Below the pieces are notes generated by a model. That model was not told the origin of the DNA and did not search any database. It saw only the letters and a list, made by a program, of their open reading frames with translations. Below are positions 1-64,000 of a DNA stretch of 64,000 nt, in pieces. How positions within the stretch are numbered: position 1 is the stretch's first letter; every line of letters begins with the position of its first letter. Source of the stretch: Sulfuriroseicoccus oceanibius (GTDB lineage Bacteria; Verrucomicrobiota; Verrucomicrobiia; Verrucomicrobiales; SLCJ01); the NCBI RefSeq assembly GCF_010681825.2, contig NZ_CP066776.1, forward strand, positions 2,852,001-2,916,000. The letters run 5' to 3'. The position numbers and the translations under genes are program-made.

Positions 1-3000
1 CATAAACGGTGAGGCCGGCCGAACACTCAAGGTAGCGCCACGGGTCATCTCCTCACCAGAGGCACTGGCTGCAAACCGCAACTCGGCACCACCCAGGTTC
101 TCAAGCGCCTTCATCCTGAATCGCGCGGTTCCTTCCTCCCCCTGCTTGAGCACCAGTGGCTCATCAGGACCGGAAACCAACTCAAGCCGCTCATCGGCTT
201 GAAGCGTAACCGCGATTTCGTCCTCACCCTCATGCTCCAGATTGTTCGCCACGGTAACACTAGCGGTGAACTCGTCGCCCGGTGCCACGAACAACGGCAC
301 ATTAGGCGTCAGAACCATGGGCCCTCTCACCAAAACGCCATCCTCGTTCTGCCCCAACGCAGAGTCACATACCATCACCGCCATCACATTGAGCTTCCCG
401 GAAAAATAGTCCGGCACCTGATAGCTGACTTCACGCCGCTCTGGCCCCGCATCGACAATCCCCGACCAGAACACCACCGGCGCTTCGCGTCGACGCTTGA
501 ACGGGTTCAGGTGAATCTTGGGCGGAGCCCCACCGCCACCAAAGGCTTTGCTATTCCGGATCAACGAAAACTCAGGAAGGATCAAATCCAGCAACTGATA
601 GGTTCTCACCTCAAGCGCGCGCTTGGCCATCAACTGCGTCAACGGCCGCGGCATCTCATAATCGGTGATCTGATGAATGCCCGCATCCACAGCATAGAGA
701 ATAACCCTGCCCTGGCGCTCAGCCGTGTACCCAATCTTCAACTCAGCCCCCGGCTTCACCACCTCGGGAACATCCAGTTCCACACCAACCCGCCGCTGAT
801 CCAGATTCACCTCGATCGGATGCACCGCATAACTCAACGGACTCATGAACACCTCAGGCGAATCCAACGCACGGACAAAGTTCACCGATACATAAGCCGT
901 TCCCACCACTCCCTCAGGAACCGTGATCGTCTCCACCGCCGACGTCGTGTCCATCCGGAACCACTTGAACGCCAGAACACCCTCCCGCTCGATCGTGATC
1001 AATCCCGAACCAGCATACGGCGCGCGGATCGACAGTTCGAGCTCATCACCCGAATTACACTCCTTGTCAGCCAGCTTCACATCGAGCTCGGCATCCCGTT
1101 CTAAACTCCGCCCGGATTCCCCCTTACCCGCAACCGAGTACGGACAAACCAGTAGAACGTTCCCATCCACATCGAGCAACTCGAGCCGCATCTCACCCAC
1201 CTGATCAGTCGGCAACTCGAACGCATGCCCACCTGCCTCAAGATGCATCATCCCATCGGCAATGATCTTGTCCCGCTTGGTCGAGACATAAGCGTAGCTA
1301 CCATTGCGCTGCTTGGTTAGCACCGAAGCAAACCGCGTCTCAACCACACGCCAAGCCAAGTCGTGCAACGCAACCGGAGCCAGACTCTGGTCCACCGCCT
1401 GCAGCTGGATCACTCGCTTGCTATCCGCCCCGACATAATCCAACGCCCCGTCCGCCTTGTAGCCGACCACATAATCAAATGGCGCAACCAAAGTCGACGT
1501 CGCACCACGGACACTGCGCCCGCCTCCCGCCTCAAAGCCCTCGACAAACACATTCATCCTGAAGGTCGCGTTCTCAAACCGCTCCATTCCCAGATCAAAC
1601 TCGGCCTGCCCATTCTCATCGGTCTTCTTTTCGCCCAACTTCACCGTATCGCCCGCCAGGTTCTTCGCCGCCGTAAGCGCCCGGTTGTGGAAGACATAAT
1701 CGGCATATTGATCAAACTCAAAGCTCGCCGCGCTCAACTCCAGCTTGGCCTTCACTCTGCGATCCGCCGCTGGAAACCCAAACAGAGTATTGAGCTGCAC
1801 ACGGGCAGTGGTCGCTTCCGGCTTGATCCACCCATTCGCTCGCTCCACTCCGCTAATTGCCACATCGAGCTTCATCGTGTCCGGCTGGAAATCCTCCACC
1901 CGGATGCGATGACTTCCCAAGTACTGCCGGTGCTGCCCGTTCACCAGATAATAGAGGGTGGCAGTATAGCTGCCCGTCGGCGACGCCTCATTGAGCTTCA
2001 CTGAAAAGTCCACAAATCCATCCGCTGCCAGTGGTGCCCCGCTAGAGCCGACCACACTCCCCCGCGCATCCCGCACATCGAGCATCAACGGCAGCCCCTG
2101 CAAACGCCCCGACCAATCCCGCCGCCGCACGACCGCACCAATGTGCAACTCATCCCCCGGGCGGTAGATCCCACGCTCGGAGAACACAAATGCCTCCAAC
2201 TTTTCGCTGTCCGATGCATTCACCCCACCAATGTCGAAGCGCGAGAAATCGATCAGACGGTCCGGACGTTGATACGGAATGAACGCCACATCCGATCCCG
2301 ACTTCGCCAAAATCGCCGTCGGTTCTTTTTCCTCACGCAGGTGGTCCACCGAGTCCAAGTGAACATATCCGTTTTCATCCGTCCTGGCCGCCAACACCTC
2401 TGATCCATTCTTAGCAACCACCGACACCCTCACCCCGGCCACAGGCACCCCATTCGAGATGCTCTGGACAAACACAGCACGCGAGCCGTCGCTTGCACGC
2501 TTCACCAGCATCCCCAAATCGGTCACCAACACAAAGCGCTTCTTGAAGCTGTCACCGTACTCAGGAAGCCAATCGGTCATCGTACCATCACCCTCCATCG
2601 CTCCTGGCTCATCACCTCGAGGACGCACTCCTTCTGCGGTTACGAAAAACAATCCGCGTGAGTCCTCCGCTCCCGCCGATACCGTACGCATCGCCTCCCC
2701 CATATCCAATAAAGGGAACGACGCCTCATAATCATTGGGCGAGACAATCGGCATCACCTTGCGCTGATAGATCCCGATGTTCTCCTCGTTGAAAACCCAG
2801 TGATTTTTGAACTGTGGAGACTCGAAGTCGCCGCTGGTCACCGCGACCAGATGGTTGATCTGATCCTCCGGAATCCTCGCAAAGGTCGTCCGCAAATAAT
2901 CGAGACCACGCGTCTTCAGCCCAAGCTTGCGCTCGCCATTGAGCGCCAGCAACCCACCATCGCCCAAAATCACGACCTCCTTCGGAAACGATGGCAACGA

Positions 3001-4311
3001 CGCATACGTCCCATAGGCATTCGCCAACTCGAAGCCCCCCATTGCCTCCACGCCGGAATCAATACGGACAAACAAAGTCGCCCCCTCTTCACGCAAGAAC
3101 GTGAATGCATGCACCTGGCTCATGCCCTCATCATTGGCACCCGCTGCCTCCTGCCTAACCAACTCAACCGGCTCCCAGCCGCCCGGAACATTCTCCAGTG
3201 CCTCTGCCGATCCTGGCCGTTTGTGGCGACGCACCCACTCCTTCGGAACCGCCCAACAATGCACTTTGCCATCAAGCGCCTCGCCCGCGACATAGCCCGT
3301 CGTCTCGACCAACAACACCTGCTCCGGCACACCATCCGCAGTCCGAACGATTTTACTGTCCAATCGCGCGATATGAAATCCGGACATGCGATCGGGCACT
3401 CGCTCTTTGACCGCAACCGCCTCTCCCAATTCCGACCCACCACTCGCGGCCATCAACGCCCCCGAAACACTCACCTTCACGTGGTCCTCTTCGTCCGGAA
3501 TTGCGATCCGAGCACTGCGCAAGTAATACGTCCGGCCCGCCGATGCCTCATCCTCGACGACGTTCAGCAGCGTGGTCGGACGCACGCCCTTGTAGGTGAA
3601 CAAATCTGAATCCCCCAAGACCTCCAATGAGAGCGCGCTCTTGAGCTTATCCAATTCCAGCGTGTAGTTGCTCTTCAACGTCGCTTGCACCTCATGCCGT
3701 GTCGGGTCTTTTGGATCGGTATGGAAAGATTGGTTCTCAAACGCCACGTTGAGCGCTGGAGTCGCAAACTTCAATGACTCGGAGTCCAACCGGACTTCCG
3801 GCGGGAAAAAGCCCTCGGCAAACGCCAGCTCGAACTGCTGCCCGGCCGGCCACTCGGCATCAGGCAAAAACGTCAGCGTCTTGTCATCCTTCCACTGCCA
3901 CACCCCGTCAAGAGCAGGTACCAATGCCACTCCACCCGCCACTTCCTTGCCCACCTGATCGATCGGCGCCGAGCTCTCACTGAAACGCACCACCACCTCG
4001 TGCATCTTGAGCTTGCCCTTCGCGTCTACCGAAGCTACCGCCGGCGGTGCGATCTCAACCTCCACATCACGCATCACCACACGCACCGTCGGCTGCGGCT
4101 TGTGCGCCTCCCACCATTGCCAGCCATACCACCCTGCCGTGCCAAGCACCGCCAAAGTGGCCACCACACCAAAAGCCCGCCGTGGATGAGCCGCGATTGC
4201 CTTACCAGTGCCCGCCAACCAGCGCGGTGGGCGGTAGTGGATTTCTCCAACGGTCGCGCGAATTGCAGCGCGAACCCAACGCACCGGGGCAAAGAAGTTA
4301 AGTGGCTTCAT
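1..4311 (-). CDS. Bacterial alpha-2-macroglobulin family protein, C-terminus cut by window edge
   Basis: The frame is open for 1,437 codons from the ATG at 4311 to the left edge, so the C-terminus is missing. Residues 1-45 are basic and are followed by one hydrophobic segment at about 46-67, which suggests an inner-membrane anchor with the rest in the periplasm. Residues 95-200 read as the first MG-type beta domains (FLPDAEWPAGQQFEL). Late in the visible part stand FWSGIVDAGPE (near 1281) and VPLFVAPGDEFTASV (near 1338), both typical of the YfhM-type family just before the thioester domain. Bacterial macroglobulins are thought to trap attacking proteases in the periplasm. The thioester motif CxEQ would lie beyond the edge, so it cannot be checked. 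The usual partner, a PBP1C gene, is not on the upstream side; the upstream neighbour is a chorismate enzyme 91 bases away. Family call is firm. Confidence 0.9.
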   Translation of the reverse strand, partial: MKPLNFFAPVRWVRAAIRATVGEIHYRPPRWLAGTGKAIAAHPRRAFGVVATLAVLGTAGWYGWQWWEAHKPQPTVRVVMRDVEVEIAPPAVASVDAKGKLKMHEVVVRFSESSAPIDQVGKEVAGGVALVPALDGVWQWKDDKTLTFLPDAEWPAGQQFELAFAEGFFPPEVRLDSESLKFATPALNVAFENQSFHTDPKDPTRHEVQATLKSNYTLELDKLKSALSLEVLGDSDLFTYKGVRPTTLLNVVEDEASAGRTYYLRSARIAIPDEEDHVKVSVSGALMAASGGSELGEAVAVKERVPDRMSGFHIARLDSKIVRTADGVPEQVLLVETTGYVAGEALDGKVHCWAVPKEWVRRHKRPGSAEALENVPGGWEPVELVRQEAAGANDEGMSQVHAFTFLREEGATLFVRIDSGVEAMGGFELANAYGTYASLPSFPKEVVILGDGGLLALNGERKLGLKTRGLDYLRTTFARIPEDQINHLVAVTSGDFESPQFKNHWVFNEENIGIYQRKVMPIVSPNDYEASFPLLDMGEAMRTVSAGAEDSRGLFFVTAEGVRPRGDEPGAMEGDGTMTDWLPEYGDSFKKRFVLVTDLGMLVKRASDGSRAVFVQSISNGVPVAGVRVSVVAKNGSEVLAARTDENGYVHLDSVDHLREEKEPTAILAKSGSDVAFIPYQRPDRLIDFSRFDIGGVNASDSEKLEAFVFSERGIYRPGDELHIGAVVRRRDWSGRLQGLPLMLDVRDARGSVVGSSGAPLAADGFVDFSVKLNEASPTGSYTATLYYLVNGQHRQYLGSHRIRVEDFQPDTMKLDVAISGVERANGWIKPEATTARVQLNTLFGFPAADRRVKAKLELSAASFEFDQYADYVFHNRALTAAKNLAGDTVKLGEKKTDENGQAEFDLGMERFENATFRMNVFVEGFEAGGGRSVRGATSTLVAPFDYVVGYKADGALDYVGADSKRVIQLQAVDQSLAPVALHDLAWRVVETRFASVLTKQRNGSYAYVSTKRDKIIADGMMHLEAGGHAFELPTDQVGEMRLELLDVDGNVLLVCPYSVAGKGESGRSLERDAELDVKLADKECNSGDELELSIRAPYAGSGLITIEREGVLAFKWFRMDTTSAVETITVPEGVVGTAYVSVNFVRALDSPEVFMSPLSYAVHPIEVNLDQRRVGVELDVPEVVKPGAELKIGYTAERQGRVILYAVDAGIHQITDYEMPRPLTQLMAKRALEVRTYQLLDLILPEFSLIRNSKAFGGGGAPPKIHLNPFKRRREAPVVFWSGIVDAGPERREVSYQVPDYFSGKLNVMAVMVCDSALGQNEDGVLVRGPMVLTPNVPLFVAPGDEFTASVTVANNLEHEGEDEIAVTLQADERLELVSGPDEPLVLKQGEEGTARFRMKALENLGGAELRFAASASGEEMTRGATLSVRPASPFM

Positions 4312-4402
4312 AAAGAAGCAAAACTACCAGATCGGCCTATGTTCTTTCAAACCCCGACTAGTAATTCAAAAAAAGGCCAACACCCCTAACCAGAAAGAAA
4401 CT

Positions 4403-5467
4403 CTAGATACCAAACAAGCGCTTCACAGACTCACGCTTGATCGCCAGTTCCTTCCATTCATTCTCGCACTCGCTCTCGGCAATTACCCCACAGCCCGCAG
4501 GCAACAGCGCATGCGTACCTCGCCAGCAAATGTGACGGATCCCCACCACCCCGTGGAAGCTCCCGCCCACGCGCACCCCGAACGGCGCACCAAATCGCTT
4601 GGGCACACCCAGCCGGTCACGCATCTCGCCCAGCAGCTCTAAATTCTCCGCATTGCGCGGTAACACACCCAACGCAGGAGTCGGGTGCAATCGGCGGACC
4701 AACGCGTCCACTCCCGGACTCTCGCTGAGCTTCACCTTCAGCGCCGAGCGAAAATGCACGATCGAGCCCAGCGACATCACCTCACGTTTCTCACGCACCA
4801 CCTCGCCCAGCGGATCCAACGCATCGATCAAATAGCGAACGACAATCTCATGCTCACGGATCTGCTTGGGATCGTTCACAAATGGCGCCCGGCGCTCGAC
4901 CGGAGCGGTTCCCGCCAGCGCCATTGTGATCAACTCATCGCCCGTCAGTGAAAACAAACGCTCCGGAGTAGCACCGACCAAGCCACGTGATCCCACACGA
5001 TAGCCGTAGGTCCAGTACTCTTCCGGCAACTCGGGCAAGCGGTGAACCAGCGCATCCAGATCACCACTGACCACCCGGCCGCTCTCCACCACCGCCGGCA
5101 CAATCTTCTCGTAGCGCCCGGCGGACAGATCACGGCTCACCTTGCTGAAAACACCTTCCCACTGACGGAATCCTGGGCTGTCCCAACTGATCTCAGGCAA
5201 GGTCTCACCGATATGCTTGGCCAACGCGGTCAAATCGTCCGCCACCCAGAAACTCGCGGGGACCTTCCACGGCCGAGGATCCGTCATTTGGAAATCCCCG
5301 GCGTAAAACGCATCCACTCCGTCCCCAGGCTCATCGGCCAACTCACGGAATGGCCCACGGCCGACACAAAAGCCCAACCCCGGCACGCGAAGAAACGCAA
5401 AATCATCCGCGCTTCCCCGCACGACTTCGTTGCCTGAGTCTGTGCTGGGCTGTGGGGTGTCAGACAT
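4403..5467 (-). CDS. menF: Chorismate-binding enzyme, isochorismate synthase (MenF/EntC-like)
   Basis: This is a 354-residue member of the chorismate-utilising enzyme family, which converts chorismate to isochorismate at the start of menaquinone (or catechol siderophore) synthesis. Family blocks in order are YEKIVPAVVES with the probable general-base lysine, VGSRGLVGATPERLF, TMALAGTA, DPKQIREHEIVVRYL, LHPTPALGVLPR and the C-terminal AGCGVIAESECENEWKE. The longer open frame reaches 5557 but overlaps the end of the Hsp33 gene. The tandem ATGs at 5470 and 5467 give MSDTPQPS with a 10-base gap and are preferred. No other men or ent gene is visible, so menaquinone is inferred from the family. Anthranilate or aminodeoxychorismate synthase is less likely because no glutamine amidotransferase partner is present. 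Confidence 0.82.
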   Translation of the reverse strand: MSDTPQPSTDSGNEVVRGSADDFAFLRVPGLGFCVGRGPFRELADEPGDGVDAFYAGDFQMTDPRPWKVPASFWVADDLTALAKHIGETLPEISWDSPGFRQWEGVFSKVSRDLSAGRYEKIVPAVVESGRVVSGDLDALVHRLPELPEEYWTYGYRVGSRGLVGATPERLFSLTGDELITMALAGTAPVERRAPFVNDPKQIREHEIVVRYLIDALDPLGEVVREKREVMSLGSIVHFRSALKVKLSESPGVDALVRRLHPTPALGVLPRNAENLELLGEMRDRLGVPKRFGAPFGVRVGGSFHGVVGIRHICWRGTHALLPAGCGVIAESECENEWKELAIKRESVKRLFGI

Positions 5468-5478
5468 CATAAATCGAA

Positions 5479-6303
5479 CTACGCGTTGTCGGGGCCGTCG
5501 AGGATGCGGTCGAACTGCTCGCGGGTCACATCGATCTTGGCCGCACAGCGTGGGCAATTGATTCGGATCGACGCATCATCGCCAAAGATCTCTTTGCGGT
5601 CTGCCTCCTGCAATCCGGCGAAACGCGAGATAATCCGTTCCGCAGAACATCCGCAGTCAAAGACATACTTGCGTGTCTCAAGCAGGCTCAGCTCCTCTTT
5701 CTTATCCAGCTCACGGATGTCGTCCTCTGTCAGTTCCGCCAACCACTCGATATCACAGTCTGGCTGAGCGGTGATCAACACAAAGTCCTCGGGACCATAA
5801 GCAAAGAACCGCGCCATGCGCTGCTCACTTTGCTGGTAGAAGTCCTGGGCAGCGTCAAATGGACGCGCTCCATCCCGCTTGATCTCCACCGTACTGCGGC
5901 GCGATTCCCCGGAGGTCAATTTCTGAGCCTCCGCGATGAACAGCCCCTTGTGCATGGCCTGCAAATCATGCGTCCAAACCCGCCCCGTCACACTGCCCTC
6001 GCCGTTATTGCCGGTGACAAAAACATTCATCCGCGGGTCGACGAAGTTGATCGTCCACGCAGCGGTCTCGTCGTACGGCTTCGATGCCATGTGCAGTGTC
6101 AACGCAGCCAGCGACTCTTTGAGCACTACGTCACACTCGGTCTCCAATTGGATTCCATGCTGCATCCAATGCAGGTAGTAATCCATGTACAACTCGCCAA
6201 AATCCCCGCGCACCAACAAGGCATTGCGGTGGCGCACAAAATAGCACCGGATCTCAACGTGGCTCAACGCATCTCGCGGGTCGATAGATTTCGATTCACT
6301 CAT
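5479..6303 (-). CDS. hslO: Hsp33-family redox-regulated chaperone
   Basis: The 274-residue protein ends in a zinc-type CxC-(30)-CxxC motif: Cys217 and Cys219 (FDCGCSAERI) and Cys250 and Cys253 (NCPRCA). That spacing lies within the known Hsp33 range. Family knowledge: in reduced cells zinc keeps the protein inactive; oxidants release zinc, form disulfides and switch on a holdase that protects unfolded proteins in the cytoplasm. The N-terminal 200 residues are divergent from the E. coli protein but the length fits. The gene is followed after about 10 bases by the isochorismate synthase, so the two are probably cotranscribed. The LolA-like gene lies 106 bases upstream on the same strand. Confidence 0.85.
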   Translation of the reverse strand: MSESKSIDPRDALSHVEIRCYFVRHRNALLVRGDFGELYMDYYLHWMQHGIQLETECDVVLKESLAALTLHMASKPYDETAAWTINFVDPRMNVFVTGNNGEGSVTGRVWTHDLQAMHKGLFIAEAQKLTSGESRRSTVEIKRDGARPFDAAQDFYQQSEQRMARFFAYGPEDFVLITAQPDCDIEWLAELTEDDIRELDKKEELSLLETRKYVFDCGCSAERIISRFAGLQEADRKEIFGDDASIRINCPRCAAKIDVTREQFDRILDGPDNA

Positions 6304-6409
6304 GGCTAGTCAGACATCGTAAGTCTTCACATCCACCGGCAGCCCACCAAATCCCTTCGGCGCCGCCCGGCAATGGCTCCCACATCGGTAGCCCCGCTGG
6401 GCCCACTCG

Positions 6410-7162
6410 TCAAAACAGCGGCGATGACTTTTTCCGCGCCTTGTCCAAATACAGCCACGTCCGCGCCACCACCTTGCCGGTCCCCGCGTCAATGCGATCA
6501 ATCCGCATCTCCTTGAGCACCCAGCCCTTCTTCATCTTGCGCGCGCTGATCACTTCGAACTGCTTCACACATTTGCCCTGCCAATTGTAGCCCTGCACCC
6601 GCATCAACGCACCGCTTTCACGATCCACCCAGGCAAAGACCGCCGCATACGGGCCCTCACGCCGCGGGTTGTTGGCACGAATCTTGAAGCAATCGCGGGT
6701 GGCCACACTTTCGACGATCCGTTTTCCGCTCTTGGGGTCCTTCTCAAAACTCGCGCTCTCCCAGAACAAAAAACGCAGTGCGATATCTTCAAAGTTCGCA
6801 TCCGTCCCGCGGATCGACTGCCCATAACTCTTCGAGGTCAGCTTCCGCACCTTGCCTGACGCATCTTTCACCAACACATCCTGCTTGCCACCGCTCAAAT
6901 CCAAAGTCAGCGTCTCCTTCGGGCGGGTGAAGGAAAACGAAATCGCCCCCCGGTCCATGCGCAGAGCAAATGGCACTTTCTTGCCCTCCGAGGTCCTCAG
7001 GTGCCCGGTCGTATCCATCTCCTGACCGCTGCTGTTGATCCGCACCCACTTCAGCATCTGCGCGGCTGTGGGTTCCGCCTCCGCGGCAACCGCCACACCA
7101 GCCATCGCCAGCGCGACCACCATCACCGCCCCGTTTTTGATCCAATCATTCAGCACCTTCAT
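6410..7162 (-). CDS. Exported LolA-like outer-membrane lipoprotein-sorting family protein
   Basis: From the ATG at 7162 the product is 250 residues (7165 is an equally possible start; the longer frame to 7198 adds no signal-like sequence). Residues 1-27 form a signal peptide (basic start, then AVMVVALAMAGVAVAA). The mature part is beta-rich, with a repeated pattern of long strands and a tryptophan-bearing segment (AAVFAWVDRESGALMRV, then KKGWVLKEMRID) typical of the outer-membrane lipoprotein-sorting (TP0789/LolA-like) families. Such proteins carry or bind lipids in the periplasm, but this subfamily has no settled function. The next gene on the strand, hslO, starts 106 bases downstream. It lies back to back with the glycosyltransferase at 7266, leaving about 100 bases for two promoters. 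Confidence 0.65.
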   Translation of the reverse strand: MKVLNDWIKNGAVMVVALAMAGVAVAAEAEPTAAQMLKWVRINSSGQEMDTTGHLRTSEGKKVPFALRMDRGAISFSFTRPKETLTLDLSGGKQDVLVKDASGKVRKLTSKSYGQSIRGTDANFEDIALRFLFWESASFEKDPKSGKRIVESVATRDCFKIRANNPRREGPYAAVFAWVDRESGALMRVQGYNWQGKCVKQFEVISARKMKKGWVLKEMRIDRIDAGTGKVVARTWLYLDKARKKSSPLF

Positions 7163-7265
7163 CATTACAAGTTGTTCGGCAGACGAATCGAACGTCAATT
7201 GAATTCATCCCATCCTCCGGAGAATCCTTTGACACCACCCATGGACAAGGGTTCATTCCCCGAAC

Positions 7266-8825
7266 ATGTGGAAGACGCACCGCTGGCTCCTGATTGCCCT
7301 CATTCTCTTGACGATCTGCCGTTGGATCATGGCGGGAGCCATTGAGCTGACGGAAGACGAAAGCTACTACCACCTCTGGTCGGAGCACCCAGCCCTCTCC
7401 TATTACAGTAAAGGCCCCGGAGTCGCAGCTACCATGGGCGTGTCCTCGTTCATCCTCGGCGACAGCGCCTTCGGCATCCGCTTCTTCTCGCCACTACTGG
7501 GACTGGCCACCAGCCTGCTCATCTTCCGCCTCGCCCGCAGTATCTTCGACACCAACACCGCCGCCTGGTCGGTCGTACTGCTCAATATTCTCCCGATCTT
7601 CAACGCTGGGTCGATCCTCCTTACCATCGACCCACTCTCGATCTTCTTTTGGACCGCTGCAATGCTCGCACTGTGGCGAGCCCTCCACCGCTCCAACGCA
7701 TCGTTCACTTGGTGGCCACTCACCGGCCTGCTCATTGGCCTCGGCTTCCTGTGCAAATATACCAACGCACTGCAGCTCATCTCAATCATCCTGCTACTGG
7801 TAATCGTCCGTCGCTGGCGCCCACATTGGCGCAAACCCGGCCCCTACCTGCTGCTCGCCACGTTCCTCGTCTGCACGCTCCCGGTGATCATTTGGAACGC
7901 CCAAAACCAGTGGATCACCGTCACCCACCTCATCGAACGCGGCCAACTCGATGAAGAAACCGGAGTCAATCCAGGTGAGTTCTTCAGCTACCTCGGAATG
8001 CATGCCGGGGTCTACTCACCGGTCATCTTCCTCGGTCTGCTCGCAGCCCTCTATCTCGGCATCAAGCGAGTCGGCAAAGACTTCGGCGAAACCTTCCTCA
8101 TTCTCTTCGCCGCACCAATCATCATTCTCTATTTCATCCTCTCGTTCAAAGAGGCAGGGGAAGCCAACTGGACCGCTCCGGGCATGCTCTCGCTCGGCGT
8201 TTTGATGATCCACTATTTCCAGCTCGCACGCTGGTCGAACCGAACCAAAGGCATCGTCCGGGCCACCGCCATTACCCTCTCGATCCTCCTGACCGCTCTC
8301 TCGCTCAACCTCGACGTACTGCGAAAAATGGGCGTCCAGTGGCCGTACTCTCTCGACCCCACCACCCGCCTCACCGGCTGGCAATCGACCGCCGATGCCG
8401 TGGAGGACGTCATCCGCAAATCCCAGGACAATCTCGGCGACGGCATCTTCCTCATCTGCGACCGCTATCAAAGCGCAGCCAGCCTCCATCACCACCTTCC
8501 AGACGACCTCAACCTGATCCGCCCAACGGAGGCCCACCCGAAGGTCTTCATCCCGCAGTCGTCCATCATCCTCAATCAATTCTCGTTCTGGCCCCGCTAC
8601 GACTCGATCGCAGGTGCTACCGAAGGTGAACCTGGATACACTCCATTCCTCGGAAAAAACGCCCTCTTCATCAGCACCCACCCGCGCAGCAACCCACCGG
8701 AAGAGATCCGTCGCGCATTCCGTCACACCCAACCGTTGAGCACGGTTGAAATCCGCCGATTAGGCATGAAACTACGAGATGTGCGGATCTTTGTCTGCTA
8801 TGACTACCAAGGCATCAGCCTCTAG
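7266..8825 (+). CDS. GT-C membrane glycosyltransferase (ArnT/PMT-like)
   Basis: The 519-residue protein has about ten to twelve hydrophobic segments and a short soluble C-terminus of about 150 residues. The first extracytoplasmic loop carries the acidic motif ELTEDESYYHLWSEHP, matching the D/E catalytic site of the dolichyl-phosphate-mannose mannosyltransferase and ArnT (GT39/GT83) group. These enzymes move a sugar from a polyprenyl-phosphate carrier to protein, lipid A or a surface glycan on the outer face of the cytoplasmic membrane. The GT2 gene 35 bases downstream is of the kind that makes polyprenyl-phosphate sugars, so the two probably supply donor and transferase for one modification. 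The acceptor cannot be told from sequence. Confidence 0.82.
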   Translation: MWKTHRWLLIALILLTICRWIMAGAIELTEDESYYHLWSEHPALSYYSKGPGVAATMGVSSFILGDSAFGIRFFSPLLGLATSLLIFRLARSIFDTNTAAWSVVLLNILPIFNAGSILLTIDPLSIFFWTAAMLALWRALHRSNASFTWWPLTGLLIGLGFLCKYTNALQLISIILLLVIVRRWRPHWRKPGPYLLLATFLVCTLPVIIWNAQNQWITVTHLIERGQLDEETGVNPGEFFSYLGMHAGVYSPVIFLGLLAALYLGIKRVGKDFGETFLILFAAPIIILYFILSFKEAGEANWTAPGMLSLGVLMIHYFQLARWSNRTKGIVRATAITLSILLTALSLNLDVLRKMGVQWPYSLDPTTRLTGWQSTADAVEDVIRKSQDNLGDGIFLICDRYQSAASLHHHLPDDLNLIRPTEAHPKVFIPQSSIILNQFSFWPRYDSIAGATEGEPGYTPFLGKNALFISTHPRSNPPEEIRRAFRHTQPLSTVEIRRLGMKLRDVRIFVCYDYQGISL

Positions 8826-8860
8826 CCCATTCCCCGCCTGACCTTTTACCCATCTACCGA

Positions 8861-9574
8861 GTGACCACCAACGCATCGACATCACCCGAGCTCTCCGTCG
8901 TCGTCCCGCTTTACAATGAGGAAGACAACGTCGCCATCCTTCAAGAAGAACTCGCCACCGCACTCCAGGGCATTGATTTCGAACTCGTTCTCGTAGACGA
9001 CGGATCCAAGGACAAAACCGTCGAGAACGTCGTCCGCAACGACCACACCCGCCTTATCGAATTAGAGAAGAACACCGGCCAGTCCGCCGCCATGTTCATC
9101 GGCATCCGCGAGGCCCACGGTGAATACATCGCTCTCATCGACGGAGACCTCCAAAACGATCCAAAGGATCTCCCGATGCTCCTCGAAAAGTGCAAATCCG
9201 GCGTCGACCTCATGTGCGGATACCGCGCCAAACGCAAGGACACCACCTTCAAGCGCATCCAAAGCCGCATCGCCAACTTCGTTCGTAGCCGCTTCACCGG
9301 CGACGGCGTGCGCGACACCGGATGCTCGCTCAAATGCATGAAGTCCGAATGCCGCGATGCGCTCATTCCTTTCACCGGCATGCACCGCTTCATCCCAGCT
9401 CTGATCAAAGGCGCAGGCTACAAAGTCGATGAAGTCGCAGTCAACCACCGTCCACGTCAGTACGGTGTCTCCAAATACGGCTTCGGCAACCGCGCCTGGC
9501 GCGCCACCATGGACATGTTTGGCGTCCGCTGGTTGGTCAGCCGCCACTTCATCGCCCGCATCAAAAAGGGCTAA
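8861..9574 (+). CDS. GT2 glycosyltransferase, polyprenyl-phosphate sugar synthase type
   Basis: The frame starts with GTG at 8861 and encodes 237 residues. The GT-A fold is shown by SVVVPLYNEEDNV near the start, LVDDGSKD, and the metal-binding stretch LIDGDLQNDP. The block GSKYGFGNRAWR-like (here VSKYGFGNRAWRATMDMF) near the end is typical of dolichol-phosphate mannose synthase and ArnC relatives. No C-terminal membrane segments are present, so it is the short soluble form, probably associated with the membrane surface. Predicted role: transfer of a nucleotide-activated sugar to undecaprenyl phosphate, feeding the GT-C enzyme directly upstream. The sugar is unknown. Transcription ends at a strong terminator 46 bases after the stop. 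Confidence 0.85.
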   Translation: MTTNASTSPELSVVVPLYNEEDNVAILQEELATALQGIDFELVLVDDGSKDKTVENVVRNDHTRLIELEKNTGQSAAMFIGIREAHGEYIALIDGDLQNDPKDLPMLLEKCKSGVDLMCGYRAKRKDTTFKRIQSRIANFVRSRFTGDGVRDTGCSLKCMKSECRDALIPFTGMHRFIPALIKGAGYKVDEVAVNHRPRQYGVSKYGFGNRAWRATMDMFGVRWLVSRHFIARIKKG

Positions 9575-9620
9575 TACCCACAGCCATCCGATTCCTCCGC
9601 GCCTCTCGTTGGCGCGACAC

Positions 9621-9654
9621 AAACGATCCCGCTACCCGCGGGATCGTTTTTTTT
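9621..9654 (+). terminator. Rho-independent terminator after the glycosyltransferase pair
   Basis: A perfect 12-bp stem (9621-9632 with 9638-9649) closes a five-base loop, TACCC, and runs straight into eight T residues. It lies 46 bases after the GT2 stop codon and ends the two-gene unit. Confidence 0.92.
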
Positions 9655-9804
9655 GTGATCTCCCCCCGATTTCACCGCCCTCTGACAGCCCGCCTCAACG
9701 GCCTTATAAAAACCATAGTACCCGCTGAGTTACAACGACTTGCCCACCACAAAACTGCGAATCAAAGGTTGTCACAATTGCGAATAAAGGCTTAGATACT
9801 CGTT

Positions 9805-11112
9805 ATGGCGAAAATCCTGATCGTTGATGGTGACCGCAGCGTCCGCGAGGAACTCTACCAATACACCAAAGACCAAGGCCACGATTCCGTGACCGCGGAA
9901 ACCGGTGAAGCGGCGCTGTCCCTGCTGGAAGAGTTCCAGCCACAGGTCATGATTGTCGATTTTCGAATGAAGGACATCACCGGGCTGGAGCTGATCGAAA
10001 AAGCGAAAAAAGCCTACCCGGACTTGGCTGTGATCATGGCCACCGGCAATGGCTCGATCGAGTCCGCCGTCGATGCGATGCGCCTCGGCGCGTTCGACTA
10101 CCTGACGAAACCTTTCCAACTGGACGAACTCGGGCAAACCATCAACTCCGCCGCCGCCAGCACCGAAGGTCGTGGGTTATCATCGGTCGTCTCTTGCAGC
10201 TCACTCTCGGTCAGCAACGCGAAGATCGTCGCCGAGAGCGAGGTCATGCGGCGCATTGAAAAGCTCATCGACCGGCTGTCGATGCGCCCCACACCGCTGC
10301 TACTCGAAGGCGAATCCGGTGTCGGCAAACGCACACTTGCTAAAATCCTCCACAGCCACCGTCACAAAGAAGCCCGGCCATTCAAGGTTCTTCCGTGTGG
10401 TGCGCTTCCCGATTCCTTGATCGAACAAGAGCTCGCCGGTGGCCGCAGCATCCTGGAGCGCGCAGCAGGCGGCACCTTACTCCTCGATGAGATCGACACC
10501 CTCTCGCCGCGTCTCCAGTCATTGTTACAGAACTCACTTGAGGCCCACCGCCCGGCACGCACCGGCACCCAGTTGATCTCCACATCTGAACAACGCCTCG
10601 AAACCATGGTAAGGGAGGAAACCTTCCGCCCGGATCTTTTCTTCAAAGTCGCTGTGATTCCCCTCTCGGTGCCGCCCCTGCGCGAACGACGCAGCGACAT
10701 CGCCCCTCTCTCCAACTTCTTCCTACAGGAACTCCACACCACCATTAAAGGAGGACCGTCGAAACTTTCTCCCACCGCCCTCAAGCTACTTCAAGAGTAC
10801 CCGTGGCCTGGAAATGTCAGTGAGCTCAAAAACTCCATTCAGCGCGCCTTCGCTCTCGGTGGAGGTGAACTGATTACCGAGAAAGAGCTTCCACCGAAAC
10901 TCCGCGATGGTAGCGCCGCTCTATCGTTGAGCAAAAAGCCATCCGAGGACGGCATCAAACTTCCCGTCGGCGAACCACTCGGGCCATTCGTCAAAGATCT
11001 GGAGCGCCGCTTCATCCGCGCGACCCTCGAGCACACCAACGGCAACAAAGAGCAAGCGGCCAGCGTGCTCGGCATCAGCCTGGCAACGCTCTACCGCAAG
11101 CTCGACCAATAG
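9805..11112 (+). CDS. NtrC-family response regulator lacking the GAFTGA loop
   Basis: The 435-residue protein has a receiver domain (residues 1-120: ILIVDGDRS, acceptor aspartate in MIVDFRM, ATGNG, and DYLTKPF), an AAA+ domain (about 145-360) and a Fis-type helix-turn-helix (about 395-435: HTNGNKEQAASVLGISLATLYRKL). The AAA+ domain keeps Walker A (GESGVGKRT), Walker B (GGTLLLDEID) and the arginine-rich RPDLFFKV and PPLRERRSDI blocks. Between SLIEQEL and ERAAGGTL, however, only a few residues remain, so the GAFTGA loop that contacts sigma-54 is gone. The second pore loop region after LLQNSLEA is shortened too. By comparison with TyrR and Rhodobacter NtrC, which lack a good GAFTGA, it may regulate sigma-70-type promoters. 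No histidine kinase is adjacent. The gene converges with the RNase D gene, 8 bases apart. Confidence 0.88.
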   Translation: MAKILIVDGDRSVREELYQYTKDQGHDSVTAETGEAALSLLEEFQPQVMIVDFRMKDITGLELIEKAKKAYPDLAVIMATGNGSIESAVDAMRLGAFDYLTKPFQLDELGQTINSAAASTEGRGLSSVVSCSSLSVSNAKIVAESEVMRRIEKLIDRLSMRPTPLLLEGESGVGKRTLAKILHSHRHKEARPFKVLPCGALPDSLIEQELAGGRSILERAAGGTLLLDEIDTLSPRLQSLLQNSLEAHRPARTGTQLISTSEQRLETMVREETFRPDLFFKVAVIPLSVPPLRERRSDIAPLSNFFLQELHTTIKGGPSKLSPTALKLLQEYPWPGNVSELKNSIQRAFALGGGELITEKELPPKLRDGSAALSLSKKPSEDGIKLPVGEPLGPFVKDLERRFIRATLEHTNGNKEQAASVLGISLATLYRKLDQ

Positions 11113-11120
11113 CACAGGCT

Positions 11121-12308
11121 CTAAATCAGGCCCAACAACTGACGCTGCCAGTTCAGCATCATCGGCCGCGGACGCCCCGGACTCTCATTCGCCGGATCAA
11201 ACGCGGCAATCGGATCCGAATGCAACGCCAACAGCTCAATCGTCTTGCGCGGTGCAATCAACGACGGCTCCAAATCATGCTCGGCAGCAACCGCATTGCG
11301 CTTGGCAATCAGTGCATTCACCCGGTCGTCAAACGCATCGTCCTTGGCCAGACGCTGCACAGCCGGACGCTGTGGATAATCAGAGGCAGCCATCGCCTCC
11401 ACCTTTTCCACCACGTCGCCAAACTCAGCCAACGCCTTTTTCGACAAGCGCCAGCGCAAATCTTTGCGGCTTGGCTTCGAACTAGACCCAAGCTTGGTCG
11501 CCAACTGCACCAAGTCGCGGTTGTTCACCACCTTGAAGTGCGGCCGGTCACGGCGCTCCGCCTCACGGTCGCGCCAATGCCACAGCTCGCGCAGGTAGGC
11601 TTGGGCTCGCCCCTTCGGCACTTTGCCCCAACCATTCACCCGCCAAACAGTATCAGGATCGCGCGGTGCACGGTTGAGCACATTCTCACGCGCCGCCACA
11701 CAACTCTCCTCAAACCAATCCCAACGCCCCAACTCAACCAGACGCTTCTTGAAAAACTCCGACAATGGAAACATCAAACGAGCATCCAAGGCCGCATAAT
11801 CGAGCATCTTCTGAGTCAACGGGCGTTTGCTCCAATCCTCCTTCTGAGAACCCTTGGACATCGTGAACCCCAGAATCTCTTCGGTAACAGCAGCGAGACC
11901 GAAGCGACGAAAACCACAAAGCTGCGCCGCAATCTGCGTGTCCCAGATCATCGGAGGCACCTCTCCGAACGCTGCGCTCATCAACGAAATATCGAAGTCA
12001 GCGCCATGCATCCAGATCTCCCCCGCCGGATCAAACAGCCGCTTGGTCAAAGGTGACAAATCATCGATCACCAACGGGTCAATCAAACCAACCGCGCCTT
12101 CACCGCCATCAACTTGCAACAAACACAGCTTCTCTTGATAGCAGTGCATGTTGTCGGCTTCGAGATCCATCCCGATCAACCCACCAGGCGCGGGAAGCGA
12201 CGCTGCAAACGACTCCAGCGCTTCGGCTGAATCAATCCAAAGGTACTCTGCTTCCAGAGGTGGGCGATCTCCCCCAACGGGCGATCCGGGCACTTGCTGA
12301 TCAGTCAT
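11121..12308 (-). CDS. rnd: Ribonuclease D-type 3'-5' exonuclease
   Basis: The 395-residue protein belongs to the DEDDy exonuclease group. Visible motifs are GMDLEADN (DxE), WMHGADFDISLM, and Y-A-A-L-D in LDYAALDARLMFPL. The middle matches RNase D, including RRFGLAAVTEEILG and DWSKRPLTQKML. The C-terminal half carries HRDC-like helical segments (WHWRDREAERRDRP). RNase D trims 3' ends of tRNA precursors and other small RNAs. It is the last gene of the minus-strand series, 49 bases after rho, and converges with the response regulator. Start at the ATG at 12308 gives MTDQQVPGSP; an internal start is possible but not needed. Confidence 0.88.
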   Translation of the reverse strand: MTDQQVPGSPVGGDRPPLEAEYLWIDSAEALESFAASLPAPGGLIGMDLEADNMHCYQEKLCLLQVDGGEGAVGLIDPLVIDDLSPLTKRLFDPAGEIWMHGADFDISLMSAAFGEVPPMIWDTQIAAQLCGFRRFGLAAVTEEILGFTMSKGSQKEDWSKRPLTQKMLDYAALDARLMFPLSEFFKKRLVELGRWDWFEESCVAARENVLNRAPRDPDTVWRVNGWGKVPKGRAQAYLRELWHWRDREAERRDRPHFKVVNNRDLVQLATKLGSSSKPSRKDLRWRLSKKALAEFGDVVEKVEAMAASDYPQRPAVQRLAKDDAFDDRVNALIAKRNAVAAEHDLEPSLIAPRKTIELLALHSDPIAAFDPANESPGRPRPMMLNWQRQLLGLI

Positions 12309-12357
12309 GTAACTCGTCGTACGGTAAATAATCTATATCCTCGGGCAAACTTGAGGC

Positions 12358-13737
12358 CTAGCGCAATTGCAGTCCCGTGAGCAATAGCTCGGTGTTGTTC
12401 TGCGTGCGGGCGATATTCTTAAGCAACACCTGCATCGCATCGGGAGCAGGGAGCTGCGCCAACTGGCGACGCGCCACGTTGATCCTGCGCATCTCGTCCG
12501 GATGGTACAACAAATCATCCTTACGCGTAGCCGACTGCGCGAAGTGAATCGCAGGGAACAAACGTCGCTCGGCCATCTCCCGATCCAAGCGGATCTCCAT
12601 GTTACCCGTGCCTTTGAACTCCTCGAAAATGATATCGTCCATCTTCGATTCAGTCTCGACCAACGCAGTGGCTAGAATAGTCAAACTGCCTCCCTCTTCG
12701 GCGTTGCGCGCCGAGTTGAAGAATGTACGCGCCTTCTGCAATGCCTTTGAGTTCAATCCACCCGACATCGATCCACCGCCGCCACTGGCCAACGCGTTGT
12801 ATCCACGCGCAAGACGCGTCAAACTATCGAGAAGAATCACCACGTCCTTGCCGCGCTCAACCAAACGCTTGGCGCGCTCGAGCACGAACTCCGCCACCTC
12901 AATGTGACGCTTCGGATTTTCGTCGAAGGTAGAACTGAACACCGAGGCATTCACAGTCTCGCGGAAATCGGTCACCTCTTCAGGCCGCTCGTCGAGCAAC
13001 AAGATCACCAACTCCACATCGGGGTGGTTGGCATGAATCGCCGAGGCGATGCTCTTGAGCAAAATGGTCTTACCTCCCCGGGGTGGCGCCACAATAACAC
13101 CACGCTGCCCCATGCCGAGCGGAGCAATCAAGTCAACGGCGCGACATGCCGCATTCTTAAGCTCTGAGTTTTCGAGAATGATCCGTCGGTCCGGATACAT
13201 TGCTGTCAGGTGTTCGAATGGAGTCGCTGCCTGGTAATCTTCAGCCGGCAGTCCTTCCACCTCGAGCACGCGGCTCGCGGAAAGATATTTCTCACGGTCG
13301 CGCGGCGCACGGGCCTGCACTTTCACCTGCTGCCCATGGCGCAAGCCAAACTCACGCACGGTCTGCGCTGGTACGTAGATATCATCAGGCTGGGCGCGGA
13401 AGCTCGAAGATGGTGTACGCAACATTCCGAACGAGTTCTCGTTCTTCAGTTCAATCACACCCTCCGCTTCAATCACCGTCCCCCGCTTGGAGTAAAAGCA
13501 CAGCACATCAAAAATGATCTGGTGCTTGGTGCGCGAACTCACACGGACGCGCAATTCGTTACCAAGCTCATACAACTCCGGCAACGGGCGCTTCTGCATT
13601 TCAGCCAAAACCACCAACTCAGGCACATTCACTTCCTCCTCTTGAGGAGCAGCTGGCACCGCTTTGTTCTCCGTTGGCTCTGCCGGCTTGGCAGCTGCGT
13701 CGTCATTCTCTGGAGTAGAGGAATCGATCTCTGTCAT
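12358..13737 (-). CDS. rho: Transcription termination factor Rho
   Basis: The 459-residue protein is a complete Rho. Residues 1-40 are an acidic, Pro/Ala-rich extension. The N-terminal helical and cold-shock RNA-binding domains follow (LPELYELGNELRV, ENSFGMLRTP, DDIYVP). The ATPase domain has the P-loop VAPPRGGKT, the Walker B ILLDSLTRLARGYN, the secondary RNA-binding R-loop around SKALQKARTFFNSARN, and EEGGSLTILATAL. Rho is a hexameric RNA helicase that releases RNA polymerase from untranslated transcripts. Its gene sits between coaE and rnd. Several genes in this window end at hairpins without a U tract, which would fit some dependence on Rho. Confidence 0.97.
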   Translation of the reverse strand: MTEIDSSTPENDDAAAKPAEPTENKAVPAAPQEEEVNVPELVVLAEMQKRPLPELYELGNELRVRVSSRTKHQIIFDVLCFYSKRGTVIEAEGVIELKNENSFGMLRTPSSSFRAQPDDIYVPAQTVREFGLRHGQQVKVQARAPRDREKYLSASRVLEVEGLPAEDYQAATPFEHLTAMYPDRRIILENSELKNAACRAVDLIAPLGMGQRGVIVAPPRGGKTILLKSIASAIHANHPDVELVILLLDERPEEVTDFRETVNASVFSSTFDENPKRHIEVAEFVLERAKRLVERGKDVVILLDSLTRLARGYNALASGGGGSMSGGLNSKALQKARTFFNSARNAEEGGSLTILATALVETESKMDDIIFEEFKGTGNMEIRLDREMAERRLFPAIHFAQSATRKDDLLYHPDEMRRINVARRQLAQLPAPDAMQVLLKNIARTQNNTELLLTGLQLR

Positions 13738-13907
13738 GTCTTATTGAACGTAAAAATAGTCTGCCCCTGCCGCCTTGCTCTGAAGGAAGCCAACCTGCGC
13801 ATTGCGCACATCAACTCGTGGGGCCTTAAATTAAAATCATAGCCGCAAGCAGTCACCTCGTGGAAACCCTCACCAACTCGTCGCTACGACCAACCTTGGA
13901 TCCCGAA

Positions 13908-14576
13908 TCAGTCACCGGCTTCCGAATGATCGTCTACCGGTGCGTTGGCCAATCGCTTGTGAAGCAGAACCACCTGGCTGCGCAAAGCATCCAAAGTCCC
14001 CTCATTCCAAACCACGAATGAAGCAAGCTTGAGCTTCTCAGCCACAGGCATCTGCGCGGCCAATATAGCGCGTGATGTCTCGTTGTCGAATCCGTTTCTT
14101 TCCTTCATCCTACGCATCTGCGTCGCCGTCCCAACGCCCACTACCACTGCCTTCGGGGCTTGTTCAAGAATCCCCGCATCGACGACGAATCGCCCCTCGC
14201 CCTCAAAGTACAATGGCACATCCGCAAGGAACCACCGGGAACCGTCATCGGCCGCCTGACGATATGCCTTCAACGCAGCAGCGCGCACCATAGGGTGCAC
14301 AATCCCCTCAAGCACCCGCCGCTTTTCCGGATCACCCATCACCAGTTCCCGCAACCCCGCACGATCGACACTTCCATCGTCAGCCACAGGGCAGCCCAGC
14401 ACGTCAACCAACCGGCCGACCACATCAGGGTCCCGGTACACCTCGTGCACCGCCTCGTCCGCGCAGAACAACGAACTACCAGAATAGAGCGCCTGCCACT
14501 CATCACAGAAACTCGACTTGCCACAGGCTATACCTCCGGTGACCACCAAAACCTCAGGGGAATTACGTCTATCCAT
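13908..14576 (-). CDS. coaE: Dephospho-CoA kinase
   Basis: The 222-residue protein begins with a P-loop, VVTGGIACGKSSFCDEW, and contains DEAVHEVYRDPDV and the lid-type segment GDPEKRRVLEGIVHPMVR, all typical of CoaE. It phosphorylates the 3' hydroxyl of dephospho-CoA, the last step in coenzyme A synthesis. Length matches the family. It lies 154 bases downstream of the secretin gene, behind a terminator, so it probably has its own promoter. Rho follows after 170 bases. Confidence 0.93.
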   Translation of the reverse strand: MDRRNSPEVLVVTGGIACGKSSFCDEWQALYSGSSLFCADEAVHEVYRDPDVVGRLVDVLGCPVADDGSVDRAGLRELVMGDPEKRRVLEGIVHPMVRAAALKAYRQAADDGSRWFLADVPLYFEGEGRFVVDAGILEQAPKAVVVGVGTATQMRRMKERNGFDNETSRAILAAQMPVAEKLKLASFVVWNEGTLDALRSQVVLLHKRLANAPVDDHSEAGD

Positions 14577-14670
14577 TAACTTGTTCGCGGATCAAATACG
14601 CAGCAGATCGCACCATAAATCCCCCCCTCGCGCAACACCAACAAACACAAATCAGCCTCGCACCAACGAA

Positions 14671-14707
14671 CAAAAAAAGGCGGCCACCGGATAACGGTGA
14701 CCGCCTT
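14671..14707 (-). terminator. Rho-independent terminator after the pilus-like secretin gene
   Basis: Read on the minus strand, a 13-bp stem (14707-14695 with 14689-14677) has one mismatch and a five-base loop, followed by seven T residues (14678-14672). It lies just after the stop at 14731 and separates the pilus-like genes from coaE. Confidence 0.9.
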
Positions 14708-14730
14708 ATAAGAATCAACAATCAGGTCGA

Positions 14731-17334
14731 TCAGAACAGATCGCTGCTCGGACCGCCGGACACCGAGGTCTCACCGCTCACGTCGGTGCTGTACTCGTTG
14801 AGGTTCTTACCAGCAGGGTCGATCAGGCGAGCTGTCACGAAGACCATCAGGTTACGCTTGAAGCGCTCCTCTGCCTTGGTCTTAAACAAACGCCCCACGA
14901 TTGGGATGTCGCCAAGGATAGGCACCGAGTCCTCGATGTCCTGAACGTCTTCGCGGATCAAACCACCAAGCGCAACGGTCTGACCGTCCCACACGGTCAC
15001 CTGGGTCTTGACTCGGCGAGTCGAGAACACAGGCATGTCGATGCGGTTGTCGGTGATGGTCACACTGGTCGGACGACCAAGTGCGTCGATCGCAGGAGTC
15101 GTGATCGGGTTACCGTAGTTGATGAAGCCGTCGAACTCGACCACCTCTGGAGCGAGGTTCAGATCGATGGTGAAGTTGTTCGCTCCAACGGTTGGATCCA
15201 CCTCAAGAGTCACACCAGTGTTACGCGTTTCGAACGCGGTTGGTGTCGCAGGTGTCACAGGGAACGAGGTCACGGTAGCGACTCCGTCACCACCACCACC
15301 GTCACCGCCACCACCATCGATGTTGTTGGCGCCGACTGCGTTTGGAAGCTCTGGTGGATCGTACTCGGTTGGGTAGATGAATTCTCGAATCACCTCGACT
15401 CGAGCCGGTGTACCCGGGCGGGTGGTCACCTGCGGAGCGGAGAGAAGGTCAACGCCCTTCTTCTGGTTGAGCGCACGCATCACCACCTGGAACTGAGGCT
15501 CGGTCAGGATACCTGCGATGCCAAGCACGCCAGGTGCCACGTTCTCACCTTGTGCCTCGGAGATCGAGGAGTTGAGAATCGAATCAATTGCACCGCGTGT
15601 GATACCAAAATCACCGGAACGGTTACCAGCTGTCACTGGGTTGCTGCCGAGAGGCTGCGGAATGATACCCGAGGTTGGGTCGACCACCGGCCAATCGCCT
15701 GGGTTGACTGCGGTTCCGTTACCGGCGGTACCACCGGTCACGACCACACCCTTCTGGGAGTCAACGGTAAGAGGTCCAAGCAACCAGTCGAAACCGAGCT
15801 CGTAACCATTGCGCTGGGTCACTTCCACGAACTTAACGCGGACGTTCACCATCTTAGGCGCCTTGTTCTTCGCCTCGTCGACGATCACCTCAACCAACTC
15901 CATGGCCTGAGGTGTACCAGTCACGGTCAGCACCGAGTTACCTGGATCGTAGCTGGCACGACCATTCTCACCGAATGGGACACCACGGCTCTCAAGGTAC
16001 TCTTGTGCAGTCATGCGGGCAGCAACCGCGGCGCCACCGCCGCCACCGCCAGTAGCAAATGGATCATCGTTGAAATCAGCCGCACCGCCACCGCCATCGG
16101 TAGGAATGAAGGTTGGTGGGACATCAAAGCTGCGGGTGTAAACGTTCTTGTCGACAGAATCGTTAGGAGCCAACACGACCGCGTACTCTTCAACCTTCAC
16201 ACGCATGTCGGTCAAGTCGGCTACATAGCGAAGCACTTCACCAAGCGGCAGGTTGCGGAGGTTAATCTCCGAGATCAAAAGGTCGTCCGGGCGACCACCT
16301 TCAGCCAAGCTGCTGCGCGAGTCGATCACGATCGACACGCCACGGTTTGCCGGATTCGGATCGGTGTCGATCTCACGGCTCTTGTTGCGAAGGAACTGCA
16401 CCACTTCACGCAGTGTCTGATCTTCGAACTGAACGCTAGGAATGATCAGGCGGTCCAACTTGCGCTGAATGGCAAGGCGTCCATCTGTCTGTCCACCGTC
16501 ATCTTCAGATCCACCGAGTTTCGGCACATCGATCAATGCAGGCTTGATCTCCCACTCGCTGTCCACTTCCGCCAGCATCTCTGCACGGGTACGGGTACGG
16601 GCGACACTGTAGTATTCGATCTTGAAACGCTCGATCTTCTCGTGGAAGCGCTGAGCCGCTTTGTTGTACTTGTCGATGCGAAGCACCTGATCGAACATCT
16701 TCTCGGCATTGTCGTAATCGTCGAGAAGGAAATAGCTTTCACCAAGCTTGAGAAGACGGGTCACTTCAGCTGCTCGCTGCTGAAGCTCATTGTAATCGTC
16801 ACCACCGGTGCTCACCAACGGGAAGCGCTCTTCATCCTCCAGAAGCTCACGCATACGGAGCGCACGCTTGTTGCCTGGATCAACGGTTGGAAGCAGCACA
16901 TCGTCAATCAACTGACGAGCTTCGGTGTAACGCCCTTCGCCAGCGCGCTGCTTGGCAAGCAACAACGAGGCACGGACATAACGGGATGTCACCGACTCAT
17001 GAAGATCGGCAGTCACATTGCCGCGTGGAATCAGATCACGGGCTTCACGGAAATCCTGCAACGCGCCTTCGAAGTCGTCAGCTGCAAGTTTCTCATCGCC
17101 TTCCACAGCAATCTCACGCGCCTTCAACGTCATCTCCTGACGACGAATCAACTCGCGTTGAGCAGTGCTGCTAAGTCCGGATGAATAACCGGCCGATCCA
17201 TAGCCAGCTCCACCGGTGTACCCGGTCGAGCCCGCCAGGGCGCTTGGCATCGAAAGCGGCGTTAGCGCTGCAGCAGTCGCCGCAACAGCAGCCAGCTTCC
17301 AATAGCTTGTCTTTAAATTGTTTGTGTTTCTCAT
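14731..17334 (-). CDS. Amuc_1098-type secretin, PilQ-like outer-membrane channel
   Basis: The 867-residue protein has a signal peptide (residues 1-35), a short Gly/Ser/Tyr-rich stretch, TPR-like helices from about 50 to 270 (EKLAADDFEGALQDFREA, YFLLDDYDNAEKMFDQVL), a secretin N-domain near 290-400 (FEDQTLREVVQFLRNK, INLRNLPLGEVLRYVADLTD), a ring-building repeat around 445-520 and the secretin core from about 590. The signature at 790-850 is clear: VWDGQTVALGGLI, VPILGDIPIVGRLFK and RNLMVFVTARL. Type IV pilus secretins form multimeric outer-membrane pores. N-terminal TPRs are a feature of the verrucomicrobial Amuc_1098 family. It is the last gene of the five-gene locus, 91 bases after the Amuc_1099 homologue, with its own terminator. 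Confidence 0.92.
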   Translation of the reverse strand: MRNTNNLKTSYWKLAAVAATAAALTPLSMPSALAGSTGYTGGAGYGSAGYSSGLSSTAQRELIRRQEMTLKAREIAVEGDEKLAADDFEGALQDFREARDLIPRGNVTADLHESVTSRYVRASLLLAKQRAGEGRYTEARQLIDDVLLPTVDPGNKRALRMRELLEDEERFPLVSTGGDDYNELQQRAAEVTRLLKLGESYFLLDDYDNAEKMFDQVLRIDKYNKAAQRFHEKIERFKIEYYSVARTRTRAEMLAEVDSEWEIKPALIDVPKLGGSEDDGGQTDGRLAIQRKLDRLIIPSVQFEDQTLREVVQFLRNKSREIDTDPNPANRGVSIVIDSRSSLAEGGRPDDLLISEINLRNLPLGEVLRYVADLTDMRVKVEEYAVVLAPNDSVDKNVYTRSFDVPPTFIPTDGGGGAADFNDDPFATGGGGGGAAVAARMTAQEYLESRGVPFGENGRASYDPGNSVLTVTGTPQAMELVEVIVDEAKNKAPKMVNVRVKFVEVTQRNGYELGFDWLLGPLTVDSQKGVVVTGGTAGNGTAVNPGDWPVVDPTSGIIPQPLGSNPVTAGNRSGDFGITRGAIDSILNSSISEAQGENVAPGVLGIAGILTEPQFQVVMRALNQKKGVDLLSAPQVTTRPGTPARVEVIREFIYPTEYDPPELPNAVGANNIDGGGGDGGGGDGVATVTSFPVTPATPTAFETRNTGVTLEVDPTVGANNFTIDLNLAPEVVEFDGFINYGNPITTPAIDALGRPTSVTITDNRIDMPVFSTRRVKTQVTVWDGQTVALGGLIREDVQDIEDSVPILGDIPIVGRLFKTKAEERFKRNLMVFVTARLIDPAGKNLNEYSTDVSGETSVSGGPSSDLF

Positions 17335-17425
17335 AGTGGTGAACTAATCGCCTACACTCCCAGCTTCTGGGGGGGATGGACGGGGTAGAAAAGCATCAGG
17401 GTCAGTTGTCAATCAAGGCAAAAGA

Positions 17426-18496
17426 TCAATTTTGTTGAGGTTTTAGAGCAGCCCCTTTCGGATACTCCATGGTGATGAGCTTGCCAGTGGCCTTCTCTTT
17501 GATTTCGACGGTTGCCACCCCGTCGGTAACCTTCACCAATCGCAGTGTGTAACCACTGAGCAATTCCGGCAGATCACCGGAGTTCTGCAGCAGCTCCAAC
17601 TTCACCGGCTGGTCCGGTGAAGCGACAAATCCAAACAATCCGGAGACATCTCCGAAGTCCACCGTTTCACGGTCAGGGATCCGCTGCGTACGCTTTGGAT
17701 GCCCCTCCGGACGAGAGTGGTCAACGACGATCGCAGTTGGAGTTGCCCCCTGTTCGACCGAATCAAGCGAGAAACGTCCAGCCTCTTCCTTTCGCTTGTT
17801 GCTTGGAATCTTCTTCTTCAGACCATCCTGGTTGAGATACTCGTTCCACTGGCCAGTGCGACGGTTGGTACGGTCCGGATGCTTGAGCTGCCAGTCATTC
17901 GCTCCGATCGAACTGAACATGATCGGATACGGATCATTCAGCATGCGATCAAACACGAGCTTGTAGTAGTACGGCGGATGGCTCTCTGGATCAGTCGGAT
18001 CGAACGAGGTACCCATCGCTTTACCGAAGAGAAACTCCTCTTCGTTTGTGAAATGGTCACCATCCGGGTCAAGATTACCCACATTCTCGTACTCCTTCTC
18101 CAAACGATACTTCATCAGGTACTCATTGGTCATTGGAGGACGCAACAGCGGATCGTTCTTATCAAGATCAACGATCACACTCTCCCCCCCGTCTTTCTTA
18201 AGCACCAACGGAGTAGAAACCATGAATCCGCGCGGACGTCCGGCAGCTTCATAGTTCTTCCAGGAGTCAAACGAAACAGATCCGGCAATCTTCTTGGTAG
18301 CATCAACGGTCTGCTCGACCATCACCTGCTCTGGAGTCTGCCCACCAATCTTCGCGGTCACATCCGGAAGTTTGTATTCGTCGACTTCATCACTGAATGA
18401 GAGTGCACTGCTAATCACCCAACCACCCACGCCAAGCGCCACAACCCCGGCGGCGATCAACATGATTGGGTCTTCTTTGCGTACGGCTTTCTTCAT
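17426..18496 (-). CDS. Amuc_1099-type pilus-like system protein
   Basis: The 356-residue protein has a cytoplasmic tip (MKKAVRKEDP), one membrane segment at about 12-32 and a periplasmic remainder. The middle carries an EF-hand-like acidic loop, NLDPDGDHFTNEEEFLFG, and the aromatic block HPPYYYKLVFDRMLNDPYP. The C-terminal 120 residues look beta-rich (DVSGLFGFVASPDQPVKLELL). Position and topology match Amuc_1099 of Akkermansia. In type IV pilus machines the inner-membrane proteins PilN, PilO and PilP link to the secretin; this protein may take the PilP-like place, but that is inferred from gene order only. It lies 87 bases after the Amuc_1100 homologue. Confidence 0.8.
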   Translation of the reverse strand: MKKAVRKEDPIMLIAAGVVALGVGGWVISSALSFSDEVDEYKLPDVTAKIGGQTPEQVMVEQTVDATKKIAGSVSFDSWKNYEAAGRPRGFMVSTPLVLKKDGGESVIVDLDKNDPLLRPPMTNEYLMKYRLEKEYENVGNLDPDGDHFTNEEEFLFGKAMGTSFDPTDPESHPPYYYKLVFDRMLNDPYPIMFSSIGANDWQLKHPDRTNRRTGQWNEYLNQDGLKKKIPSNKRKEEAGRFSLDSVEQGATPTAIVVDHSRPEGHPKRTQRIPDRETVDFGDVSGLFGFVASPDQPVKLELLQNSGDLPELLSGYTLRLVKVTDGVATVEIKEKATGKLITMEYPKGAALKPQQN

Positions 18497-18583
18497 AATC
18501 TAATAGTTGCAGCTACCGGCTATTCGCCGGATCCCCGCATATTCGAGGCTGTGTAATTTGTGAACGTGTTGAACGAGTAAAGC

Positions 18584-19693
18584 TTAGTTCTGATCTGCGT
18601 CATCTCCCGCGAGCGGCTTAAACACGGTAAAGTCCAAAACCGCAGTGAGAATCACCTCTTCCGCACCAAGGAACACCACGGCATCCCGCCCCCCCTTCTC
18701 TTCGACGAGACTAGCCAACTCGGCAGCCGCACTGGCATCAAGCACCTCCTCCTCAGCAGCAGGCTCCTCGGCAGCAGCTTCTTCACCGCCACCAGCAAGA
18801 CGCGCAGCGCGACGCTCAGCGTCTGTCATTCCAGAATCTTCTTCGAATCCACCGAACTCACTGAAGCTTCCAAAATCGCTCATTCCACCCCCAGCAGGAG
18901 ATGAATCAACAACCTCCGACGACTGAATCCTTGCTTCAACCTCTTCCTTGGCAGGGGCCGTTGGATTGCTGTTACGCAAGTTGACATAACGCACTCCAAA
19001 GAGATGGTCCTCGGCCTTCACCAGATCATTCAACAAGCTCTGAACCTTGCCCTCAGGACCGCGCACAGCGATGACAATTTGGTAGGTATTCACAGGCGAC
19101 TCCACTTCGTCACCGTAATCATCGTCGTCATCAGATGCAGAAGCCGCGACTTCTCCCGCCACCTCTTGGCGCTCAAAGCGAACCAGCTCAGACATTCCAT
19201 TGGCTACCACCTTATCCAGAAGCCACGTAACAGCTTCCAGCTGATGATCCAACTCTGCGACCGCCGATGGGTTGGCCTGAATACGGTCACGATAGGTTTC
19301 GAACCCAAGGAAGAACCCATCAGGAACGGTAATCTTGCGGTTCTGCCAACGGTTGCGCAGCTCTTGATAACGCGCCTCGACTCGCTGACCAAAGGTATCG
19401 GGCGAACCAACTTCTCCTTTGAACGAATAGCGCTCAACCGCCTTCCGTAGCATCGCCTGAGCATCGGTCTCCAATTGAGCAACCGCCGCCTCCTTTGCTG
19501 CCACAACTTCCTTGACGGGAACTTCTTCGCGCGCCGCAGCGCCTTTCAGAGCTCGAAGCGACTTCTCAATCTCATCACGAGCGTCATCGGCGCGGCCTTT
19601 GCCGTCGATGGTCAGGTAGCCAAACACACCGGCACCCACAACCACGGTACCGATCAAACCTGCCAGGTACTGATTATTCTTAATCCAATTCAT
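18584..19693 (-). CDS. Amuc_1100-type pilus-like protein
   Basis: The 369-residue protein begins MNWIKNNQYLAGLIGTVVVG, a membrane anchor at about 8-28, followed by a long helical stretch with coiled-coil character (about 35-175) and a beta-alpha ferredoxin-like segment (YQIVIAVRGPEGKVQSLLNDLV). This is the layout of Amuc_1100, the abundant Akkermansia outer surface protein known for effects on host receptors, and of PilO. The homologue is about 50 residues longer than the 317 I recall for Amuc_1100. The extra length falls in an acidic patch (SDDDDDYGDE, near 190) and an Ala/Glu-rich insert (about 285-335). It is probably cotranscribed with the genes on both sides. Confidence 0.85.
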   Translation of the reverse strand: MNWIKNNQYLAGLIGTVVVGAGVFGYLTIDGKGRADDARDEIEKSLRALKGAAAREEVPVKEVVAAKEAAVAQLETDAQAMLRKAVERYSFKGEVGSPDTFGQRVEARYQELRNRWQNRKITVPDGFFLGFETYRDRIQANPSAVAELDHQLEAVTWLLDKVVANGMSELVRFERQEVAGEVAASASDDDDDYGDEVESPVNTYQIVIAVRGPEGKVQSLLNDLVKAEDHLFGVRYVNLRNSNPTAPAKEEVEARIQSSEVVDSSPAGGGMSDFGSFSEFGGFEEDSGMTDAERRAARLAGGGEEAAAEEPAAEEEVLDASAAAELASLVEEKGGRDAVVFLGAEEVILTAVLDFTVFKPLAGDDADQN

Positions 19694-19758
19694 TTCGTAT
19701 AAATTCTTCGCGGATCACATCCGCATGAGTCTTTGATTCAGGATTTCCTAACTTGGCA

Positions 19759-21525
19759 TTAGCGAAGCAAGATCGGCTCGGCAAGAGGCAAGGTCATCTC
19801 AAACGCCCAGGCGTAATCGTCATCGTTGCGGCTACTCACCTTCAAGCGCTTTGCCTTCTCTTGTGGCGGAACTTCAGCCAACACGAGCGGCCCCGTCTTC
19901 GATTCGCGCAAACGGTCGTAAATCTGATTAATCTGGTTCTGCCCCGCCGGAGCATTGCGCCAGAATCCCTTGATGCGGATCTCAGTCACCACATCAGGTC
20001 GCGGCTTCCCACCATCTTCCTCATCGAACTCGAGCTCTTCACCCACAGCGGTGCGCTCTTTCAGCGCTCCGAAGTCACGCACTCCAGTGCCTCCGGCCAG
20101 AGGCTCAAGATCGGTCACCCAAATAATATCGCTCGCAAACTGACGGTTAAGTTCATCAATGATACCTACCCAACGATCACGCATCTCGAAAATGCGCATC
20201 ACCGGACCTCGGTTCACATCGATCTCGGAAATCTGGTCATCAAGCACCGACAGATCTCGCTTGTTACCATCCACAACCTTACCCACTGCAGAGAACTCAC
20301 CCGCTTTGTCTTCGAGCTTGGAGGCTGCCATCTGCTGGTAAACAGCCCCAGCTCCCAGTGCCGCAAGCACACACACTGCCGCTGTCGTAAGAAACGGCTT
20401 CCGTGCGGCAATCTCACGCCGTGCAGCCACAGTCGCCGGCACCAAGTCTACATCCACAGGCACACCGCCTGCCTGACCAAGAGCAAGACCCACAAGCTCG
20501 CCCATCCGATGACCCACAGCTGAAACAGCCGCCGCATCGACCTGAGGACCCACAGCCACGTTGCGCATGGCATTAAAGTATTCAACCTGCGCGCCCAACT
20601 TATCGTGAAGGAATTCGATAGTGTAAGGAAGGGATGCTCCCCCTCCCGCCAGAAGCACGCGCTTTGGCACGGTACCGCCCTGCTGGGTACGGTAGAAGTT
20701 GTTGGTACGAACAATCTCAGAATGAAGGCGCGTCATCGTTGTGCGCACGATCTTGGAGATCGCGTCGATCCGAGGATCCGGATTCTCCTCATAGGCACCG
20801 CCAAGCGCCACATATCCATCCTGGATCTTTTGCTGTTCAGCAACCTGGAAGGTCACACCAAGATCCTTTGCAATCGCACTGGTCACCGAAGCGCCGCCCA
20901 CTGCGATCGTACGGGCAAACAAACTACCACCCTCGATATACAGAAGATTGGTACTGCGGGAACCGATATCGACCAACAAAACCGGCTCATCGACGTCCGG
21001 ATAGTTATAACGATACGCATTGTAAAGCGCCATCGCATCAACTCCGACGCCATTGACAACAAGCTTGGCATCTTCCACCACCCCGTTGAGGGAGTTCAAC
21101 TGATCAAGCTTGATTGCAAACAAACCGACTTCCAGGTCACCGTCAGCAGTCTCACCAAACACCTGGTAATCCCAGGCAACCTCGTCAATCGGGAACGGAA
21201 CGTGCTGCTGCGCCTCAAAGCGCACCATCTCGTCAATCTTGTCCTCGCTGACCGCCGGAATCTTCACAAAGCGAGTGAAGACCGACTGCCCCGAGATCGA
21301 ATAGCGGCAGCCTTCTCCCTTGGAGACACCCAACTGTTGGGTCACGCCATCCAAAGCGAGCGCGGTTTGGGAGATCTTGGCGGAGTCCAAAGTGGTATCC
21401 CCGTCCATCGCCTCAAATGCATGCCCTTGAAGAATCACCCCACCGGAAGGATCCGCCTGAAAGCGAGCCCCTGCCACGGTTTGAGATCCGATATCAATCG
21501 TCGTTATCAATGTTGATTTTGCCAT
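19759..21525 (-). CDS. Amuc_1101-type protein: PilM-PilN fusion
   Basis: Start at the ATG at 21525 gives MAKSTLITTIDIGSQTV and 588 residues; the longer frame to 21591 adds an unlikely leader. Residues 1-360 are an actin/FtsA-like ATPase domain of PilM type (IDIGSQTVAG, DKIDEMVRFEAQQHVPFPIDEVAWDYQ, VLLVDIGSRSTNL, RVLLAGGGASLPY). A single membrane segment at about 375-395 (LTTAAVCVLAALGAGAVY) is followed by a short coiled region and a PilN-like periplasmic domain (DELNRQFASDIIWVTDLEPL). In ordinary type IV pilus operons PilM and PilN are separate, with PilM binding the cytoplasmic tail of PilN. Here the two are one chain. It lies 65 bases upstream of the Amuc_1100 homologue. Confidence 0.88.
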   Translation of the reverse strand: MAKSTLITTIDIGSQTVAGARFQADPSGGVILQGHAFEAMDGDTTLDSAKISQTALALDGVTQQLGVSKGEGCRYSISGQSVFTRFVKIPAVSEDKIDEMVRFEAQQHVPFPIDEVAWDYQVFGETADGDLEVGLFAIKLDQLNSLNGVVEDAKLVVNGVGVDAMALYNAYRYNYPDVDEPVLLVDIGSRSTNLLYIEGGSLFARTIAVGGASVTSAIAKDLGVTFQVAEQQKIQDGYVALGGAYEENPDPRIDAISKIVRTTMTRLHSEIVRTNNFYRTQQGGTVPKRVLLAGGGASLPYTIEFLHDKLGAQVEYFNAMRNVAVGPQVDAAAVSAVGHRMGELVGLALGQAGGVPVDVDLVPATVAARREIAARKPFLTTAAVCVLAALGAGAVYQQMAASKLEDKAGEFSAVGKVVDGNKRDLSVLDDQISEIDVNRGPVMRIFEMRDRWVGIIDELNRQFASDIIWVTDLEPLAGGTGVRDFGALKERTAVGEELEFDEEDGGKPRPDVVTEIRIKGFWRNAPAGQNQINQIYDRLRESKTGPLVLAEVPPQEKAKRLKVSSRNDDDYAWAFEMTLPLAEPILLR

Positions 21526-21659
21526 ATTGATGAGTTTCCGAAATAAGTTCGCGTCCAGTGCTGAAGTACCAAACCGCCTCAGCCCAGCCACGTGAAGATA
21601 AATGTGTCAAAAAATTACCATCGCACCATCAGCGCGCGGCGCACTGGGTACCTCTGTCT

Positions 21660-21694
21660 AGAAAGACAAACAGCCGCGCTCTAACGAGCACGGC
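21660..21694 (-). terminator. Likely terminator or attenuator between Amuc_1102 and Amuc_1101 homologues
   Basis: On the minus strand a 9-bp stem with one mismatch (21694-21686 with 21681-21673, loop of four) is followed by a T-rich run, TGTTTGTCTTTC. It sits 12 bases after the stop of the Amuc_1102 homologue. The U tract is broken, so it may be a partial terminator that lowers expression of the downstream genes. Confidence 0.55.
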
Positions 21695-21705
21695 CGAACT
21701 CCCGA

Positions 21706-22341
21706 CTATCGCTCCTGCCGGGTCTGCGGGTAACGATCGTACCACAACAAAGCAAACGGGGTATTCCCCTTCGCTCGAATCAAACCGCTCTCACGCGGAT
21801 CAGACCACTTTTTCCACCATTCACCGCCCTTGGTCGACGCAAACAAGTCCTTAGGCTTGCTCATCGAGATATTTGGAGCCGTAACCGTCACACCAACCGA
21901 CTGCACATCACCCTTACTAGGCTTATCCTTCCCCACGAAACGGGCAAGTGTGTCCGGATCGACGTACGCCACGAGGTACGCCTTTTTGGAACCCGCACGA
22001 ATATTTGTGAAGGTGATCGAATCCGAAAGCATCACATACCTCGCCGCACGATCCGCCTCATTCGGAAGCGCCACGTAGAAGGTCGCAGTCAACTCCGGGA
22101 TCACTTTGGTCTCCGCACGGGAATCCACATCCAACTCCACCTCAATCTCCAACCACTCAAGTTGATCCCAGCGCTTGTCACGAGGACCAGCCGCTGCATA
22201 ACGAGGGGTCTGTTGCATCTCCACCTCAACCTTTTTAACTTCAACCTTATGTTGAACCTGAGCGGAGACGTATGTTGGCAACGCGGCCATTCCGACCACT
22301 GCCAACGCGAGGCTACGTGAGAATTTCTGGAGGGTTTTCAT
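21706..22341 (-). CDS. Amuc_1102-type pilus-like protein
   Basis: The 211-residue protein has a signal peptide (residues 1-28, ending VSAQ), then a beta-rich body. It contains KVEVKKVEVEMQQTP, a conserved WDQLEWLEIEVELDVD block, and ends with FALLWYDRYPQTRQER. Position at the head of the locus and overall features match Amuc_1102. Function is unknown; it is expected in the periplasm or at the surface. It is transcribed away from aroD across a 219-base divergent gap that should hold its promoter. A possible terminator directly after it suggests that it may be made in greater amount than the rest of the locus. Confidence 0.8.
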   Translation of the reverse strand: MKTLQKFSRSLALAVVGMAALPTYVSAQVQHKVEVKKVEVEMQQTPRYAAAGPRDKRWDQLEWLEIEVELDVDSRAETKVIPELTATFYVALPNEADRAARYVMLSDSITFTNIRAGSKKAYLVAYVDPDTLARFVGKDKPSKGDVQSVGVTVTAPNISMSKPKDLFASTKGGEWWKKWSDPRESGLIRAKGNTPFALLWYDRYPQTRQER

Positions 22342-22560
22342 AAATATTGGATGGGTTTAATGGGATTCTCGGGGGAACGGAAGAAAAATCTTTGAAATGC
22401 CTGTGATTTCCTCAACCAACTACCAAAATGCCAATTCTGGATCACCAAAATCGCACAGAGAATCACCGCTGATCTAAAGCACACGCTCTCGACACATGCC
22501 AATCCCAATGCATGGTTGAAAGCGCCATCTCCCCGCTCCCGCACCTCACTCTCTTAGTCC

Positions 22561-23280
22561 ATGAGCCACGACACCTCATCCAATCTCCCTCACCCTCCGC
22601 GCGTTGTCACCACCATCAACAACGCGGACGACCTCGCATTCGCGCGCACCGCGGACCTACCATCACTTTGCGATGTGCTTGAGATTCGGCTCGACGGACT
22701 CCAAGAGACACCTCTCGAGCTCTCGGAACTTCAATCCCTCCACGCCACCACCCCACTCATCCTCACCGCCCGACGCGAGGACGAAGGCGCATTCTCCCCA
22801 ATGAGCGACGCAGCCAGGATCGACGCAATCCACCAAACCCTCCTCCAAGATGCCATGGTGGACCTCGAATTCCGAACCCTCAACTCTACTGCAAAAAGCC
22901 CAGCACTCACCCGGCTACTCGAAGCCATGAAGAACAACGGCAACACCATCGTGATGTCCTATCACGACTTCAACGGTGTACCAGACGAAGCACAGATCCG
23001 CGACCACCTCGCCTGCGCCAGGGAACACCGCGCGATCACCAAGATCGCAGCGACCGTCAACTCAACCACCCAACTCCAACTCTGGACCGAAAGACTCGCC
23101 CAACTGGAATGCTCCAACCAACGCTTCTCTTTCATGGGGATGGGGAAGTTTGGCATGGCCACCCGACTCATCGCTGCATCCGCAGGGTCGGAGCTCAATT
23201 ACGGATTCATCCAATCTGCATCAGTCCCTGGTCAATGGCCGGCCAAGCTCCTCAAGGCTACCATTGCAAAGCTTTCATGA
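22561..23280 (+). CDS. aroD: Type I 3-dehydroquinate dehydratase
   Basis: The 239-residue protein belongs to the class I Schiff-base enzymes of the shikimate pathway. Motifs are VLEIRLDGL, LILTARREDEG, His135 in VMSYHDF, the imine-forming Lys161 in ITKIAATVN, and FMGMGKFGMATRLIAAS near the end. It removes water from 3-dehydroquinate in the cytoplasm, on the route to chorismate. It stands 51 bases before the MCE operon on the same strand. A shared transcript is possible but there is no functional link. Confidence 0.93.
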   Translation: MSHDTSSNLPHPPRVVTTINNADDLAFARTADLPSLCDVLEIRLDGLQETPLELSELQSLHATTPLILTARREDEGAFSPMSDAARIDAIHQTLLQDAMVDLEFRTLNSTAKSPALTRLLEAMKNNGNTIVMSYHDFNGVPDEAQIRDHLACAREHRAITKIAATVNSTTQLQLWTERLAQLECSNQRFSFMGMGKFGMATRLIAASAGSELNYGFIQSASVPGQWPAKLLKATIAKLS

Positions 23281-23331
23281 ACTGGTTAACGTCACCGGAA
23301 ATCTTAGCCCACCTTAGCGACACACCCACCG

Positions 23332-24486
23332 GTGACCGACTCTACACCATCCGCAGATCTCATCGCTCCGTCAGCACCTTCCGCTGACGGCGTAGGGCAT
23401 GTACTCAAATTCCGCGGTGATTGGACTCTTGAGACACCGCGCCCGAAAGTCGCCCAATTGATCGCTGAGATTGAGCGCCTCGCCGCGGGATCCAGCCTCA
23501 CTCTCGACACCCTGGAAGTCACCCGCTACGACTCCTCCCTCACCGCGCTGATTCTCCGCCTGATCCGCACCAGCGAAAGCCGCCAACTCAAGATCGACCA
23601 CACGTCGCGCACCGACCCCAGCATCCATAACATGATGGAACTGGCCCTCGGCGTCCCCATTAACAAAGACGCCGAGCGCACACACGAATGCGAGCACGAC
23701 TTCTTCTGTACCGTCGGCAAGGCAACCCTCGACCTCTACAGCTACATCATCGACACGATGAGCTTCATCGGCGAGACGGTCCTCTCATTGGGCCGCTTCG
23801 TAACAGGCCGCGCCCGCTTCAGATCCCGTGACTTCTGGATCACGCTCCAATCATGCGGCGCCGAAGCCCTTCCCATCGTCACACTCATCAGCTTCCTGGT
23901 TGGGACCATTCTCGCATTTGTTGGCAAAGCCCAGCTCGACACCTTCGGCGCATCTATCTACGTCGCTGACTTGGTAGCAATTGCCATGGTCCGGGAAATG
24001 GGATGCCTCATGACCGGCATCATCATGAGCGGCAGAACCGGTGCGGCATTCGCCGCTCAGATCGGCTCCATGAAAGTCACGCAGGAGATCGACGCCCTGC
24101 GCACTTTTGGCTTCCGCCCATTCGACTACCTCGTGCTGCCCCGCATGATCGCAATGATCTTGATGATGCCCCTGCTCACGATCTACTCAAATATCGTCGG
24201 CATCACCGGCGGCATGCTCGTATCCTGGGCATCAGGCATCCCCCCGCTGCTCTATTTCAACTCGACAGTCGAACTCCTCGACATCACCACAGCATCCCTC
24301 GGCGTCATCAAAAGCTTCTTCTTTGGTATCGTCATCGCCGGCGCAGGCTGCCTCCGCGGCATGCAGTCGGGCAACAGCTCATCCGCAGTTGGAACAGCAG
24401 CCACCCGTGCCGTCGTCACAGCGATCACCGCCATCATCGTGATCGACTCGTTCTTCGCTGTCGTTTTCACCATTCTCGACATCTGA
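23332..24486 (+). CDS. mlaE: MlaE-type lipid ABC permease with N-terminal STAS-like domain
   Basis: Start is GTG at 23332. The 384-residue protein has a soluble N-terminal part of about 110 residues with STAS-like pattern (VLKFRGDWTLETP, LEVTRYDSSLTALILRLI), then a connecting helix and the MlaE/YrbE permease (about 165-384) with about five membrane segments. Typical blocks are VTLISFLVGTILAF, REMGCLMTGIIMSGRTGAAFAAQIGSM-type sequence and IDALRTFGFRPFDYLVLPR. In the Mla system MlaE is the permease and MlaB is a separate STAS protein; here the STAS-like part is fused to the permease. The ATPase gene follows after 10 bases. The complex is expected in the inner membrane, moving phospholipids between membranes. 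Confidence 0.9.
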   Translation: MTDSTPSADLIAPSAPSADGVGHVLKFRGDWTLETPRPKVAQLIAEIERLAAGSSLTLDTLEVTRYDSSLTALILRLIRTSESRQLKIDHTSRTDPSIHNMMELALGVPINKDAERTHECEHDFFCTVGKATLDLYSYIIDTMSFIGETVLSLGRFVTGRARFRSRDFWITLQSCGAEALPIVTLISFLVGTILAFVGKAQLDTFGASIYVADLVAIAMVREMGCLMTGIIMSGRTGAAFAAQIGSMKVTQEIDALRTFGFRPFDYLVLPRMIAMILMMPLLTIYSNIVGITGGMLVSWASGIPPLLYFNSTVELLDITTASLGVIKSFFFGIVIAGAGCLRGMQSGNSSSAVGTAATRAVVTAITAIIVIDSFFAVVFTILDI

Positions 24487-24496
24487 TCCCCCACTC

Positions 24497-25285
24497 ATGT
24501 CCGCCACCACCCCACATATTGATGTTCGCGACCTCACCATGGCCTACGGGACCAACGTGGTGATGCGCGAACTCAATTTCCAAGTCTCACGCGGCGAAAT
24601 CTTCGTCATCATGGGAGGTTCGGGCTGCGGTAAAAGCACCCTGCTGCGCCACATGATTGGACTACTCCAGCCAGCCAGCGGCGAGATCTTTTACAACGGC
24701 AAGACGTTCACCAAAGCTACTGCAGCTGAGCACCAACGCATGCTCAGGACCTTCGGCGTACTCTATCAGTCCGGCGCACTCTGGAGCTCGCTCACCCTCG
24801 CGGAAAACATCGCCACCCCACTGGAAGAGTTCACCGACCTCAAACGCAACGAAATCGCCGACATTGTTAGCTACAAGCTCTCACTCGTCGGGCTGGGCGG
24901 TTTCGAGGAATACTACCCATCGGAAATCAGCGGAGGCATGAAAAAGCGCGCCGCTCTCGCCCGAGCCATGGCGCTCGACCCGGAGATCCTCTTCTTTGAC
25001 GAACCCTCCGCGGGCCTCGACCCCATCACCTCGCGCCGCCTCGACGAACTCATCCTCGAGATCAGTCGCAGCATGAACACCACCGTCGTACTCGTAACAC
25101 ACGAACTTCCCAGCCTCCTCGGCATCGGCGACAACTCGATCTTCCTCGACGTTACCACGAAGCGCCAAGGCCCGATCGGCAACCCGTCGTTCCTCAAAGA
25201 TCACAGCACCAACCCGAACGTGCGCAAGTTTCTCAACCGCGGCGAATCTCCATCGCCAACAACCCAAGCTACCCCAGGACCATGA
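24497..25285 (+). CDS. mlaF: MlaF-type ABC ATPase
   Basis: The 262-residue protein is a complete ATP-binding subunit. Walker A is GGSGCGKST (40-48), the Q-loop is in TFGVLYQSGALWSSL, the signature is EISGGMKKRAALARA, Walker B is ILFFDEPSAGLDP, and the switch histidine is in VTHELPSLLG. The YQSGALWSSLTLAENI stretch is typical of MlaF/Ttg2A ATPases. Its stop overlaps the start of the MCE gene by four bases (ATGA), a sign of coupled translation. Confidence 0.94.
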   Translation: MSATTPHIDVRDLTMAYGTNVVMRELNFQVSRGEIFVIMGGSGCGKSTLLRHMIGLLQPASGEIFYNGKTFTKATAAEHQRMLRTFGVLYQSGALWSSLTLAENIATPLEEFTDLKRNEIADIVSYKLSLVGLGGFEEYYPSEISGGMKKRAALARAMALDPEILFFDEPSAGLDPITSRRLDELILEISRSMNTTVVLVTHELPSLLGIGDNSIFLDVTTKRQGPIGNPSFLKDHSTNPNVRKFLNRGESPSPTTQATPGP

Positions 25286-26280
25286 GCTCCAAGGCCAACC
25301 CAACCGCCATCGGCATTTTCGTCACCGGCGCCATCGCGCTCGGCGCGTTCGCTATTCTCTTGATCGGCAGCGGCCAATGGCTACGCAGCAAGCAGGAGTT
25401 CATCCTCTACTTCCGCGCCGACGCCAACGGTCTGGATGTCGGATCAGACGTCCGCATTGGCGGAGTGGCCATCGGCACGGTCGAATCCATCAGCATCGAG
25501 CTCAACCCTGAGACCGGCACGAAAATCGTCCCCGTCGTCGTCTCCATCGATGAGCAAAACTTCACCAGACTCTCGCCGGCAACCGCCGACATCGACCTGG
25601 GCAACCCGCAGCACCAACGCGAAATCATCGAAAGCGGCTTACGCGGGCGCCTCCGCCAGAACAGCATCCTCACCGGGAAGCTCTTCGTGGAGTTGGACTT
25701 CCTCCCAGACCAAGAGGGTTTTGTGTTCGATTCCCGCCATTCCAGAGAGCACCCTCAGATCCCGACCATCCCCGCCACCATGGATGCCATGATGGAATCG
25801 ATTTCGGAAAGTCTGGACGCCATCAGCAGCCTCAATTTCACCGAACTCTTCGACGAGATCACCAAGCTCGTAAAAGTCACCGAACAACGAGTAGCCCAAC
25901 TCGACACTGAGGAAATTAAAGAAGGCATCGTCGGCACCACAGACGACATCCGACGGGTGCTCAACGACCCCGAACTTGCTCAAGGTTTGGACGACTTCAA
26001 ACTTGCCGCAGCGCAGATCAAGGAGTTGACGACAACCCTCAACTCCAAAGCCGGACCGATCGCCGACAACCTGGACCAGGCGCTCGCCAAGGCCGATGCC
26101 AGCATGTCCAAGATCGAAGCCGCCGCCGACGGACTCGCCGGGCTCACCGCCGAGGACGCCCCCACCATCATGCGCCTGAACGACGCAATTGCCGAGATCC
26201 AGCGCACATCGAAAGCTTTCCGGGAATTAGCCGACTTCCTCAAGCGCAATCCGGACGCGGTACTCAAAGGTCGCGACTAA
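25282..26280 (+). CDS. mlaD: MlaD-type MCE substrate-binding protein
   Basis: The 332-residue protein has one membrane anchor (about 10-32, TGAIALGAFAILLIGSG) and an MCE domain at about 38-130 (FILYFRADANGLDVGSDVRIGG-type start, GVAIGTVESI, GLRGRLRQNSILTGKLFVELDF). A long helical tail follows, rich in Ala, Asp and Glu (about 170-332). MCE proteins form hexameric rings that bind lipids in the periplasm. The tail is longer than in E. coli MlaD and closer to the tube-forming MCE proteins that span the periplasm. Codon overlap with the ATPase gene supports one operon. Confidence 0.92.
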   Translation: MSSKANPTAIGIFVTGAIALGAFAILLIGSGQWLRSKQEFILYFRADANGLDVGSDVRIGGVAIGTVESISIELNPETGTKIVPVVVSIDEQNFTRLSPATADIDLGNPQHQREIIESGLRGRLRQNSILTGKLFVELDFLPDQEGFVFDSRHSREHPQIPTIPATMDAMMESISESLDAISSLNFTELFDEITKLVKVTEQRVAQLDTEEIKEGIVGTTDDIRRVLNDPELAQGLDDFKLAAAQIKELTTTLNSKAGPIADNLDQALAKADASMSKIEAAADGLAGLTAEDAPTIMRLNDAIAEIQRTSKAFRELADFLKRNPDAVLKGRD

Positions 26281-26300
26281 CCTAATCCCCACCTTTTCCC

Positions 26301-26915
26301 ATGAAAACGCTCACCACCCTCCTCGCACTTGGCTCCTGCCTGCTACTTGGATCCTGCGCACTGCTCACGAAGACCTCGGACAAACGCGCGATCTATACGC
26401 TGCGCCCAATCGAGCACACGCCATTGGCAACCATGCCAACCTTCAGCGCACACGTTACCTCGGTATCCATTCCCGGCTATCTCGACCGCTCTGAACTCGT
26501 AACCCGCTCCAGCCCCAACCAGCTGGATATCCGCCACCGCGCCGTCTGGGGAGACGACCTTCAATCCGACATCGCCCGAACTCTGGCAACCAACCTCCGC
26601 TCACTCCTCGGCACCAGCTACATCGTAGCCCGCGATAGCAACCTCGCACGACGCGACGACGCCACACGCATCGACCTGGAGATTAACCGCTTCGAACCTC
26701 TCCCCGGCGGCCGCCAAATCGAGTTCAGCGGACTCTACTCGCTGCGCCAAAGCTACTCACCGCAACCCGCAAGAATCCTCCCGTTCTCCATTATCCTCGA
26801 CCAAGCCCAAGCCAGCGCGACAAACAGCGCTACCCTGATGTCGGTCGAGACAATGAACGCCGCCCTCGATGAACTCAGCCTCCAAATCGCACAGGCTCTG
26901 ATCGACCGCAGCTAA
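26301..26915 (+). CDS. PqiC/ABC-type transport auxiliary lipoprotein
   Basis: The 204-residue protein begins with a lipoprotein signal peptide; the lipobox is LLLGSC with Cys19 the likely modified residue (Cys13 in LALGSC is an alternative). The mature part resembles PqiC-type (DUF330) auxiliary lipoproteins: YTLRPIEH at the start, VSIPGYLDRSELVTRSSPNQL, WGDDLQSDIARTLATNL and ILDQAQ near the end. In Pqi systems PqiC is an outer-membrane lipoprotein that receives the MCE tube. It lies 20 bases after the MCE gene and completes the transport operon. Confidence 0.85.
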   Translation: MKTLTTLLALGSCLLLGSCALLTKTSDKRAIYTLRPIEHTPLATMPTFSAHVTSVSIPGYLDRSELVTRSSPNQLDIRHRAVWGDDLQSDIARTLATNLRSLLGTSYIVARDSNLARRDDATRIDLEINRFEPLPGGRQIEFSGLYSLRQSYSPQPARILPFSIILDQAQASATNSATLMSVETMNAALDELSLQIAQALIDRS

Positions 26916-26950
26916 CCAACAGGCACGTAGCTCCCTGCCATCGGTGAAAC

Positions 26951-28951
26951 TCAATGCACCACACGCGGTGCATCCGGCAACGCTCGCAGGAAACGTTTCC
27001 CATATGGCTTGGTCAGCACGCGATTGTCCAGAATCACCACAATCCCCCGATCATTCTTCGAGCGGATCAACCGCCCAACACCCTGACGCAGTTTCAAAAT
27101 CGCCTCAGGAACAGAGAAGTCGAAAAACGAACTCCCGCCCTCTTCTTCGATCCGCTCAATCCGCGAAGCCACCAACGGGTGATCCGGTACTGCAAAGGGC
27201 AAACGGGTCACGATCACGTTGGTCAGCGCGTCCCCTGGGACGTCAACGCCGGTCCAAAAACTATCCGTCCCAAACAAGACCGAGCCTTTGTTCTCTCGGA
27301 ATGATTGTAGGATGGCTTCACGGGACATTCCGCTCCCCTGCACCAACAGCGGCCATCCTCCACGGTCCAAGAACCGTGACAGAGACGCCGCCGTCTTCCG
27401 CATCAGCGCATAGCTGGTGAAAAGCACAAACGCCCGCCCATCGCTCATCTCGACGAACTTCTTAATATTCTCCGCCAAAGCTTCATCGAAATTCGGGTCG
27501 CGCGGTTCAGGGATCGACTTCACGAGGTGCAATTCCATCTGCCGCTTGAAGTCGAACGGACTCCCAAGCACCAGAGGTTCGGCACGCTCCGCCCCCACGC
27601 GTCGCTTGAAGTAACTCAACTCGTTATCACCCACCCCAAGAGTCGCACTGGTAAGCACGCAGCCACGACGCCCATGGAAAAGCGTCGAGCGCAGCAGCGC
27701 CGCCACATCCACAGGAGCCGAATGCAGAGTCACCACATCGCTCCCGCCCTGACTATTCCTCTGCACCCAGTAAATATGATCCTCCTCTTCCTGGTCTAGG
27801 AATGCGTTGACGGCCATCCGCGCGCTTTTCACGGAATCGGCCATGTCCTCAAACTCGTCTTTCTTGAGCTCACCCTCACATTCATCCGCGGCAGCCCGGG
27901 CCAAGTCCTCCACCCGCCGCAATGACGCCGCCACCGTATTCTCAACCAGCCCCGTCTCGCGCACCCGGAATTCCTTACCAAAATCTCCAAAAGAACACGC
28001 CTCGGCCACATTACTAAAGAAGTGATCGATCTCGCTCATCGCAGTCTCAACGGAGCGGCAACCCGCCCCATCCCGCGATGACAAAAACATCCCCCGCTTG
28101 GTCCGAGGGTTGTACAACCGCTGAAGATCGTAACGCAAACCGCTCTGGCTCACATGCAAACCAAACTGCTTTGCAGCAATCTGCTCGATCGTGTGCGCCT
28201 CATCCAAAATCGCAAAATCCGCAGGGAACAAAAATCCCTCCATATCCGCATCGCGGTCAATCAATCGCTCACCCGCCAACAGAGTGAAAAACAGAGTGTG
28301 ATTGACTACCACAACCTGGGCCGCCGCCACTTTCTTGCGAATCTCCTGGTAATGACACGCGCCCGGCGCCCCACAGCGACGCGGCGTACAAATCCGCGAC
28401 TCACTGCAAACCTGCGCCCACACTTTCGGGTCGGGCCGAAATGGCAGGTCGGTCAAGGTTCCGTCCTCAGTCTCCTCAGCCCACAACGCAATGCGCTCCA
28501 GCTGCTCGGTCTCGCTGGTAGTGAACAAGTCCCCCGGCTGGCGCAATGCCGCCCGCAACCGCTGCGGACACAAATAGTTCTGCCGACCTTTGAGCAACAC
28601 CGCATTGATCTCCTGCCCGACAATCTTTTCCACAATCGGCAGATCCTTGTGCATCAACTGCTCCTGCAGGTTGATCGTATGCGTGGAAATCACCGCTTTC
28701 CGGTCGTGTTCCAGCGCGTGCATCACCGCCGGAACCAGATAGGCCAAGGACTTACCCACCCCCGTCGCAGCCTCAGCTACCAGCAGATTGTCATTCTCAA
28801 GCGCGCGCGCCACGCTGTGGGCCAACTGCTGCTGCTGTTCGCGATACTCGAAATCCGGAGATCCCGACAACACACCGGACTCGGAAAACACATCATACAC
28901 ACTCTCCGCAATCGACGGTGCCTCCCCTTCTCCTTGGTCCAATGAAATCAT
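26951..28951 (-). CDS. dinG: DinG/XPD-type ATP-dependent helicase
   Basis: The 666-residue protein is an SF2 helicase of the DinG/YoaA group. Motif I is VAEAATGVGKSLAY, motif Ia STHTINLQEQL, motif II ILDEAHTIEQ, and the C-terminal motifs include SVLFGTDSFWTGVDVPGD and RQGVGRLIRS. Four cysteines between motifs I and II (YLCPQR, VCSESRICTPRRCGAPGAC) fit the iron-sulfur cluster of this family. DinG unwinds 5'-tailed DNA, R-loops and quadruplexes in repair. It converges with the lipoprotein gene, 35 bases apart. No LexA-type site was noticed upstream. Confidence 0.9.
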   Translation of the reverse strand: MISLDQGEGEAPSIAESVYDVFSESGVLSGSPDFEYREQQQQLAHSVARALENDNLLVAEAATGVGKSLAYLVPAVMHALEHDRKAVISTHTINLQEQLMHKDLPIVEKIVGQEINAVLLKGRQNYLCPQRLRAALRQPGDLFTTSETEQLERIALWAEETEDGTLTDLPFRPDPKVWAQVCSESRICTPRRCGAPGACHYQEIRKKVAAAQVVVVNHTLFFTLLAGERLIDRDADMEGFLFPADFAILDEAHTIEQIAAKQFGLHVSQSGLRYDLQRLYNPRTKRGMFLSSRDGAGCRSVETAMSEIDHFFSNVAEACSFGDFGKEFRVRETGLVENTVAASLRRVEDLARAAADECEGELKKDEFEDMADSVKSARMAVNAFLDQEEEDHIYWVQRNSQGGSDVVTLHSAPVDVAALLRSTLFHGRRGCVLTSATLGVGDNELSYFKRRVGAERAEPLVLGSPFDFKRQMELHLVKSIPEPRDPNFDEALAENIKKFVEMSDGRAFVLFTSYALMRKTAASLSRFLDRGGWPLLVQGSGMSREAILQSFRENKGSVLFGTDSFWTGVDVPGDALTNVIVTRLPFAVPDHPLVASRIERIEEEGGSSFFDFSVPEAILKLRQGVGRLIRSKNDRGIVVILDNRVLTKPYGKRFLRALPDAPRVVH

Positions 28952-29050
28952 ACGCGCTCAACAACTGCCCCGAGCATCCACCGCCCTCTGATTCCGTTCA
29001 ACTGCAGAATCGTACGATCCGTCGTTTAATTTCCCCTCACCGACCGGAGA

Positions 29051-29084
29051 CAAAAAAACCGTGGGCGCAGCCGGCACCCACGGT
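29051..29084 (-). terminator. Rho-independent terminator of the three-gene exported-protein operon
   Basis: On the minus strand an 8-bp stem, ACCGTGGG with CCCACGGT (29084-29077 with 29065-29058), closes a GC-rich loop and is followed by seven T residues. It lies 25 bases after the stop codon at 29110. Confidence 0.88.
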
Positions 29085-29109
29085 CTTGTCTTGAATACTC
29101 TGCAGTCGA

Positions 29110-30213
29110 TTACTCGGACGATCCGACGTTCGCATTCACCACGATCTCGCGATCGACAGTGAACGTCACCACATCAAGACGCTCAGGCTCACCGTTATTG
29201 AAAGGCGTCTTACTCAACAACTCCATGGTGTAAACCCCGTCATCGCCAAGATACTGCTCCCAGTTCTCCGCAATCACATCGAGCTCCTGCGGCTCGTCCG
29301 CTTGGATATCGCGTACCGATGCGGCAATCACCTTACCCACTGTACCCAAAGCCTCCTCACCTTCATAGACGTGAAGGTAAATCAAACTATCAGGATACAC
29401 ATCGGTCACCTGATACCGCACTTCTGGAATGTTCCGCAGAACTTTCTGATCTTCCTCGACACCGATGATCTTACCTTCAGCAACCGGCCAAACTTTGATC
29501 GTTTCGGAGTCTAGAATCGCACTAGCGGTATAGCTAAAGCCGCTCCCCGTGTCTGCCTTCACGATGGAGAAAATGGTGAACACCTCCTCACCCTCAGCCT
29601 TGGTCGCATCCTCGATCACCTTCCCCTTCTCAACCGTTTCACCGACCAAGGAAGTGTACTGTTCACGAATCAACGCTCCATTCTCCATGAAGAAGCTCTC
29701 CACCTCCACTTGGTTCGTCTTCTGACCAAGAGGCGCCGCATGGGTCTTAGGATTGTAATCTTCTTTCACATAACGATAAAAGACCATCCGCTCGTGCAAG
29801 TCGGCATCGTCATCATTAACCATCCCCGCAGTGCGCAGCTTGACTCGATAAGGCCGGTCCGCACGAGTCCGCAACGGCACCGCAGGATCCTCGGAGGTAA
29901 TCGTCACCTTGGCTTTAGGCTGATAAGTCCCGATAATCTTGCTATCCAGGAAGTAGATCTTGGTATCAGGCTCAATACCTTGCGCGTACAACTCAAACTT
30001 CGCACCGCTCTCAGGGATCGCCATTGGTGCCGGCGTCACGCCTTCCAAAGTAGGAAGGTAGTAATCCCAGATGAGCCCACTATCGTCCATCTGGATCTGA
30101 CGGATCAAATCACCATCAGCCTCGGTTTGAGCAAACACTCCAGTCACACAAATAGGCAACAGCCCACAAGCAGCCAACAGAGTTCTGCCACCAACTCGAA
30201 TCGCTCTCTTCAT
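29110..30213 (-). CDS. Exported protein of unknown function
   Basis: The 367-residue protein has a signal peptide (residues 1-28, ending GVFAQ). No known domain was recognised. The mature protein is acidic and beta-rich, with several strand-like blocks (KFELYAQGIEPDTKIYFLDSK, VRYQVTDVYPDSLIYLHVYEGEE), and ends in a segment that could be an immunoglobulin-like fold (GVYTMELLSKTPFNNGEPERLDVVTFTVD). It has no membrane anchor, lipobox or C-terminal sorting motif that I can see. It is the last gene of a unit with the next two entries, 39 bases after its neighbour, and ends at a strong terminator. The shared context suggests one periplasmic or surface system. Confidence 0.75.
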   Translation of the reverse strand: MKRAIRVGGRTLLAACGLLPICVTGVFAQTEADGDLIRQIQMDDSGLIWDYYLPTLEGVTPAPMAIPESGAKFELYAQGIEPDTKIYFLDSKIIGTYQPKAKVTITSEDPAVPLRTRADRPYRVKLRTAGMVNDDDADLHERMVFYRYVKEDYNPKTHAAPLGQKTNQVEVESFFMENGALIREQYTSLVGETVEKGKVIEDATKAEGEEVFTIFSIVKADTGSGFSYTASAILDSETIKVWPVAEGKIIGVEEDQKVLRNIPEVRYQVTDVYPDSLIYLHVYEGEEALGTVGKVIAASVRDIQADEPQELDVIAENWEQYLGDDGVYTMELLSKTPFNNGEPERLDVVTFTVDREIVVNANVGSSE

Positions 30214-30252
30214 AGTATCTTTTGGTTCGGGGTTTAATTCTTGATAGAGTCT

Positions 30253-30840
30253 CTATCCCTTTCCAGGGCTCTTCGCAGCCTTCAGCTGCTTCTTCACATC
30301 TCCTCGGTAGGAAATTGGATGCCGCTGATAGACCGACACGGAGATTCGTTGATCAGCAACAATCGCTTCAAGCAAAGGTTCCTTGAGATGCTCCTTGCCG
30401 GTTGCCTCCTCGACGCTCAAATCGATAGTACGCAGCCACCCGAAGTTCTGACGCAAAAACTCAGGCCATAACACAAACTGTCCAACAGGCTCGTTCACCA
30501 CCCGGTCACTCAAGACTTCAGGCACAAACATCACCGCCCCTTCAGGCAAAATCGTGTGCTTGCCGTCGTAAGCGATAATCGTCGAGTTGTCGTAGATCGA
30601 CGGATTCATCGGCACCGACTTGTTCGGCACAATCATGTAGTTCCGTTCTCGGTCGATCTTCTTGCGCTTCGCGTTCATCTCCTCACGCGTCACACGGTTG
30701 GCCGATGGCGCCTTGAGATCCTTCGGCAGACCATTCGCATCCAAGCGGTCTGACTTCTTCAGCCACACCACCTGTTGGGCGGAAACATCCCCTCCAGCCA
30801 CGACCGCGGCCACCATCAACATGTAGAACAATTTCTTCAT
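30253..30840 (-). CDS. Small exported protein of unknown function
   Basis: The start at 30840 gives MKKLFYMLMVAAVVAGGDVSAQQ, a good signal peptide, and 195 residues; a longer frame to 30900 would overlap the upstream gene. The first part is basic (TREEMNAKRKKIDRERNYM), followed by a beta-rich stretch (STIIAYDGKHTILPEGAVMFVPEVL) and a helical end with basic residues. No known family was recognised. The start codon lies 7 bases after the stop of the gene upstream, so coupled translation is likely. Confidence 0.72.
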   Translation of the reverse strand: MKKLFYMLMVAAVVAGGDVSAQQVVWLKKSDRLDANGLPKDLKAPSANRVTREEMNAKRKKIDRERNYMIVPNKSVPMNPSIYDNSTIIAYDGKHTILPEGAVMFVPEVLSDRVVNEPVGQFVLWPEFLRQNFGWLRTIDLSVEEATGKEHLKEPLLEAIVADQRISVSVYQRHPISYRGDVKKQLKAAKSPGKG

Positions 30841-30847
30841 ATAAACT

Positions 30848-31633
30848 CTAGTACCTCCAAGCGTCCCAAGGCCCCGCAGCGACTTCCTCGTCGTCCACAA
30901 ATCTCCAATCCACCTTGGCTCCGCTCTTAATAGCGAGAAAATCTCTTACCGCAGGGCTCACGTCAATCCCCGCATCGTCATTTCGGTTCGGTAGCGGCCG
31001 GTTCTGACCAAACACATAGTCAACATCATCGGTCCGAAATGGACCAACATCCCGCCACTGCGCATAGCAAACTTTTCCGTTGTAACGGATCGCAACCCAA
31101 CGCCCGTCACAAACCGTAATCCCCGGCCCGCGATAGTCCTCCCAGTACCACGGAATATAATGGTCCGCCCCCTCACGCAGCAATCCCGTAGACGGGTCGA
31201 TGTCGTTAAACGGAAGCGCCACGTAAAATGGCGACTGATCAGGATAAAACCCAATCGGCAGGTAGCCATTTCTGGCGTCGGGCGCATCAAACCCACCAAA
31301 GGTCTGCTGCCAATACGGATCCCACGAACTCTTGTCGTTGCTCACCGGGTTGCCAGGCCGAGCCTCTTCCCCAACCCAGAAAACCGTAGCCGTAATTCGA
31401 TCACGCCAACGATAAGTGGGGTCCAACACCCGGTAGCGGGCCAAGCCAAGGTCACGAACATCAACCCCATGCGGCCGTGGCAACACGGACTCCATCGAGG
31501 CTGCTCCAATGGCACACCGATCCATCATCGCTTCATGCGCATCCGCCAGCCGGCCGGATAATCCGACAGCATTCACCGAATGCACACTCGCAATGGCAAA
31601 CGCCAAAATCATCAGATCACATTTCACTGTCAT
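30848..31633 (-). CDS. Exported protein with a possible double-psi beta-barrel end
   Basis: The 261-residue protein has a signal peptide (residues 1-22, ending VNAVG). The last 110 residues run GITVCDGRWVAIRYNGKVCYAQWRDVGPF, then YVFGQNRPLPN, then AGIDVSPAVRDFLAIK. This order, a strand pair, a DxGPF turn and a late IDVS-A-RDFL helix, recalls the double-psi beta-barrel of RlpA-like and endoglucanase-like proteins, where DRGPF and IDLS occur in the same places. That is my inference from pattern alone; the catalytic histidine and aspartate pair of lytic enzymes was not confirmed. It is the first gene of a three-gene unit with short spacers. Confidence 0.7.
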   Translation of the reverse strand: MTVKCDLMILAFAIASVHSVNAVGLSGRLADAHEAMMDRCAIGAASMESVLPRPHGVDVRDLGLARYRVLDPTYRWRDRITATVFWVGEEARPGNPVSNDKSSWDPYWQQTFGGFDAPDARNGYLPIGFYPDQSPFYVALPFNDIDPSTGLLREGADHYIPWYWEDYRGPGITVCDGRWVAIRYNGKVCYAQWRDVGPFRTDDVDYVFGQNRPLPNRNDDAGIDVSPAVRDFLAIKSGAKVDWRFVDDEEVAAGPWDAWRY

Positions 31634-31659
31634 TCTGATCGCAACACCACCCTAACGAA

Positions 31660-31695
31660 AACCCTCAGAAGTGAAATCCATTCAACTCCTGAGGG
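31660..31695 (-). terminator. Rho-independent terminator after the acidic exported protein
   Basis: CCCTCAG (31662-31668) pairs with CTGAGGG (31689-31695), extended inward by a partly paired stretch. On the minus strand the stem is followed by TTTTCGTT. It lies 53 bases after the stop at 31749 and separates that gene from the three-gene unit downstream. Confidence 0.75.
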
Positions 31696-31748
31696 CTTGC
31701 TTCAACCACAAGATGCCTGCCACCCAGAGCAGGCCTGCGGTTCAAATG

Positions 31749-32777
31749 TTACTTGCTTGGGTAGGCACCTCCGCCACGCCCCTCGTCATCGACACACCAA
31801 ACACCATCAACCTCGAAGACAGCATCACTTGGAACCGCATCAGCAGAACCATAGCAACTCTCGGCATAGGCCTCGGCCTCTTCCTTAGAATAGAAAACTT
31901 CCATCCCCTCGTAATCCTTCATGGCATTAGGTCCGCCATGCCCTTTGCCAGGGTTACTAACATCTACACCATCAATGTTGTTTCCGTGACCATTGTTAGA
32001 CTTACCGGATCCCCTCCATCCATCGAGGGCATCGTCGTAGCTTACCGAATCGTCAGAACCAAAATCGTCGTCGTCACGATCGTCGTCGTCATCGTCGGCG
32101 TTTGCATCATCCCAGCCTCCCAAATCTCCAACAGGATCCGGAATCGTCACGCTTCCGGTGAGTCCGTCGTTCTTGGAGCTGATCATCTCCATATTCTTCA
32201 CGACTTTCCAACCAATATTGGGCTTGGTCCCGACCTCCGCATACAGTGGGGTGTCAAGCTCGCCTACCGGCTTCGGCGGCTGCTTCACACCGGTCCCCAT
32301 CAGGATGAGATAACCGTCAGGATTAGAAACGTTGGTCGTGAGAACGAACTTAAGTGTCACGTTGCTCTCATCAATCGCCGGCAGCGGCGACACCACTTCG
32401 ATGTCATCTGTCGTTCCGGTCGCCCGGCCATCAGTCAAGGTGAGTGCATTCCCCACAGACTGACCATTGACAAAGGCCTGAATCTTGAGGTGTGCGTCAA
32501 CCAAGTCTTCCTGTTTGTTCTTACCCGAGGTCGAGAAGCGCCCATTCGACAACACCTCCGCACCCACCGGCGCTGTCGCGTTCAAACGGGCGTAGTACCC
32601 TTGAACCTCGTAATGATACCAGTCACCCATGTTCGCTTCCACTTCGTCGATGGTGTTGGTCATGGAATAAGAATCCATGCCCGGTCCTCCAACAACAAAA
32701 TCAGCAGACGCTGGAACGACAAAAGCTCCTGCCAGGAGGCAGGCCGACAACATTGAAACATTGGGGCGGGTTTTCAT
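31749..32777 (-). CDS. Acidic exported protein with Asp-rich linker and NNGHGNN-type motif
   Basis: The start at 32777 gives MKTRPNVSMLSACLLAGAFVVPASA, a signal peptide, and 342 residues. Residues 26-195 look like one beta-sandwich domain (DWYHYEVQGYYARLNATAPVG, LKFVLTTNVSNPDGYLILMGTG). An Asp-rich linker (DDDDDDRDDDDFGSDDS, about 225-250) follows. Then comes the Gly/Asn segment SNNGHGNNIDGVDVSNPGKG, a motif I recall in other secreted and calcium-binding bacterial proteins. The last 60 residues have two cysteines (SCYGSADA, VWCVDDEG) that could form a disulfide. Function unknown; calcium binding at the surface is a reasonable guess. It is transcribed alone, with a terminator 53 bases after the stop. 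Confidence 0.75.
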   Translation of the reverse strand: MKTRPNVSMLSACLLAGAFVVPASADFVVGGPGMDSYSMTNTIDEVEANMGDWYHYEVQGYYARLNATAPVGAEVLSNGRFSTSGKNKQEDLVDAHLKIQAFVNGQSVGNALTLTDGRATGTTDDIEVVSPLPAIDESNVTLKFVLTTNVSNPDGYLILMGTGVKQPPKPVGELDTPLYAEVGTKPNIGWKVVKNMEMISSKNDGLTGSVTIPDPVGDLGGWDDANADDDDDDRDDDDFGSDDSVSYDDALDGWRGSGKSNNGHGNNIDGVDVSNPGKGHGGPNAMKDYEGMEVFYSKEEAEAYAESCYGSADAVPSDAVFEVDGVWCVDDEGRGGGAYPSK

Positions 32778-33079
32778 ATTCGTTTCGTTACGCTGTTTTT
32801 CAGGGGCCGGCAACAGGGGGATCCGGCATAATCCCTTCACACTGAGAAGACGTTACCAAGTCTCAATTTTTCATTCTAGTGACAATATTTAAAATATTGC
32901 CTGAAAAAATCCCCCCAATTTTGGGTAGGGTCGGTTATAAACTCCAGAATCCTAACCACTCGTCAAGCACGCGATAACAAATAAGGCTGGTTTATTCCAT
33001 CCCCCTAACCGAGGCTCGACGATCCGCTCTCGCTTGACAAAACGCCGCCACAGCCGCAGCTTCAAGCCATCACACAACC

Positions 33080-35327
<2,248 letters not shown>

Positions 35328-35529
35328 TACCATTTGAACGGTCAAATTGGCGGAATGGCGGAGAGCTTTTTCGAGTGAGGCAAGACGCGAACCGCGATGC
35401 TAGCGGGCTACCTGAGCTGTGAGCAACGCGGCATCACTCAAAAAGATCCCGCCAAGATCACTTTCTTCACTCCCTATTCGTCTAATCGAATCCCCCATCG
35501 GTTACGCCAAGATGACCGTTTAAATGGTA
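35328..35529 (+). repeat. MITE-like element, copy A, with 25-bp inverted ends
   Basis: The left end (35328-35352, starting TACCATTTGAACGGTCA) matches the right end (35505-35529, ending TGACCGTTTAAATGGTA) as an inverted repeat with three mismatches over 25 positions. The first 113 bases recur at 49269-49380 with about nine differences. TAA flanks both sides (35325-35327 and 35530-35532), and the left TAA is the thiC stop codon, so a three-base target duplication is possible. No open frame of note lies inside. It sits between thiC and its terminator. Confidence 0.85.
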
Positions 35530-35556
35530 TAATCGGTGAATCACCTTCACCAGCCG

Positions 35557-35590
35557 GCGCGCCCCTTCATCCAGAGGGGGCGCGCTTTTT
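35557..35590 (+). terminator. Rho-independent terminator of thiC
   Basis: GCGCGCCCC (35557-35565) pairs perfectly with GGGGCGCGC (35577-35585) and is followed by five T residues. It now lies 230 bases after the thiC stop because the repeat element stands between them. Confidence 0.9.
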
Positions 35591-35732
35591 CATATCCAGT
35601 CCGAAGCCCCCCCCAGACATGCTGCTCGGATATCGACCATCCATTGCAGATCAGCCCCCAATCACCAATGACGGTTGATCCGCGCATTTCTCCGCTTACG
35701 CTCTACACGAAAATTTCAACCTCGCCACACTC

Positions 35733-37010
35733 ATGAGCACCACGAAACCACTGACAATTGCCACCGTCGGCTGCGGATCCCGCGCCCTGACCTACATGAA
35801 GCTCGCCGCCTCGAGACCGGAGCAATTCCAGATCGTCGCTGCTGCCGATCCTATCCCTGAGCGTGTCGCCGCCGCCAAAGAGATCAGCCAAAACCCCGAG
35901 TTTCGCTCGTTCGATTCGGCCGACGCCCTGCTGGCGGAACCAAAACTCGCCGACATCCTGATCATCGGCACTCAGGACAACTACCACTACGGCCCGGCCA
36001 AAACAGCCCTCCTCAAAGACTACCACCTTCTTTTGGAGAAGCCGGCCACTCAGGATCTCGAAACCACTGAGGAACTCGCAGCCATTGCCACCGAGCGCGG
36101 ACTAAAAGTCGTACTCTGCTTCGTTCTTCGCTACACCGCGGTGTACCGCAAGATCAAGGAGATCGTCGACTCAGGCCGCCTCGGGGACATCATCTCGCTG
36201 CGTGCCTCTGAGGGTGTCGGCGCATTCCACCAAGTCCACTCGTTCGTCCGCGGCCACTGGGCCAAGTCGCAGGAATCCACCCCGATGATCGTTGCCAAGT
36301 GCTCGCACGACATGGACATCATCGCCTGGATCATGGGTGAAAAATGCAAACGCGTCTCATCTTTCGGCAACCTCACCCATTTCCACGCAGGCAACCGCCC
36401 GGAAGGCTCGCCAGACCTCTGCACCGATGGCGACAACGAGCACAAAAAGAACTGCCCGTACTGCGCACTTCGTTACCTCGACGAGGACATGGAAGGATGG
36501 CTCAAGATGGTCTATCCAGATCCTGAAGGCATCCACGATAAGGAAGCGGTCCTCGAGTGGCTCAAGAATTCCCCGTGGGCGCGCAACCCATACGCCTGCG
36601 ATAACGACGTCGTCGACCACCAAGTGGTCAATATGGAGTTCGTCAATGGTACTACCGCAGCACTCACCATGACCGCCTTCGATCAAGGCCGCAGCATTGA
36701 AATCTACGGCACCAAGGCATCACTCCGCGGCGGCGACGCCAACAAACTCCACTTTGGTAAAGATATCGTCATCCGCGACCACATCAGCGGAGAGATCGAA
36801 GAAATCGAAATCAAAGTCCCGGAAAAAGGCGAAGAAGGCTACGGTCACGGCGGCGGCGACTTCGGCCTGATCGATTCCCTCTATCAAATCATCACCGAAA
36901 ACAGCGACTCCGCTTCTCTCATCGAAAACTCGGTCGAAGGCCACCGCATCGCCTTCGCCGCCGAAGCCTCAAGACTCAGTGGCGGCACTCCGGTAAACCT
37001 CGCCGACTAA
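35733..37010 (+). CDS. Gfo/Idh/MocA-family oxidoreductase
   Basis: The 425-residue protein starts with a Rossmann fold (IATVGCGSRALTYMKLA, VAAADPIPERVAAA) and has the LLEKPATQD motif with the family's conserved lysine-proline pair near residue 100. These NAD(P)-dependent enzymes act on sugars and sugar derivatives, including inositol, glucose and anhydro-sugars. Residues 230-250 carry a small cysteine cluster (CTDGDNEHKKNCPYCALRY), seen in a subset of the family, of unknown role and perhaps metal binding. No signal peptide is present, so it acts in the cytoplasm. It lies 98 bases before the exported fucosidase, so it may take part in use of the released sugar, but the substrate is not shown by the sequence. 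Confidence 0.85.
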   Translation: MSTTKPLTIATVGCGSRALTYMKLAASRPEQFQIVAAADPIPERVAAAKEISQNPEFRSFDSADALLAEPKLADILIIGTQDNYHYGPAKTALLKDYHLLLEKPATQDLETTEELAAIATERGLKVVLCFVLRYTAVYRKIKEIVDSGRLGDIISLRASEGVGAFHQVHSFVRGHWAKSQESTPMIVAKCSHDMDIIAWIMGEKCKRVSSFGNLTHFHAGNRPEGSPDLCTDGDNEHKKNCPYCALRYLDEDMEGWLKMVYPDPEGIHDKEAVLEWLKNSPWARNPYACDNDVVDHQVVNMEFVNGTTAALTMTAFDQGRSIEIYGTKASLRGGDANKLHFGKDIVIRDHISGEIEEIEIKVPEKGEEGYGHGGGDFGLIDSLYQIITENSDSASLIENSVEGHRIAFAAEASRLSGGTPVNLAD

Positions 37011-37108
37011 CCGCAATCTCTTCTAAAAAAGAATCTTCCCTCTGGGCGGGTGTGTTTATAAATCGGATTATGCCGATAAAACACCCCGCCCTTTCTCGTA
37101 CCCGCCGC

Positions 37109-38518
37109 ATGCAAAAAACTTTACTCCTTTCGTTCGCGTTTGCCGCGTCGACTTTCGGAGCCATCGCAGACTCGACCACCGTCGAGATCAACGACTTCTC
37201 GCACGAGACGGCGGCGGAAAAAGCCGATCGGATGGCGTGGTTCGACGATGCCCGCTTCGGCATGTTCATCCACTGGGGCCTCTACGCCCAGCCGGCAGGT
37301 GTCTGGAAAGGCAAAGACTACCCGGGTGTTGGCGAGTGGATCCAGAAACACGCAGAGATACCGGTCGCGGAGTACGAGCCACTGCAAAAAACATTCAACC
37401 CACAGAGCTACGATCCTGAGTCATGGGTCAAACTCGCCAAGGCGGCAGGAATGAAATACATCGTGATCACCACCAAACATCACGATGGCTTCGCCCTCTA
37501 TGACTCAAAGTACACCGATTGGGACATGGGCGGCACCCCATACAAAAAGGACCTCCTCAAACCTCTCGCCGACGCCTGTCGCAAACACGGACTCAGGATC
37601 TGCTGGTACCACTCGATCATGGATTGGCACCACCCCCACTATGGCGACAAGGACATCCACCCGTGGATGGGCAACGGCACGATCGACCAACCCGACATGG
37701 CGATCTATTGCAAGTTCATGAAGGACCAGCTCCACGAACTGCTCACCGAATACGGCGACATCAGCCTCCTCTGGTTCGATGGCCAATGGGAAGGATCGTG
37801 GACCCACGAGATGGGCAAAGAACTCTACGACTACTGCCGCACACTCCAACCCGACATCATCATCAACAACCGGGTCGACAAAGGACGCAGTGGCGCCGCA
37901 GGTATGACCAAAGAAGGCACCTTCCGCGGCGACTACGGCACGCCGGAACAGGAGATCCCTGAGACCGGCTTCGGCGAGGGCGCCTATTGGGAGTCGTGCA
38001 TGACCATGAACGACACCTGGGGATTCAAATCAAAGGACCACAATTGGAAGTCCTCCGAAACCCTCATTCGCAACCTCATCGACATCGCCAGCAAGGGCGG
38101 CAATTTCCTTCTAAACGTCGGACCGACGGCAGATGGCATCATCCCACAGCCATCTGTAGAGCGCCTGCAGGACATCGCCAAATGGATGGATACCAACGCA
38201 GAGTCGATCCATGGCACATCGGCAAATCCATTCCCTGAAATCACGTGGAATGGCCGCTGCACCCGCAAAGAGACTCCCACAGGCACAGTGCTCTACCTCC
38301 ACCTTTTTGAGTGGCCGGAAAACAGGGAACTCACCCTGCCCCAATTCCCCAACAAGATCAAAAGCGCCACTCTGATGCACGCTGACACGGCGCTGGACTA
38401 TGAACTCCAGAGTGACAGTTGGCAGATCAATCTACCAACACAGCAGCCAGATCCAATCGCATCTGTTATCCGAGTGAATCTCGAAGGAGACCTGAAGCTA
38501 GAAGCACCGCAGCCATAA
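37109..38518 (+). CDS. Exported GH29 alpha-L-fucosidase
   Basis: The ATG at 37109 gives MQKTLLLSFAFAASTFGAIA, a signal peptide, and 469 residues; two upstream ATGs at 37052 and 37070 lack this fit. The GH29 catalytic barrel is clear: RFGMFIHWGLYAQPAG, MKYIVITTKHHDGFALYDS, YHSIMDWHHP, and LWFDGQWE with the likely nucleophile Asp224. GDYGTPEQEIP and GNFLLNVGPTADG follow. The last 90 residues form a small beta domain. The enzyme releases terminal alpha-L-fucose from glycans. Together with the sulfatase 10 bases downstream it points to degradation of sulfated fucose polysaccharides or mucin-type glycans. Confidence 0.92.
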   Translation: MQKTLLLSFAFAASTFGAIADSTTVEINDFSHETAAEKADRMAWFDDARFGMFIHWGLYAQPAGVWKGKDYPGVGEWIQKHAEIPVAEYEPLQKTFNPQSYDPESWVKLAKAAGMKYIVITTKHHDGFALYDSKYTDWDMGGTPYKKDLLKPLADACRKHGLRICWYHSIMDWHHPHYGDKDIHPWMGNGTIDQPDMAIYCKFMKDQLHELLTEYGDISLLWFDGQWEGSWTHEMGKELYDYCRTLQPDIIINNRVDKGRSGAAGMTKEGTFRGDYGTPEQEIPETGFGEGAYWESCMTMNDTWGFKSKDHNWKSSETLIRNLIDIASKGGNFLLNVGPTADGIIPQPSVERLQDIAKWMDTNAESIHGTSANPFPEITWNGRCTRKETPTGTVLYLHLFEWPENRELTLPQFPNKIKSATLMHADTALDYELQSDSWQINLPTQQPDPIASVIRVNLEGDLKLEAPQP

Positions 38519-38528
38519 CGCCCTACCA

Positions 38529-40022
38529 ATGAAGCTCACCGCCCTCGCCTCCGGCCTCCTCATCAGTCTCTGCTCCGCATTTGCCAAACCTCAAGCATCT
38601 CCGAACATCATCTTCTTCTTAGTCGATGATATGGGCTGGCAGGACACCTCACTGGCGTTCCATTCCGAGCGCACAAAACTCAACGAGGTCTATCATACCC
38701 CAACACTAGAGAGGCTTGCCACGGAGGGCACGCTCTTCACCAACGCCTACGCATGTGCCATCTGCTCGCCATCACGGGTCAGCTTGATGACCGGACAAAA
38801 CGCGGCACGCCACAAGGTAACCTGCTGGACGCTACGCAAGGACAAATCCCCCGAGCCCAACCACCCACATCTCGCCCCGAGCACGTGGAACGTGAACGGT
38901 CTGCAACCCATCGGCGCCGGTGTCCCCAACTCGGTAGAAGCCACTACCCTGCCGGAAGTGCTTCGCTCATACGGCTACCGAACCATTCACGTCGGCAAAG
39001 CTCACTTTGGTGCCATGGACACCCCAGGTGAAGACCCTGTAAACCTCGGCTTTGATGTCAACATAGCCGGCTTCGCGGGAGGTGGACCCGGTTCTTTCCA
39101 CGGCGACAAGAACTTCTCCGGCAAATGGCGGGGAGCCGACCCAATCTGGGACGTCCCCGGACTCGACAAATACCACGGTCAGAAAATCAACCTCACCGAT
39201 GCCATCACCCGTGAGGCAATTAGCGAAATCGATCGCGCGGTGGCGGACGAAAAACCATTCTACCTCTACATGGCGCATTACGCAGTCCACGCGCCTTGGG
39301 AGGACGACCGACGGTTCATCGAGAAATACCAAGGAAAAGGCCTCCCAAAGCAGCAAGCCACTTTCGCCTCCATGCTCGAAGGGATGGACCACTCACTCAG
39401 TGAGCTAATCAATACCCTCGACCGACACGGCATTCAGGACGAAACCATCATCGTCTTCATGTCCGATAACGGCTCCCCTCAACAGTGCCAACGGAACCTT
39501 CCCTTACGCGGGTTCAAAATCTCGGCCTACGAGGGCGGATCACGTGTCCCTCTGGTCGTAAAATGGCCGGGCGTCACCAAGCCAAACAGCCGCACGGATT
39601 ACCCGGTCATTATCGAAGATCTCTTCCCCACCATTCTCGAGATGGCTGGCAACCCGCCGACACCAAACGAGCACATTGACGGACACAGCATCGTCCCAGC
39701 GCTAAAAGCGCCGGATACCAATCACCCGGACCGCTCGCTCTTCTGGCACTATCCAAACTACTACAACCAGCCCGCCTTCAGCTCGATTCGCCGTGGGGAC
39801 TGGAAGCTCATCTATTGGCATAGTGACCAATCCGTCGATCTCTTCAACCTCAGTCAGGATCTCGGAGAACAACACGACATCTCAAAGCAGCACCCCGAGA
39901 TTGTAAACGACCTGCGAAGCGGACTCGGCAAACACCTGCGCTCTGTCGATGCCTCCATGCCCATACTCAAGGCGAGCGGCAAACGTGTTCCTTATCCAGA
40001 CGCGCCACTCGCTCAGGATTAA
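38529..40022 (+). CDS. Exported type I sulfatase
   Basis: The 497-residue protein has a signal peptide (residues 1-19, ending AFAKP). NIIFFLVDDMGWQD supplies the first metal-binding aspartates, and AICSPSRVSLMTG holds Cys79, the CxPSR cysteine converted to formylglycine by a maturation enzyme. Further S1 family blocks are HVGKAHFG, FMSDNGSP and the C-terminal GDWKLIYW. It removes sulfate esters from sugars or other compounds; the exact substrate subfamily cannot be told by eye. It follows the fucosidase by 10 bases, a two-gene unit. The formylglycine-generating enzyme is not in this window. Confidence 0.92.
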   Translation: MKLTALASGLLISLCSAFAKPQASPNIIFFLVDDMGWQDTSLAFHSERTKLNEVYHTPTLERLATEGTLFTNAYACAICSPSRVSLMTGQNAARHKVTCWTLRKDKSPEPNHPHLAPSTWNVNGLQPIGAGVPNSVEATTLPEVLRSYGYRTIHVGKAHFGAMDTPGEDPVNLGFDVNIAGFAGGGPGSFHGDKNFSGKWRGADPIWDVPGLDKYHGQKINLTDAITREAISEIDRAVADEKPFYLYMAHYAVHAPWEDDRRFIEKYQGKGLPKQQATFASMLEGMDHSLSELINTLDRHGIQDETIIVFMSDNGSPQQCQRNLPLRGFKISAYEGGSRVPLVVKWPGVTKPNSRTDYPVIIEDLFPTILEMAGNPPTPNEHIDGHSIVPALKAPDTNHPDRSLFWHYPNYYNQPAFSSIRRGDWKLIYWHSDQSVDLFNLSQDLGEQHDISKQHPEIVNDLRSGLGKHLRSVDASMPILKASGKRVPYPDAPLAQD

Positions 40023-40052
40023 CCCACGCCCATTTTCCGAACCTAGGACTCG

Positions 40053-40079
40053 CCGTTCATCACAGGGATTGATGAACGG
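40053..40079. terminator. Perfect hairpin between convergent genes, no U tract
   Basis: CCGTTCATCA (40053-40062) pairs perfectly with TGATGAACGG (40070-40079) around a seven-base loop. It lies between the sulfatase stop and the small membrane protein stop. Neither strand has a T run after it, so it may be a transcript-end stabiliser or a weak terminator. Confidence 0.5.
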
Positions 40080-40087
40080 TGCCCCCC

Positions 40088-40570
40088 TTAGGCGGCCTCG
40101 CCATCGGTCAATGACACGCCCATAAGCGCCAAGCCCTTCAAGGCAAGTACTCCGAACACGAACCCGCCGGTAGCGGTGACGCCGAATGCCAACACCGTGT
40201 CCAACAATCCGTGCACCCATCCAGCATCGCGCAACACACTGATCACCATCACCAAAGCGGCAACAAAAACACCCATCACAAACGCCGCACTCGCTACCAG
40301 ATCCCCATCACGCCCAGCCCCGAAAACGCCAACGCTCTTCGAGCGCGCCCGCACATTCCGAACCCACCGCCGGACTGATTGCACCACCCCCGATCGGCGA
40401 CGTGCTGTCGGAAGCATGCCAAAATCAACATGCCACGAACGATCATTGAGGTCATGACGTTCGGCGGCACGCCCTGCCGGCCGGCTACTGTAACCGGAAG
40501 AAGAAACCAATTCGCCCGAAACCGCTACAGCAGGTGCACAGACATCCACGGATAACTTTGAATCTTTCAT
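40088..40570 (-). CDS. Small membrane protein of unknown function
   Basis: The 160-residue frame has a polar, Arg/Ser-rich first half (about 1-85) and two membrane segments at about 90-112 (VASAAFVMGVFVAALVMVISVL) and 120-147 (LLDTVLAFGVTATGGFVFGVLAL). No family was recognised. It lies downstream of lexA on the same strand with a 166-base gap. Its bottom position in a convergent pair with the sulfatase and its coherent membrane pattern argue that it is real, though the N-terminal part is of poor quality and a shorter start at residue 52 is possible. Confidence 0.55.
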   Translation of the reverse strand: MKDSKLSVDVCAPAVAVSGELVSSSGYSSRPAGRAAERHDLNDRSWHVDFGMLPTARRRSGVVQSVRRWVRNVRARSKSVGVFGAGRDGDLVASAAFVMGVFVAALVMVISVLRDAGWVHGLLDTVLAFGVTATGGFVFGVLALKGLALMGVSLTDGEAA

Positions 40571-40696
40571 CGTTTGCTTTTGTTTGTTCGGTTGTTGTGT
40601 GAATCTCCGCCGCCAACGGAGATCCCAGATTTTCGGGCACAGCTCACGCTAGAGCACCCAATTGAATGCTTTCATTCAGGCTGCTGAGCCTGACTC

Positions 40697-40717
40697 GGCC
40701 TCCTCGTTCCGGAGGCC
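40697..40717 (-). terminator. Hairpin after lexA, no U tract
   Basis: GGCCTCC (40697-40703) pairs perfectly with GGAGGCC (40711-40717) around a seven-base loop, 20 bases after the lexA stop at 40737. There is no T run, so termination by this hairpin alone is doubtful. Confidence 0.4.
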
Positions 40718-40736
40718 CCTCTCATACGGCTCCACG

Positions 40737-41369
40737 TCAGCCAACCCGACGCTTGCCATCTCCCATTCTCAGCAACATGACCATCACCCCTTGGATCACC
40801 AGGTCATGTACCGGCAGCAAATCGGGATAGTCCTCATTCTCTGCCTTCAGGTAACTTTTGCCCCCCTCGCGCACCAATCGCTTGAGCGTCGTTTCGCCAT
40901 CGATCAAAGCCGCCACCACATCACCCGGGCGGGCCTCCTTGAACTCCAGGATCACCGTATCCCCATCACAAATATGTGCGTCGATCATCGAATCTCCGCG
41001 CACCCGCAATGCGAATGTCCGTGCGTTGCGTGACACCCCAAGTGTCGATACGTCAATAGAGATGCAGCCATCACTTTCCTCCTGCGAGTCCGTCGGCATC
41101 CCAGCGGGAATCTGCCCGTACAAAGGCACGTCGATAATCTCCTCGCGCTCCAACTCCTCAGGAAACGCCAATGCTCTCGCCTTACCGGCAGTGCGCTGGA
41201 TCACCCCCTTCTTCTCCAATGCGCGGAGGTGGGTCACCGCCGCGGTCTGACTGGCAAATCCGAAGTGGGCTTGGATCTCACGAGTCGAGGGCATGACGCC
41301 GGTTTGATGATGGACTTCCCGCAAGTACTCGAGAAGTTCGCTTTGTCGCTTGGTAAGTTGAGGGTCCAT
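40737..41369 (-). CDS. lexA: LexA SOS repressor
   Basis: The 210-residue protein is a complete LexA. Residues 1-65 form the winged helix-turn-helix (LTKRQSELLEYLREV, PSTREIQAHFGFASQTAAVTHLRAL). The self-cleavage bond is Ala89-Gly90 in QIPAGMP, and the catalytic dyad is Ser127 (VRGDSMID) and Lys163 (TTLKRLV). LexA represses DNA-damage genes until RecA filaments trigger its cleavage. An operator-like TGTTC-N4-GAACA palindrome lies 20 bases before the start codon, so it should repress itself. The recognition region differs from E. coli LexA, in line with the different operator. Confidence 0.95.
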   Translation of the reverse strand: MDPQLTKRQSELLEYLREVHHQTGVMPSTREIQAHFGFASQTAAVTHLRALEKKGVIQRTAGKARALAFPEELEREEIIDVPLYGQIPAGMPTDSQEESDGCISIDVSTLGVSRNARTFALRVRGDSMIDAHICDGDTVILEFKEARPGDVVAALIDGETTLKRLVREGGKSYLKAENEDYPDLLPVHDLVIQGVMVMLLRMGDGKRRVG

Positions 41370-41388
41370 AACGGGGTGTTCTCTTTAC

Positions 41389-41402
41389 TGTTCGAGAGAA
41401 CA
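41389..41402 (-). promoter_or_regulatory. LexA operator (SOS box) upstream of lexA
   Basis: TGTTCGAGAGAACA is a perfect TGTTC-N4-GAACA dyad, 20 bases before the lexA ATG. This form has been described for verrucomicrobial LexA and differs from the E. coli box. An extra TGTTC half-site lies at 41377-41381. The rest of the 305-base gap up to the carboxypeptidase start shows no other clear signal. Confidence 0.85.
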
Positions 41403-41674
41403 CTACTCAAAGGAACATTTTGAGACAAGAACTTTTTACCTACTGATTTCCTGTCCCCTCATGAGCGTCGGATACAGAGGGACATTTTCGAACACGAGCC
41501 CCACGGTCGCTCGCTCAATCGAGTGGATTGTCACTTCCCCCGGCGGGTTTGATCCGCGACGACAACCGGGAGTTGGTTCGTAATGCCTATTATCCTCCAC
41601 AGGTCCAGCGAATCGCACCTTGCGTCCCCCGCTCTGATCCACCAAGTTCAGCCAACCCACCTTCTTCCCCTGCT

Positions 41675-42478
41675 ATGAGACTTCCCCACTGGATCCCCCT
41701 CATCTTCCTTTTCATCCTCACCCACGCGGCATCCGCCGCCTCGGCTCCGTCGATCTACGGCAAGGCCGCCATTGTAGTCGATGCCGATACCGGCGTCGTT
41801 CTCTATACCAAGAACGCGGACCAGCGACGCCCCGTCGCCAGCACGCAGAAGCTTCTCACCGCTTTGCTAGTCCTCGAAAAGGGTAACGTCAACGGCATGC
41901 TCACGGTCGACCGGTCGGACACGCTCGTGGCTCCCGCCAAGATCGGCCTGCGTACAGGCCAACAATACCGCCGCATCGACTTGCTGCGTACACTTCTGGT
42001 AAAATCCAGTAACGATGTCGCGCACTGCCTCGCACGGGACCACTCGGGCTCGGAGGCCGCGTTCGCCCGCCTCATGACTCGACGCGCCCGCCAACTCGGC
42101 ATGGTCAACAGCAACTTCAAGAACGCCTCGGGATTGCCCGCCGATGGTCAGTACTCGACCGCCCGCGACATGGCCCGCCTCGCCATTACCTCCTACCACA
42201 CACCAGCCATCCGGGCGATCACCAAGATTGAGACGCTTCCCTTCCGCTTCGCCAACGGCCGCACCAGAACGCTTCACAATACCAATAAGCTTCTCAAGCG
42301 GATGCCTGGTGTAAACGGTCTCAAAACCGGATACACCAACGCTGCCGGCCGCTGTCTCATCTGCTCGATCAATCGCGACGGACGCAATATCATCACCGTC
42401 GTACTCGGCAGCTCGTCACGCCACATTTGGAACGACAGCCGCAAGCTCCTCGAATACGGGCTCAGTCAGGCGAAGTAA
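41675..42478 (+). CDS. dacA: S11 D-alanyl-D-alanine carboxypeptidase
   Basis: The ATG at 41675 gives MRLPHWIPLIFLFILTHAAS, a signal peptide, and 267 residues; the longer frame from 41528 has no signal-like start. The three penicillin-binding motifs are SxxK (Ser56-Thr-Gln-Lys59), SxN (Ser111-Ser-Asn113) and KTG (217-219). It trims terminal D-alanine from peptidoglycan side chains in the periplasm. At 267 residues it lacks the C-terminal beta domain and amphipathic anchor of E. coli DacA, and is closer to the DacD-core or endopeptidase PBP7 size. PBP7-type endopeptidase activity is therefore an alternative. Confidence 0.88.
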   Translation: MRLPHWIPLIFLFILTHAASAASAPSIYGKAAIVVDADTGVVLYTKNADQRRPVASTQKLLTALLVLEKGNVNGMLTVDRSDTLVAPAKIGLRTGQQYRRIDLLRTLLVKSSNDVAHCLARDHSGSEAAFARLMTRRARQLGMVNSNFKNASGLPADGQYSTARDMARLAITSYHTPAIRAITKIETLPFRFANGRTRTLHNTNKLLKRMPGVNGLKTGYTNAAGRCLICSINRDGRNIITVVLGSSSRHIWNDSRKLLEYGLSQAK

Positions 42479-42495
42479 CCCCAACCTCCACACAC

Positions 42496-43674
42496 GTGCC
42501 CGCGTCCGATCCACACCACCGGCTGCCGGAATCCGAGCTAGCAGACTTGGAGAACCGTGGACTGCTGCGTTCGCTGCGCCACATGGCATCCCCGCAGGGG
42601 CGATCTCTCACCCCACAAGGCGGCCGGCCGATGGTGAATTTCGCATCCAACGACTACCTCGGTCTCGCCACGCACCCCACGCTCAAATGTGCCGCCAGCG
42701 ATGCGGCCGACCGTTGGGGAACCGGTTCCGGTGCCTCCAGGCTCGTCTGCGGCACGCTCCTCCCTCACGTCACGCTTGAGTCGCGCCTCGCTGAATTCAA
42801 ACAAGCAGAAGCCGCACTGACATTCTCCTCTGGCTACGCCTGCGCCGTGGGAACACTCGGCGCTCTCGCCGGCAAGGATGACATCCTGATTCTAGACAAA
42901 CTCTGCCACGCATCGCTGGTCGATGGCGCACGCCTCTGCGGTGCCACCCTCCGCGTATTCCCCCACAACCACCTCGACAAGCTCGAGTCGCACTTGAAGT
43001 GGGCCCAATCCAAGATCCAGGCCAATGGCCGTATCATCGTCGCCGTGGAGTCGATCTATTCGATGGATGGAGACACGGCTCCGCTCGAAGCCATCGTCAC
43101 TCTGAAGGAACAATACAAAGCACTGCTGCTTGTCGATGAAGCGCATTCGATTGGAATCTGTGGGCCGGGTGGGCGCGGGCTCGCCGCCGCTCTCGGAGTC
43201 GCTTCATCCATCGATTTCCAAATGGGCACCTTGTCGAAAGCTCTTGGTGGTTCGGGAGGCTACCTCTGCGCCTCGCGCAAGTGGATCGACCTCCTGATCA
43301 ACCGCGCCCGATCATTCATTTATTCAACCGCTCCATCACCCATCAGCGCCGCAGTAGCCACCGCCGCAATCGACCTGGTCGACAGCGAGGAAGGCGACAC
43401 CTTGCGCTCCCAACTGCAATCCAACATCACCAGGTTGAGAGCCCTCACAGGCAACTCGGAGCTCACCGGACCAAGCGCAATCGTTCCATTAATTGTCGGC
43501 GAGAGCGATGCCGCGCTCTCCCTCTCAGACGCCCTGGCCAAGCGGGGAATCCTGGCACCCGCCATACGCTACCCGACCGTACCCAAAGGCAGTGCCCGCA
43601 TCCGCTTCACCACCACCACCGCACACACGGATGAGGATTTCGTCCTGTTGCAGGATGCCTTAACTTGTCGTTGA
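42496..43674 (+). CDS. bioF: BioF-type alpha-oxoamine synthase (8-amino-7-oxononanoate synthase)
   Basis: GTG at 42496 gives (M)PASDPHHRLPESELADLENRGLLRSL and 392 residues, 17 bases after the carboxypeptidase stop; the in-frame ATG at 42427 lies inside that gene. The PLP enzyme has VNFASNDYLGLATHP, GTGSGASRLVCGT, LTFSSGYACAVGTL, LLVDEAHSIGICGPGGRG and Lys248 in GTLSKALGGSGGY, which binds the cofactor. BioF joins pimeloyl-ACP and alanine for biotin. No other bio gene is in the window, so a related synthase (2-amino-3-ketobutyrate ligase or a serine palmitoyltransferase relative) cannot be excluded, though the motifs suit BioF best. Confidence 0.82.
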   Translation: MPASDPHHRLPESELADLENRGLLRSLRHMASPQGRSLTPQGGRPMVNFASNDYLGLATHPTLKCAASDAADRWGTGSGASRLVCGTLLPHVTLESRLAEFKQAEAALTFSSGYACAVGTLGALAGKDDILILDKLCHASLVDGARLCGATLRVFPHNHLDKLESHLKWAQSKIQANGRIIVAVESIYSMDGDTAPLEAIVTLKEQYKALLLVDEAHSIGICGPGGRGLAAALGVASSIDFQMGTLSKALGGSGGYLCASRKWIDLLINRARSFIYSTAPSPISAAVATAAIDLVDSEEGDTLRSQLQSNITRLRALTGNSELTGPSAIVPLIVGESDAALSLSDALAKRGILAPAIRYPTVPKGSARIRFTTTTAHTDEDFVLLQDALTCR

Positions 43675-43683
43675 TTACTCATC

Positions 43684-44541
43684 ATGCCAAAGCTCGCCCT
43701 TCTCCAATTGCCTGCATCTGCAGACCGTGCGGAAAACATCTCCCGCACCGAGGCCGCCATCCGTGAGGCCGCTGCCAATGGCGCCCAAATTGTCTGCACC
43801 CAAGAACTCTTCACCACGCTCTATTTTTGCCGTGAGCAAGATCCGGAGCACTTCGATCTCGCAGACGAACTTCCAGGTGACATCACCGAGCATCACTGCG
43901 CACTAGCCAAGGAGCTTGGCATCGTCATCGTCGCTTCGGGCTTCGAACGCCGCGCCCCCGGGCTCTACCACAACACAGCCTGGGTCGTGGATGCTGACGG
44001 TTCATTCCTCGGACTGTATCGCAAAATGCACATCCCTCAGGACCCTGGGTTTGAGGAGAAGTTCTTCTTCACGCCGGGCGATATTGGCTACAAAGCTTGG
44101 GACACCGCATTCGGGAAAATCGGTGTGCTCATCTGCTGGGACCAATGGTACCCCGAAGCCGCACGCCTCACCGCGCTCCAGGGCGCTCAGATTCTCATCT
44201 ACCCAACCGCCATCGGCTGGCTTCCAGAAGAAAAACCCCAACTCGGCGAAGCCCAGCACTGCGCATGGGAAACCGTCCAGCGTGGACACGCCGTCGCCAA
44301 CAGCTGCTACGTCGCCGCCATCAACCGCGTCGGCACCGAGGGCGACACCGAATTCTGGGGACAGTCTTTCGTTGCCAACCACTACGGACAGGTCGTCGCC
44401 CGCGGCTCGATCTCAGATCAACAAATCATCTACGCCGACTGCGACCTCGATGCCATCGATGAACACCGCCGCATGTGGCCGTTCTTCCGCGACCGCCGCA
44501 TCGACAGCTACTCTAATATTCTGAAGCGCTGGGACGACTGA
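43684..44541 (+). CDS. aguB: N-carbamoylputrescine amidase
   Basis: The 285-residue protein is a nitrilase-superfamily amidase with the triad Glu41 (CTQELF), Lys114 (YRKMHIP) and Cys151 (LICWDQWYPEAARL). CWDQWYPEAARL and PQDPGFEEKFFF are typical of AguB enzymes. The reaction gives putrescine, carbon dioxide and ammonia from N-carbamoylputrescine, the last step of putrescine synthesis from agmatine. Length agrees with the family. The partner agmatine deiminase is not adjacent. It begins 9 bases after the BioF stop, so the two are likely cotranscribed with the carboxypeptidase. Confidence 0.9.
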   Translation: MPKLALLQLPASADRAENISRTEAAIREAAANGAQIVCTQELFTTLYFCREQDPEHFDLADELPGDITEHHCALAKELGIVIVASGFERRAPGLYHNTAWVVDADGSFLGLYRKMHIPQDPGFEEKFFFTPGDIGYKAWDTAFGKIGVLICWDQWYPEAARLTALQGAQILIYPTAIGWLPEEKPQLGEAQHCAWETVQRGHAVANSCYVAAINRVGTEGDTEFWGQSFVANHYGQVVARGSISDQQIIYADCDLDAIDEHRRMWPFFRDRRIDSYSNILKRWDD

Positions 44542-44551
44542 TCTCGGCAAT

Positions 44552-44592
44552 CCAAAAAAAATGGCGTGCTTTCCGAGGAAAGCACGCCATTT
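44552..44592. terminator. Terminator shared by convergent aguB and sco genes
   Basis: A 16-base arm starting AAATGGCGTGC (44559-44574) pairs perfectly with its complement at 44577-44592. On the minus strand it is followed by an uninterrupted T run, so it serves the Sco gene well; on the plus strand only TTT follows. Confidence 0.88.
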
Positions 44593-44605
44593 GAAGTTCA
44601 TCGAC

Positions 44606-45385
44606 TCACTTCTTGTCTTCAGCTCGCTTCTTGGCAGCTCCCGAGGCGAAGATCAATCCAAACACAAGGAATACCACGCCGAAAAGCACCACCACCCAGA
44701 TCAGCACCGGGCCGGACTTCTGCTTCTCTTCAAGCACCATCCCGAGATGACGATCGAGCTTGCGGCGCACCTGGTCCGGTGCCTCCAAACTCAACAAATC
44801 GTAAAAACCACGGATACTTCCCGCTCCGTCGATCAACGCCACCCGCTGGTCGTGCTCGTACTTCTCGGGGCCATCGACCTTGATCACGTTGTAGAACATG
44901 AGCTCCTTGTTCATGTACTCATGCAGCTCGTCGCGCCCCTCAGGAGTCAGCGAGGTCAGGAAATGCCAGCGATCGTTATCCACGCCGTGTACCTTGGCCC
45001 ACTCCTTGAGTACTTCCGGGCGGTCCACATCGGGCTCCAAACTCACCGCAACAAATTCCAACTTCTCGTTGTCTTCATACTTGTCGGCGACCTCCTTCAT
45101 CGACTCAATCACTCCGGCACACTGTGACGGACACTGCGTGAAAACGAAGCTCACCAAATACACCTTGCCTCGCATCTCGCTCAACGCCATCTCCTCGCCA
45201 TTCGAATTGAGAAAGGTCATGTCTTTCTCAACCCGTCCGACATACAACGGACGCTCGTCCTTCTCCTTCTGCTGACGGTTGAGAACCCCAACCCAGTTGA
45301 ATGCCACCACCGCGCCCAACGCGATCACCACGCACAACGCCAACACCACATTGGCGTTCTTCTTCGAGAGTTCCTTGTCGCTCAT
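44606..45385 (-). CDS. Sco1/SenC-family copper protein
   Basis: Start at 45385 gives MSDKELSKKNANVV and 259 residues. There is a membrane segment at about 11-34 and a second near the C-terminus (about 226-248), so the thioredoxin-like domain faces the periplasm between two anchors. Copper ligands are Cys85 and Cys89 (TQCPSQC) and His178 (KYEHDQRVALID). Sco proteins deliver copper to the CuA centre of cytochrome oxidase or act as thiol-disulfide reductases. Most Sco proteins have only the first anchor; the second is unusual. The gene stands alone and faces engB across a 117-base gap. Confidence 0.9.
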   Translation of the reverse strand: MSDKELSKKNANVVLALCVVIALGAVVAFNWVGVLNRQQKEKDERPLYVGRVEKDMTFLNSNGEEMALSEMRGKVYLVSFVFTQCPSQCAGVIESMKEVADKYEDNEKLEFVAVSLEPDVDRPEVLKEWAKVHGVDNDRWHFLTSLTPEGRDELHEYMNKELMFYNVIKVDGPEKYEHDQRVALIDGAGSIRGFYDLLSLEAPDQVRRKLDRHLGMVLEEKQKSGPVLIWVVVLFGVVFLVFGLIFASGAAKKRAEDKK

Positions 45386-45502
45386 ATTTTCAAGATTCTT
45401 TGAGAGTTGCAATCACTGGTCGACCAGCGCCGCGCACGGGATAAACTAGGACATCACTTTATTCAGAAAATCAACCGGCCCGCCATCACCCAATTTCACC
45501 CT

Positions 45503-46108
45503 ATGAAGAAAGGACTTCCCGCATCATTCCTCACCAGCGCCAAAGCACTTGCCGACTGCCCAGCCGACGGCTTGCCCGAGTTCGCCTTCATCGGACGCTC
45601 GAATGTAGGCAAGAGCTCACTGATCAACATGCTGACCTCAAAGAAAGGATTGGCTACCGTCTCAAGCACCCCCGGACGCACCCGCTTGCTCAATTTTTTC
45701 AACATCAACGCCAACCGCCCATGGCGACTCGTTGACCTTCCAGGCTACGGCTACGCCAAGGTCTCCGCCAAACAAAGGCATGAGTTCCACGACCTGGTTT
45801 CCGATTACCTGACCTCACGAGAAGAACTCACCTGCGTCGTGCAACTGGTAGACTCCAGACTGACGCCCCAAAAGATCGATCTCGAGTTCTCCCAATGGCT
45901 CATGGACTCCGAGATCCCGTTCATCCTCGTCTTCACCAAGACCGACAAATCCAAGAGCGGCAAAGTGAGCGCCAACATCACCGCATTTACAGACGCCATG
46001 TCCGAATGGTGCGAAGGGCTCCCCCGCATCTTCACCTGCTCTTCCAAAACCGGATCCGGCCGCACCCCGCTGCTCGAGTTCATCGATCAATGCCTGGAAG
46101 TCTCGTGA
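45503..46108 (+). CDS. engB: Ribosome-biogenesis GTPase EngB (YsxC/YihA)
   Basis: The ATG at 45503 gives MKKGLPASFLTSAKALADCP and 201 residues; the longer frame to 45407 overlaps the Sco start. G motifs are GRSNVGKSS (31-39), the G2 threonine in SSTPGRT, DLPGYGYA, FTKTDKS and the late CSSKTGSG. EngB assists assembly of the large ribosomal subunit in the cytoplasm. Length matches the family. The 194 bases after it, before the TolC gene, are AT-rich in the middle and probably hold that gene's promoter. Confidence 0.94.
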   Translation: MKKGLPASFLTSAKALADCPADGLPEFAFIGRSNVGKSSLINMLTSKKGLATVSSTPGRTRLLNFFNINANRPWRLVDLPGYGYAKVSAKQRHEFHDLVSDYLTSREELTCVVQLVDSRLTPQKIDLEFSQWLMDSEIPFILVFTKTDKSKSGKVSANITAFTDAMSEWCEGLPRIFTCSSKTGSGRTPLLEFIDQCLEVS

Positions 46109-46302
46109 CCTAACCACACCAAAGCTCCCCCGCCCCGAACCTTCACCCCTCAAATATTTTCTAGTCGCTATAATATTTTAAAAAAGTTTCATCTAATTGC
46201 CGAAATGACGCAACCCAATGGCGAGATCCCCTCGTTATTCATAATCAGGCAGTCGCAGCGAAAATCTCCGCTGCTGCCCTAACGTCATCCCTTAACCGCA
46301 TT

Positions 46303-47616
46303 ATGAAACTTCCCCATCCCCGCGCCACCAAGATCGGCGCTATCACATTGGTGTCATGCGCTGCCATGACTGTCAGCTCATGGGGTCTCTCCATCGGCGA
46401 GGCCGTCAACAAGGCTCTCTCGCGTGATCCCGCGATCAAACAAGCCGTAGCATCAATCTACCGCGCCGAAGGCTACTCGCGTGAGGTCAAAGCCGACTTC
46501 ATGCCTCAGGTCAATATCGAAGGACAAGCTGGATGGGCAAAACGCGACCGAAGTATCGACGGCGTAGCCACCGGAGGTGACGATTTGTTCAGCCGCCGTA
46601 TCGGAGTACGCGTTCGTCAGTTGCTCTTTGATTTCGGCTACCAGAAGAACCGTCTGCGGGACGCCCGCAAACGCGAAGAGGCCCAGGCCTATCTCGAGAA
46701 AGCCGTCCGCGATGCCATCGCACTGGAAACCGCCGCCGCCTACCTCGACGTAGTCGCCGCCCGTAAGGAACTCGCTCTGGCACACCGCAACCTCTCACTC
46801 CACAAGGAGATCGGAGAACTCGCCAAAGGCCGGACCAACTCCGTCGGTGACGATTCAGACGTCGAACTCTCCGCGGCACGGATCGAGTTGGCGGAAACCC
46901 TCGTGCTCGAGCGCGAACTGTCATTGGCCCAGGCCGAAGCCGCATTCGCCCGCTTCACCGGCATGGAGGCTCCCGCCAACATGTCCATGCCTCGCATCCC
47001 GAATATCACCAGCAAGTCGCAGATTGACCCTCGTGCCAACTGGCGCTACTCCGCGGTCACCACCCAGTACGCCGCTGCAATCCACCGTAAAAAGGCAAAG
47101 CAACGGAACAACTATCCCAAGTTCTTCCTCGAAGGCGGCGCATTCGTCGGTGAAGACGTTCTCGGCATTGAAGGACGCGACGACGAATACAACGCACTGC
47201 TGGTCATGAACTGGAGCGTATGGGACAGCGGCCGCAATAAAGGCGTCGTCCAACAAGCCCAAGGCGATATCGATGAACAAGCAGCCCTGATCGAAGAGAC
47301 TCTGGTCAAACTCGAACAGGACATTCGCTCGACCTGGGAAGACCTCGCCACCCACCGCCAACGTATCAACGTTCTCAACGTCTACTCGGATAAGTTGAGC
47401 CGGACCGGCGATCTCTACCAGAATCAGTTCGACAACGGAAAGCGCCCACTTCTCAGCTTGCTGGATATCCGCAATGAGAAAATCTCTGCGGACACACGCA
47501 TCGTTGATGAAGAAAAACAAGCTCGGATGCTCGCCTACGAACTCCTCGCTCTCGGCGGCAAACTCTCCACCTACTTTGACCCGGCTCAAGGAGGCAAAGG
47601 CGGAGTCGGCAAATAG
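46303..47616 (+). CDS. TolC-family outer-membrane channel, type I secretion
   Basis: The 437-residue protein has a signal peptide (about 1-28, ending SSWGLS) and two TolC-like repeats of long helices with strand pairs: IGEAVNKALSRDPAIKQAVASIY, NIEGQAGWAKRD, LLFDFGYQKNRLRDARKREEAQAYL, and later FFLEGGAFVGEDVL, NWSVWDSGRNKGVVQQAQGDI. The repeated FDFG/WDSG turns and the helix ending YQNQFDNGKRPLLSLLDIRNE are typical of AggA/LapE type I secretion channels. It should form a trimer reaching into the periplasm. The matching adaptor and exporter lie about 2.7-6 kb to the right on the other strand. It has its own terminator. Confidence 0.87.
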   Translation: MKLPHPRATKIGAITLVSCAAMTVSSWGLSIGEAVNKALSRDPAIKQAVASIYRAEGYSREVKADFMPQVNIEGQAGWAKRDRSIDGVATGGDDLFSRRIGVRVRQLLFDFGYQKNRLRDARKREEAQAYLEKAVRDAIALETAAAYLDVVAARKELALAHRNLSLHKEIGELAKGRTNSVGDDSDVELSAARIELAETLVLERELSLAQAEAAFARFTGMEAPANMSMPRIPNITSKSQIDPRANWRYSAVTTQYAAAIHRKKAKQRNNYPKFFLEGGAFVGEDVLGIEGRDDEYNALLVMNWSVWDSGRNKGVVQQAQGDIDEQAALIEETLVKLEQDIRSTWEDLATHRQRINVLNVYSDKLSRTGDLYQNQFDNGKRPLLSLLDIRNEKISADTRIVDEEKQARMLAYELLALGGKLSTYFDPAQGGKGGVGK

Positions 47617-47650
47617 CCGCGAAATTCTCCATCTCAACAGATTCCTCCAA

Positions 47651-47686
47651 GCGCCCGTGTAGCACCGCTGCACGGGCGCTTTTTTG
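47651..47686 (+). terminator. Rho-independent terminator after the TolC-family gene
   Basis: GCGCCCGTG (47651-47659) pairs perfectly with CACGGGCGC (47671-47679), with a further AGC/GCT pairing inside, followed by six T residues. Confidence 0.93.
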
Positions 47687-48339
47687 TGTTCCACCCGTTC
47701 CTTCCAGCATCCCCCTCTTCAAAGCACCTTCCAGGGTATGCTTCAGCCTCTCTTTGGCGCTCCCTGCCAACAGCCCTTCCGCCGTAGTCATCCCCACATC
47801 GATCGCCCCTTGAAAAACCGCAAAGTAACGCGCCTGAAGTTATGGCTATTATTAAGCGTTCTAGAAATCACAAAACATCACAACCCTATCATTTACAACC
47901 ACTTACAACCAACATAAGACATCCACACCCCATCCGCCACCCGCTGATCTCGTCAATTCCCCCCCCAGGCCATCTCATCACTCGAAAACAGGTCCCCTCA
48001 ATGACCCCACACCGTTCGACGCCGAGAACGTTATTGAAGACAATCCGGGCATGCGGCTCCAGGCTCCACGCCAGAGGCTTTGCCGCATAATCACGAGCTC
48101 CGCCCGCTGGCATAGCCCCGAGTCGACAACCTCCAAAAATCACACCAAAAACACCGCTTTTTTAAAAAAGACACCCCCAAAACACACCACTCGCTTTAAA
48201 TCTTGAAACCCCTGTTTAAAAACAGACGCTGAATCTGATTTTTTATATTGAATCAACTTCATCATAACCGATAGAGCGTCAATAGTTTGCGGCAGAGAGA
48301 CAGCTCTTACTGAACTGGAATCCCCCTCACCAGCCGCAA
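47687..48339. other. 650-base intergenic stretch with no convincing gene
   Basis: No frame here has a believable start and composition. A minus-strand stretch at about 47700-47840 reads LQARYFAVFQGAIDVGMTTA and then Ala/Leu-rich helical sequence, but it has no start context and runs into the TolC terminator, so it is at best a gene remnant. From about 48140 the sequence becomes AT-rich, with small palindromes (CTTTTTTAAAAAAG near 48157 and CTGTTTAAAAACAG near 48210), and probably holds the promoter of the protease gene. Confidence 0.5.
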
Positions 48340-49218
48340 ATGATCAAGTCCCCCGTCTCGCGCGCTTTGGCGCTCGCTGTGAGTATCGCAACTTCTTTCA
48401 CCACAGCGAGCGCGCTGGTGATCAGTGAAGGTGAGATCTACGGAAAAGGAGCCGCAACCCAAGAGCAGGCACAACAGCCTCAGTTTCCTCTCGCCGGCAA
48501 TTCCGTCATGATCGCCCAAGGATCCGGAGTTTACCTTGGAGATGGTTGGGTGCTCACCAGCACACATGTGGGATGCGCCCCTGTAAGGTTTGCCAATGGC
48601 AACACGCTCGCCCCGGACAAGAACACTTGGAGTGTCTTGGAGTCCCGCAACGGAAAACCAAGCGACGTCGCGATCTTCCGGCTCGCAAAGTGGGAACAGT
48701 CAGACTTTCTCAAAGAGTTGCCAACCGTGCGCATCTCCCACGAAGCTCCAACCAAAGGCGACCGTGTCGTCCTCGCCGCTACCGGCTACGTGCAAAGCGG
48801 CGAGCGCAAACCACTTACCATCAACGGAGAGAAGATTGCCACACAAGGAGTCTACTTGAAGCAAGAGCGAGACTTCCTTTTCGGAGCCACCACCATCTCT
48901 CGAGTCCAGGAGAAGCTCGTGAAAACCAATGGAGGCTTGGAAACCGCATCGTTCGTGACCCGCTTTGGACGCGATGCCGGGGAAGCTCAGGCAACTGCAG
49001 GAGATTCCGGTGGAGCCGCCTTCCGCTTCAACGAAGCTACCCGTGAATGGGAAGTTGTCGGGGTCATCTTCGCCGTCTCACACCGCGCACGCTTCGTTCC
49101 CCACAGCGCCAAGACCTATATCGGATCGTTGGCGGACTACCGCGAGCAAGTGACCTCACTGACCAGTGAAAGCCGTCCCATCGCCACCACAGCGAGCACG
49201 GTGGACGCCAATGGCTAA
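48340..49218 (+). CDS. Exported trypsin-like serine protease
   Basis: The 292-residue protein has a signal peptide (about 1-25, ending TTASALV) and a chymotrypsin-fold domain. The catalytic triad is His76 (VLTSTHVG), Asp109 (KPSDVAIFRL) and Ser223 (AGDSGGAAFRF). The first residues of the mature chain do not form the usual IVGG activation end, and there is no PDZ domain, so it is neither a classical trypsin nor a DegP type. Its place between the secretion channel and the exporter is suggestive of surface-protein processing, but no direct link can be shown. The tail is Ser/Thr-rich. Confidence 0.87.
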   Translation: MIKSPVSRALALAVSIATSFTTASALVISEGEIYGKGAATQEQAQQPQFPLAGNSVMIAQGSGVYLGDGWVLTSTHVGCAPVRFANGNTLAPDKNTWSVLESRNGKPSDVAIFRLAKWEQSDFLKELPTVRISHEAPTKGDRVVLAATGYVQSGERKPLTINGEKIATQGVYLKQERDFLFGATTISRVQEKLVKTNGGLETASFVTRFGRDAGEAQATAGDSGGAAFRFNEATREWEVVGVIFAVSHRARFVPHSAKTYIGSLADYREQVTSLTSESRPIATTASTVDANG

Positions 49219-49268
49219 TCTCTAACGCATCCGAGGCCCATCCCAAGGAGCTCATCTCCTCGCCCCTA

Positions 49269-49398
49269 TGCCATTTGAATGGTCAAATTGGCGGAATGAC
49301 GGAGAGCTTTTCGAGTGAGGCAAGGCGCGAACCGCGATGCTACCAGGCTACCTGAGCGGTGAGCAACGCAGCATCACTCAGGACACGCCCGAATGGCA
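49269..49398 (+). repeat. MITE-like element, copy B, shortened
   Basis: Positions 49269-49380 match copy A at 35328-35440 with about nine differences including a one-base gap. The right part is lost or replaced; it ends GAATGGCA, which pairs with TGCCATTT at the left end for only seven bases. A clear target duplication is not seen. It lies 50 bases after the protease gene. Confidence 0.82.
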
Positions 49399-49760
49399 TT
49401 AACTTAGTCCTCAGCGTCGTCAATTCCGCGCTGAAAGCGCGTCTCATAACAGCCTAGGGTCAGCGAGCCTCAGGCGAGCGCCACCCTAGGTAAATACGCC
49501 CACCAATCCCCGGCCGAGCGTGCGATACCGCCAAGGCGCAGCACCCTCCCCGATGGCCGCTCCCGACACGAACAGGCACCCTAAGTTAGTGCCATTCAGG
49601 ACACGCCCAAGGCTCTCGCACTCAGCTGCGCATCGCACGCTTCATCCCTCCCTTTACTGCGGGTCTCGCTTGGCCTCCCCGGCTGGAGCAAGCTTCGACA
49701 GCTTCTCCAATGACGAAACCAACGTTTAGGAATGGTGCACCGCCCCTTATGGCGGAGGCC
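49391..49760. repeat. Gene-free stretch with inverted repeats and a REP-like palindrome
   Basis: Two sets of repeats are seen. GAATGGCATTAACTTA (49391-49406) recurs inverted at 49582-49597 with one difference, and CAGGACACGCCC occurs beside both (49379-49390 and about 49598-49609). Between them CCTAGGGT (49453-49460) and ACCCTAGG (49483-49490) enclose an inner hairpin GCCTCAGGC, a REP-like palindrome. No reading frame in 49219-49854 looks coding. Confidence 0.7.
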
Positions 49761-49854
49761 TGATTCCTGTTACCGGATGAAACCACTAAAACAGCTCTGG
49801 AACAACGTCGATGTTAGTCGTCACTATCTCCGACTTGTTCGGCTTGTTCGAATT

Positions 49855-50196
49855 CTATGGTTTGGTGTTGGTTTGGGTTGAACGCGACTTTCGCCATGGC
49901 CATCTAAGAAATCGATGGGCAAACCACATGATAGAGCCAACCACTGTAAAAATTAGCGGAATTGCTAGGGTGATCGTAGCTACGGTCGCAAGGAAAGCGC
50001 CTATTCCTGATCTCTCCACTCCCCATACGTGTATTTTGGTGACGCCGAAAGTTGCCAGCATACCGAATAATAAAACTACGACCGATATCGGTATTCCTAT
50101 TGCTGTCCAAAGGTCAATCACGCAGCTCTTCCAACTGCTGCTCTGTCCATCTAAGGAAGAAAGAGCTTTGCGATAGGTTGTGAGGAGCTTCTTCAT
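49855..50196 (-). CDS. Small two-segment membrane protein, unknown function
   Basis: The 113-residue protein has a polar start (MKKLLTTYRKALSSLDGQSSS), two membrane segments at about 32-55 (AIGIPISVVVLLFGMLATFGV) and 66-92 (AFLATVATITLAIPLIFTVVGSIMWFA) and a basic tail. No family was recognised. The AT content of the gene is clearly higher than that of its neighbours, and the repeat-rich stretch lies downstream of its stop, so acquisition by transfer is possible. The HlyD gene starts further up the same strand and ends 81 bases before this start. Confidence 0.65.
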   Translation of the reverse strand: MKKLLTTYRKALSSLDGQSSSWKSCVIDLWTAIGIPISVVVLLFGMLATFGVTKIHVWGVERSGIGAFLATVATITLAIPLIFTVVGSIMWFAHRFLRWPWRKSRSTQTNTKP

Positions 50197-50254
50197 TTCT
50201 TGCCAAAAGGTGGGGGCTCAACATGCGACCTCCGTTTCGATTCATCCAATCGCC

Positions 50255-50273
50255 GACCGCACGAACTGCGGTC
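50255..50273 (-). terminator. Hairpin after the HlyD gene, no U tract
   Basis: GACCGCA (50255-50261) pairs perfectly with TGCGGTC (50267-50273) around CGAAC, directly after the HlyD stop at 50278. No T run follows on the minus strand. Confidence 0.4.
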
Positions 50274-50277
50274 TTGC

Positions 50278-51585
50278 CTACTTCTCTCGCATCGCACGTT
50301 CCTTGGCTCGAGTGAATGGATTCAACAAATAGGCCAGCACCGTCTTCTGGCCGGTCAACACATCCACTTCCGCGATCATACCGGGCATCAGGTCGAGCTT
50401 CTCTCCGCGGCGGTCTTCCCCCAAGGTCGACTCTTTGGTTCGCACCTTGATCTGGTAAAAGCTATTGCCTTCTTCATCCGTGATCGTGTTGGCACTGATG
50501 TGCTCCACCGTGCCGTCCAGACCACCGTACACCGCAAAGTCGTAGGCAGTGAACTTCACTGTCGCCTCTTGCCCCGGACGAATGAACGCAATATCCGATG
50601 GGCTGATATTGGCTTCCACCACCAGCGTATCGTCCGCCGGCACAAGATCCATGATATCCACTCCACTTTGAATGACCCGCCCCACGGTATCGATATAGAT
50701 CTCATTCACAGTGCCGCGCACGGGCGCACGAATGACCGTCCGGTCCAACCGGTCCTTGTCTCGTTTGATCGCATGCACCAAGGCGTCGTATTCCGCCTTA
50801 TCCACGTCATACCCCTCCATCGCCTCGCGCTTGCGCCGCGTCTCCATGGTACTGAGTTGACCGTTTAAATCCGCCAGCTCCTTCTCCACCCGGATATACT
50901 CCAACACAGACACAGAGCCCATCCGCCGCGACTTATCGAGCACGGAAAGCTCTCGCTTCACCAACTTCAGCCGGTCTTCGAGTGCATCGCGCGTCTCATT
51001 GTAATCCGTCAGGCGCATCGCAAAGAGTTTGGTCTCATTCTCCACCAGGTCCTGCCGGATCCCCTCACGGAAAACCAGTTCTTCCTCACCCTCGGCCTCC
51101 GCCATCAAGCGGACCATCCGAGCCTCCAAGGCATCCTTCCTGGCCAGGTTCTCCTGGTAAGCCGCCTCGTAGATGTTGTCGCGAATGCGCAGCAGCACAT
51201 CGCCCTCTTCCACCATCTGCCCCTCCTCCACATCGATAGACTCCAAAATACCGCCCTCGAGGCTCTGAATCACCTGCACCGAGGAGGACGGAATCACCCG
51301 ACCGGTTCCCCGGCTCACCTCGTCAAGCTCGGCCCAGTTCGCCCACACCAAAAATGCTACCAACGCCACGATGGACACCAACAAAATGCCCCCACGCCAG
51401 CCCGAGGACTGCCTCTGCAACAATGCCTGGCAATCGGATACGTAATCCAAATCATCCGCCTGAAGCGGAGTCTGTGGCCCACCCACTTTGACAGGCGAAT
51501 CCTTCGCTGCCAGCAATTCCAACTCCTTGGCCAACACCGCAGCCGGATCGGCCTTCCCATTTTTCATCGAACTCTGCTTCTTCAT
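50278..51585 (-). CDS. HlyD-family type I secretion adaptor
   Basis: The 435-residue membrane-fusion protein has a cytoplasmic N-terminus of about 65 residues, one membrane segment (about 68-86, ILLVSIVALVAFLVWANW), a lipoyl/barrel-sandwich first half (GRVIPSSSVQVIQSLEGGI, EGQMVEEGDVLLRI), a long helical hairpin (about 145-285) and the second half (IRAPVRGTVNEIYIDTVG, GQEATVKFTAYDFAVYGGL) typical of HlyD/LapC adaptors. It joins the exporter to the TolC channel. The gene starts 17 bases after the ABC exporter stop, one operon with it. TAYDFAVYGGLDGTV is typical of this family. Confidence 0.93.
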   Translation of the reverse strand: MKKQSSMKNGKADPAAVLAKELELLAAKDSPVKVGGPQTPLQADDLDYVSDCQALLQRQSSGWRGGILLVSIVALVAFLVWANWAELDEVSRGTGRVIPSSSVQVIQSLEGGILESIDVEEGQMVEEGDVLLRIRDNIYEAAYQENLARKDALEARMVRLMAEAEGEEELVFREGIRQDLVENETKLFAMRLTDYNETRDALEDRLKLVKRELSVLDKSRRMGSVSVLEYIRVEKELADLNGQLSTMETRRKREAMEGYDVDKAEYDALVHAIKRDKDRLDRTVIRAPVRGTVNEIYIDTVGRVIQSGVDIMDLVPADDTLVVEANISPSDIAFIRPGQEATVKFTAYDFAVYGGLDGTVEHISANTITDEEGNSFYQIKVRTKESTLGEDRRGEKLDLMPGMIAEVDVLTGQKTVLAYLLNPFTRAKERAMREK

Positions 51586-51602
51586 GACAATCGGGTGACC
51601 TG

Positions 51603-53870
51603 TTAATGTTTCGCTTGTGGCTGTCCTTCGCTCGCCTGCTCACGCAGCTTGGCCAATACCTTGTCCCTGGGGCCTGAGAGATAGACCTTTCCTTGGTCCA
51701 AGACCAAACAATGCGTCGCAATCTTCACCACCGACATCTTGTGCGTGGCTACGACCATCGCTCGCTCGGGATCCTCCTTAACGTACGCCTGGATCGCCTT
51801 GAGGGCCCGCATCTCACTAGTCACGTCCATGTTTGCCGTCGGTTCATCGAGCAATAGAACCTTCGGCGTCTGTAACAACACACGAGCCAAACAAATCGCC
51901 TGCCGCTCCCCTCCGGAGAAACTTTGCCCCCGCTCCGTCACCGGCGCGTAAAGCCCCATCGGGTGACTGTTTATCAGATCGCCAATCCCGATCTTATTCG
52001 CCACCTCGATGATTTCCTCATCACTGGCCCACGGTTTCCCGAGACTCAGGTTGTCTCTCAGGGTTCCCTGAAACAGGGCCGACTCCTGTTGCATGTAACC
52101 AGCAAGACGGCGCAAGGTCGCTGGGTGGTATTGCGAATAGTCGAGATCATTGAGCAGAATCTGGCCGTCACAAGGTTCGTTGATCTTGTTCAAGAGCTTC
52201 AACAACGAGCTCTTGCCCGAACCGATCTTCCCTAGCACCGCCCAGCACTCGCCAGGACGAATGTGAAGGTTCAGTCCCTTGATCGCATAACGGCCCTCAT
52301 CATCATATTTCAGGTTCACATCCTTGAGTTGGTAATCGGGCACCAACTCGGTCACCAATGAGAACTTCTGGCTCTGATCGCCTCCATACTCCAGCGGCAT
52401 CGCCATCACCTCACTAAGCCCTTTGAGCGAGGTCTTCACCTGCGCCAGACGTGTACCAATCGCAGCAACCGAAGCCAATGGGTTCAGTGCGCGGGACAAC
52501 AAAATGATACAGGCGATCATCGCCCCCATTGTCATGTCTCCAGCCTTCACCTGGAACACACACAGCACGACCAGAATGACATTGGACGTATTGATAATCC
52601 ACGACGACGAGCAGTTCGCCAGCAGGGAATACCAGTGCGCTTTGACATCCACATCAGATGAATCCCGGATCATGCGCTCCATGCGGTGCCGGAAGAACCC
52701 CTGTGAGTTACTCCCCTTGACCGCTTCCAATCCATGGATCGTCTCCGCTAGGAATGCCTGCCGTTCCAACCCTTGGCGGTAGCTCTCGCTCGCCACGCGC
52801 ATCAGAGGAAACCTCGCTAGGAAGCCCATCACCAACATGCAAATCGCCGCCGCAACAGGAACCCACCCCACAGGGCCTCCCAAGTGGAAGATCACTCCGA
52901 TCATCAACAAACTAATCGGCATGTCCACCAAGCCAGCGAGCGTCGCGGAAATGAAGAACTCCCGCAGTGACTCATACGCCCTCGCTTTGCCCGCCAAAAT
53001 CCCCGACGACCCCGTCTTCCCCTTCATGCTCACCGCCATCAAATGGTCATACACCATCCCTGAAAGCACCCCGTCCAACCGCTTGCCCAAACGCCCGAGA
53101 AACGCTCCGCGAAGCAACCTCATGAAAAACTCAAACACAAAGATCGCCAGCACCCCGACCGCCAACACCCACAAAGTCTCCACCGCATTGTTAGGAACTA
53201 CGCGATCATAAACTGTCATGGTGAAAATCGGCATCGCGATCGCAAACAGGTTCACCATCAACGAAGCCGGAATCGCACGCAGAATCTCGGACTTGAACTG
53301 CCACACCGTTTTCCAGAACCAGCCCGTATTATCCCCCGCCGCATAAGCCGCGCTGCGGTTTTCCTCTTCAAAGCGGCTCTCAAACCCCGACGGCCGGAAC
53401 ATCACCAAGTACCCCGAGTAGAGCTTGTTCAACGCACCACGGCCTATGTTCACCCACTGCTGCTTCTCCTTGTCCCACTCCAAAGTATTTGGAGCCCCCG
53501 CCTGACCAGACGGCTCGATCACAGCGACTCCCCCCTCTTTCAAAATCAACAACGCCGGCAACACCGCCTCGTGCAGCTTGGCGATGGGCCGCTTCACCAA
53601 ACGGCACTGAAACCCAATCCGGCGCGCAATCTCGAGCAAACTCTCCATCGAAATCGAAGCCTTCTCCACCGGCACTCCGGCCGACGCCTCATCCCAACTA
53701 AATGAAATACTGTGCCAACCGGCCATCCGCTCCAATCCCTGGCATAGCGGGCTTCTCGTCCAAAAACCTTCCCTCCCCTTGAGAGGAGTACGGGGGCTTT
53801 CGATGCCACTCAAGTCCACCTCGGTGGAGCCCTCACTCAGCGTAGAATCTTGCACGGGGGTTGATGCCAT
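51603..53870 (-). CDS. Type I secretion ABC exporter (LapB/RtxB-like)
   Basis: The 755-residue protein has an extra N-terminal region of about 60 residues, a C39-like domain at about 75-170 (SLLEIARRIGFQCRL, LPALLILKEGGVAVI) with no evident catalytic cysteine-histidine pair, an exporter membrane domain (about 195-480), and an ATPase domain with Walker A GKIGSGKSS, signature FSGGERQAICLARVLL, Walker B VLLLDEPTANMD and the switch histidine in VVATHKMSV. A degenerate C39-like domain that binds rather than cleaves the substrate is the rule in exporters of giant RTX adhesins. The giant protein gene ends 169 bases upstream, so it is the obvious cargo. Confidence 0.93.
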   Translation of the reverse strand: MASTPVQDSTLSEGSTEVDLSGIESPRTPLKGREGFWTRSPLCQGLERMAGWHSISFSWDEASAGVPVEKASISMESLLEIARRIGFQCRLVKRPIAKLHEAVLPALLILKEGGVAVIEPSGQAGAPNTLEWDKEKQQWVNIGRGALNKLYSGYLVMFRPSGFESRFEEENRSAAYAAGDNTGWFWKTVWQFKSEILRAIPASLMVNLFAIAMPIFTMTVYDRVVPNNAVETLWVLAVGVLAIFVFEFFMRLLRGAFLGRLGKRLDGVLSGMVYDHLMAVSMKGKTGSSGILAGKARAYESLREFFISATLAGLVDMPISLLMIGVIFHLGGPVGWVPVAAAICMLVMGFLARFPLMRVASESYRQGLERQAFLAETIHGLEAVKGSNSQGFFRHRMERMIRDSSDVDVKAHWYSLLANCSSSWIINTSNVILVVLCVFQVKAGDMTMGAMIACIILLSRALNPLASVAAIGTRLAQVKTSLKGLSEVMAMPLEYGGDQSQKFSLVTELVPDYQLKDVNLKYDDEGRYAIKGLNLHIRPGECWAVLGKIGSGKSSLLKLLNKINEPCDGQILLNDLDYSQYHPATLRRLAGYMQQESALFQGTLRDNLSLGKPWASDEEIIEVANKIGIGDLINSHPMGLYAPVTERGQSFSGGERQAICLARVLLQTPKVLLLDEPTANMDVTSEMRALKAIQAYVKEDPERAMVVATHKMSVVKIATHCLVLDQGKVYLSGPRDKVLAKLREQASEGQPQAKH

Positions 53871-53970
53871 AACCTACACCCTACACATCTACATGACGCT
53901 TAGGAAGTTTTAAAGACACAGCAACATGTAACACTCCCCCCACGTCAGTTCGCCAGCACCTTGGTTAGCA

Positions 53971-54020
53971 AACAAAAACAACCCACCGCCCCGGCTGTAA
54001 ATTGCCAGAGCGGCGGGTTG
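53971..54020 (-). terminator. Rho-independent terminator of the giant surface protein gene
   Basis: On the minus strand CAACCCGCCGC (54020-54010) pairs with GCGGTGGGTTG (53989-53979), 11 bp with one mismatch, followed by TTTTTGTTTG. It lies 20 bases after the stop at 54040 and separates the giant gene from the exporter genes. Confidence 0.82.
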
Positions 54021-54039
54021 CTTGATTGAGGCCGACTGA

Positions 54040-57000
54040 TTACACGACCACTGCTGGTGGCACATCGTCGCCGCCGTCCGAAACCACATCAGGTGGAGTC
54101 AGCAGGCTGGTGTCTTCAGCAGGAGGAGCGAGCTCCTCACCACTGTTGGCAACTGCCATGTCATCGGCTGGAGCGTCCTCACCGGAATCCGGCAACAAGC
54201 TCTCGATCGATTCGGCCTCTGTGGCAATTTCGGCCAACTCTGGAGCCTCATCGCTACCGACGCTGTTGATCTCGTCGAGCACATCTCCCATCGATTCATC
54301 GTTACCTTCACGAAGGTCAAGAATCACATCAGCGAGCTCGCCAGTGGTTCCGTCCTCATTGGTGTAGGTTGATTGCCCGGTCACAAACGCGTCGCCATTT
54401 GCGGCAGTGTAACCTTCGCCATCGCTTTCAAGATCGATGCTGGCGATACCGCGCTCGGTCAGGGAGGTCAACTCACCGACATCAGTCTCAGCGTCGCCGT
54501 CCTGATCCTGCCAGACCATGAACTTGTCGAACTCGTCATCGTTGGCATCCAGGACTCCATCTCCATTGCTATCAAATGCAAGGGCGAGGCCTTCCAGGTC
54601 GGTATCCGCATCCGGATGTTTGTCAGCAAACATCATTTCGGATCCATCATCGACCACGCCGTTCTGGTTGCCGTCATAGACCAACCAGCCGTCGTCAGAG
54701 TTCAACCAGGCGGATTGCTCGAGGTCGCCATCGCCGTCGAAGTCAAAGCCCGCATTCGCGATCTCTTCGATCGACACGAGCTCGATGCCGTCACCATCCA
54801 GGTCAAGCGCGATTGGTGGAGCTGGAGCCACCGCGGTGACATCAATGGTCAGCGTTGCGACGGACGTATCACCGTCCACGTCCTCAATGGTGTAGAGGAA
54901 GTTCTCCACGCCGAACGCACCATTCACAGCAGTGGTGTACTCATAATCACCTGCATTGATGCTGAAGACATCGGCGAACTCGAAGGTAAACGAGCCACCC
55001 AGCGCAGTCACCAGAGCCAGCGTGCTGCCAGCCACCACATTCGCATTGCTGCTATTGGTGATTTGGTTCAACGCAGAGTCATAGGTGTAGGTGGTTCCAT
55101 TGTGCGCAATGCTCACCAGGCCGCCTGCTCCATCAGCACCGAAGTCATCGGCCACTCCACCATTGGCATCGCCATCCAACACGTTGCCAGAGACATCATT
55201 GGTGATGGTCGAGTTGAACGTATCGTTCAAATCGCTGGCGGAGGTGATCTGAATCACGTTGCCGGCAGGAGCATCGTTAGGATACCCCACATCTTGCAGG
55301 TCTCCATCCGATGGACCGCTGCCAATGCCGATGGCATAGGCATTGTCGATGCCCTCGGTCACTCCCGCACCTGGATCCGTGTCTGCCGTCTGCAGGAACG
55401 CCTCCCAATCGGCAACCTGAGCATCAGTCAACGGATCATACCCGTTAGGGCTCCGTGGCTCACCATCAGAGATGAAGTACACGTTGTTCAGGTCGGCAAT
55501 CTGCGGTGCAGGCTCCCATGAGTTCTCGGTGTCATTCAGAGCATCCCTGTAGTTGGTCCAGCCACTACCGGTGATAGGACTCAGGAAGTTCGCAAGATCA
55601 ACCAATCCCTGCGCGGTGGTCACATCGAACCAAACCGATGGTGCACCAGCTTCAGTAGCAAATGGAATTACACGCACTGACTGCACTCCTGGCTGCTCGG
55701 CGAACTCAAGGATCGCTGCCTTCGCCAATGAGATCGGATCTCCAGGGTTTGTCTTGTCGCCCATCGACCCCGACTGGTCCAAAATGAACAACGCATTCAA
55801 TGTCTGGCTACCAGTAGCCTCCACCGAGTAACTGTCATCATTGGCAGTCGGCACCGCATCCACGGTGATGGTCAGGGCCGCCGAGTCAGACGCTCCATTG
55901 GCATCCTCCAGGGTGTAGATGAACTGCTCAACCGGCGCATTATCGGTTGGTGCCGTGTAGTTGTAGGTACCCACATTGTCTCCGACCATGTCGATCGAGA
56001 TCGATCCACCGGTTGCGGTACTGATGGTCAGCACGCCGGTACCCGCATCAAACGATCCGAGACCTCCGACAATACCGTCATCGGTTCCATTCAGTTCGTA
56101 GACCACGCCGTCATACTCAAACGAGCGGATGACATTTGGCCCGGTTCCAACACTATCAGCTTGCAACTGATTGACCGACGAGTCGGGATCAACTCCGGTG
56201 ATCACGTTGCCACTGGTGGACTGGCCGGTGAAGAGCACATCCTGATCATCCAGTGCATCGATCTGGTCGCGCACCTCGATCTTGAACGACCCCGTATCGG
56301 TATCTCCATCCGCATCCATGATGGTGTAGAGGAAGACCTCTTCCGTAGTCTGATTGACCTCAGGTGCATCGTAGTTGAAGCCACCGGTCTCGAAGTCGAA
56401 GTCGAGTGTTCCACCCAACGCGGTTACCACCGTGAAGTTCGAACCAGCCACCACATTGGCATTGGCATCATTGGTGATCTGGGTTCCATCATAGCTGTAG
56501 GTAACGCCATCGATCTCGATCGAGACCACTGCGATGTTGCCACCCAATGGCCCATCGGATCCGAAGTCATCGGCAACGCCACCTTCCAAGTCACCAGCGA
56601 GAATATCACCGCTGATCTCAGCAGGAATGGTGCCGAGCAATGTGTCCCCGAGGTCATCGGCAGAATCAATCTGGATCACATTACCGTCAGGTGCATCGTT
56701 TGGCACCGCCACCGACTGCAGGTCCTCGTTGCTGGCCCCGGCTCCGATACCGATTGCATACGCATTGTTGATATCGTTCACCGGATCCTGCACGAAGCTC
56801 TCCCAGGCAGCCACCTCGTTCACGGTGAGCCCTTCGGCATCCGTGGTGGCCTGACCTCCGCCATCGTTGATTCCATCGTTCGAGCGAACCGTAGGCTCAC
56901 CGTCGGTGATGAAGTAGATGTTGTTGGCGTCGGCTCCTGGGTTACCTGCCCAGGCGCTCTCAGCATCCACCACTGCGTCTTCGTAGTTGGTTAATCCGTT

Positions 57001-60000
57001 GCGCACACCATTGGTGAACGTACCGGTATCCCCTTGGGTAATGCCATCGAGATAAGCCTCCAGGTCAGCGAGTGCTCCTGGTTGGGTCAAATCGAACCAA
57101 ACCGAAGGTTCGCGGCCGAAGCTGTCGAACGGCAACACGCGGATCGCAGTGACCTGACCGGTCTGTGAGGCGAACTCAAGAATCGCGTCCTTGGCAAGCG
57201 ACAGCTTGGAGTTTGGATCTGTCTCGCTACCCATCGATCCGGAACGGTCGAGAATCATCAGCGCGCTGACAGTCGCGACACCCGGCTCGTCGAGCGAGTA
57301 GCAGTCGTCGTTGGCAACTGGTCCATCGTCCTCAATCTGGAAGACACCCTGACCAATGTTCAACGTAGCGGAATCGCTGTCGCCATCGGCATCGGTAATG
57401 GTTTGCACCACCTTCAAGCCGCTTGCAGTCGCAAGGTTGAGGATCGCCGAGTCGTCGTCGTTGGAGGTATCTCCATGCCAGACATTGGCCTCCTGGGTGA
57501 AGGTCAGCTCACCATTGGTTGGATCAATACTCAGCGTGAAGTAATCCGTCAGGCCGACCGAACCAGTGATCACATTACCACTCTGGTTGAGGACAATCTC
57601 TGCTCCCTGACCGATACCATCGATTCCGTCGATGGTGTCTGTGTTATCCAGGGCGAAGATTCCGCTCTTCACATCGACGCCGTCGAGGATCAGCGAGTAG
57701 CTCACACTGCCCTCTCCGTCCGAACCGAAGTCCGGAGTTTCGAAGTTGGCGGCAATCGAGTAAGTCACCGTATCCAATCCGGCAGGATCGCTGTCGCCAT
57801 CGGTCTCTGACCCAAGCGGACGGGTCTCATCGAGCACCAGAGGAGCAACGGTCGCATTGGCCACTGCTGCGGTCGGGCCATCGTCCTGCAGCTTGAACAC
57901 ATCCTGCCCGATCAATATCTCGGCACTGTCTGTGTCTCCTTCAATGTCCGTCACGGTCTGGATCAACTTCAGAGCGTCAGGCTGAGCGGTCATCAGTGTC
58001 GATGTGTCGTCGTCATCGTTCACATTACCGTGCCAGACGGTCCGCACTTGCCCTTGATCATCATCAAGCTGGGTAAAGGTGATCTCACCGGTAGCTGTGT
58101 TCAACGTGATGGTGAAGTAATCCACTCCTTTGGCCGACCCGGTGATCACATTACCGCTCTGATTGAGCACGATCTCAGCACCTTGGCCGATTCCATCGGC
58201 ATCCGCCAGTGTCGTATCCGTTGGGTCGACAGCATACAGGCCGCTACCCACGTCCGTGCCGCTCAGCAACAAGGCGTAAGTGGTAGCTCCCGGTCCATCG
58301 GCACCGTATTTAACCGGCTCGAAGTTGCCAGCGAACCCAGCGGTCACCGAAGCAAGACCTGCAGGCGAGCTATCGCCATCCGTATCGGATCCCTCTGGTC
58401 GCGACTCGTCGAGAACCAGTTCAGGCAATGCATTGGCATTGGCCTCCGCATCCGGCACGTCGTCGATCACATTGGCAACCAGCACATCGCTGGCCACATC
58501 GCCATCCGTGTCAGTCAACACCACGTCAAACACCTCGAAGAGCGAGTCATTACCTGGCTCGGTGTGGGTTTCGTTGTCCACCAGTTCATAGGTGTAAGTC
58601 ACCTCACCAGTGCCAGGGTCATATCCGGTGATGGTCAACACATTGCTCAGTGGCGTGTTGATCACCACAGGTCCGACAAAGACGCCATCGGTAATTACTG
58701 CTTCACCATCGACGGTGAGATCATCAATTCCATCTTCAGCCTGGATGAAGAAGTTCTGAGGCTGGGTGGTCGACTCCTTGGTATCGTCCGATCCCTCGGA
58801 CTCGCCAGGGCCGCGGCTGGCCAACAAGTCATCCTCGTTGACCAACACATCTCCGCCCACCGACTGAGGAGTCAGCCCGGTGATGATCGGCACATCGTTC
58901 GGTGTCAGCGTGACATGAAGTGATCCACCAACCTGGTCTCCATCGGCATCCTCAATCTTCAGATCGAACGAGAGATCCACCGGATCACCTGCATCAATCA
59001 CTTGAAGCGAGATGTTGGAAACCGAGAACGGCTCTTCATTGCCCCCTTCAACCTCAAGACGGTTGTAGCCATCGTCGGTGAAGCTCGCAATCGACCATCC
59101 TTCCATCAATCCACTGAGTTCCACGCCATTGGCGCCATCGAAGGTCGCATTTGCGCCGCTTCCTCCGATATTGACCGCATCGCCAGTCACAGTGCCAATC
59201 AGCACATTGAACTCGTCGTAGATCTCGATCTTGGTGATCGTGTCCTTCACGTCGCCCACATCGCCGGTGACAAAGTTGTCTCCATCGGCATCGTATGCGG
59301 TGACCTTGAAGGCAACCGGACCGGTACCTGGCACCTGGCTCAAGCTGAACTTCGCTCCGTTCACGGTGTAGTGATCGTCGATGTTGAAGTCAGCTCCACT
59401 GACGCTGAACTCACCGAAATCGATCCGAACAACCTCGCCGGTGTTGACCGAGTTGTTGCCCACACCAATGTCAGTTGCGTTGTTGTTCACGGATCCACCG
59501 GTTGCAGTCACGAGCAACTCGGTATCAGTGCCGGGAGTCTCAATGATCGCCCATGGCACGTTGCCGGCATCCACGCCCGAAAGGTCGGAGAAGCTGACGC
59601 TGCTTCCGTTGTCGACCGAGCCAAACAACTCAACGCTGTAAGTGTCGTTGCTCAGTGACAAATCCCCGTCTTGGTTGAGCGTGATCGTAAAGACTTTGCC
59701 TGTGTTGGCATCGCCCCCGGTCGCACCAGTCAGAACGGTTCCATCACCATTGAGGTAGAGCAGAATCGCATCTCCATTTGATGTCTGACCACTGTCCTGG
59801 CCATTGGTGATGTTGGTGAAGCAGACCGACGCAGGTTCGTCCGCACCGATGTTGTCATCGACATTGACATCCGAATCCAAGTTGAAGGTAGCGGATGTGC
59901 CATCTTTATTGGCAAGCTCGCCAGCCTCTGGATGGATCGCCACAGGGATGTCATCCTGCACGGTCACCACGAAGCGTCCGGATCCACCGAGTTCGACGGC

Positions 60001-63000
60001 ATCGCCGTCATAGTCGGTTCCTACCAAGAGCGCGGTGAAGTCGAGTCCCTCCACGGTTCCTCCTCCATTGACTTGGAGCGCGGTGTTCTCATCGTTGTTG
60101 CCGTCGTCCTCGTGATCGAGCTGATCATCAAGATCAAAGCTCCACGATCCGTCTGGATTCACCTGCAAGGTGAAGACAACGCGTCCACCCGCAGTCGCGG
60201 TCAGCGTGTCGCTGGTGCCATTGAGCGAGTAGCTCACCAGCTCACCTTTCGAGAGCAGTTCCGGCAGATCACCGGGATCGAGCTTCAGGCTCACAGTCAG
60301 AGGTTCGTCGGCACCTACCACAAACAGATCACTCAATGCTCCAGCAATTCCAGATGCCTCGTCATCCGCGTTGGTGTCACCGACTTCCTTGTTACCGTCG
60401 GACAGATCTCCAGGATCACCACCAACCAGAGCCATACCATCCTCTTCCACAAATGCGGTGACAGCAGGAGCATCGTCGTTGGTAACCGGCACGTCGTCCC
60501 AAACGGTCACGGTGAAGTCACCGATTCCTGTAAGCTCAAGGGAGTCGCCATCATAATCGGTTCCCACCAGCAACCTGGTGAAGTCGATGTACGAGACACT
60601 TCCACCACTGGTCAGGAGTTCGGAATTCTCACCGCCTCCGGCAACGTGATCGAGCTGATCATCCAAATCAAAGCTCCACGATCCGTCAGACTCGACCTTC
60701 AAGGTGAAGACCGTACGCCCACCTGCGGTTGCAGTTAAGGTATCGGCCGCAACATTCAGGCTGTAGCTCACCGCATCCCCTTTGGAGAAGAAGGTTGGCA
60801 GGTCGCCGTCGTCGAGCTTCAGGCTAACGCTCACTGGTTCGTCAGCACCCGCTGAGAACAACCCGGTGAGATCCTGAGTTCCGCTGGCCTCATCATCGGC
60901 GAACGTGTCTCCGACTTCCTGATTACCCTCGGACAGATCCCCTGCATCTCCCGACACAAGCGACATACCGTCTTCCTCAACTTCAGCACTCACTGGTGCC
61001 GCATTCGCAGCCTCCACCGGCACGTCGTCTTCCACCGTAATGACGAAGGCTCCGGATCCATCCAGTTCGAACGCGTCTCCGTCGAAGTCGGTTCCCACCA
61101 GCAAGCTGGTGAAATCAAGAGCAGAAACACTGCCGCCGCCCACAGTTTGCAGTGCGGTATTCTCGCTGTCGGTACCGTCATCCACGTGGTCGAGCTGATC
61201 CTGCAGATCGAAGCTCCAGGATCCGTCCTTGTTCACCTCAAGAACAAACACGGTACGCCCTCCGGCAGATGCGGTCAGGGTATCCCCCGCACCGTTCAAC
61301 ACATAACTCACTTCCTCTCCCTTCGAGAGCAACTGAGGCAACACACTGCCATCGAACTTGAGACTTACCTCGATAGGCTCGTCCGATCCCGAGGCAAACA
61401 GCTGGGTCAACGCACCAGCGTTGCCACTGGCCTCATCGTCATCATTACTGTCTCCCACCAGATCTTTGTTGCCCTCGGATCCATCACCTGTGCCAAACGA
61501 CATACCGTCTTCCTCAACGGTCGCCAACACGGCAACCCCATTTGGATTCTCAACCGGCACGTCATCCTGAACAGTGACCACAAACTTGTCGCCACCTGTC
61601 AGCTCTACTTGGTCTCCATCCGTATCGGTAGCGACCAACAACTTGGTCATATCGATGGATGTCACACTTCCTCCGCCACTCAACGCGAGATCAATGTTCT
61701 CGCCGTTGCCCGCGACATGATCCAACTGATCTACCAGATCAAACGTCCACGAGCCGTCTGGCTCAACCTCAACCACGAAGACAACGCGGCCTCCAGCACT
61801 AGCGGTCAGTGTATCGGTGGTGCCATTCAACGAATAGGTCACCTCTTCGCCTTTCGAGAGCAATGCTGGCAGATCCCCGTCGTCCAGTTTCAAACTAATG
61901 CTAACTTCCTCATCCGCACCGGCCACAAACAACCCGGTGAGCGATCCGTCTGGTCCGGAATCCTCATCGTCAGCATTTGTGTCGCCTGGCTGTTTATTGC
62001 CTTCAGACAGGTCGCCGGTTGCCAATGACATTCCGTCCTCTTCTACAAACCCCTGAACTCGTGTTGCAGGATCCACTGCAATCGGCACATCGTCTTGCAC
62101 CGTGATTTTGAAGAGCCCGTCCCCAGGGAGACCAACGCTATCACCGTCGAAGTCGGTTCCAACCAGCACGCTGGTGAAGTCGATCGCGTCGACACTGCCA
62201 CCACCAGCAAGCTGCAGGGCTGTGTTTTCGCTATCGGTGCCGTCATCAACGTGATCGAGCTGGTCATTCAAATCGAAGTTCCACGATCCGTCTGGGTTCA
62301 CCTCAAGGGTGAAGACCTCACGACCTCCCGCCTCGGCGGTCAGAACATTGCCGACCACGGTGTAAGTCACCAGTTCGCCCTTCGAGAGAAGCGCTGGCAG
62401 ACCACTGACATCAGGATCCAGTTCCACGGTCACATCCTCGTCAGATCCATCAGAGAACAGTGCGCTCAATGAACCAGCTGCACCGCTGGTCTCATCGTCG
62501 GCATTGGTATCGCCGACTTCCTTGTTACCCTCGGAAAGGTCACCGGTTGCCAGCGACATGCCGTCTTCTTCCACCGCTCCGATCACAGGTGCCGGCTGTA
62601 CCGCAGGAATCGGCACGTCATCGGTCACAGTGATGGTGAAGAGCGGTTCACTTGGCAGACTCACCTGATCGCCGTCGAAGTCAGTTCCCACGATCAGACT
62701 GGTGAAGTCGATCGCACCAACGCTTCCTCCACCGGCCAGTTGCAGTTCGGTGTTCTCGTCGTCGTTGCCATCATCGACATGGTCGAGCTGGTCATTCAGA
62801 TCGAAGTTCCACGATCCGTCTGGGTTCACCTCGAGGGTGAAGACCTCACGACCTCCGGCAGATGCGGTCAGGATGTTGCCGACCACCGAGTAGGTCACCA
62901 CTTCTCCCTTCGAGAGAAGCGCTGGCAGACCACTGACATCAGGATCCAGTCCCACGGTCACGTCTTCGTCCGCACCATCGGAGAACAACGCGCTCAACGA

Positions 63001-64000
63001 GCCTGCTGCACCGCTGGTTTCATCATCGGCATTGGTGTCGCCCACTTCCTTGTTACCTTCGGAAAGGTCACCAGTCGCAAGCGACATTCCATCTTCCTCC
63101 ACTGCGCCGGTCACCGGAGTAACTTGCGGCGCAGGCACCGGAATGTCGTCGGTTACGGTGATGGTAAAGAGTGGCAGATCCGGCAGGTTCACCGAGTCGC
63201 CATCCGCATCGGTTCCCACGATCACACTGGTGAAGTCGATCACATCCACGCTGCCACCTCCAACGATTTGCAGTGCGGTGTTCTCATCGTTCGCGCCATC
63301 ATCGACATGGTCGAGTTGGTCGTTGAGATCGAAGTTCCAGGACCCGTCCGGGTTCACCTCGAGAGTGAAGACTTCGCGGCCTCCTGCCGATGCGGTCAAC
63401 ACATTGCCGACCACTGCGTAGGTCACAGCCTCACCTTTCGAGAGCAGCTGTGGCAGCCCATTGGTGTCCACATCCAGGCTCACAGTCACTTCTTCGTCGG
63501 CACCATCGGAGAACAACGCGCTCAGTGAACCAGCAGCACCGCTGGTTTCATCATCCGCATTGGTGTCGCCAACTTCCTTGTTACCTTCGGAAAGGTCGCC
63601 GGTTGCCAATGACATGCCATCTTCCTCAACCGATCCAGTCACTGGGGCCGGCTGCACAGCTGGCACCGGCACATCATCTTGAACCGTCACGGTGAAGAGC
63701 AAATCACCTGCCAACTCAACGGTATCCCCGTCGAAGTCGGTTGCGACAATCACGCTGGTGAAGTCGATCGCATCCACGCTGCCACCACCTGCAAGCTGCA
63801 GTTCGGTGTTCTCGCTGTCGGTGCCATCATCCACATGGTCGAGCTGATCGTTCAGATCGAAGTTCCACGATCCGTCCGGATTCACCTCGAGAGTGAAGAC
63901 CTCACGCCCCCCGGCCGATGCAGTCAGCACGTTGCCCACCACTGCGTAGGTCACCAACTCACCTTTCGACAGCAAGGCTGGAAGCCCGTTGGTGTCAGGA
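54040..64000 (-). CDS. Giant repetitive type I secreted surface protein, N-terminus beyond window
   Basis: The frame is open over all 3,320 codons from the right edge to the stop at 54040; the true start is outside. From N to C it contains: at least seven T1SS-143-type repeats of 176-179 residues (to about 59960); a longer non-repeated region (about 59960-58900); a calcium-type region with two related repeats starting DDVPDAEANAN and DDGPTAAVANA (about 58460-57310); two von Willebrand A modules with MIDAS sequences LDRSGSMGSE (near 57250) and LDQSGSMGDK (near 55780); and, at about 54830-54330, the EF-hand-rich module LDLDGDGIEL, FDFDGDGD, YDGNQNGVVDDGSE and FDSNGDGVLDAND usual before the C-terminus of such cargo. 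The protein is very acidic. GGxGxD nonapeptide repeats were not seen. Export by the adjacent ABC/HlyD pair and a role in adhesion or biofilm are inferred. Confidence 0.92.
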   Translation of the reverse strand, partial: PDTNGLPALLSKGELVTYAVVGNVLTASAGGREVFTLEVNPDGSWNFDLNDQLDHVDDGTDSENTELQLAGGGSVDAIDFTSVIVATDFDGDTVELAGDLLFTVTVQDDVPVPAVQPAPVTGSVEEDGMSLATGDLSEGNKEVGDTNADDETSGAAGSLSALFSDGADEEVTVSLDVDTNGLPQLLSKGEAVTYAVVGNVLTASAGGREVFTLEVNPDGSWNFDLNDQLDHVDDGANDENTALQIVGGGSVDVIDFTSVIVGTDADGDSVNLPDLPLFTITVTDDIPVPAPQVTPVTGAVEEDGMSLATGDLSEGNKEVGDTNADDETSGAAGSLSALFSDGADEDVTVGLDPDVSGLPALLSKGEVVTYSVVGNILTASAGGREVFTLEVNPDGSWNFDLNDQLDHVDDGNDDENTELQLAGGGSVGAIDFTSLIVGTDFDGDQVSLPSEPLFTITVTDDVPIPAVQPAPVIGAVEEDGMSLATGDLSEGNKEVGDTNADDETSGAAGSLSALFSDGSDEDVTVELDPDVSGLPALLSKGELVTYTVVGNVLTAEAGGREVFTLEVNPDGSWNFDLNDQLDHVDDGTDSENTALQLAGGGSVDAIDFTSVLVGTDFDGDSVGLPGDGLFKITVQDDVPIAVDPATRVQGFVEEDGMSLATGDLSEGNKQPGDTNADDEDSGPDGSLTGLFVAGADEEVSISLKLDDGDLPALLSKGEEVTYSLNGTTDTLTASAGGRVVFVVEVEPDGSWTFDLVDQLDHVAGNGENIDLALSGGGSVTSIDMTKLLVATDTDGDQVELTGGDKFVVTVQDDVPVENPNGVAVLATVEEDGMSFGTGDGSEGNKDLVGDSNDDDEASGNAGALTQLFASGSDEPIEVSLKFDGSVLPQLLSKGEEVSYVLNGAGDTLTASAGGRTVFVLEVNKDGSWSFDLQDQLDHVDDGTDSENTALQTVGGGSVSALDFTSLLVGTDFDGDAFELDGSGAFVITVEDDVPVEAANAAPVSAEVEEDGMSLVSGDAGDLSEGNQEVGDTFADDEASGTQDLTGLFSAGADEPVSVSLKLDDGDLPTFFSKGDAVSYSLNVAADTLTATAGGRTVFTLKVESDGSWSFDLDDQLDHVAGGGENSELLTSGGSVSYIDFTRLLVGTDYDGDSLELTGIGDFTVTVWDDVPVTNDDAPAVTAFVEEDGMALVGGDPGDLSDGNKEVGDTNADDEASGIAGALSDLFVVGADEPLTVSLKLDPGDLPELLSKGELVSYSLNGTSDTLTATAGGRVVFTLQVNPDGSWSFDLDDQLDHEDDGNNDENTALQVNGGGTVEGLDFTALLVGTDYDGDAVELGGSGRFVVTVQDDIPVAIHPEAGELANKDGTSATFNLDSDVNVDDNIGADEPASVCFTNITNGQDSGQTSNGDAILLYLNGDGTVLTGATGGDANTGKVFTITLNQDGDLSLSNDTYSVELFGSVDNGSSVSFSDLSGVDAGNVPWAIIETPGTDTELLVTATGGSVNNNATDIGVGNNSVNTGEVVRIDFGEFSVSGADFNIDDHYTVNGAKFSLSQVPGTGPVAFKVTAYDADGDNFVTGDVGDVKDTITKIEIYDEFNVLIGTVTGDAVNIGGSGANATFDGANGVELSGLMEGWSIASFTDDGYNRLEVEGGNEEPFSVSNISLQVIDAGDPVDLSFDLKIEDADGDQVGGSLHVTLTPNDVPIITGLTPQSVGGDVLVNEDDLLASRGPGESEGSDDTKESTTQPQNFFIQAEDGIDDLTVDGEAVITDGVFVGPVVINTPLSNVLTITGYDPGTGEVTYTYELVDNETHTEPGNDSLFEVFDVVLTDTDGDVASDVLVANVIDDVPDAEANANALPELVLDESRPEGSDTDGDSSPAGLASVTAGFAGNFEPVKYGADGPGATTYALLLSGTDVGSGLYAVDPTDTTLADADGIGQGAEIVLNQSGNVITGSAKGVDYFTITLNTATGEITFTQLDDDQGQVRTVWHGNVNDDDDTSTLMTAQPDALKLIQTVTDIEGDTDSAEILIGQDVFKLQDDGPTAAVANATVAPLVLDETRPLGSETDGDSDPAGLDTVTYSIAANFETPDFGSDGEGSVSYSLILDGVDVKSGIFALDNTDTIDGIDGIGQGAEIVLNQSGNVITGSVGLTDYFTLSIDPTNGELTFTQEANVWHGDTSNDDDSAILNLATASGLKVVQTITDADGDSDSATLNIGQGVFQIEDDGPVANDDCYSLDEPGVATVSALMILDRSGSMGSETDPNSKLSLAKDAILEFASQTGQVTAIRVLPFDSFGREPSVWFDLTQPGALADLEAYLDGITQGDTGTFTNGVRNGLTNYEDAVVDAESAWAGNPGADANNIYFITDGEPTVRSNDGINDGGGQATTDAEGLTVNEVAAWESFVQDPVNDINNAYAIGIGAGASNEDLQSVAVPNDAPDGNVIQIDSADDLGDTLLGTIPAEISGDILAGDLEGGVADDFGSDGPLGGNIAVVSIEIDGVTYSYDGTQITNDANANVVAGSNFTVVTALGGTLDFDFETGGFNYDAPEVNQTTEEVFLYTIMDADGDTDTGSFKIEVRDQIDALDDQDVLFTGQSTSGNVITGVDPDSSVNQLQADSVGTGPNVIRSFEYDGVVYELNGTDDGIVGGLGSFDAGTGVLTISTATGGSISIDMVGDNVGTYNYTAPTDNAPVEQFIYTLEDANGASDSAALTITVDAVPTANDDSYSVEATGSQTLNALFILDQSGSMGDKTNPGDPISLAKAAILEFAEQPGVQSVRVIPFATEAGAPSVWFDVTTAQGLVDLANFLSPITGSGWTNYRDALNDTENSWEPAPQIADLNNVYFISDGEPRSPNGYDPLTDAQVADWEAFLQTADTDPGAGVTEGIDNAYAIGIGSGPSDGDLQDVGYPNDAPAGNVIQITSASDLNDTFNSTITNDVSGNVLDGDANGGVADDFGADGAGGLVSIAHNGTTYTYDSALNQITNSSNANVVAGSTLALVTALGGSFTFEFADVFSINAGDYEYTTAVNGAFGVENFLYTIEDVDGDTSVATLTIDVTAVAPAPPIALDLDGDGIELVSIEEIANAGFDFDGDGDLEQSAWLNSDDGWLVYDGNQNGVVDDGSEMMFADKHPDADTDLEGLALAFDSNGDGVLDANDDEFDKFMVWQDQDGDAETDVGELTSLTERGIASIDLESDGEGYTAANGDAFVTGQSTYTNEDGTTGELADVILDLREGNDESMGDVLDEINSVGSDEAPELAEIATEAESIESLLPDSGEDAPADDMAVANSGEELAPPAEDTSLLTPPDVVSDGGDDVPPAVVV
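59960..64000 (-). repeat. Tandem in-frame 528-537 base repeats inside the giant gene
   Basis: The codon for Met in the VEEDGM block recurs at 60433, 60964, 61501, 62029, 62557, 63085 and 63613. Spacings are 531, 537, 528, 528, 528 and 528 bases, all multiples of three, with an eighth unit cut by the right edge. The rightmost units are closely similar, also at base level, while the two nearest the unique region are more divergent. Each unit ends in an acidic V-DDVPV-type linker. Confidence 0.93.

Follow-up and report, generated by a model that had tools for sequence, protein, structure and literature searches.

A MUL2 locus with a PilM-PilN fusion: probable secretin and alignment complex of a type IV pilus of the Verrucomicrobiota whose motor genes are dispersed

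When a secretin and parts of a pilus alignment complex are encoded together with no pilin or motor gene beside them, which machine do they serve? The question is raised by a locus in the window, by which we mean the whole 64,000-nucleotide stretch of DNA analysed (positions 2,852,001 to 2,916,000 of a 3.50-Mb single-contig genome). Five open reading frames at 14731-22341, all on the minus strand, were placed by NCBIfam in the order Amuc_1098, 1099, 1100, 1101, 1102. The initial annotation had recognised this set and proposed, from the missing neighbours, that it may be used for something other than a standard pilus. Profile searches confirmed the identity of all five genes. Four of the five products passed the curated NCBIfam cut-offs, and Amuc_1100 stayed under its own (160 vs 180 bits).

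The gene at 14731-17334 (minus strand, 867 aa) encodes an Amuc_1098-family secretin, a PilQ-like outer-membrane channel with a TPR region and a secretin domain. It scored 1059 bits with NF042912 (cut-off 750) and matched Pfam Secretin with an E-value of 1.6e-33, so the last gene was rightly called a secretin. At the other end, the gene at 21706-22341 (minus strand) encodes an Amuc_1102-family secreted protein (NF042424, 181 bits, cut-off 55; E-value 5e-13 with the Amuc_1102 structure, PDB 7dsz). Its sequence has what appears to be a Sec-type signal, and Pfam gave no match to the prepilin motif (N_methyl).

The locus is flanked downstream by coaE (dephospho-CoA kinase, 13908-14576, minus strand, Pfam CoaE), which lies outside the machine, and by the rho transcription terminator gene (12358-13737, minus strand, identified from its translation); upstream lies aroD (type I 3-dehydroquinase, 22561-23280, plus strand, Pfam DHquinase_I). 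The same three conserved neighbours, labelled 'dpck', 'ttfr' and '3dqd' (3-dehydroquinate dehydratase), are described in the synteny published for MUL2 in Akkermansiaceae of the gut and in aquatic ones (PMC13174399). MUL2 denotes Amuc_1098-1102 of Akkermansia muciniphila and the Akkermansiaceae (Davey et al. 2023, as cited in PMC13174399; Wilkie et al. 2026, PMC13174399; Ottman et al. 2017, PMC5332112). With all five families present and adjoining, their order and strand kept, and identical flanks, the locus is a MUL2 locus, a kind already known from gut Akkermansia and aquatic relatives. Its occurrence beyond the gut, which the initial annotation had pointed out, is already published for aquatic Akkermansiaceae (PMC13174399).

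The central product is the Amuc_1101-family protein (19759-21525, minus strand, 588 aa; NF045709, 732 bits, cut-off 650). A longer open reading frame from a GTG start, to 21591, is possible but unlike the family start, and the ATG at 21525 was used. The PilM part covers residues 1-350 and is followed by a PilN N-terminal motif (VDVDLVP, about 356-364), a membrane helix (about 375-400), and a coiled coil with a PilN-like domain up to residue 588. The PilM part matched Pfam PilM_2 (E-value 8e-31), residues 1-353 aligned with Myxococcus PilM (PDB 3jc8, E-value 5e-36), and Thermus and Pseudomonas PilM structures were also matched. The PilN N-terminus that binds PilM has an INLLP-type form. In the alignment, relatives carry a PilN-type segment of this kind, CPIEINLLPP, a few residues ahead of the membrane helix, and the window version reads VPVDVDLVPA. 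A profile built from the sequence of 19 relatives past this motif found Myxococcus PilN (PDB 3jc8) with an E-value of 1.6e-7. Pfam PilN matched five of the 19 relatives (best 1.5e-5) and gave no match with the window protein itself.

The C-terminal part of the fusion was modelled by AlphaFold with a pLDDT of 83.5. Foldseek of the modelled PilN part gave no significant match; the weak ones were to Thermus PilN (4bhq, Foldseek probability 0.51) and XcpY (5n7l, 0.80), both with E-values of about 0.4. The PilN identity is thus based on the sequence profile and the motif. The PilM and PilN components of a type IV pilus were both found, PilN with weak Foldseek matches. By its sequence the 588-aa protein is a true PilM-PilN fusion, in agreement with the first reading of the gene. 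An Amuc_1101 profile matched 153 of 175 genomes of the phylum at an E-value of 1e-20 or better, mostly with matches extending through the membrane helix and in reading frames roughly 550-640 aa long, which makes the fusion a phylum-wide trait and no peculiarity of the gut.

Between the fusion and the secretin lie the Amuc_1100-family protein (18584-19693, minus strand; NF038287, E-value 8e-47), with a single membrane helix and a periplasmic domain, and the Amuc_1099-family protein (17426-18496, minus strand; NF042425, 115 bits, cut-off 50), with one N-terminal membrane helix, a TSP3-like acidic loop and a C-terminal beta domain. The window Amuc_1100 protein matched solved Amuc_1100 structures with an E-value of 4e-8, and a profile of its relatives reached 1e-79 with PDB 6lad/6kny (Amuc_1100). 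According to reviewed structural studies, Amuc_1100 is related to proteins of type IV pili and of type II secretion (PMC13119276). The NCBIfam match of Amuc_1099 spans only model positions 8-226 of 321, and nine of 19 Amuc_1099 relatives matched the bacterial TSP3 repeat (TSP3_bac). Pfam PilO and PilP gave no match with the relatives, and homology of Amuc_1099 to PilP was found neither with Pfam, nor with a PDB profile, nor with AlphaFold and Foldseek (model pLDDT 73). The gene order corresponds to M/N-O-P-Q, which puts Amuc_1100 in the PilO place and Amuc_1099 in the PilP place; from these positions we infer that they do the PilO and PilP jobs.

No prepilin, PilB/PilT, PilC or PilD family was matched among the five products with Pfam and NCBIfam, and none was seen in the neighbours coaE, rho and aroD, so the reported lack of such genes next to the locus stands. 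On the chromosome as a whole, searches gave seven PilB/PilT-type ATPases, 12 matches of the prepilin type and a single prepilin peptidase. Two PilB/GspE-type ATPases (PilB1 and PilB2), PilC and a GspG-like prepilin are encoded at G000:C1 2.181-2.187 Mb (L014), with no secretin or PilMNOP gene adjoining them. Two adjacent PilT-family genes, a PilT/PilU-like pair, lie at 1.62 Mb (L017:8088-9182 and 6951-8060, minus strand), and the single PilD at 1.51 Mb. The extension ATPase PilB, the platform protein PilC, the retraction ATPase PilT, prepilins and PilD of a type IV pilus are thus all present in the genome together with the secretin.

In distant relatives the two sets are joined. One genome (G157, L050) has an unbroken cluster in the order PilB1-PilT-PilB2-PilC-1102-PilMN-1100-1099-secretin. 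A second (G015, L049) has PilB1-PilT-PilB2-PilC, three prepilins, a gap, and then 1102-PilMN-1100-1099, with the secretin beyond the end of the stretch read. In a third, from another family (G055, L051), the motors adjoin two secretins, 1099, 1100, PilMN and one gene that occupies the position of 1102. In G015 and G055 the motor set and the locus set lie within 20 kb. The 1100 and 1099 calls in these distant loci were based mainly on position and on alignment with the family.

Co-occurrence was determined across 175 genomes of the phylum. A PilB1 orthologue was present in 145 of 153 fusion-positive genomes and in one of 22 fusion-negative ones (Fisher p 1.3e-19, with genomes that are not independent and phylogeny uncorrected). 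Presence was taken as a score of at least about 500 bits, a cut set post hoc where the distribution of scores has a gap. The exceptions were eight fusion-positive genomes without a high-scoring PilB1, some of them maybe assembly gaps, and the one fusion-negative genome with PilB1. PilB1 and the fusion were jointly absent in several families, including four genera of a family (f6) in which most other genera have both, and the seven genomes without a PilB match at 1e-80 were also without PilT and the fusion. PilT was found in 15 of the 22 fusion-negative genomes and is thus loosely linked to the fusion. Akkermansia-like genomes (a label that is our own reading from kinship) had PilB1 (54-59% identity) and, in all those sampled, two PilT-family matches, each of six tested had seven prepilins and one PilD, and in the one that was checked for it the order was PilB1-PilB2-PilC with a prepilin downstream.

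The possible use for something other than a standard pilus, suggested from the missing neighbours, is not supported in view of the motor, prepilin and PilD genes on the same chromosome, the co-occurrence of PilB1 with the fusion, the joint cluster in G157 and the close linkage in G015 and G055; the motorless reading is not correct at the level of the genome. A related possibility is that the secretin machine has no filament of its own and, as a pump or channel independent of PilB/PilT, imports polysaccharide (or exports protein), the motors linked to it in certain lineages being coincidental. The absence of pilin or motor genes next to the locus would fit this, as would the ability of secretins to serve export systems and the published work tying MUL2 to mucin and glycan accumulation (PMC13174399; PMC5332112). 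However, coincidence sits badly with the near-obligate presence of PilB1, the unbroken G157 cluster with PilB1, PilT, PilB2 and PilC, and the close linkage in G015 and G055, and we regard a machine without a filament as very unlikely.

The L014 motors and their prepilin could also form a type II secretion-like machine of short pseudopili that exports enzymes such as sulfatases and fucosidases and makes no long retractile pili. The prepilin is GspG-like, and PilB1 and PilB2 scored nearly equally as PilB and as GspE. Yet the architecture at the locus is PilM-PilN and not GspL, PilT is present and lies within the joint clusters, and type II secretion-like genes with a secretin of their own occur separately in the genome (L015), which leaves the pseudopilus improbable by a wide measure.

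Another complete set, resembling a pilus or a type II secretion system and including a secretin, was also observed at L016:6703-18147 (G000:C1 about 2817700-2829150). It has PilB-like and PilT-like ATPases, a PilC-like gene, two pilin-like genes and, in the PilM/PilN place, a 591-aa protein with no Pfam or NCBIfam match. The alignment complex might be driven by this system, which lies about 40 kb from MUL2 and has motor and pilin genes, instead of by L014. But L016 has, besides its secretin, three genes of its own in the M/N-O-P place, and the joint clusters of relatives hold PilB1, PilB2 and PilC of the L014 type, so that we give this arrangement hardly any credence. The motors of L015 and L016, as two further secretin-bearing systems, are nevertheless shareable in principle.

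Taken together, the MUL2 locus probably encodes two parts of a Verrucomicrobiota type IV pilus, its secretin and its alignment complex, and dispersed motor genes would drive this pilus in trans. The PilM-PilN fusion, Amuc_1100 and Amuc_1099 would form the inner-membrane alignment complex, with Amuc_1098 as the secretin and Amuc_1102 as an accessory secreted protein; the M-N-O-P-Q order kept at the locus supports this assignment. The pilus would be driven by PilB1/PilB2, PilC and the prepilin of L014, retracted by the PilT pair, with PilD encoded at 1.51 Mb. Since the motor genes lie hundreds of kilobases away, their partnership with MUL2 in this genome is drawn from comparison, and we infer that the dispersed parts function as one machine in this organism. 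A plausible role, taken from the MUL2 literature, would be to attach to fucose-rich or sulfated glycans and take them up.

Amuc_1100 is usually presented as a probiotic protein of the outer membrane or the pilus surface. More tentatively, MUL2 could work as a full motor-driven type IV pilus that, on retracting, draws polysaccharide strands to or through the secretin, and Amuc_1100 would then be an inner-membrane PilO-like strut of this machine; we hold this extended reading to be possible, with the odds somewhat against it. It bears on the place in the cell of a protein that is developed as a probiotic ingredient. The analysis removes the false lead of a motorless secretin complex and, if the pilus reading is true, MUL2 function in Akkermansia and its relatives should depend on the unlinked pilB1-pilB2-pilC and pilT. 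A limited literature search found no paper linking Akkermansia PilB/PilT to MUL2, and one may exist; the genomic evidence for the pairing of MUL2 with a specific unlinked motor set may be new.

Additional Amuc_1098-type secretins were also observed. A second one in the genome studied (L018:10422-12935, plus strand; G000:C1:2125422-2127932) scored 940 bits, is 46% identical to the MUL2 secretin and is unlinked to MUL2; its next gene encodes a 518-aa protein without a significant Pfam family. Unlinked second copies are also found in Akkermansia-like and other Verrucomicrobiales genomes, and tandem pairs occur in or near the locus in G055 (L051:7029-11691), G125 and G078 (L114, L115). In a secretin tree each tandem pair clusters by genome (two of the three pairs have long branches). 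Clustering is by family for the unlinked copies from family f1 and for one set of those from f3. An ancestral tandem pair as the source of the second secretin was thus unsupported by the tree, and repeated independent duplication is likelier.

Elsewhere in the window, the fucan-type enzymes noted initially were indeed found: an alpha-L-fucosidase (Pfam Alpha_L_fucos) adjoins a sulfatase at 37052-40022, which fits the use of sulfated fucan. At 46303-63975 a TolC-type outer membrane protein, an HlyD-type adaptor and a type I ABC exporter are encoded along with a repeat protein of 3311 aa that contains a von Willebrand A domain; together they resemble a set for a giant adhesin secreted by a type I system.

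Among known systems, MUL2 of the Akkermansiaceae has the five families, their order, the neighbours coaE, rho and aroD and a PilM-type Amuc_1101 in common with our locus, whereas the host studied here comes from a different family within that order and its Amuc_1100 is more diverged, falling below the NCBIfam cut-off. With the type IVa PilMNOPQ complexes (Myxococcus xanthus 3jc8, Pseudomonas 5eox, Thermus 2ych) it shares PilM and PilN homology, the INLLP-type motif ahead of the PilN helix, and the M-N-O-P-Q order with the secretin last. It differs from them in that PilM and PilN are in one chain, an extra Amuc_1102 opens the set, Amuc_1099 is not a recognisable PilP and has, in many relatives, an acidic loop resembling TSP3, and in this genome the motor genes are not linked to the set. 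Type II secretion (GspC/D/L/M) likewise combines a secretin with actin-like and ferredoxin-like inner-membrane parts, and XcpY (GspL) was a weak fold match; however, the sequence matches of our locus are to PilM and PilN and not to GspL, and the type II secretion-like set L015 is separate from it.

Follow-up and report, generated by a model that had tools for sequence, protein, structure and literature searches.

This locus raises the question of what purpose is served by three consecutive genes for exported proteins to which no family name can be given. They lie in a window, the whole stretch of DNA analysed here, of 64,000 nucleotides from Sulfuriroseicoccus oceanibius (positions 2,852,001 to 2,916,000 of contig NZ_CP066776.1), and coordinates without a locus prefix count from its first letter. 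The genes and the signal that closes them are as follows.

31633..30848, minus strand: gene A, 261 aa, exported protein, predicted double-psi beta-barrel, without a named family
30840..30253, minus strand: gene B, 195 aa from ATG, exported protein, without a named family
30213..29110, minus strand: gene C, 367 aa, exported protein, predicted string of Ig-like beta-sandwich domains, without a named family
29087..29055, minus strand: intrinsic terminator after C, 14 pairs and a T run

Exported proteins of the window and their predicted folds

The three genes were found to be arranged head to tail, with a gap of 7 bases between A and B (30841-30847) and of 39 bases between B and C (30214-30252), and the terminator has a folding energy of -28.2 kcal/mol (z -5.9). 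For gene B an ATG was taken as the start, the TTG at 30900 given in the ORF list being disfavoured since an overlap with A would result; the conserved part of the protein covers about residues 75-180. The N-termini have 11-residue Kyte-Doolittle maxima of 2.74 (A), 2.65 (B) and 2.43 (C), compared with 1.30-1.55 for the rest of the protein, and signal-peptide-like N-termini are present in 39/42, 58/63 and 63/68 homologues of A, B and C, respectively. A has matches in 55 of the 57 related genomes that make up an order-level set, and B and C in 18/57 each, which indicates that these ORFs are not due to chance. Pfam gave no match for A or B and only sub-threshold matches for C, while NCBIfam gave none for A or C and one sub-threshold match for B. 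Searches of PDB sequences gave nothing significant, whether the query was A or C or a profile of A, B, C or the pilin-like protein X described below. The preliminary description had proposed three exported proteins encoded in tandem, a strong terminator closing the operon and no recognised family for any product, all of which is borne out.

A fourth exported protein is encoded directly upstream of A, with two further features:

32840..31749, minus strand: gene D (P0004), exported protein, homologue of the D proteins preceding B-C in relatives
31905..31997, minus strand: region of D with the motif NNGHGNNxDGVDxSNPG, common to prepilin-type proteins elsewhere in the phylum
31697..31655, minus strand: hairpin between D and A, 17 pairs, then UUUUCG

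On the evidence of its homologues, D is a member of the same gene set. Its listed start is a GTG, and an internal ATG at residue 22 (MKTRPN) is a better fit to a signal peptide. The hairpin (-24.3 kcal/mol, z -4.0) is probably a terminator or attenuator of D. Within D, the motif is preceded by a long acidic run (DDANADDDDDDRDDDDFGSDD).

The model of C (pLDDT 88) consists of tandem beta-sandwich domains, in agreement with the earlier view of this protein as beta-rich; an alignment of C comprised 66 of 68 sequences plus the window C, with L132 and L129 left out. It matches Ig-like proteins with Z up to about 8 and large rmsd, and one domain matches the biofilm protein RbmA (Z 7.6, rmsd 3.1, 97 residues). 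These matches may reflect only a common arrangement, and neither RbmA nor the complement-like matches (Z 7-8) were taken as relatives. PilY1 has a beta-propeller, and no Pfam match to the PilY1 (Neisseria PilC) beta-propeller was found in A-D of the window or in B, C and D of locus L070. The identification of C as PilY1 was rejected, as C has no family match and is modelled as tandem beta-sandwiches and not as a propeller.

Gene A probably encodes a double-psi beta-barrel, as had been hinted at from a segment of its sequence. Its structure model is of low confidence (pLDDT 51.6), and its matches by Foldseek and VIA-align are almost all to proteins of that fold; the best is kiwellin (Z 7.0, rmsd 3.5, 101 aligned residues), with Z < 8. 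A profile of A scored 27.8 against RlpA-type barrels, the best of 100 column shuffles reaching 20.1, with a probability of only 18% and with 9 of 16 loci compared, namely those in which a script found the barrel pattern. The RlpA family includes lytic transglycosylases, and its catalytic pair is His and Asp. A resembles the RlpA-type proteins (PF03330) in its predicted fold and in a D-x-GPF...IDxS pattern, its invariant Asp195 aligning with the Asp of DRGPF. It differs in that 0/20 A proteins match PF03330 in Pfam and in that the position of the RlpA His is occupied by an invariant Tyr (by-eye alignment), so A has neither the RlpA family match nor the full catalytic pair.

Distribution and gene neighbourhood

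Mapping of the neighbourhood in relatives showed B and C side by side, usually preceded by D, and running into P1, P2 and X. P1 and P2 have prepilin-like segments at their N-termini and X, of ~650 aa, has a pilin-like hydrophobic N-terminus (by eye); P1 and X are without a named family, and their pilin nature was read by eye from the N-terminus. Genes for a PilT-like ATPase and for the ATPase and permease of an ABC exporter often come after X, and the fuller loci extend beyond these to prepilins, a secretin, PilB and PilC. A is not beside B-C in most relatives; in Luteolibacter, Haloferula and several Akkermansiaceae-labelled genomes it heads the cluster, giving A-D-B-C-P1-P2-X.

X was found in exactly the same 18/57 genomes as B and C, a set that was not widened by a profile search with C, and presence of the three still agrees within the patchy families f3 (7/14 genomes) and f5 (8/14). 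In the family of the window genome itself, X stands apart from B-C. Choosing such a set of 18/57 has a value of 3e-15 by count of ways, which is not a probability as the genomes are related to each other. None of the listed genomes of g3, a genus with small genomes, contains B, C or X. Across the phylum, X was detected in 18 of 387 genomes, all from this same order, the scoring in these searches being limited to a few top candidates from each genome.

When named genomes were scanned with X, 78 loci were obtained, of which three are labelled Chthoniobacter or Spartobacteria (L104, L105, L107). C is present in 69 of these loci, B in 66, D in up to 58, P1 in 73 and P2 in 76, contig ends removing genes in some. 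Where both B and C are present (66 loci), they are neighbours on one strand in 57 cases, as are P2 and X in 71/76. Exact 4-base overlaps were seen at 34/58 close junctions of B-C, 39/70 of P1-P2 and 33/73 of P2-X. The 78 loci overlap in part with the order-level and phylum genome sets (e.g., L098 and G032:C9) and are therefore not independent samples of them. In four loci (L141, L144, L158, L160) the system is duplicated as a tandem pair of D-B-C sets with X; the second set has no P1, and in 3/4 ABC and PilT-like genes come after it.

Cluster-linked and standalone A fall into separate branches in a tree of 42 A proteins, each with support of 99/96. The window A and its counterpart in a genus relative share a branch (99/96) with 19 cluster-linked A proteins, and the second A copy of the window genome groups with standalone A; by this placement, the window gene is of the cluster-specific branch. 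In family f2, two A matches are present in 13/13 genomes with X and a second copy in 0/25 listed genomes without X, the count covering genomes listed with an A or X match. The genomes of f5 in the tree have B, C and X together with A of the standalone type only. The A gene near B-C in G055 (L080) was considered as a cluster-linked copy and rejected, since the tree places it with standalone A. Standalone paralogues (e.g., L063:6585-7445) have no family name and are near-universal in the order, including genus g3. As A is found in almost all genomes of the set, among them those without B, C and X, it also has a role outside the filament system. The linkage of cluster-type A to X indicates that the window trio is a variant arrangement, D-A-B-C, of the larger set; the standalone type of the A near B-C in G055 and of A in the f5 genomes speaks against this.

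Conserved linkage had been expected from the sequence of the window, and the B-C neighbourhood is indeed kept across relatives, with no loss of synteny of the kind that would have spoken against it. The further proposal of a self-contained, undescribed three-gene system was not upheld and was rejected in view of this linkage, the trio belonging to a larger A-D-B-C-P1-P2-X set tied to a pilus- or secretion-like machine. In the literature on Verrucomicrobiota pili, pseudopilins and type IV filaments, no description of the cluster was found, although coverage was partial and its absence there is unproven.

The linked machine and a motif common to D and prepilins

In Brevifollis gellanilyticus (L098), the cluster is followed by ABC genes on the other strand and then by genes for a prepilin, PilC/GspF, PilB/GspE and a secretin. 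An assembly ATPase, a platform protein and a secretin are all present (Pfam PF00437 at 1.9e-85, PF00482 at 1.4e-25 and PF00263 at 2.3e-33, respectively). Class III prepilin-type proteins are likewise found in the cluster. Against TIGR02532 (cut-off 16.3 bits), the P2 of L098 scored 17.8, above the cut-off, and that of L070 12.8, below it; the machine prepilin of L098 scored 18.8 bits.

The window genome possesses a homologous machine in one operon (L221, G000:C1:2814901-2829147), encoding an ABC ATPase and permease, a PilT-like ATPase, a prepilin, a GspM-like protein, a secretin, PilB, PilC and a second prepilin. Scores were 5.2e-93 (PilB-type), 4.3e-39 (GspF-type) and 8.4e-42 (GspD-type), all below the curated equivalog cut-offs. 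One of its two prepilins scored 15.8 bits, just under the cut-off, and the other had no match; the P2 of the window genome likewise gave no match to the prepilin model. The c5 protein of this operon (L221:4380-5681, G000:C1) has a repeated His/Cys/Asp-rich unit (HGPDCGPDCGHDH...), the composition of which suggests metal binding. The genome has one P1-P2-X set at 1.845 Mb (L081), three D-B-C sets and the one machine operon, all split apart. Neither here nor in the genus relative is D-B-C beside P1-P2-X or the machine, so in these two genomes the link depends on co-occurrence.

The mapped loci encode 17 distinct proteins with the motif NNGHGNNxDGVDxSNPG and a Gly/Asp-rich tail, comprising 16 D and one C (20 table rows, three proteins being listed under two locus ids); the D/D2 split in these loci was made by profile. 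The motif is also present in a prepilin-type protein in two genomes of the order that do not have B, C and X: in G018 the gene adjoins those for PilB, PilC and a secretin, and in G053 it stands inside a run of prepilin-type proteins. Across the 387 phylum genomes, the motif occurs at 16 places in 13 genomes (seven D-type, three C-type, four prepilin-type and two other, as labelled by eye), and it has no occurrence in plasmid records. In G414 (L197, L204, L206), a GHGNN motif is inserted within C-type proteins and not in D. As the motif is common to D and prepilin-type proteins, D is tied independently to filament components. A calcium role for it is a guess from composition.

Proposed role and comparison with known systems

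Comparison of genomes gives good support to the conclusion that the A-D genes co-occur and co-localise with genes for pilin-like proteins, ATPase, platform, secretin and ABC exporter. The best explanation, to which we assign a probability of roughly 0.6, is that the four proteins A-D are exported by the Sec route and serve as accessories to a type IV filament machine (type IV pilus/type II secretion-like) of Verrucomicrobiales. From the company of pilin-like machine genes in many related bacteria, A, B and C are probably surface or tip parts of it; the surface-type role foreseen for these exported proteins in the preliminary description is upheld to this extent. C (Ig-like), D and B would be exported to the periplasm and would then join a minor-pilin complex of P1, P2 and X, a loading comparable to that of PilY1 with minor pilins in Myxococcus (PMC7541494). 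The filament could then bring C-D-B as far as the outer membrane or across it, where they would form a substrate-binding module at the tip or surface, with A, as a double-psi barrel, acting at the wall or on glycans beside the machine.

The main rival is a type II secretion-like pseudopilus of which B, C and D are secreted cargo and not the filament tip, a reading which we hold to be rather unlikely. It would account for the GspM-like protein in the machine operon (4.5e-6), for the good scores of secretin and platform against GspD/GspF-type models and for the three D-B-C sets per one P1-P2-X set in the window genome. A further precedent is one Verrucomicrobiota genome with 67 PulG-like pseudopilins, for which alginase export by its type II system was suggested (PMC13274419). 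However, a PilT-like ATPase belongs to the cluster, which fits retraction, and part of the loci have 4-base overlaps at the B-C-P1 junctions, which are commoner for parts of one complex.

It is improbable that the window D-A-B-C is a degenerate or repurposed duplicate that no longer works with the filament machine. While the copy is unlinked from pilins and the genome has three diverged D-B-C sets, all four ORFs are intact, A-B-C is tightly spaced and has a terminator, and the copy has its own cluster-type A. The window C also scores 4.2e-120 against 1e-122 to 1e-141 for most cluster-linked C proteins, on a profile that includes the window C. Quite improbable, finally, is a set modifying the wall or envelope, with A as a peptidoglycan enzyme, B and C as its partners and the pilin genes as mere neighbours. 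The likeness of A to RlpA-type barrels and its near-universal presence without pilins fit such a set, whereas the identical presence of B, C and X across 57 genomes, the cluster-specific A copy gained where X occurs and the Tyr at the RlpA His position (by eye) do not.

Returning to accessory proteins of a filament machine, the presence of three D-B-C sets with one machine and one P1-P2-X set suggests that these sets may be alternative tips or cargoes. More tentatively, and with some doubt, D-B-C(-A) might be an undescribed exchangeable surface-tip module in the place of PilY1, with the motif as a calcium-dependent docking or assembly tag. If so, several D-B-C sets would be available to a single machine, which would load one of them, and the docking tag would be GHGNNxDGVDxSNPG, rich in Asn, Gly and Asp and common to D, some C and prepilins. 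Four nameless families are tied to a filament machine in Prosthecobacter, Verrucomicrobium, Brevifollis, Luteolibacter, Haloferula and Roseibacillus; they are widespread in environmental Verrucomicrobiales and offer a genetic handle on attachment or secretion, and one peptide motif is a marker of filament components in several families within the phylum.

Among known systems, the type II secretion pseudopilus (GspI/J/K) is similar in that a large pilin-like protein comes after the small ones (here X after P1 and P2), and the secretin, ATPase and platform of the cluster resemble GspD/E/F. It differs in that X has no GspK match (0/15 members at E 0.1 against GspK/T2SSK or PilX models of Pfam and NCBIfam) and in that a PilT-like ATPase and an ABC exporter belong to the present set. 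The Verru_Chthon cassette is also a prepilin-type gene cassette of Verrucomicrobiota. Its models are TIGR02596-02600; membership was rejected, as 0/15 X members and neither P1 nor P2 of L070 and L098 match them.

A second pilus-type operon is present in the window itself:

14731..22341, minus strand: type IV pilus operon of the Amuc_1098-1102 family, complete, with secretin and Amuc_1099, 1100, 1101 and 1102 homologues

It lies ~7 kb from the trio on the same strand, and its Amuc_1100 homologue scored 160.2 bits, under the model cut-off of 180 bits. Elsewhere in the window, ORFs at 22561-26915 (plus strand) resemble an MCE/ABC lipid-transport operon (by eye), and an open frame of 3311 aa (54040-63975, minus strand) fills the window end. 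Amuc_1098-1102 of Akkermansia (PMC5332112) is, like the present set, a verrucomicrobial pilus-type envelope operon; it is a separate operon with its own secretin. In type IVa pili, PilY1 is similarly an exported non-pilin protein working with minor pilins, together with which it makes up a complex for priming and at the tip (PMC7541494), whereas up to four smaller exported proteins would occupy that position here. The best reading is that the families are new while the kind of system is known, being a Verrucomicrobiales branch, as yet uncharacterised, of the type IV filament superfamily.
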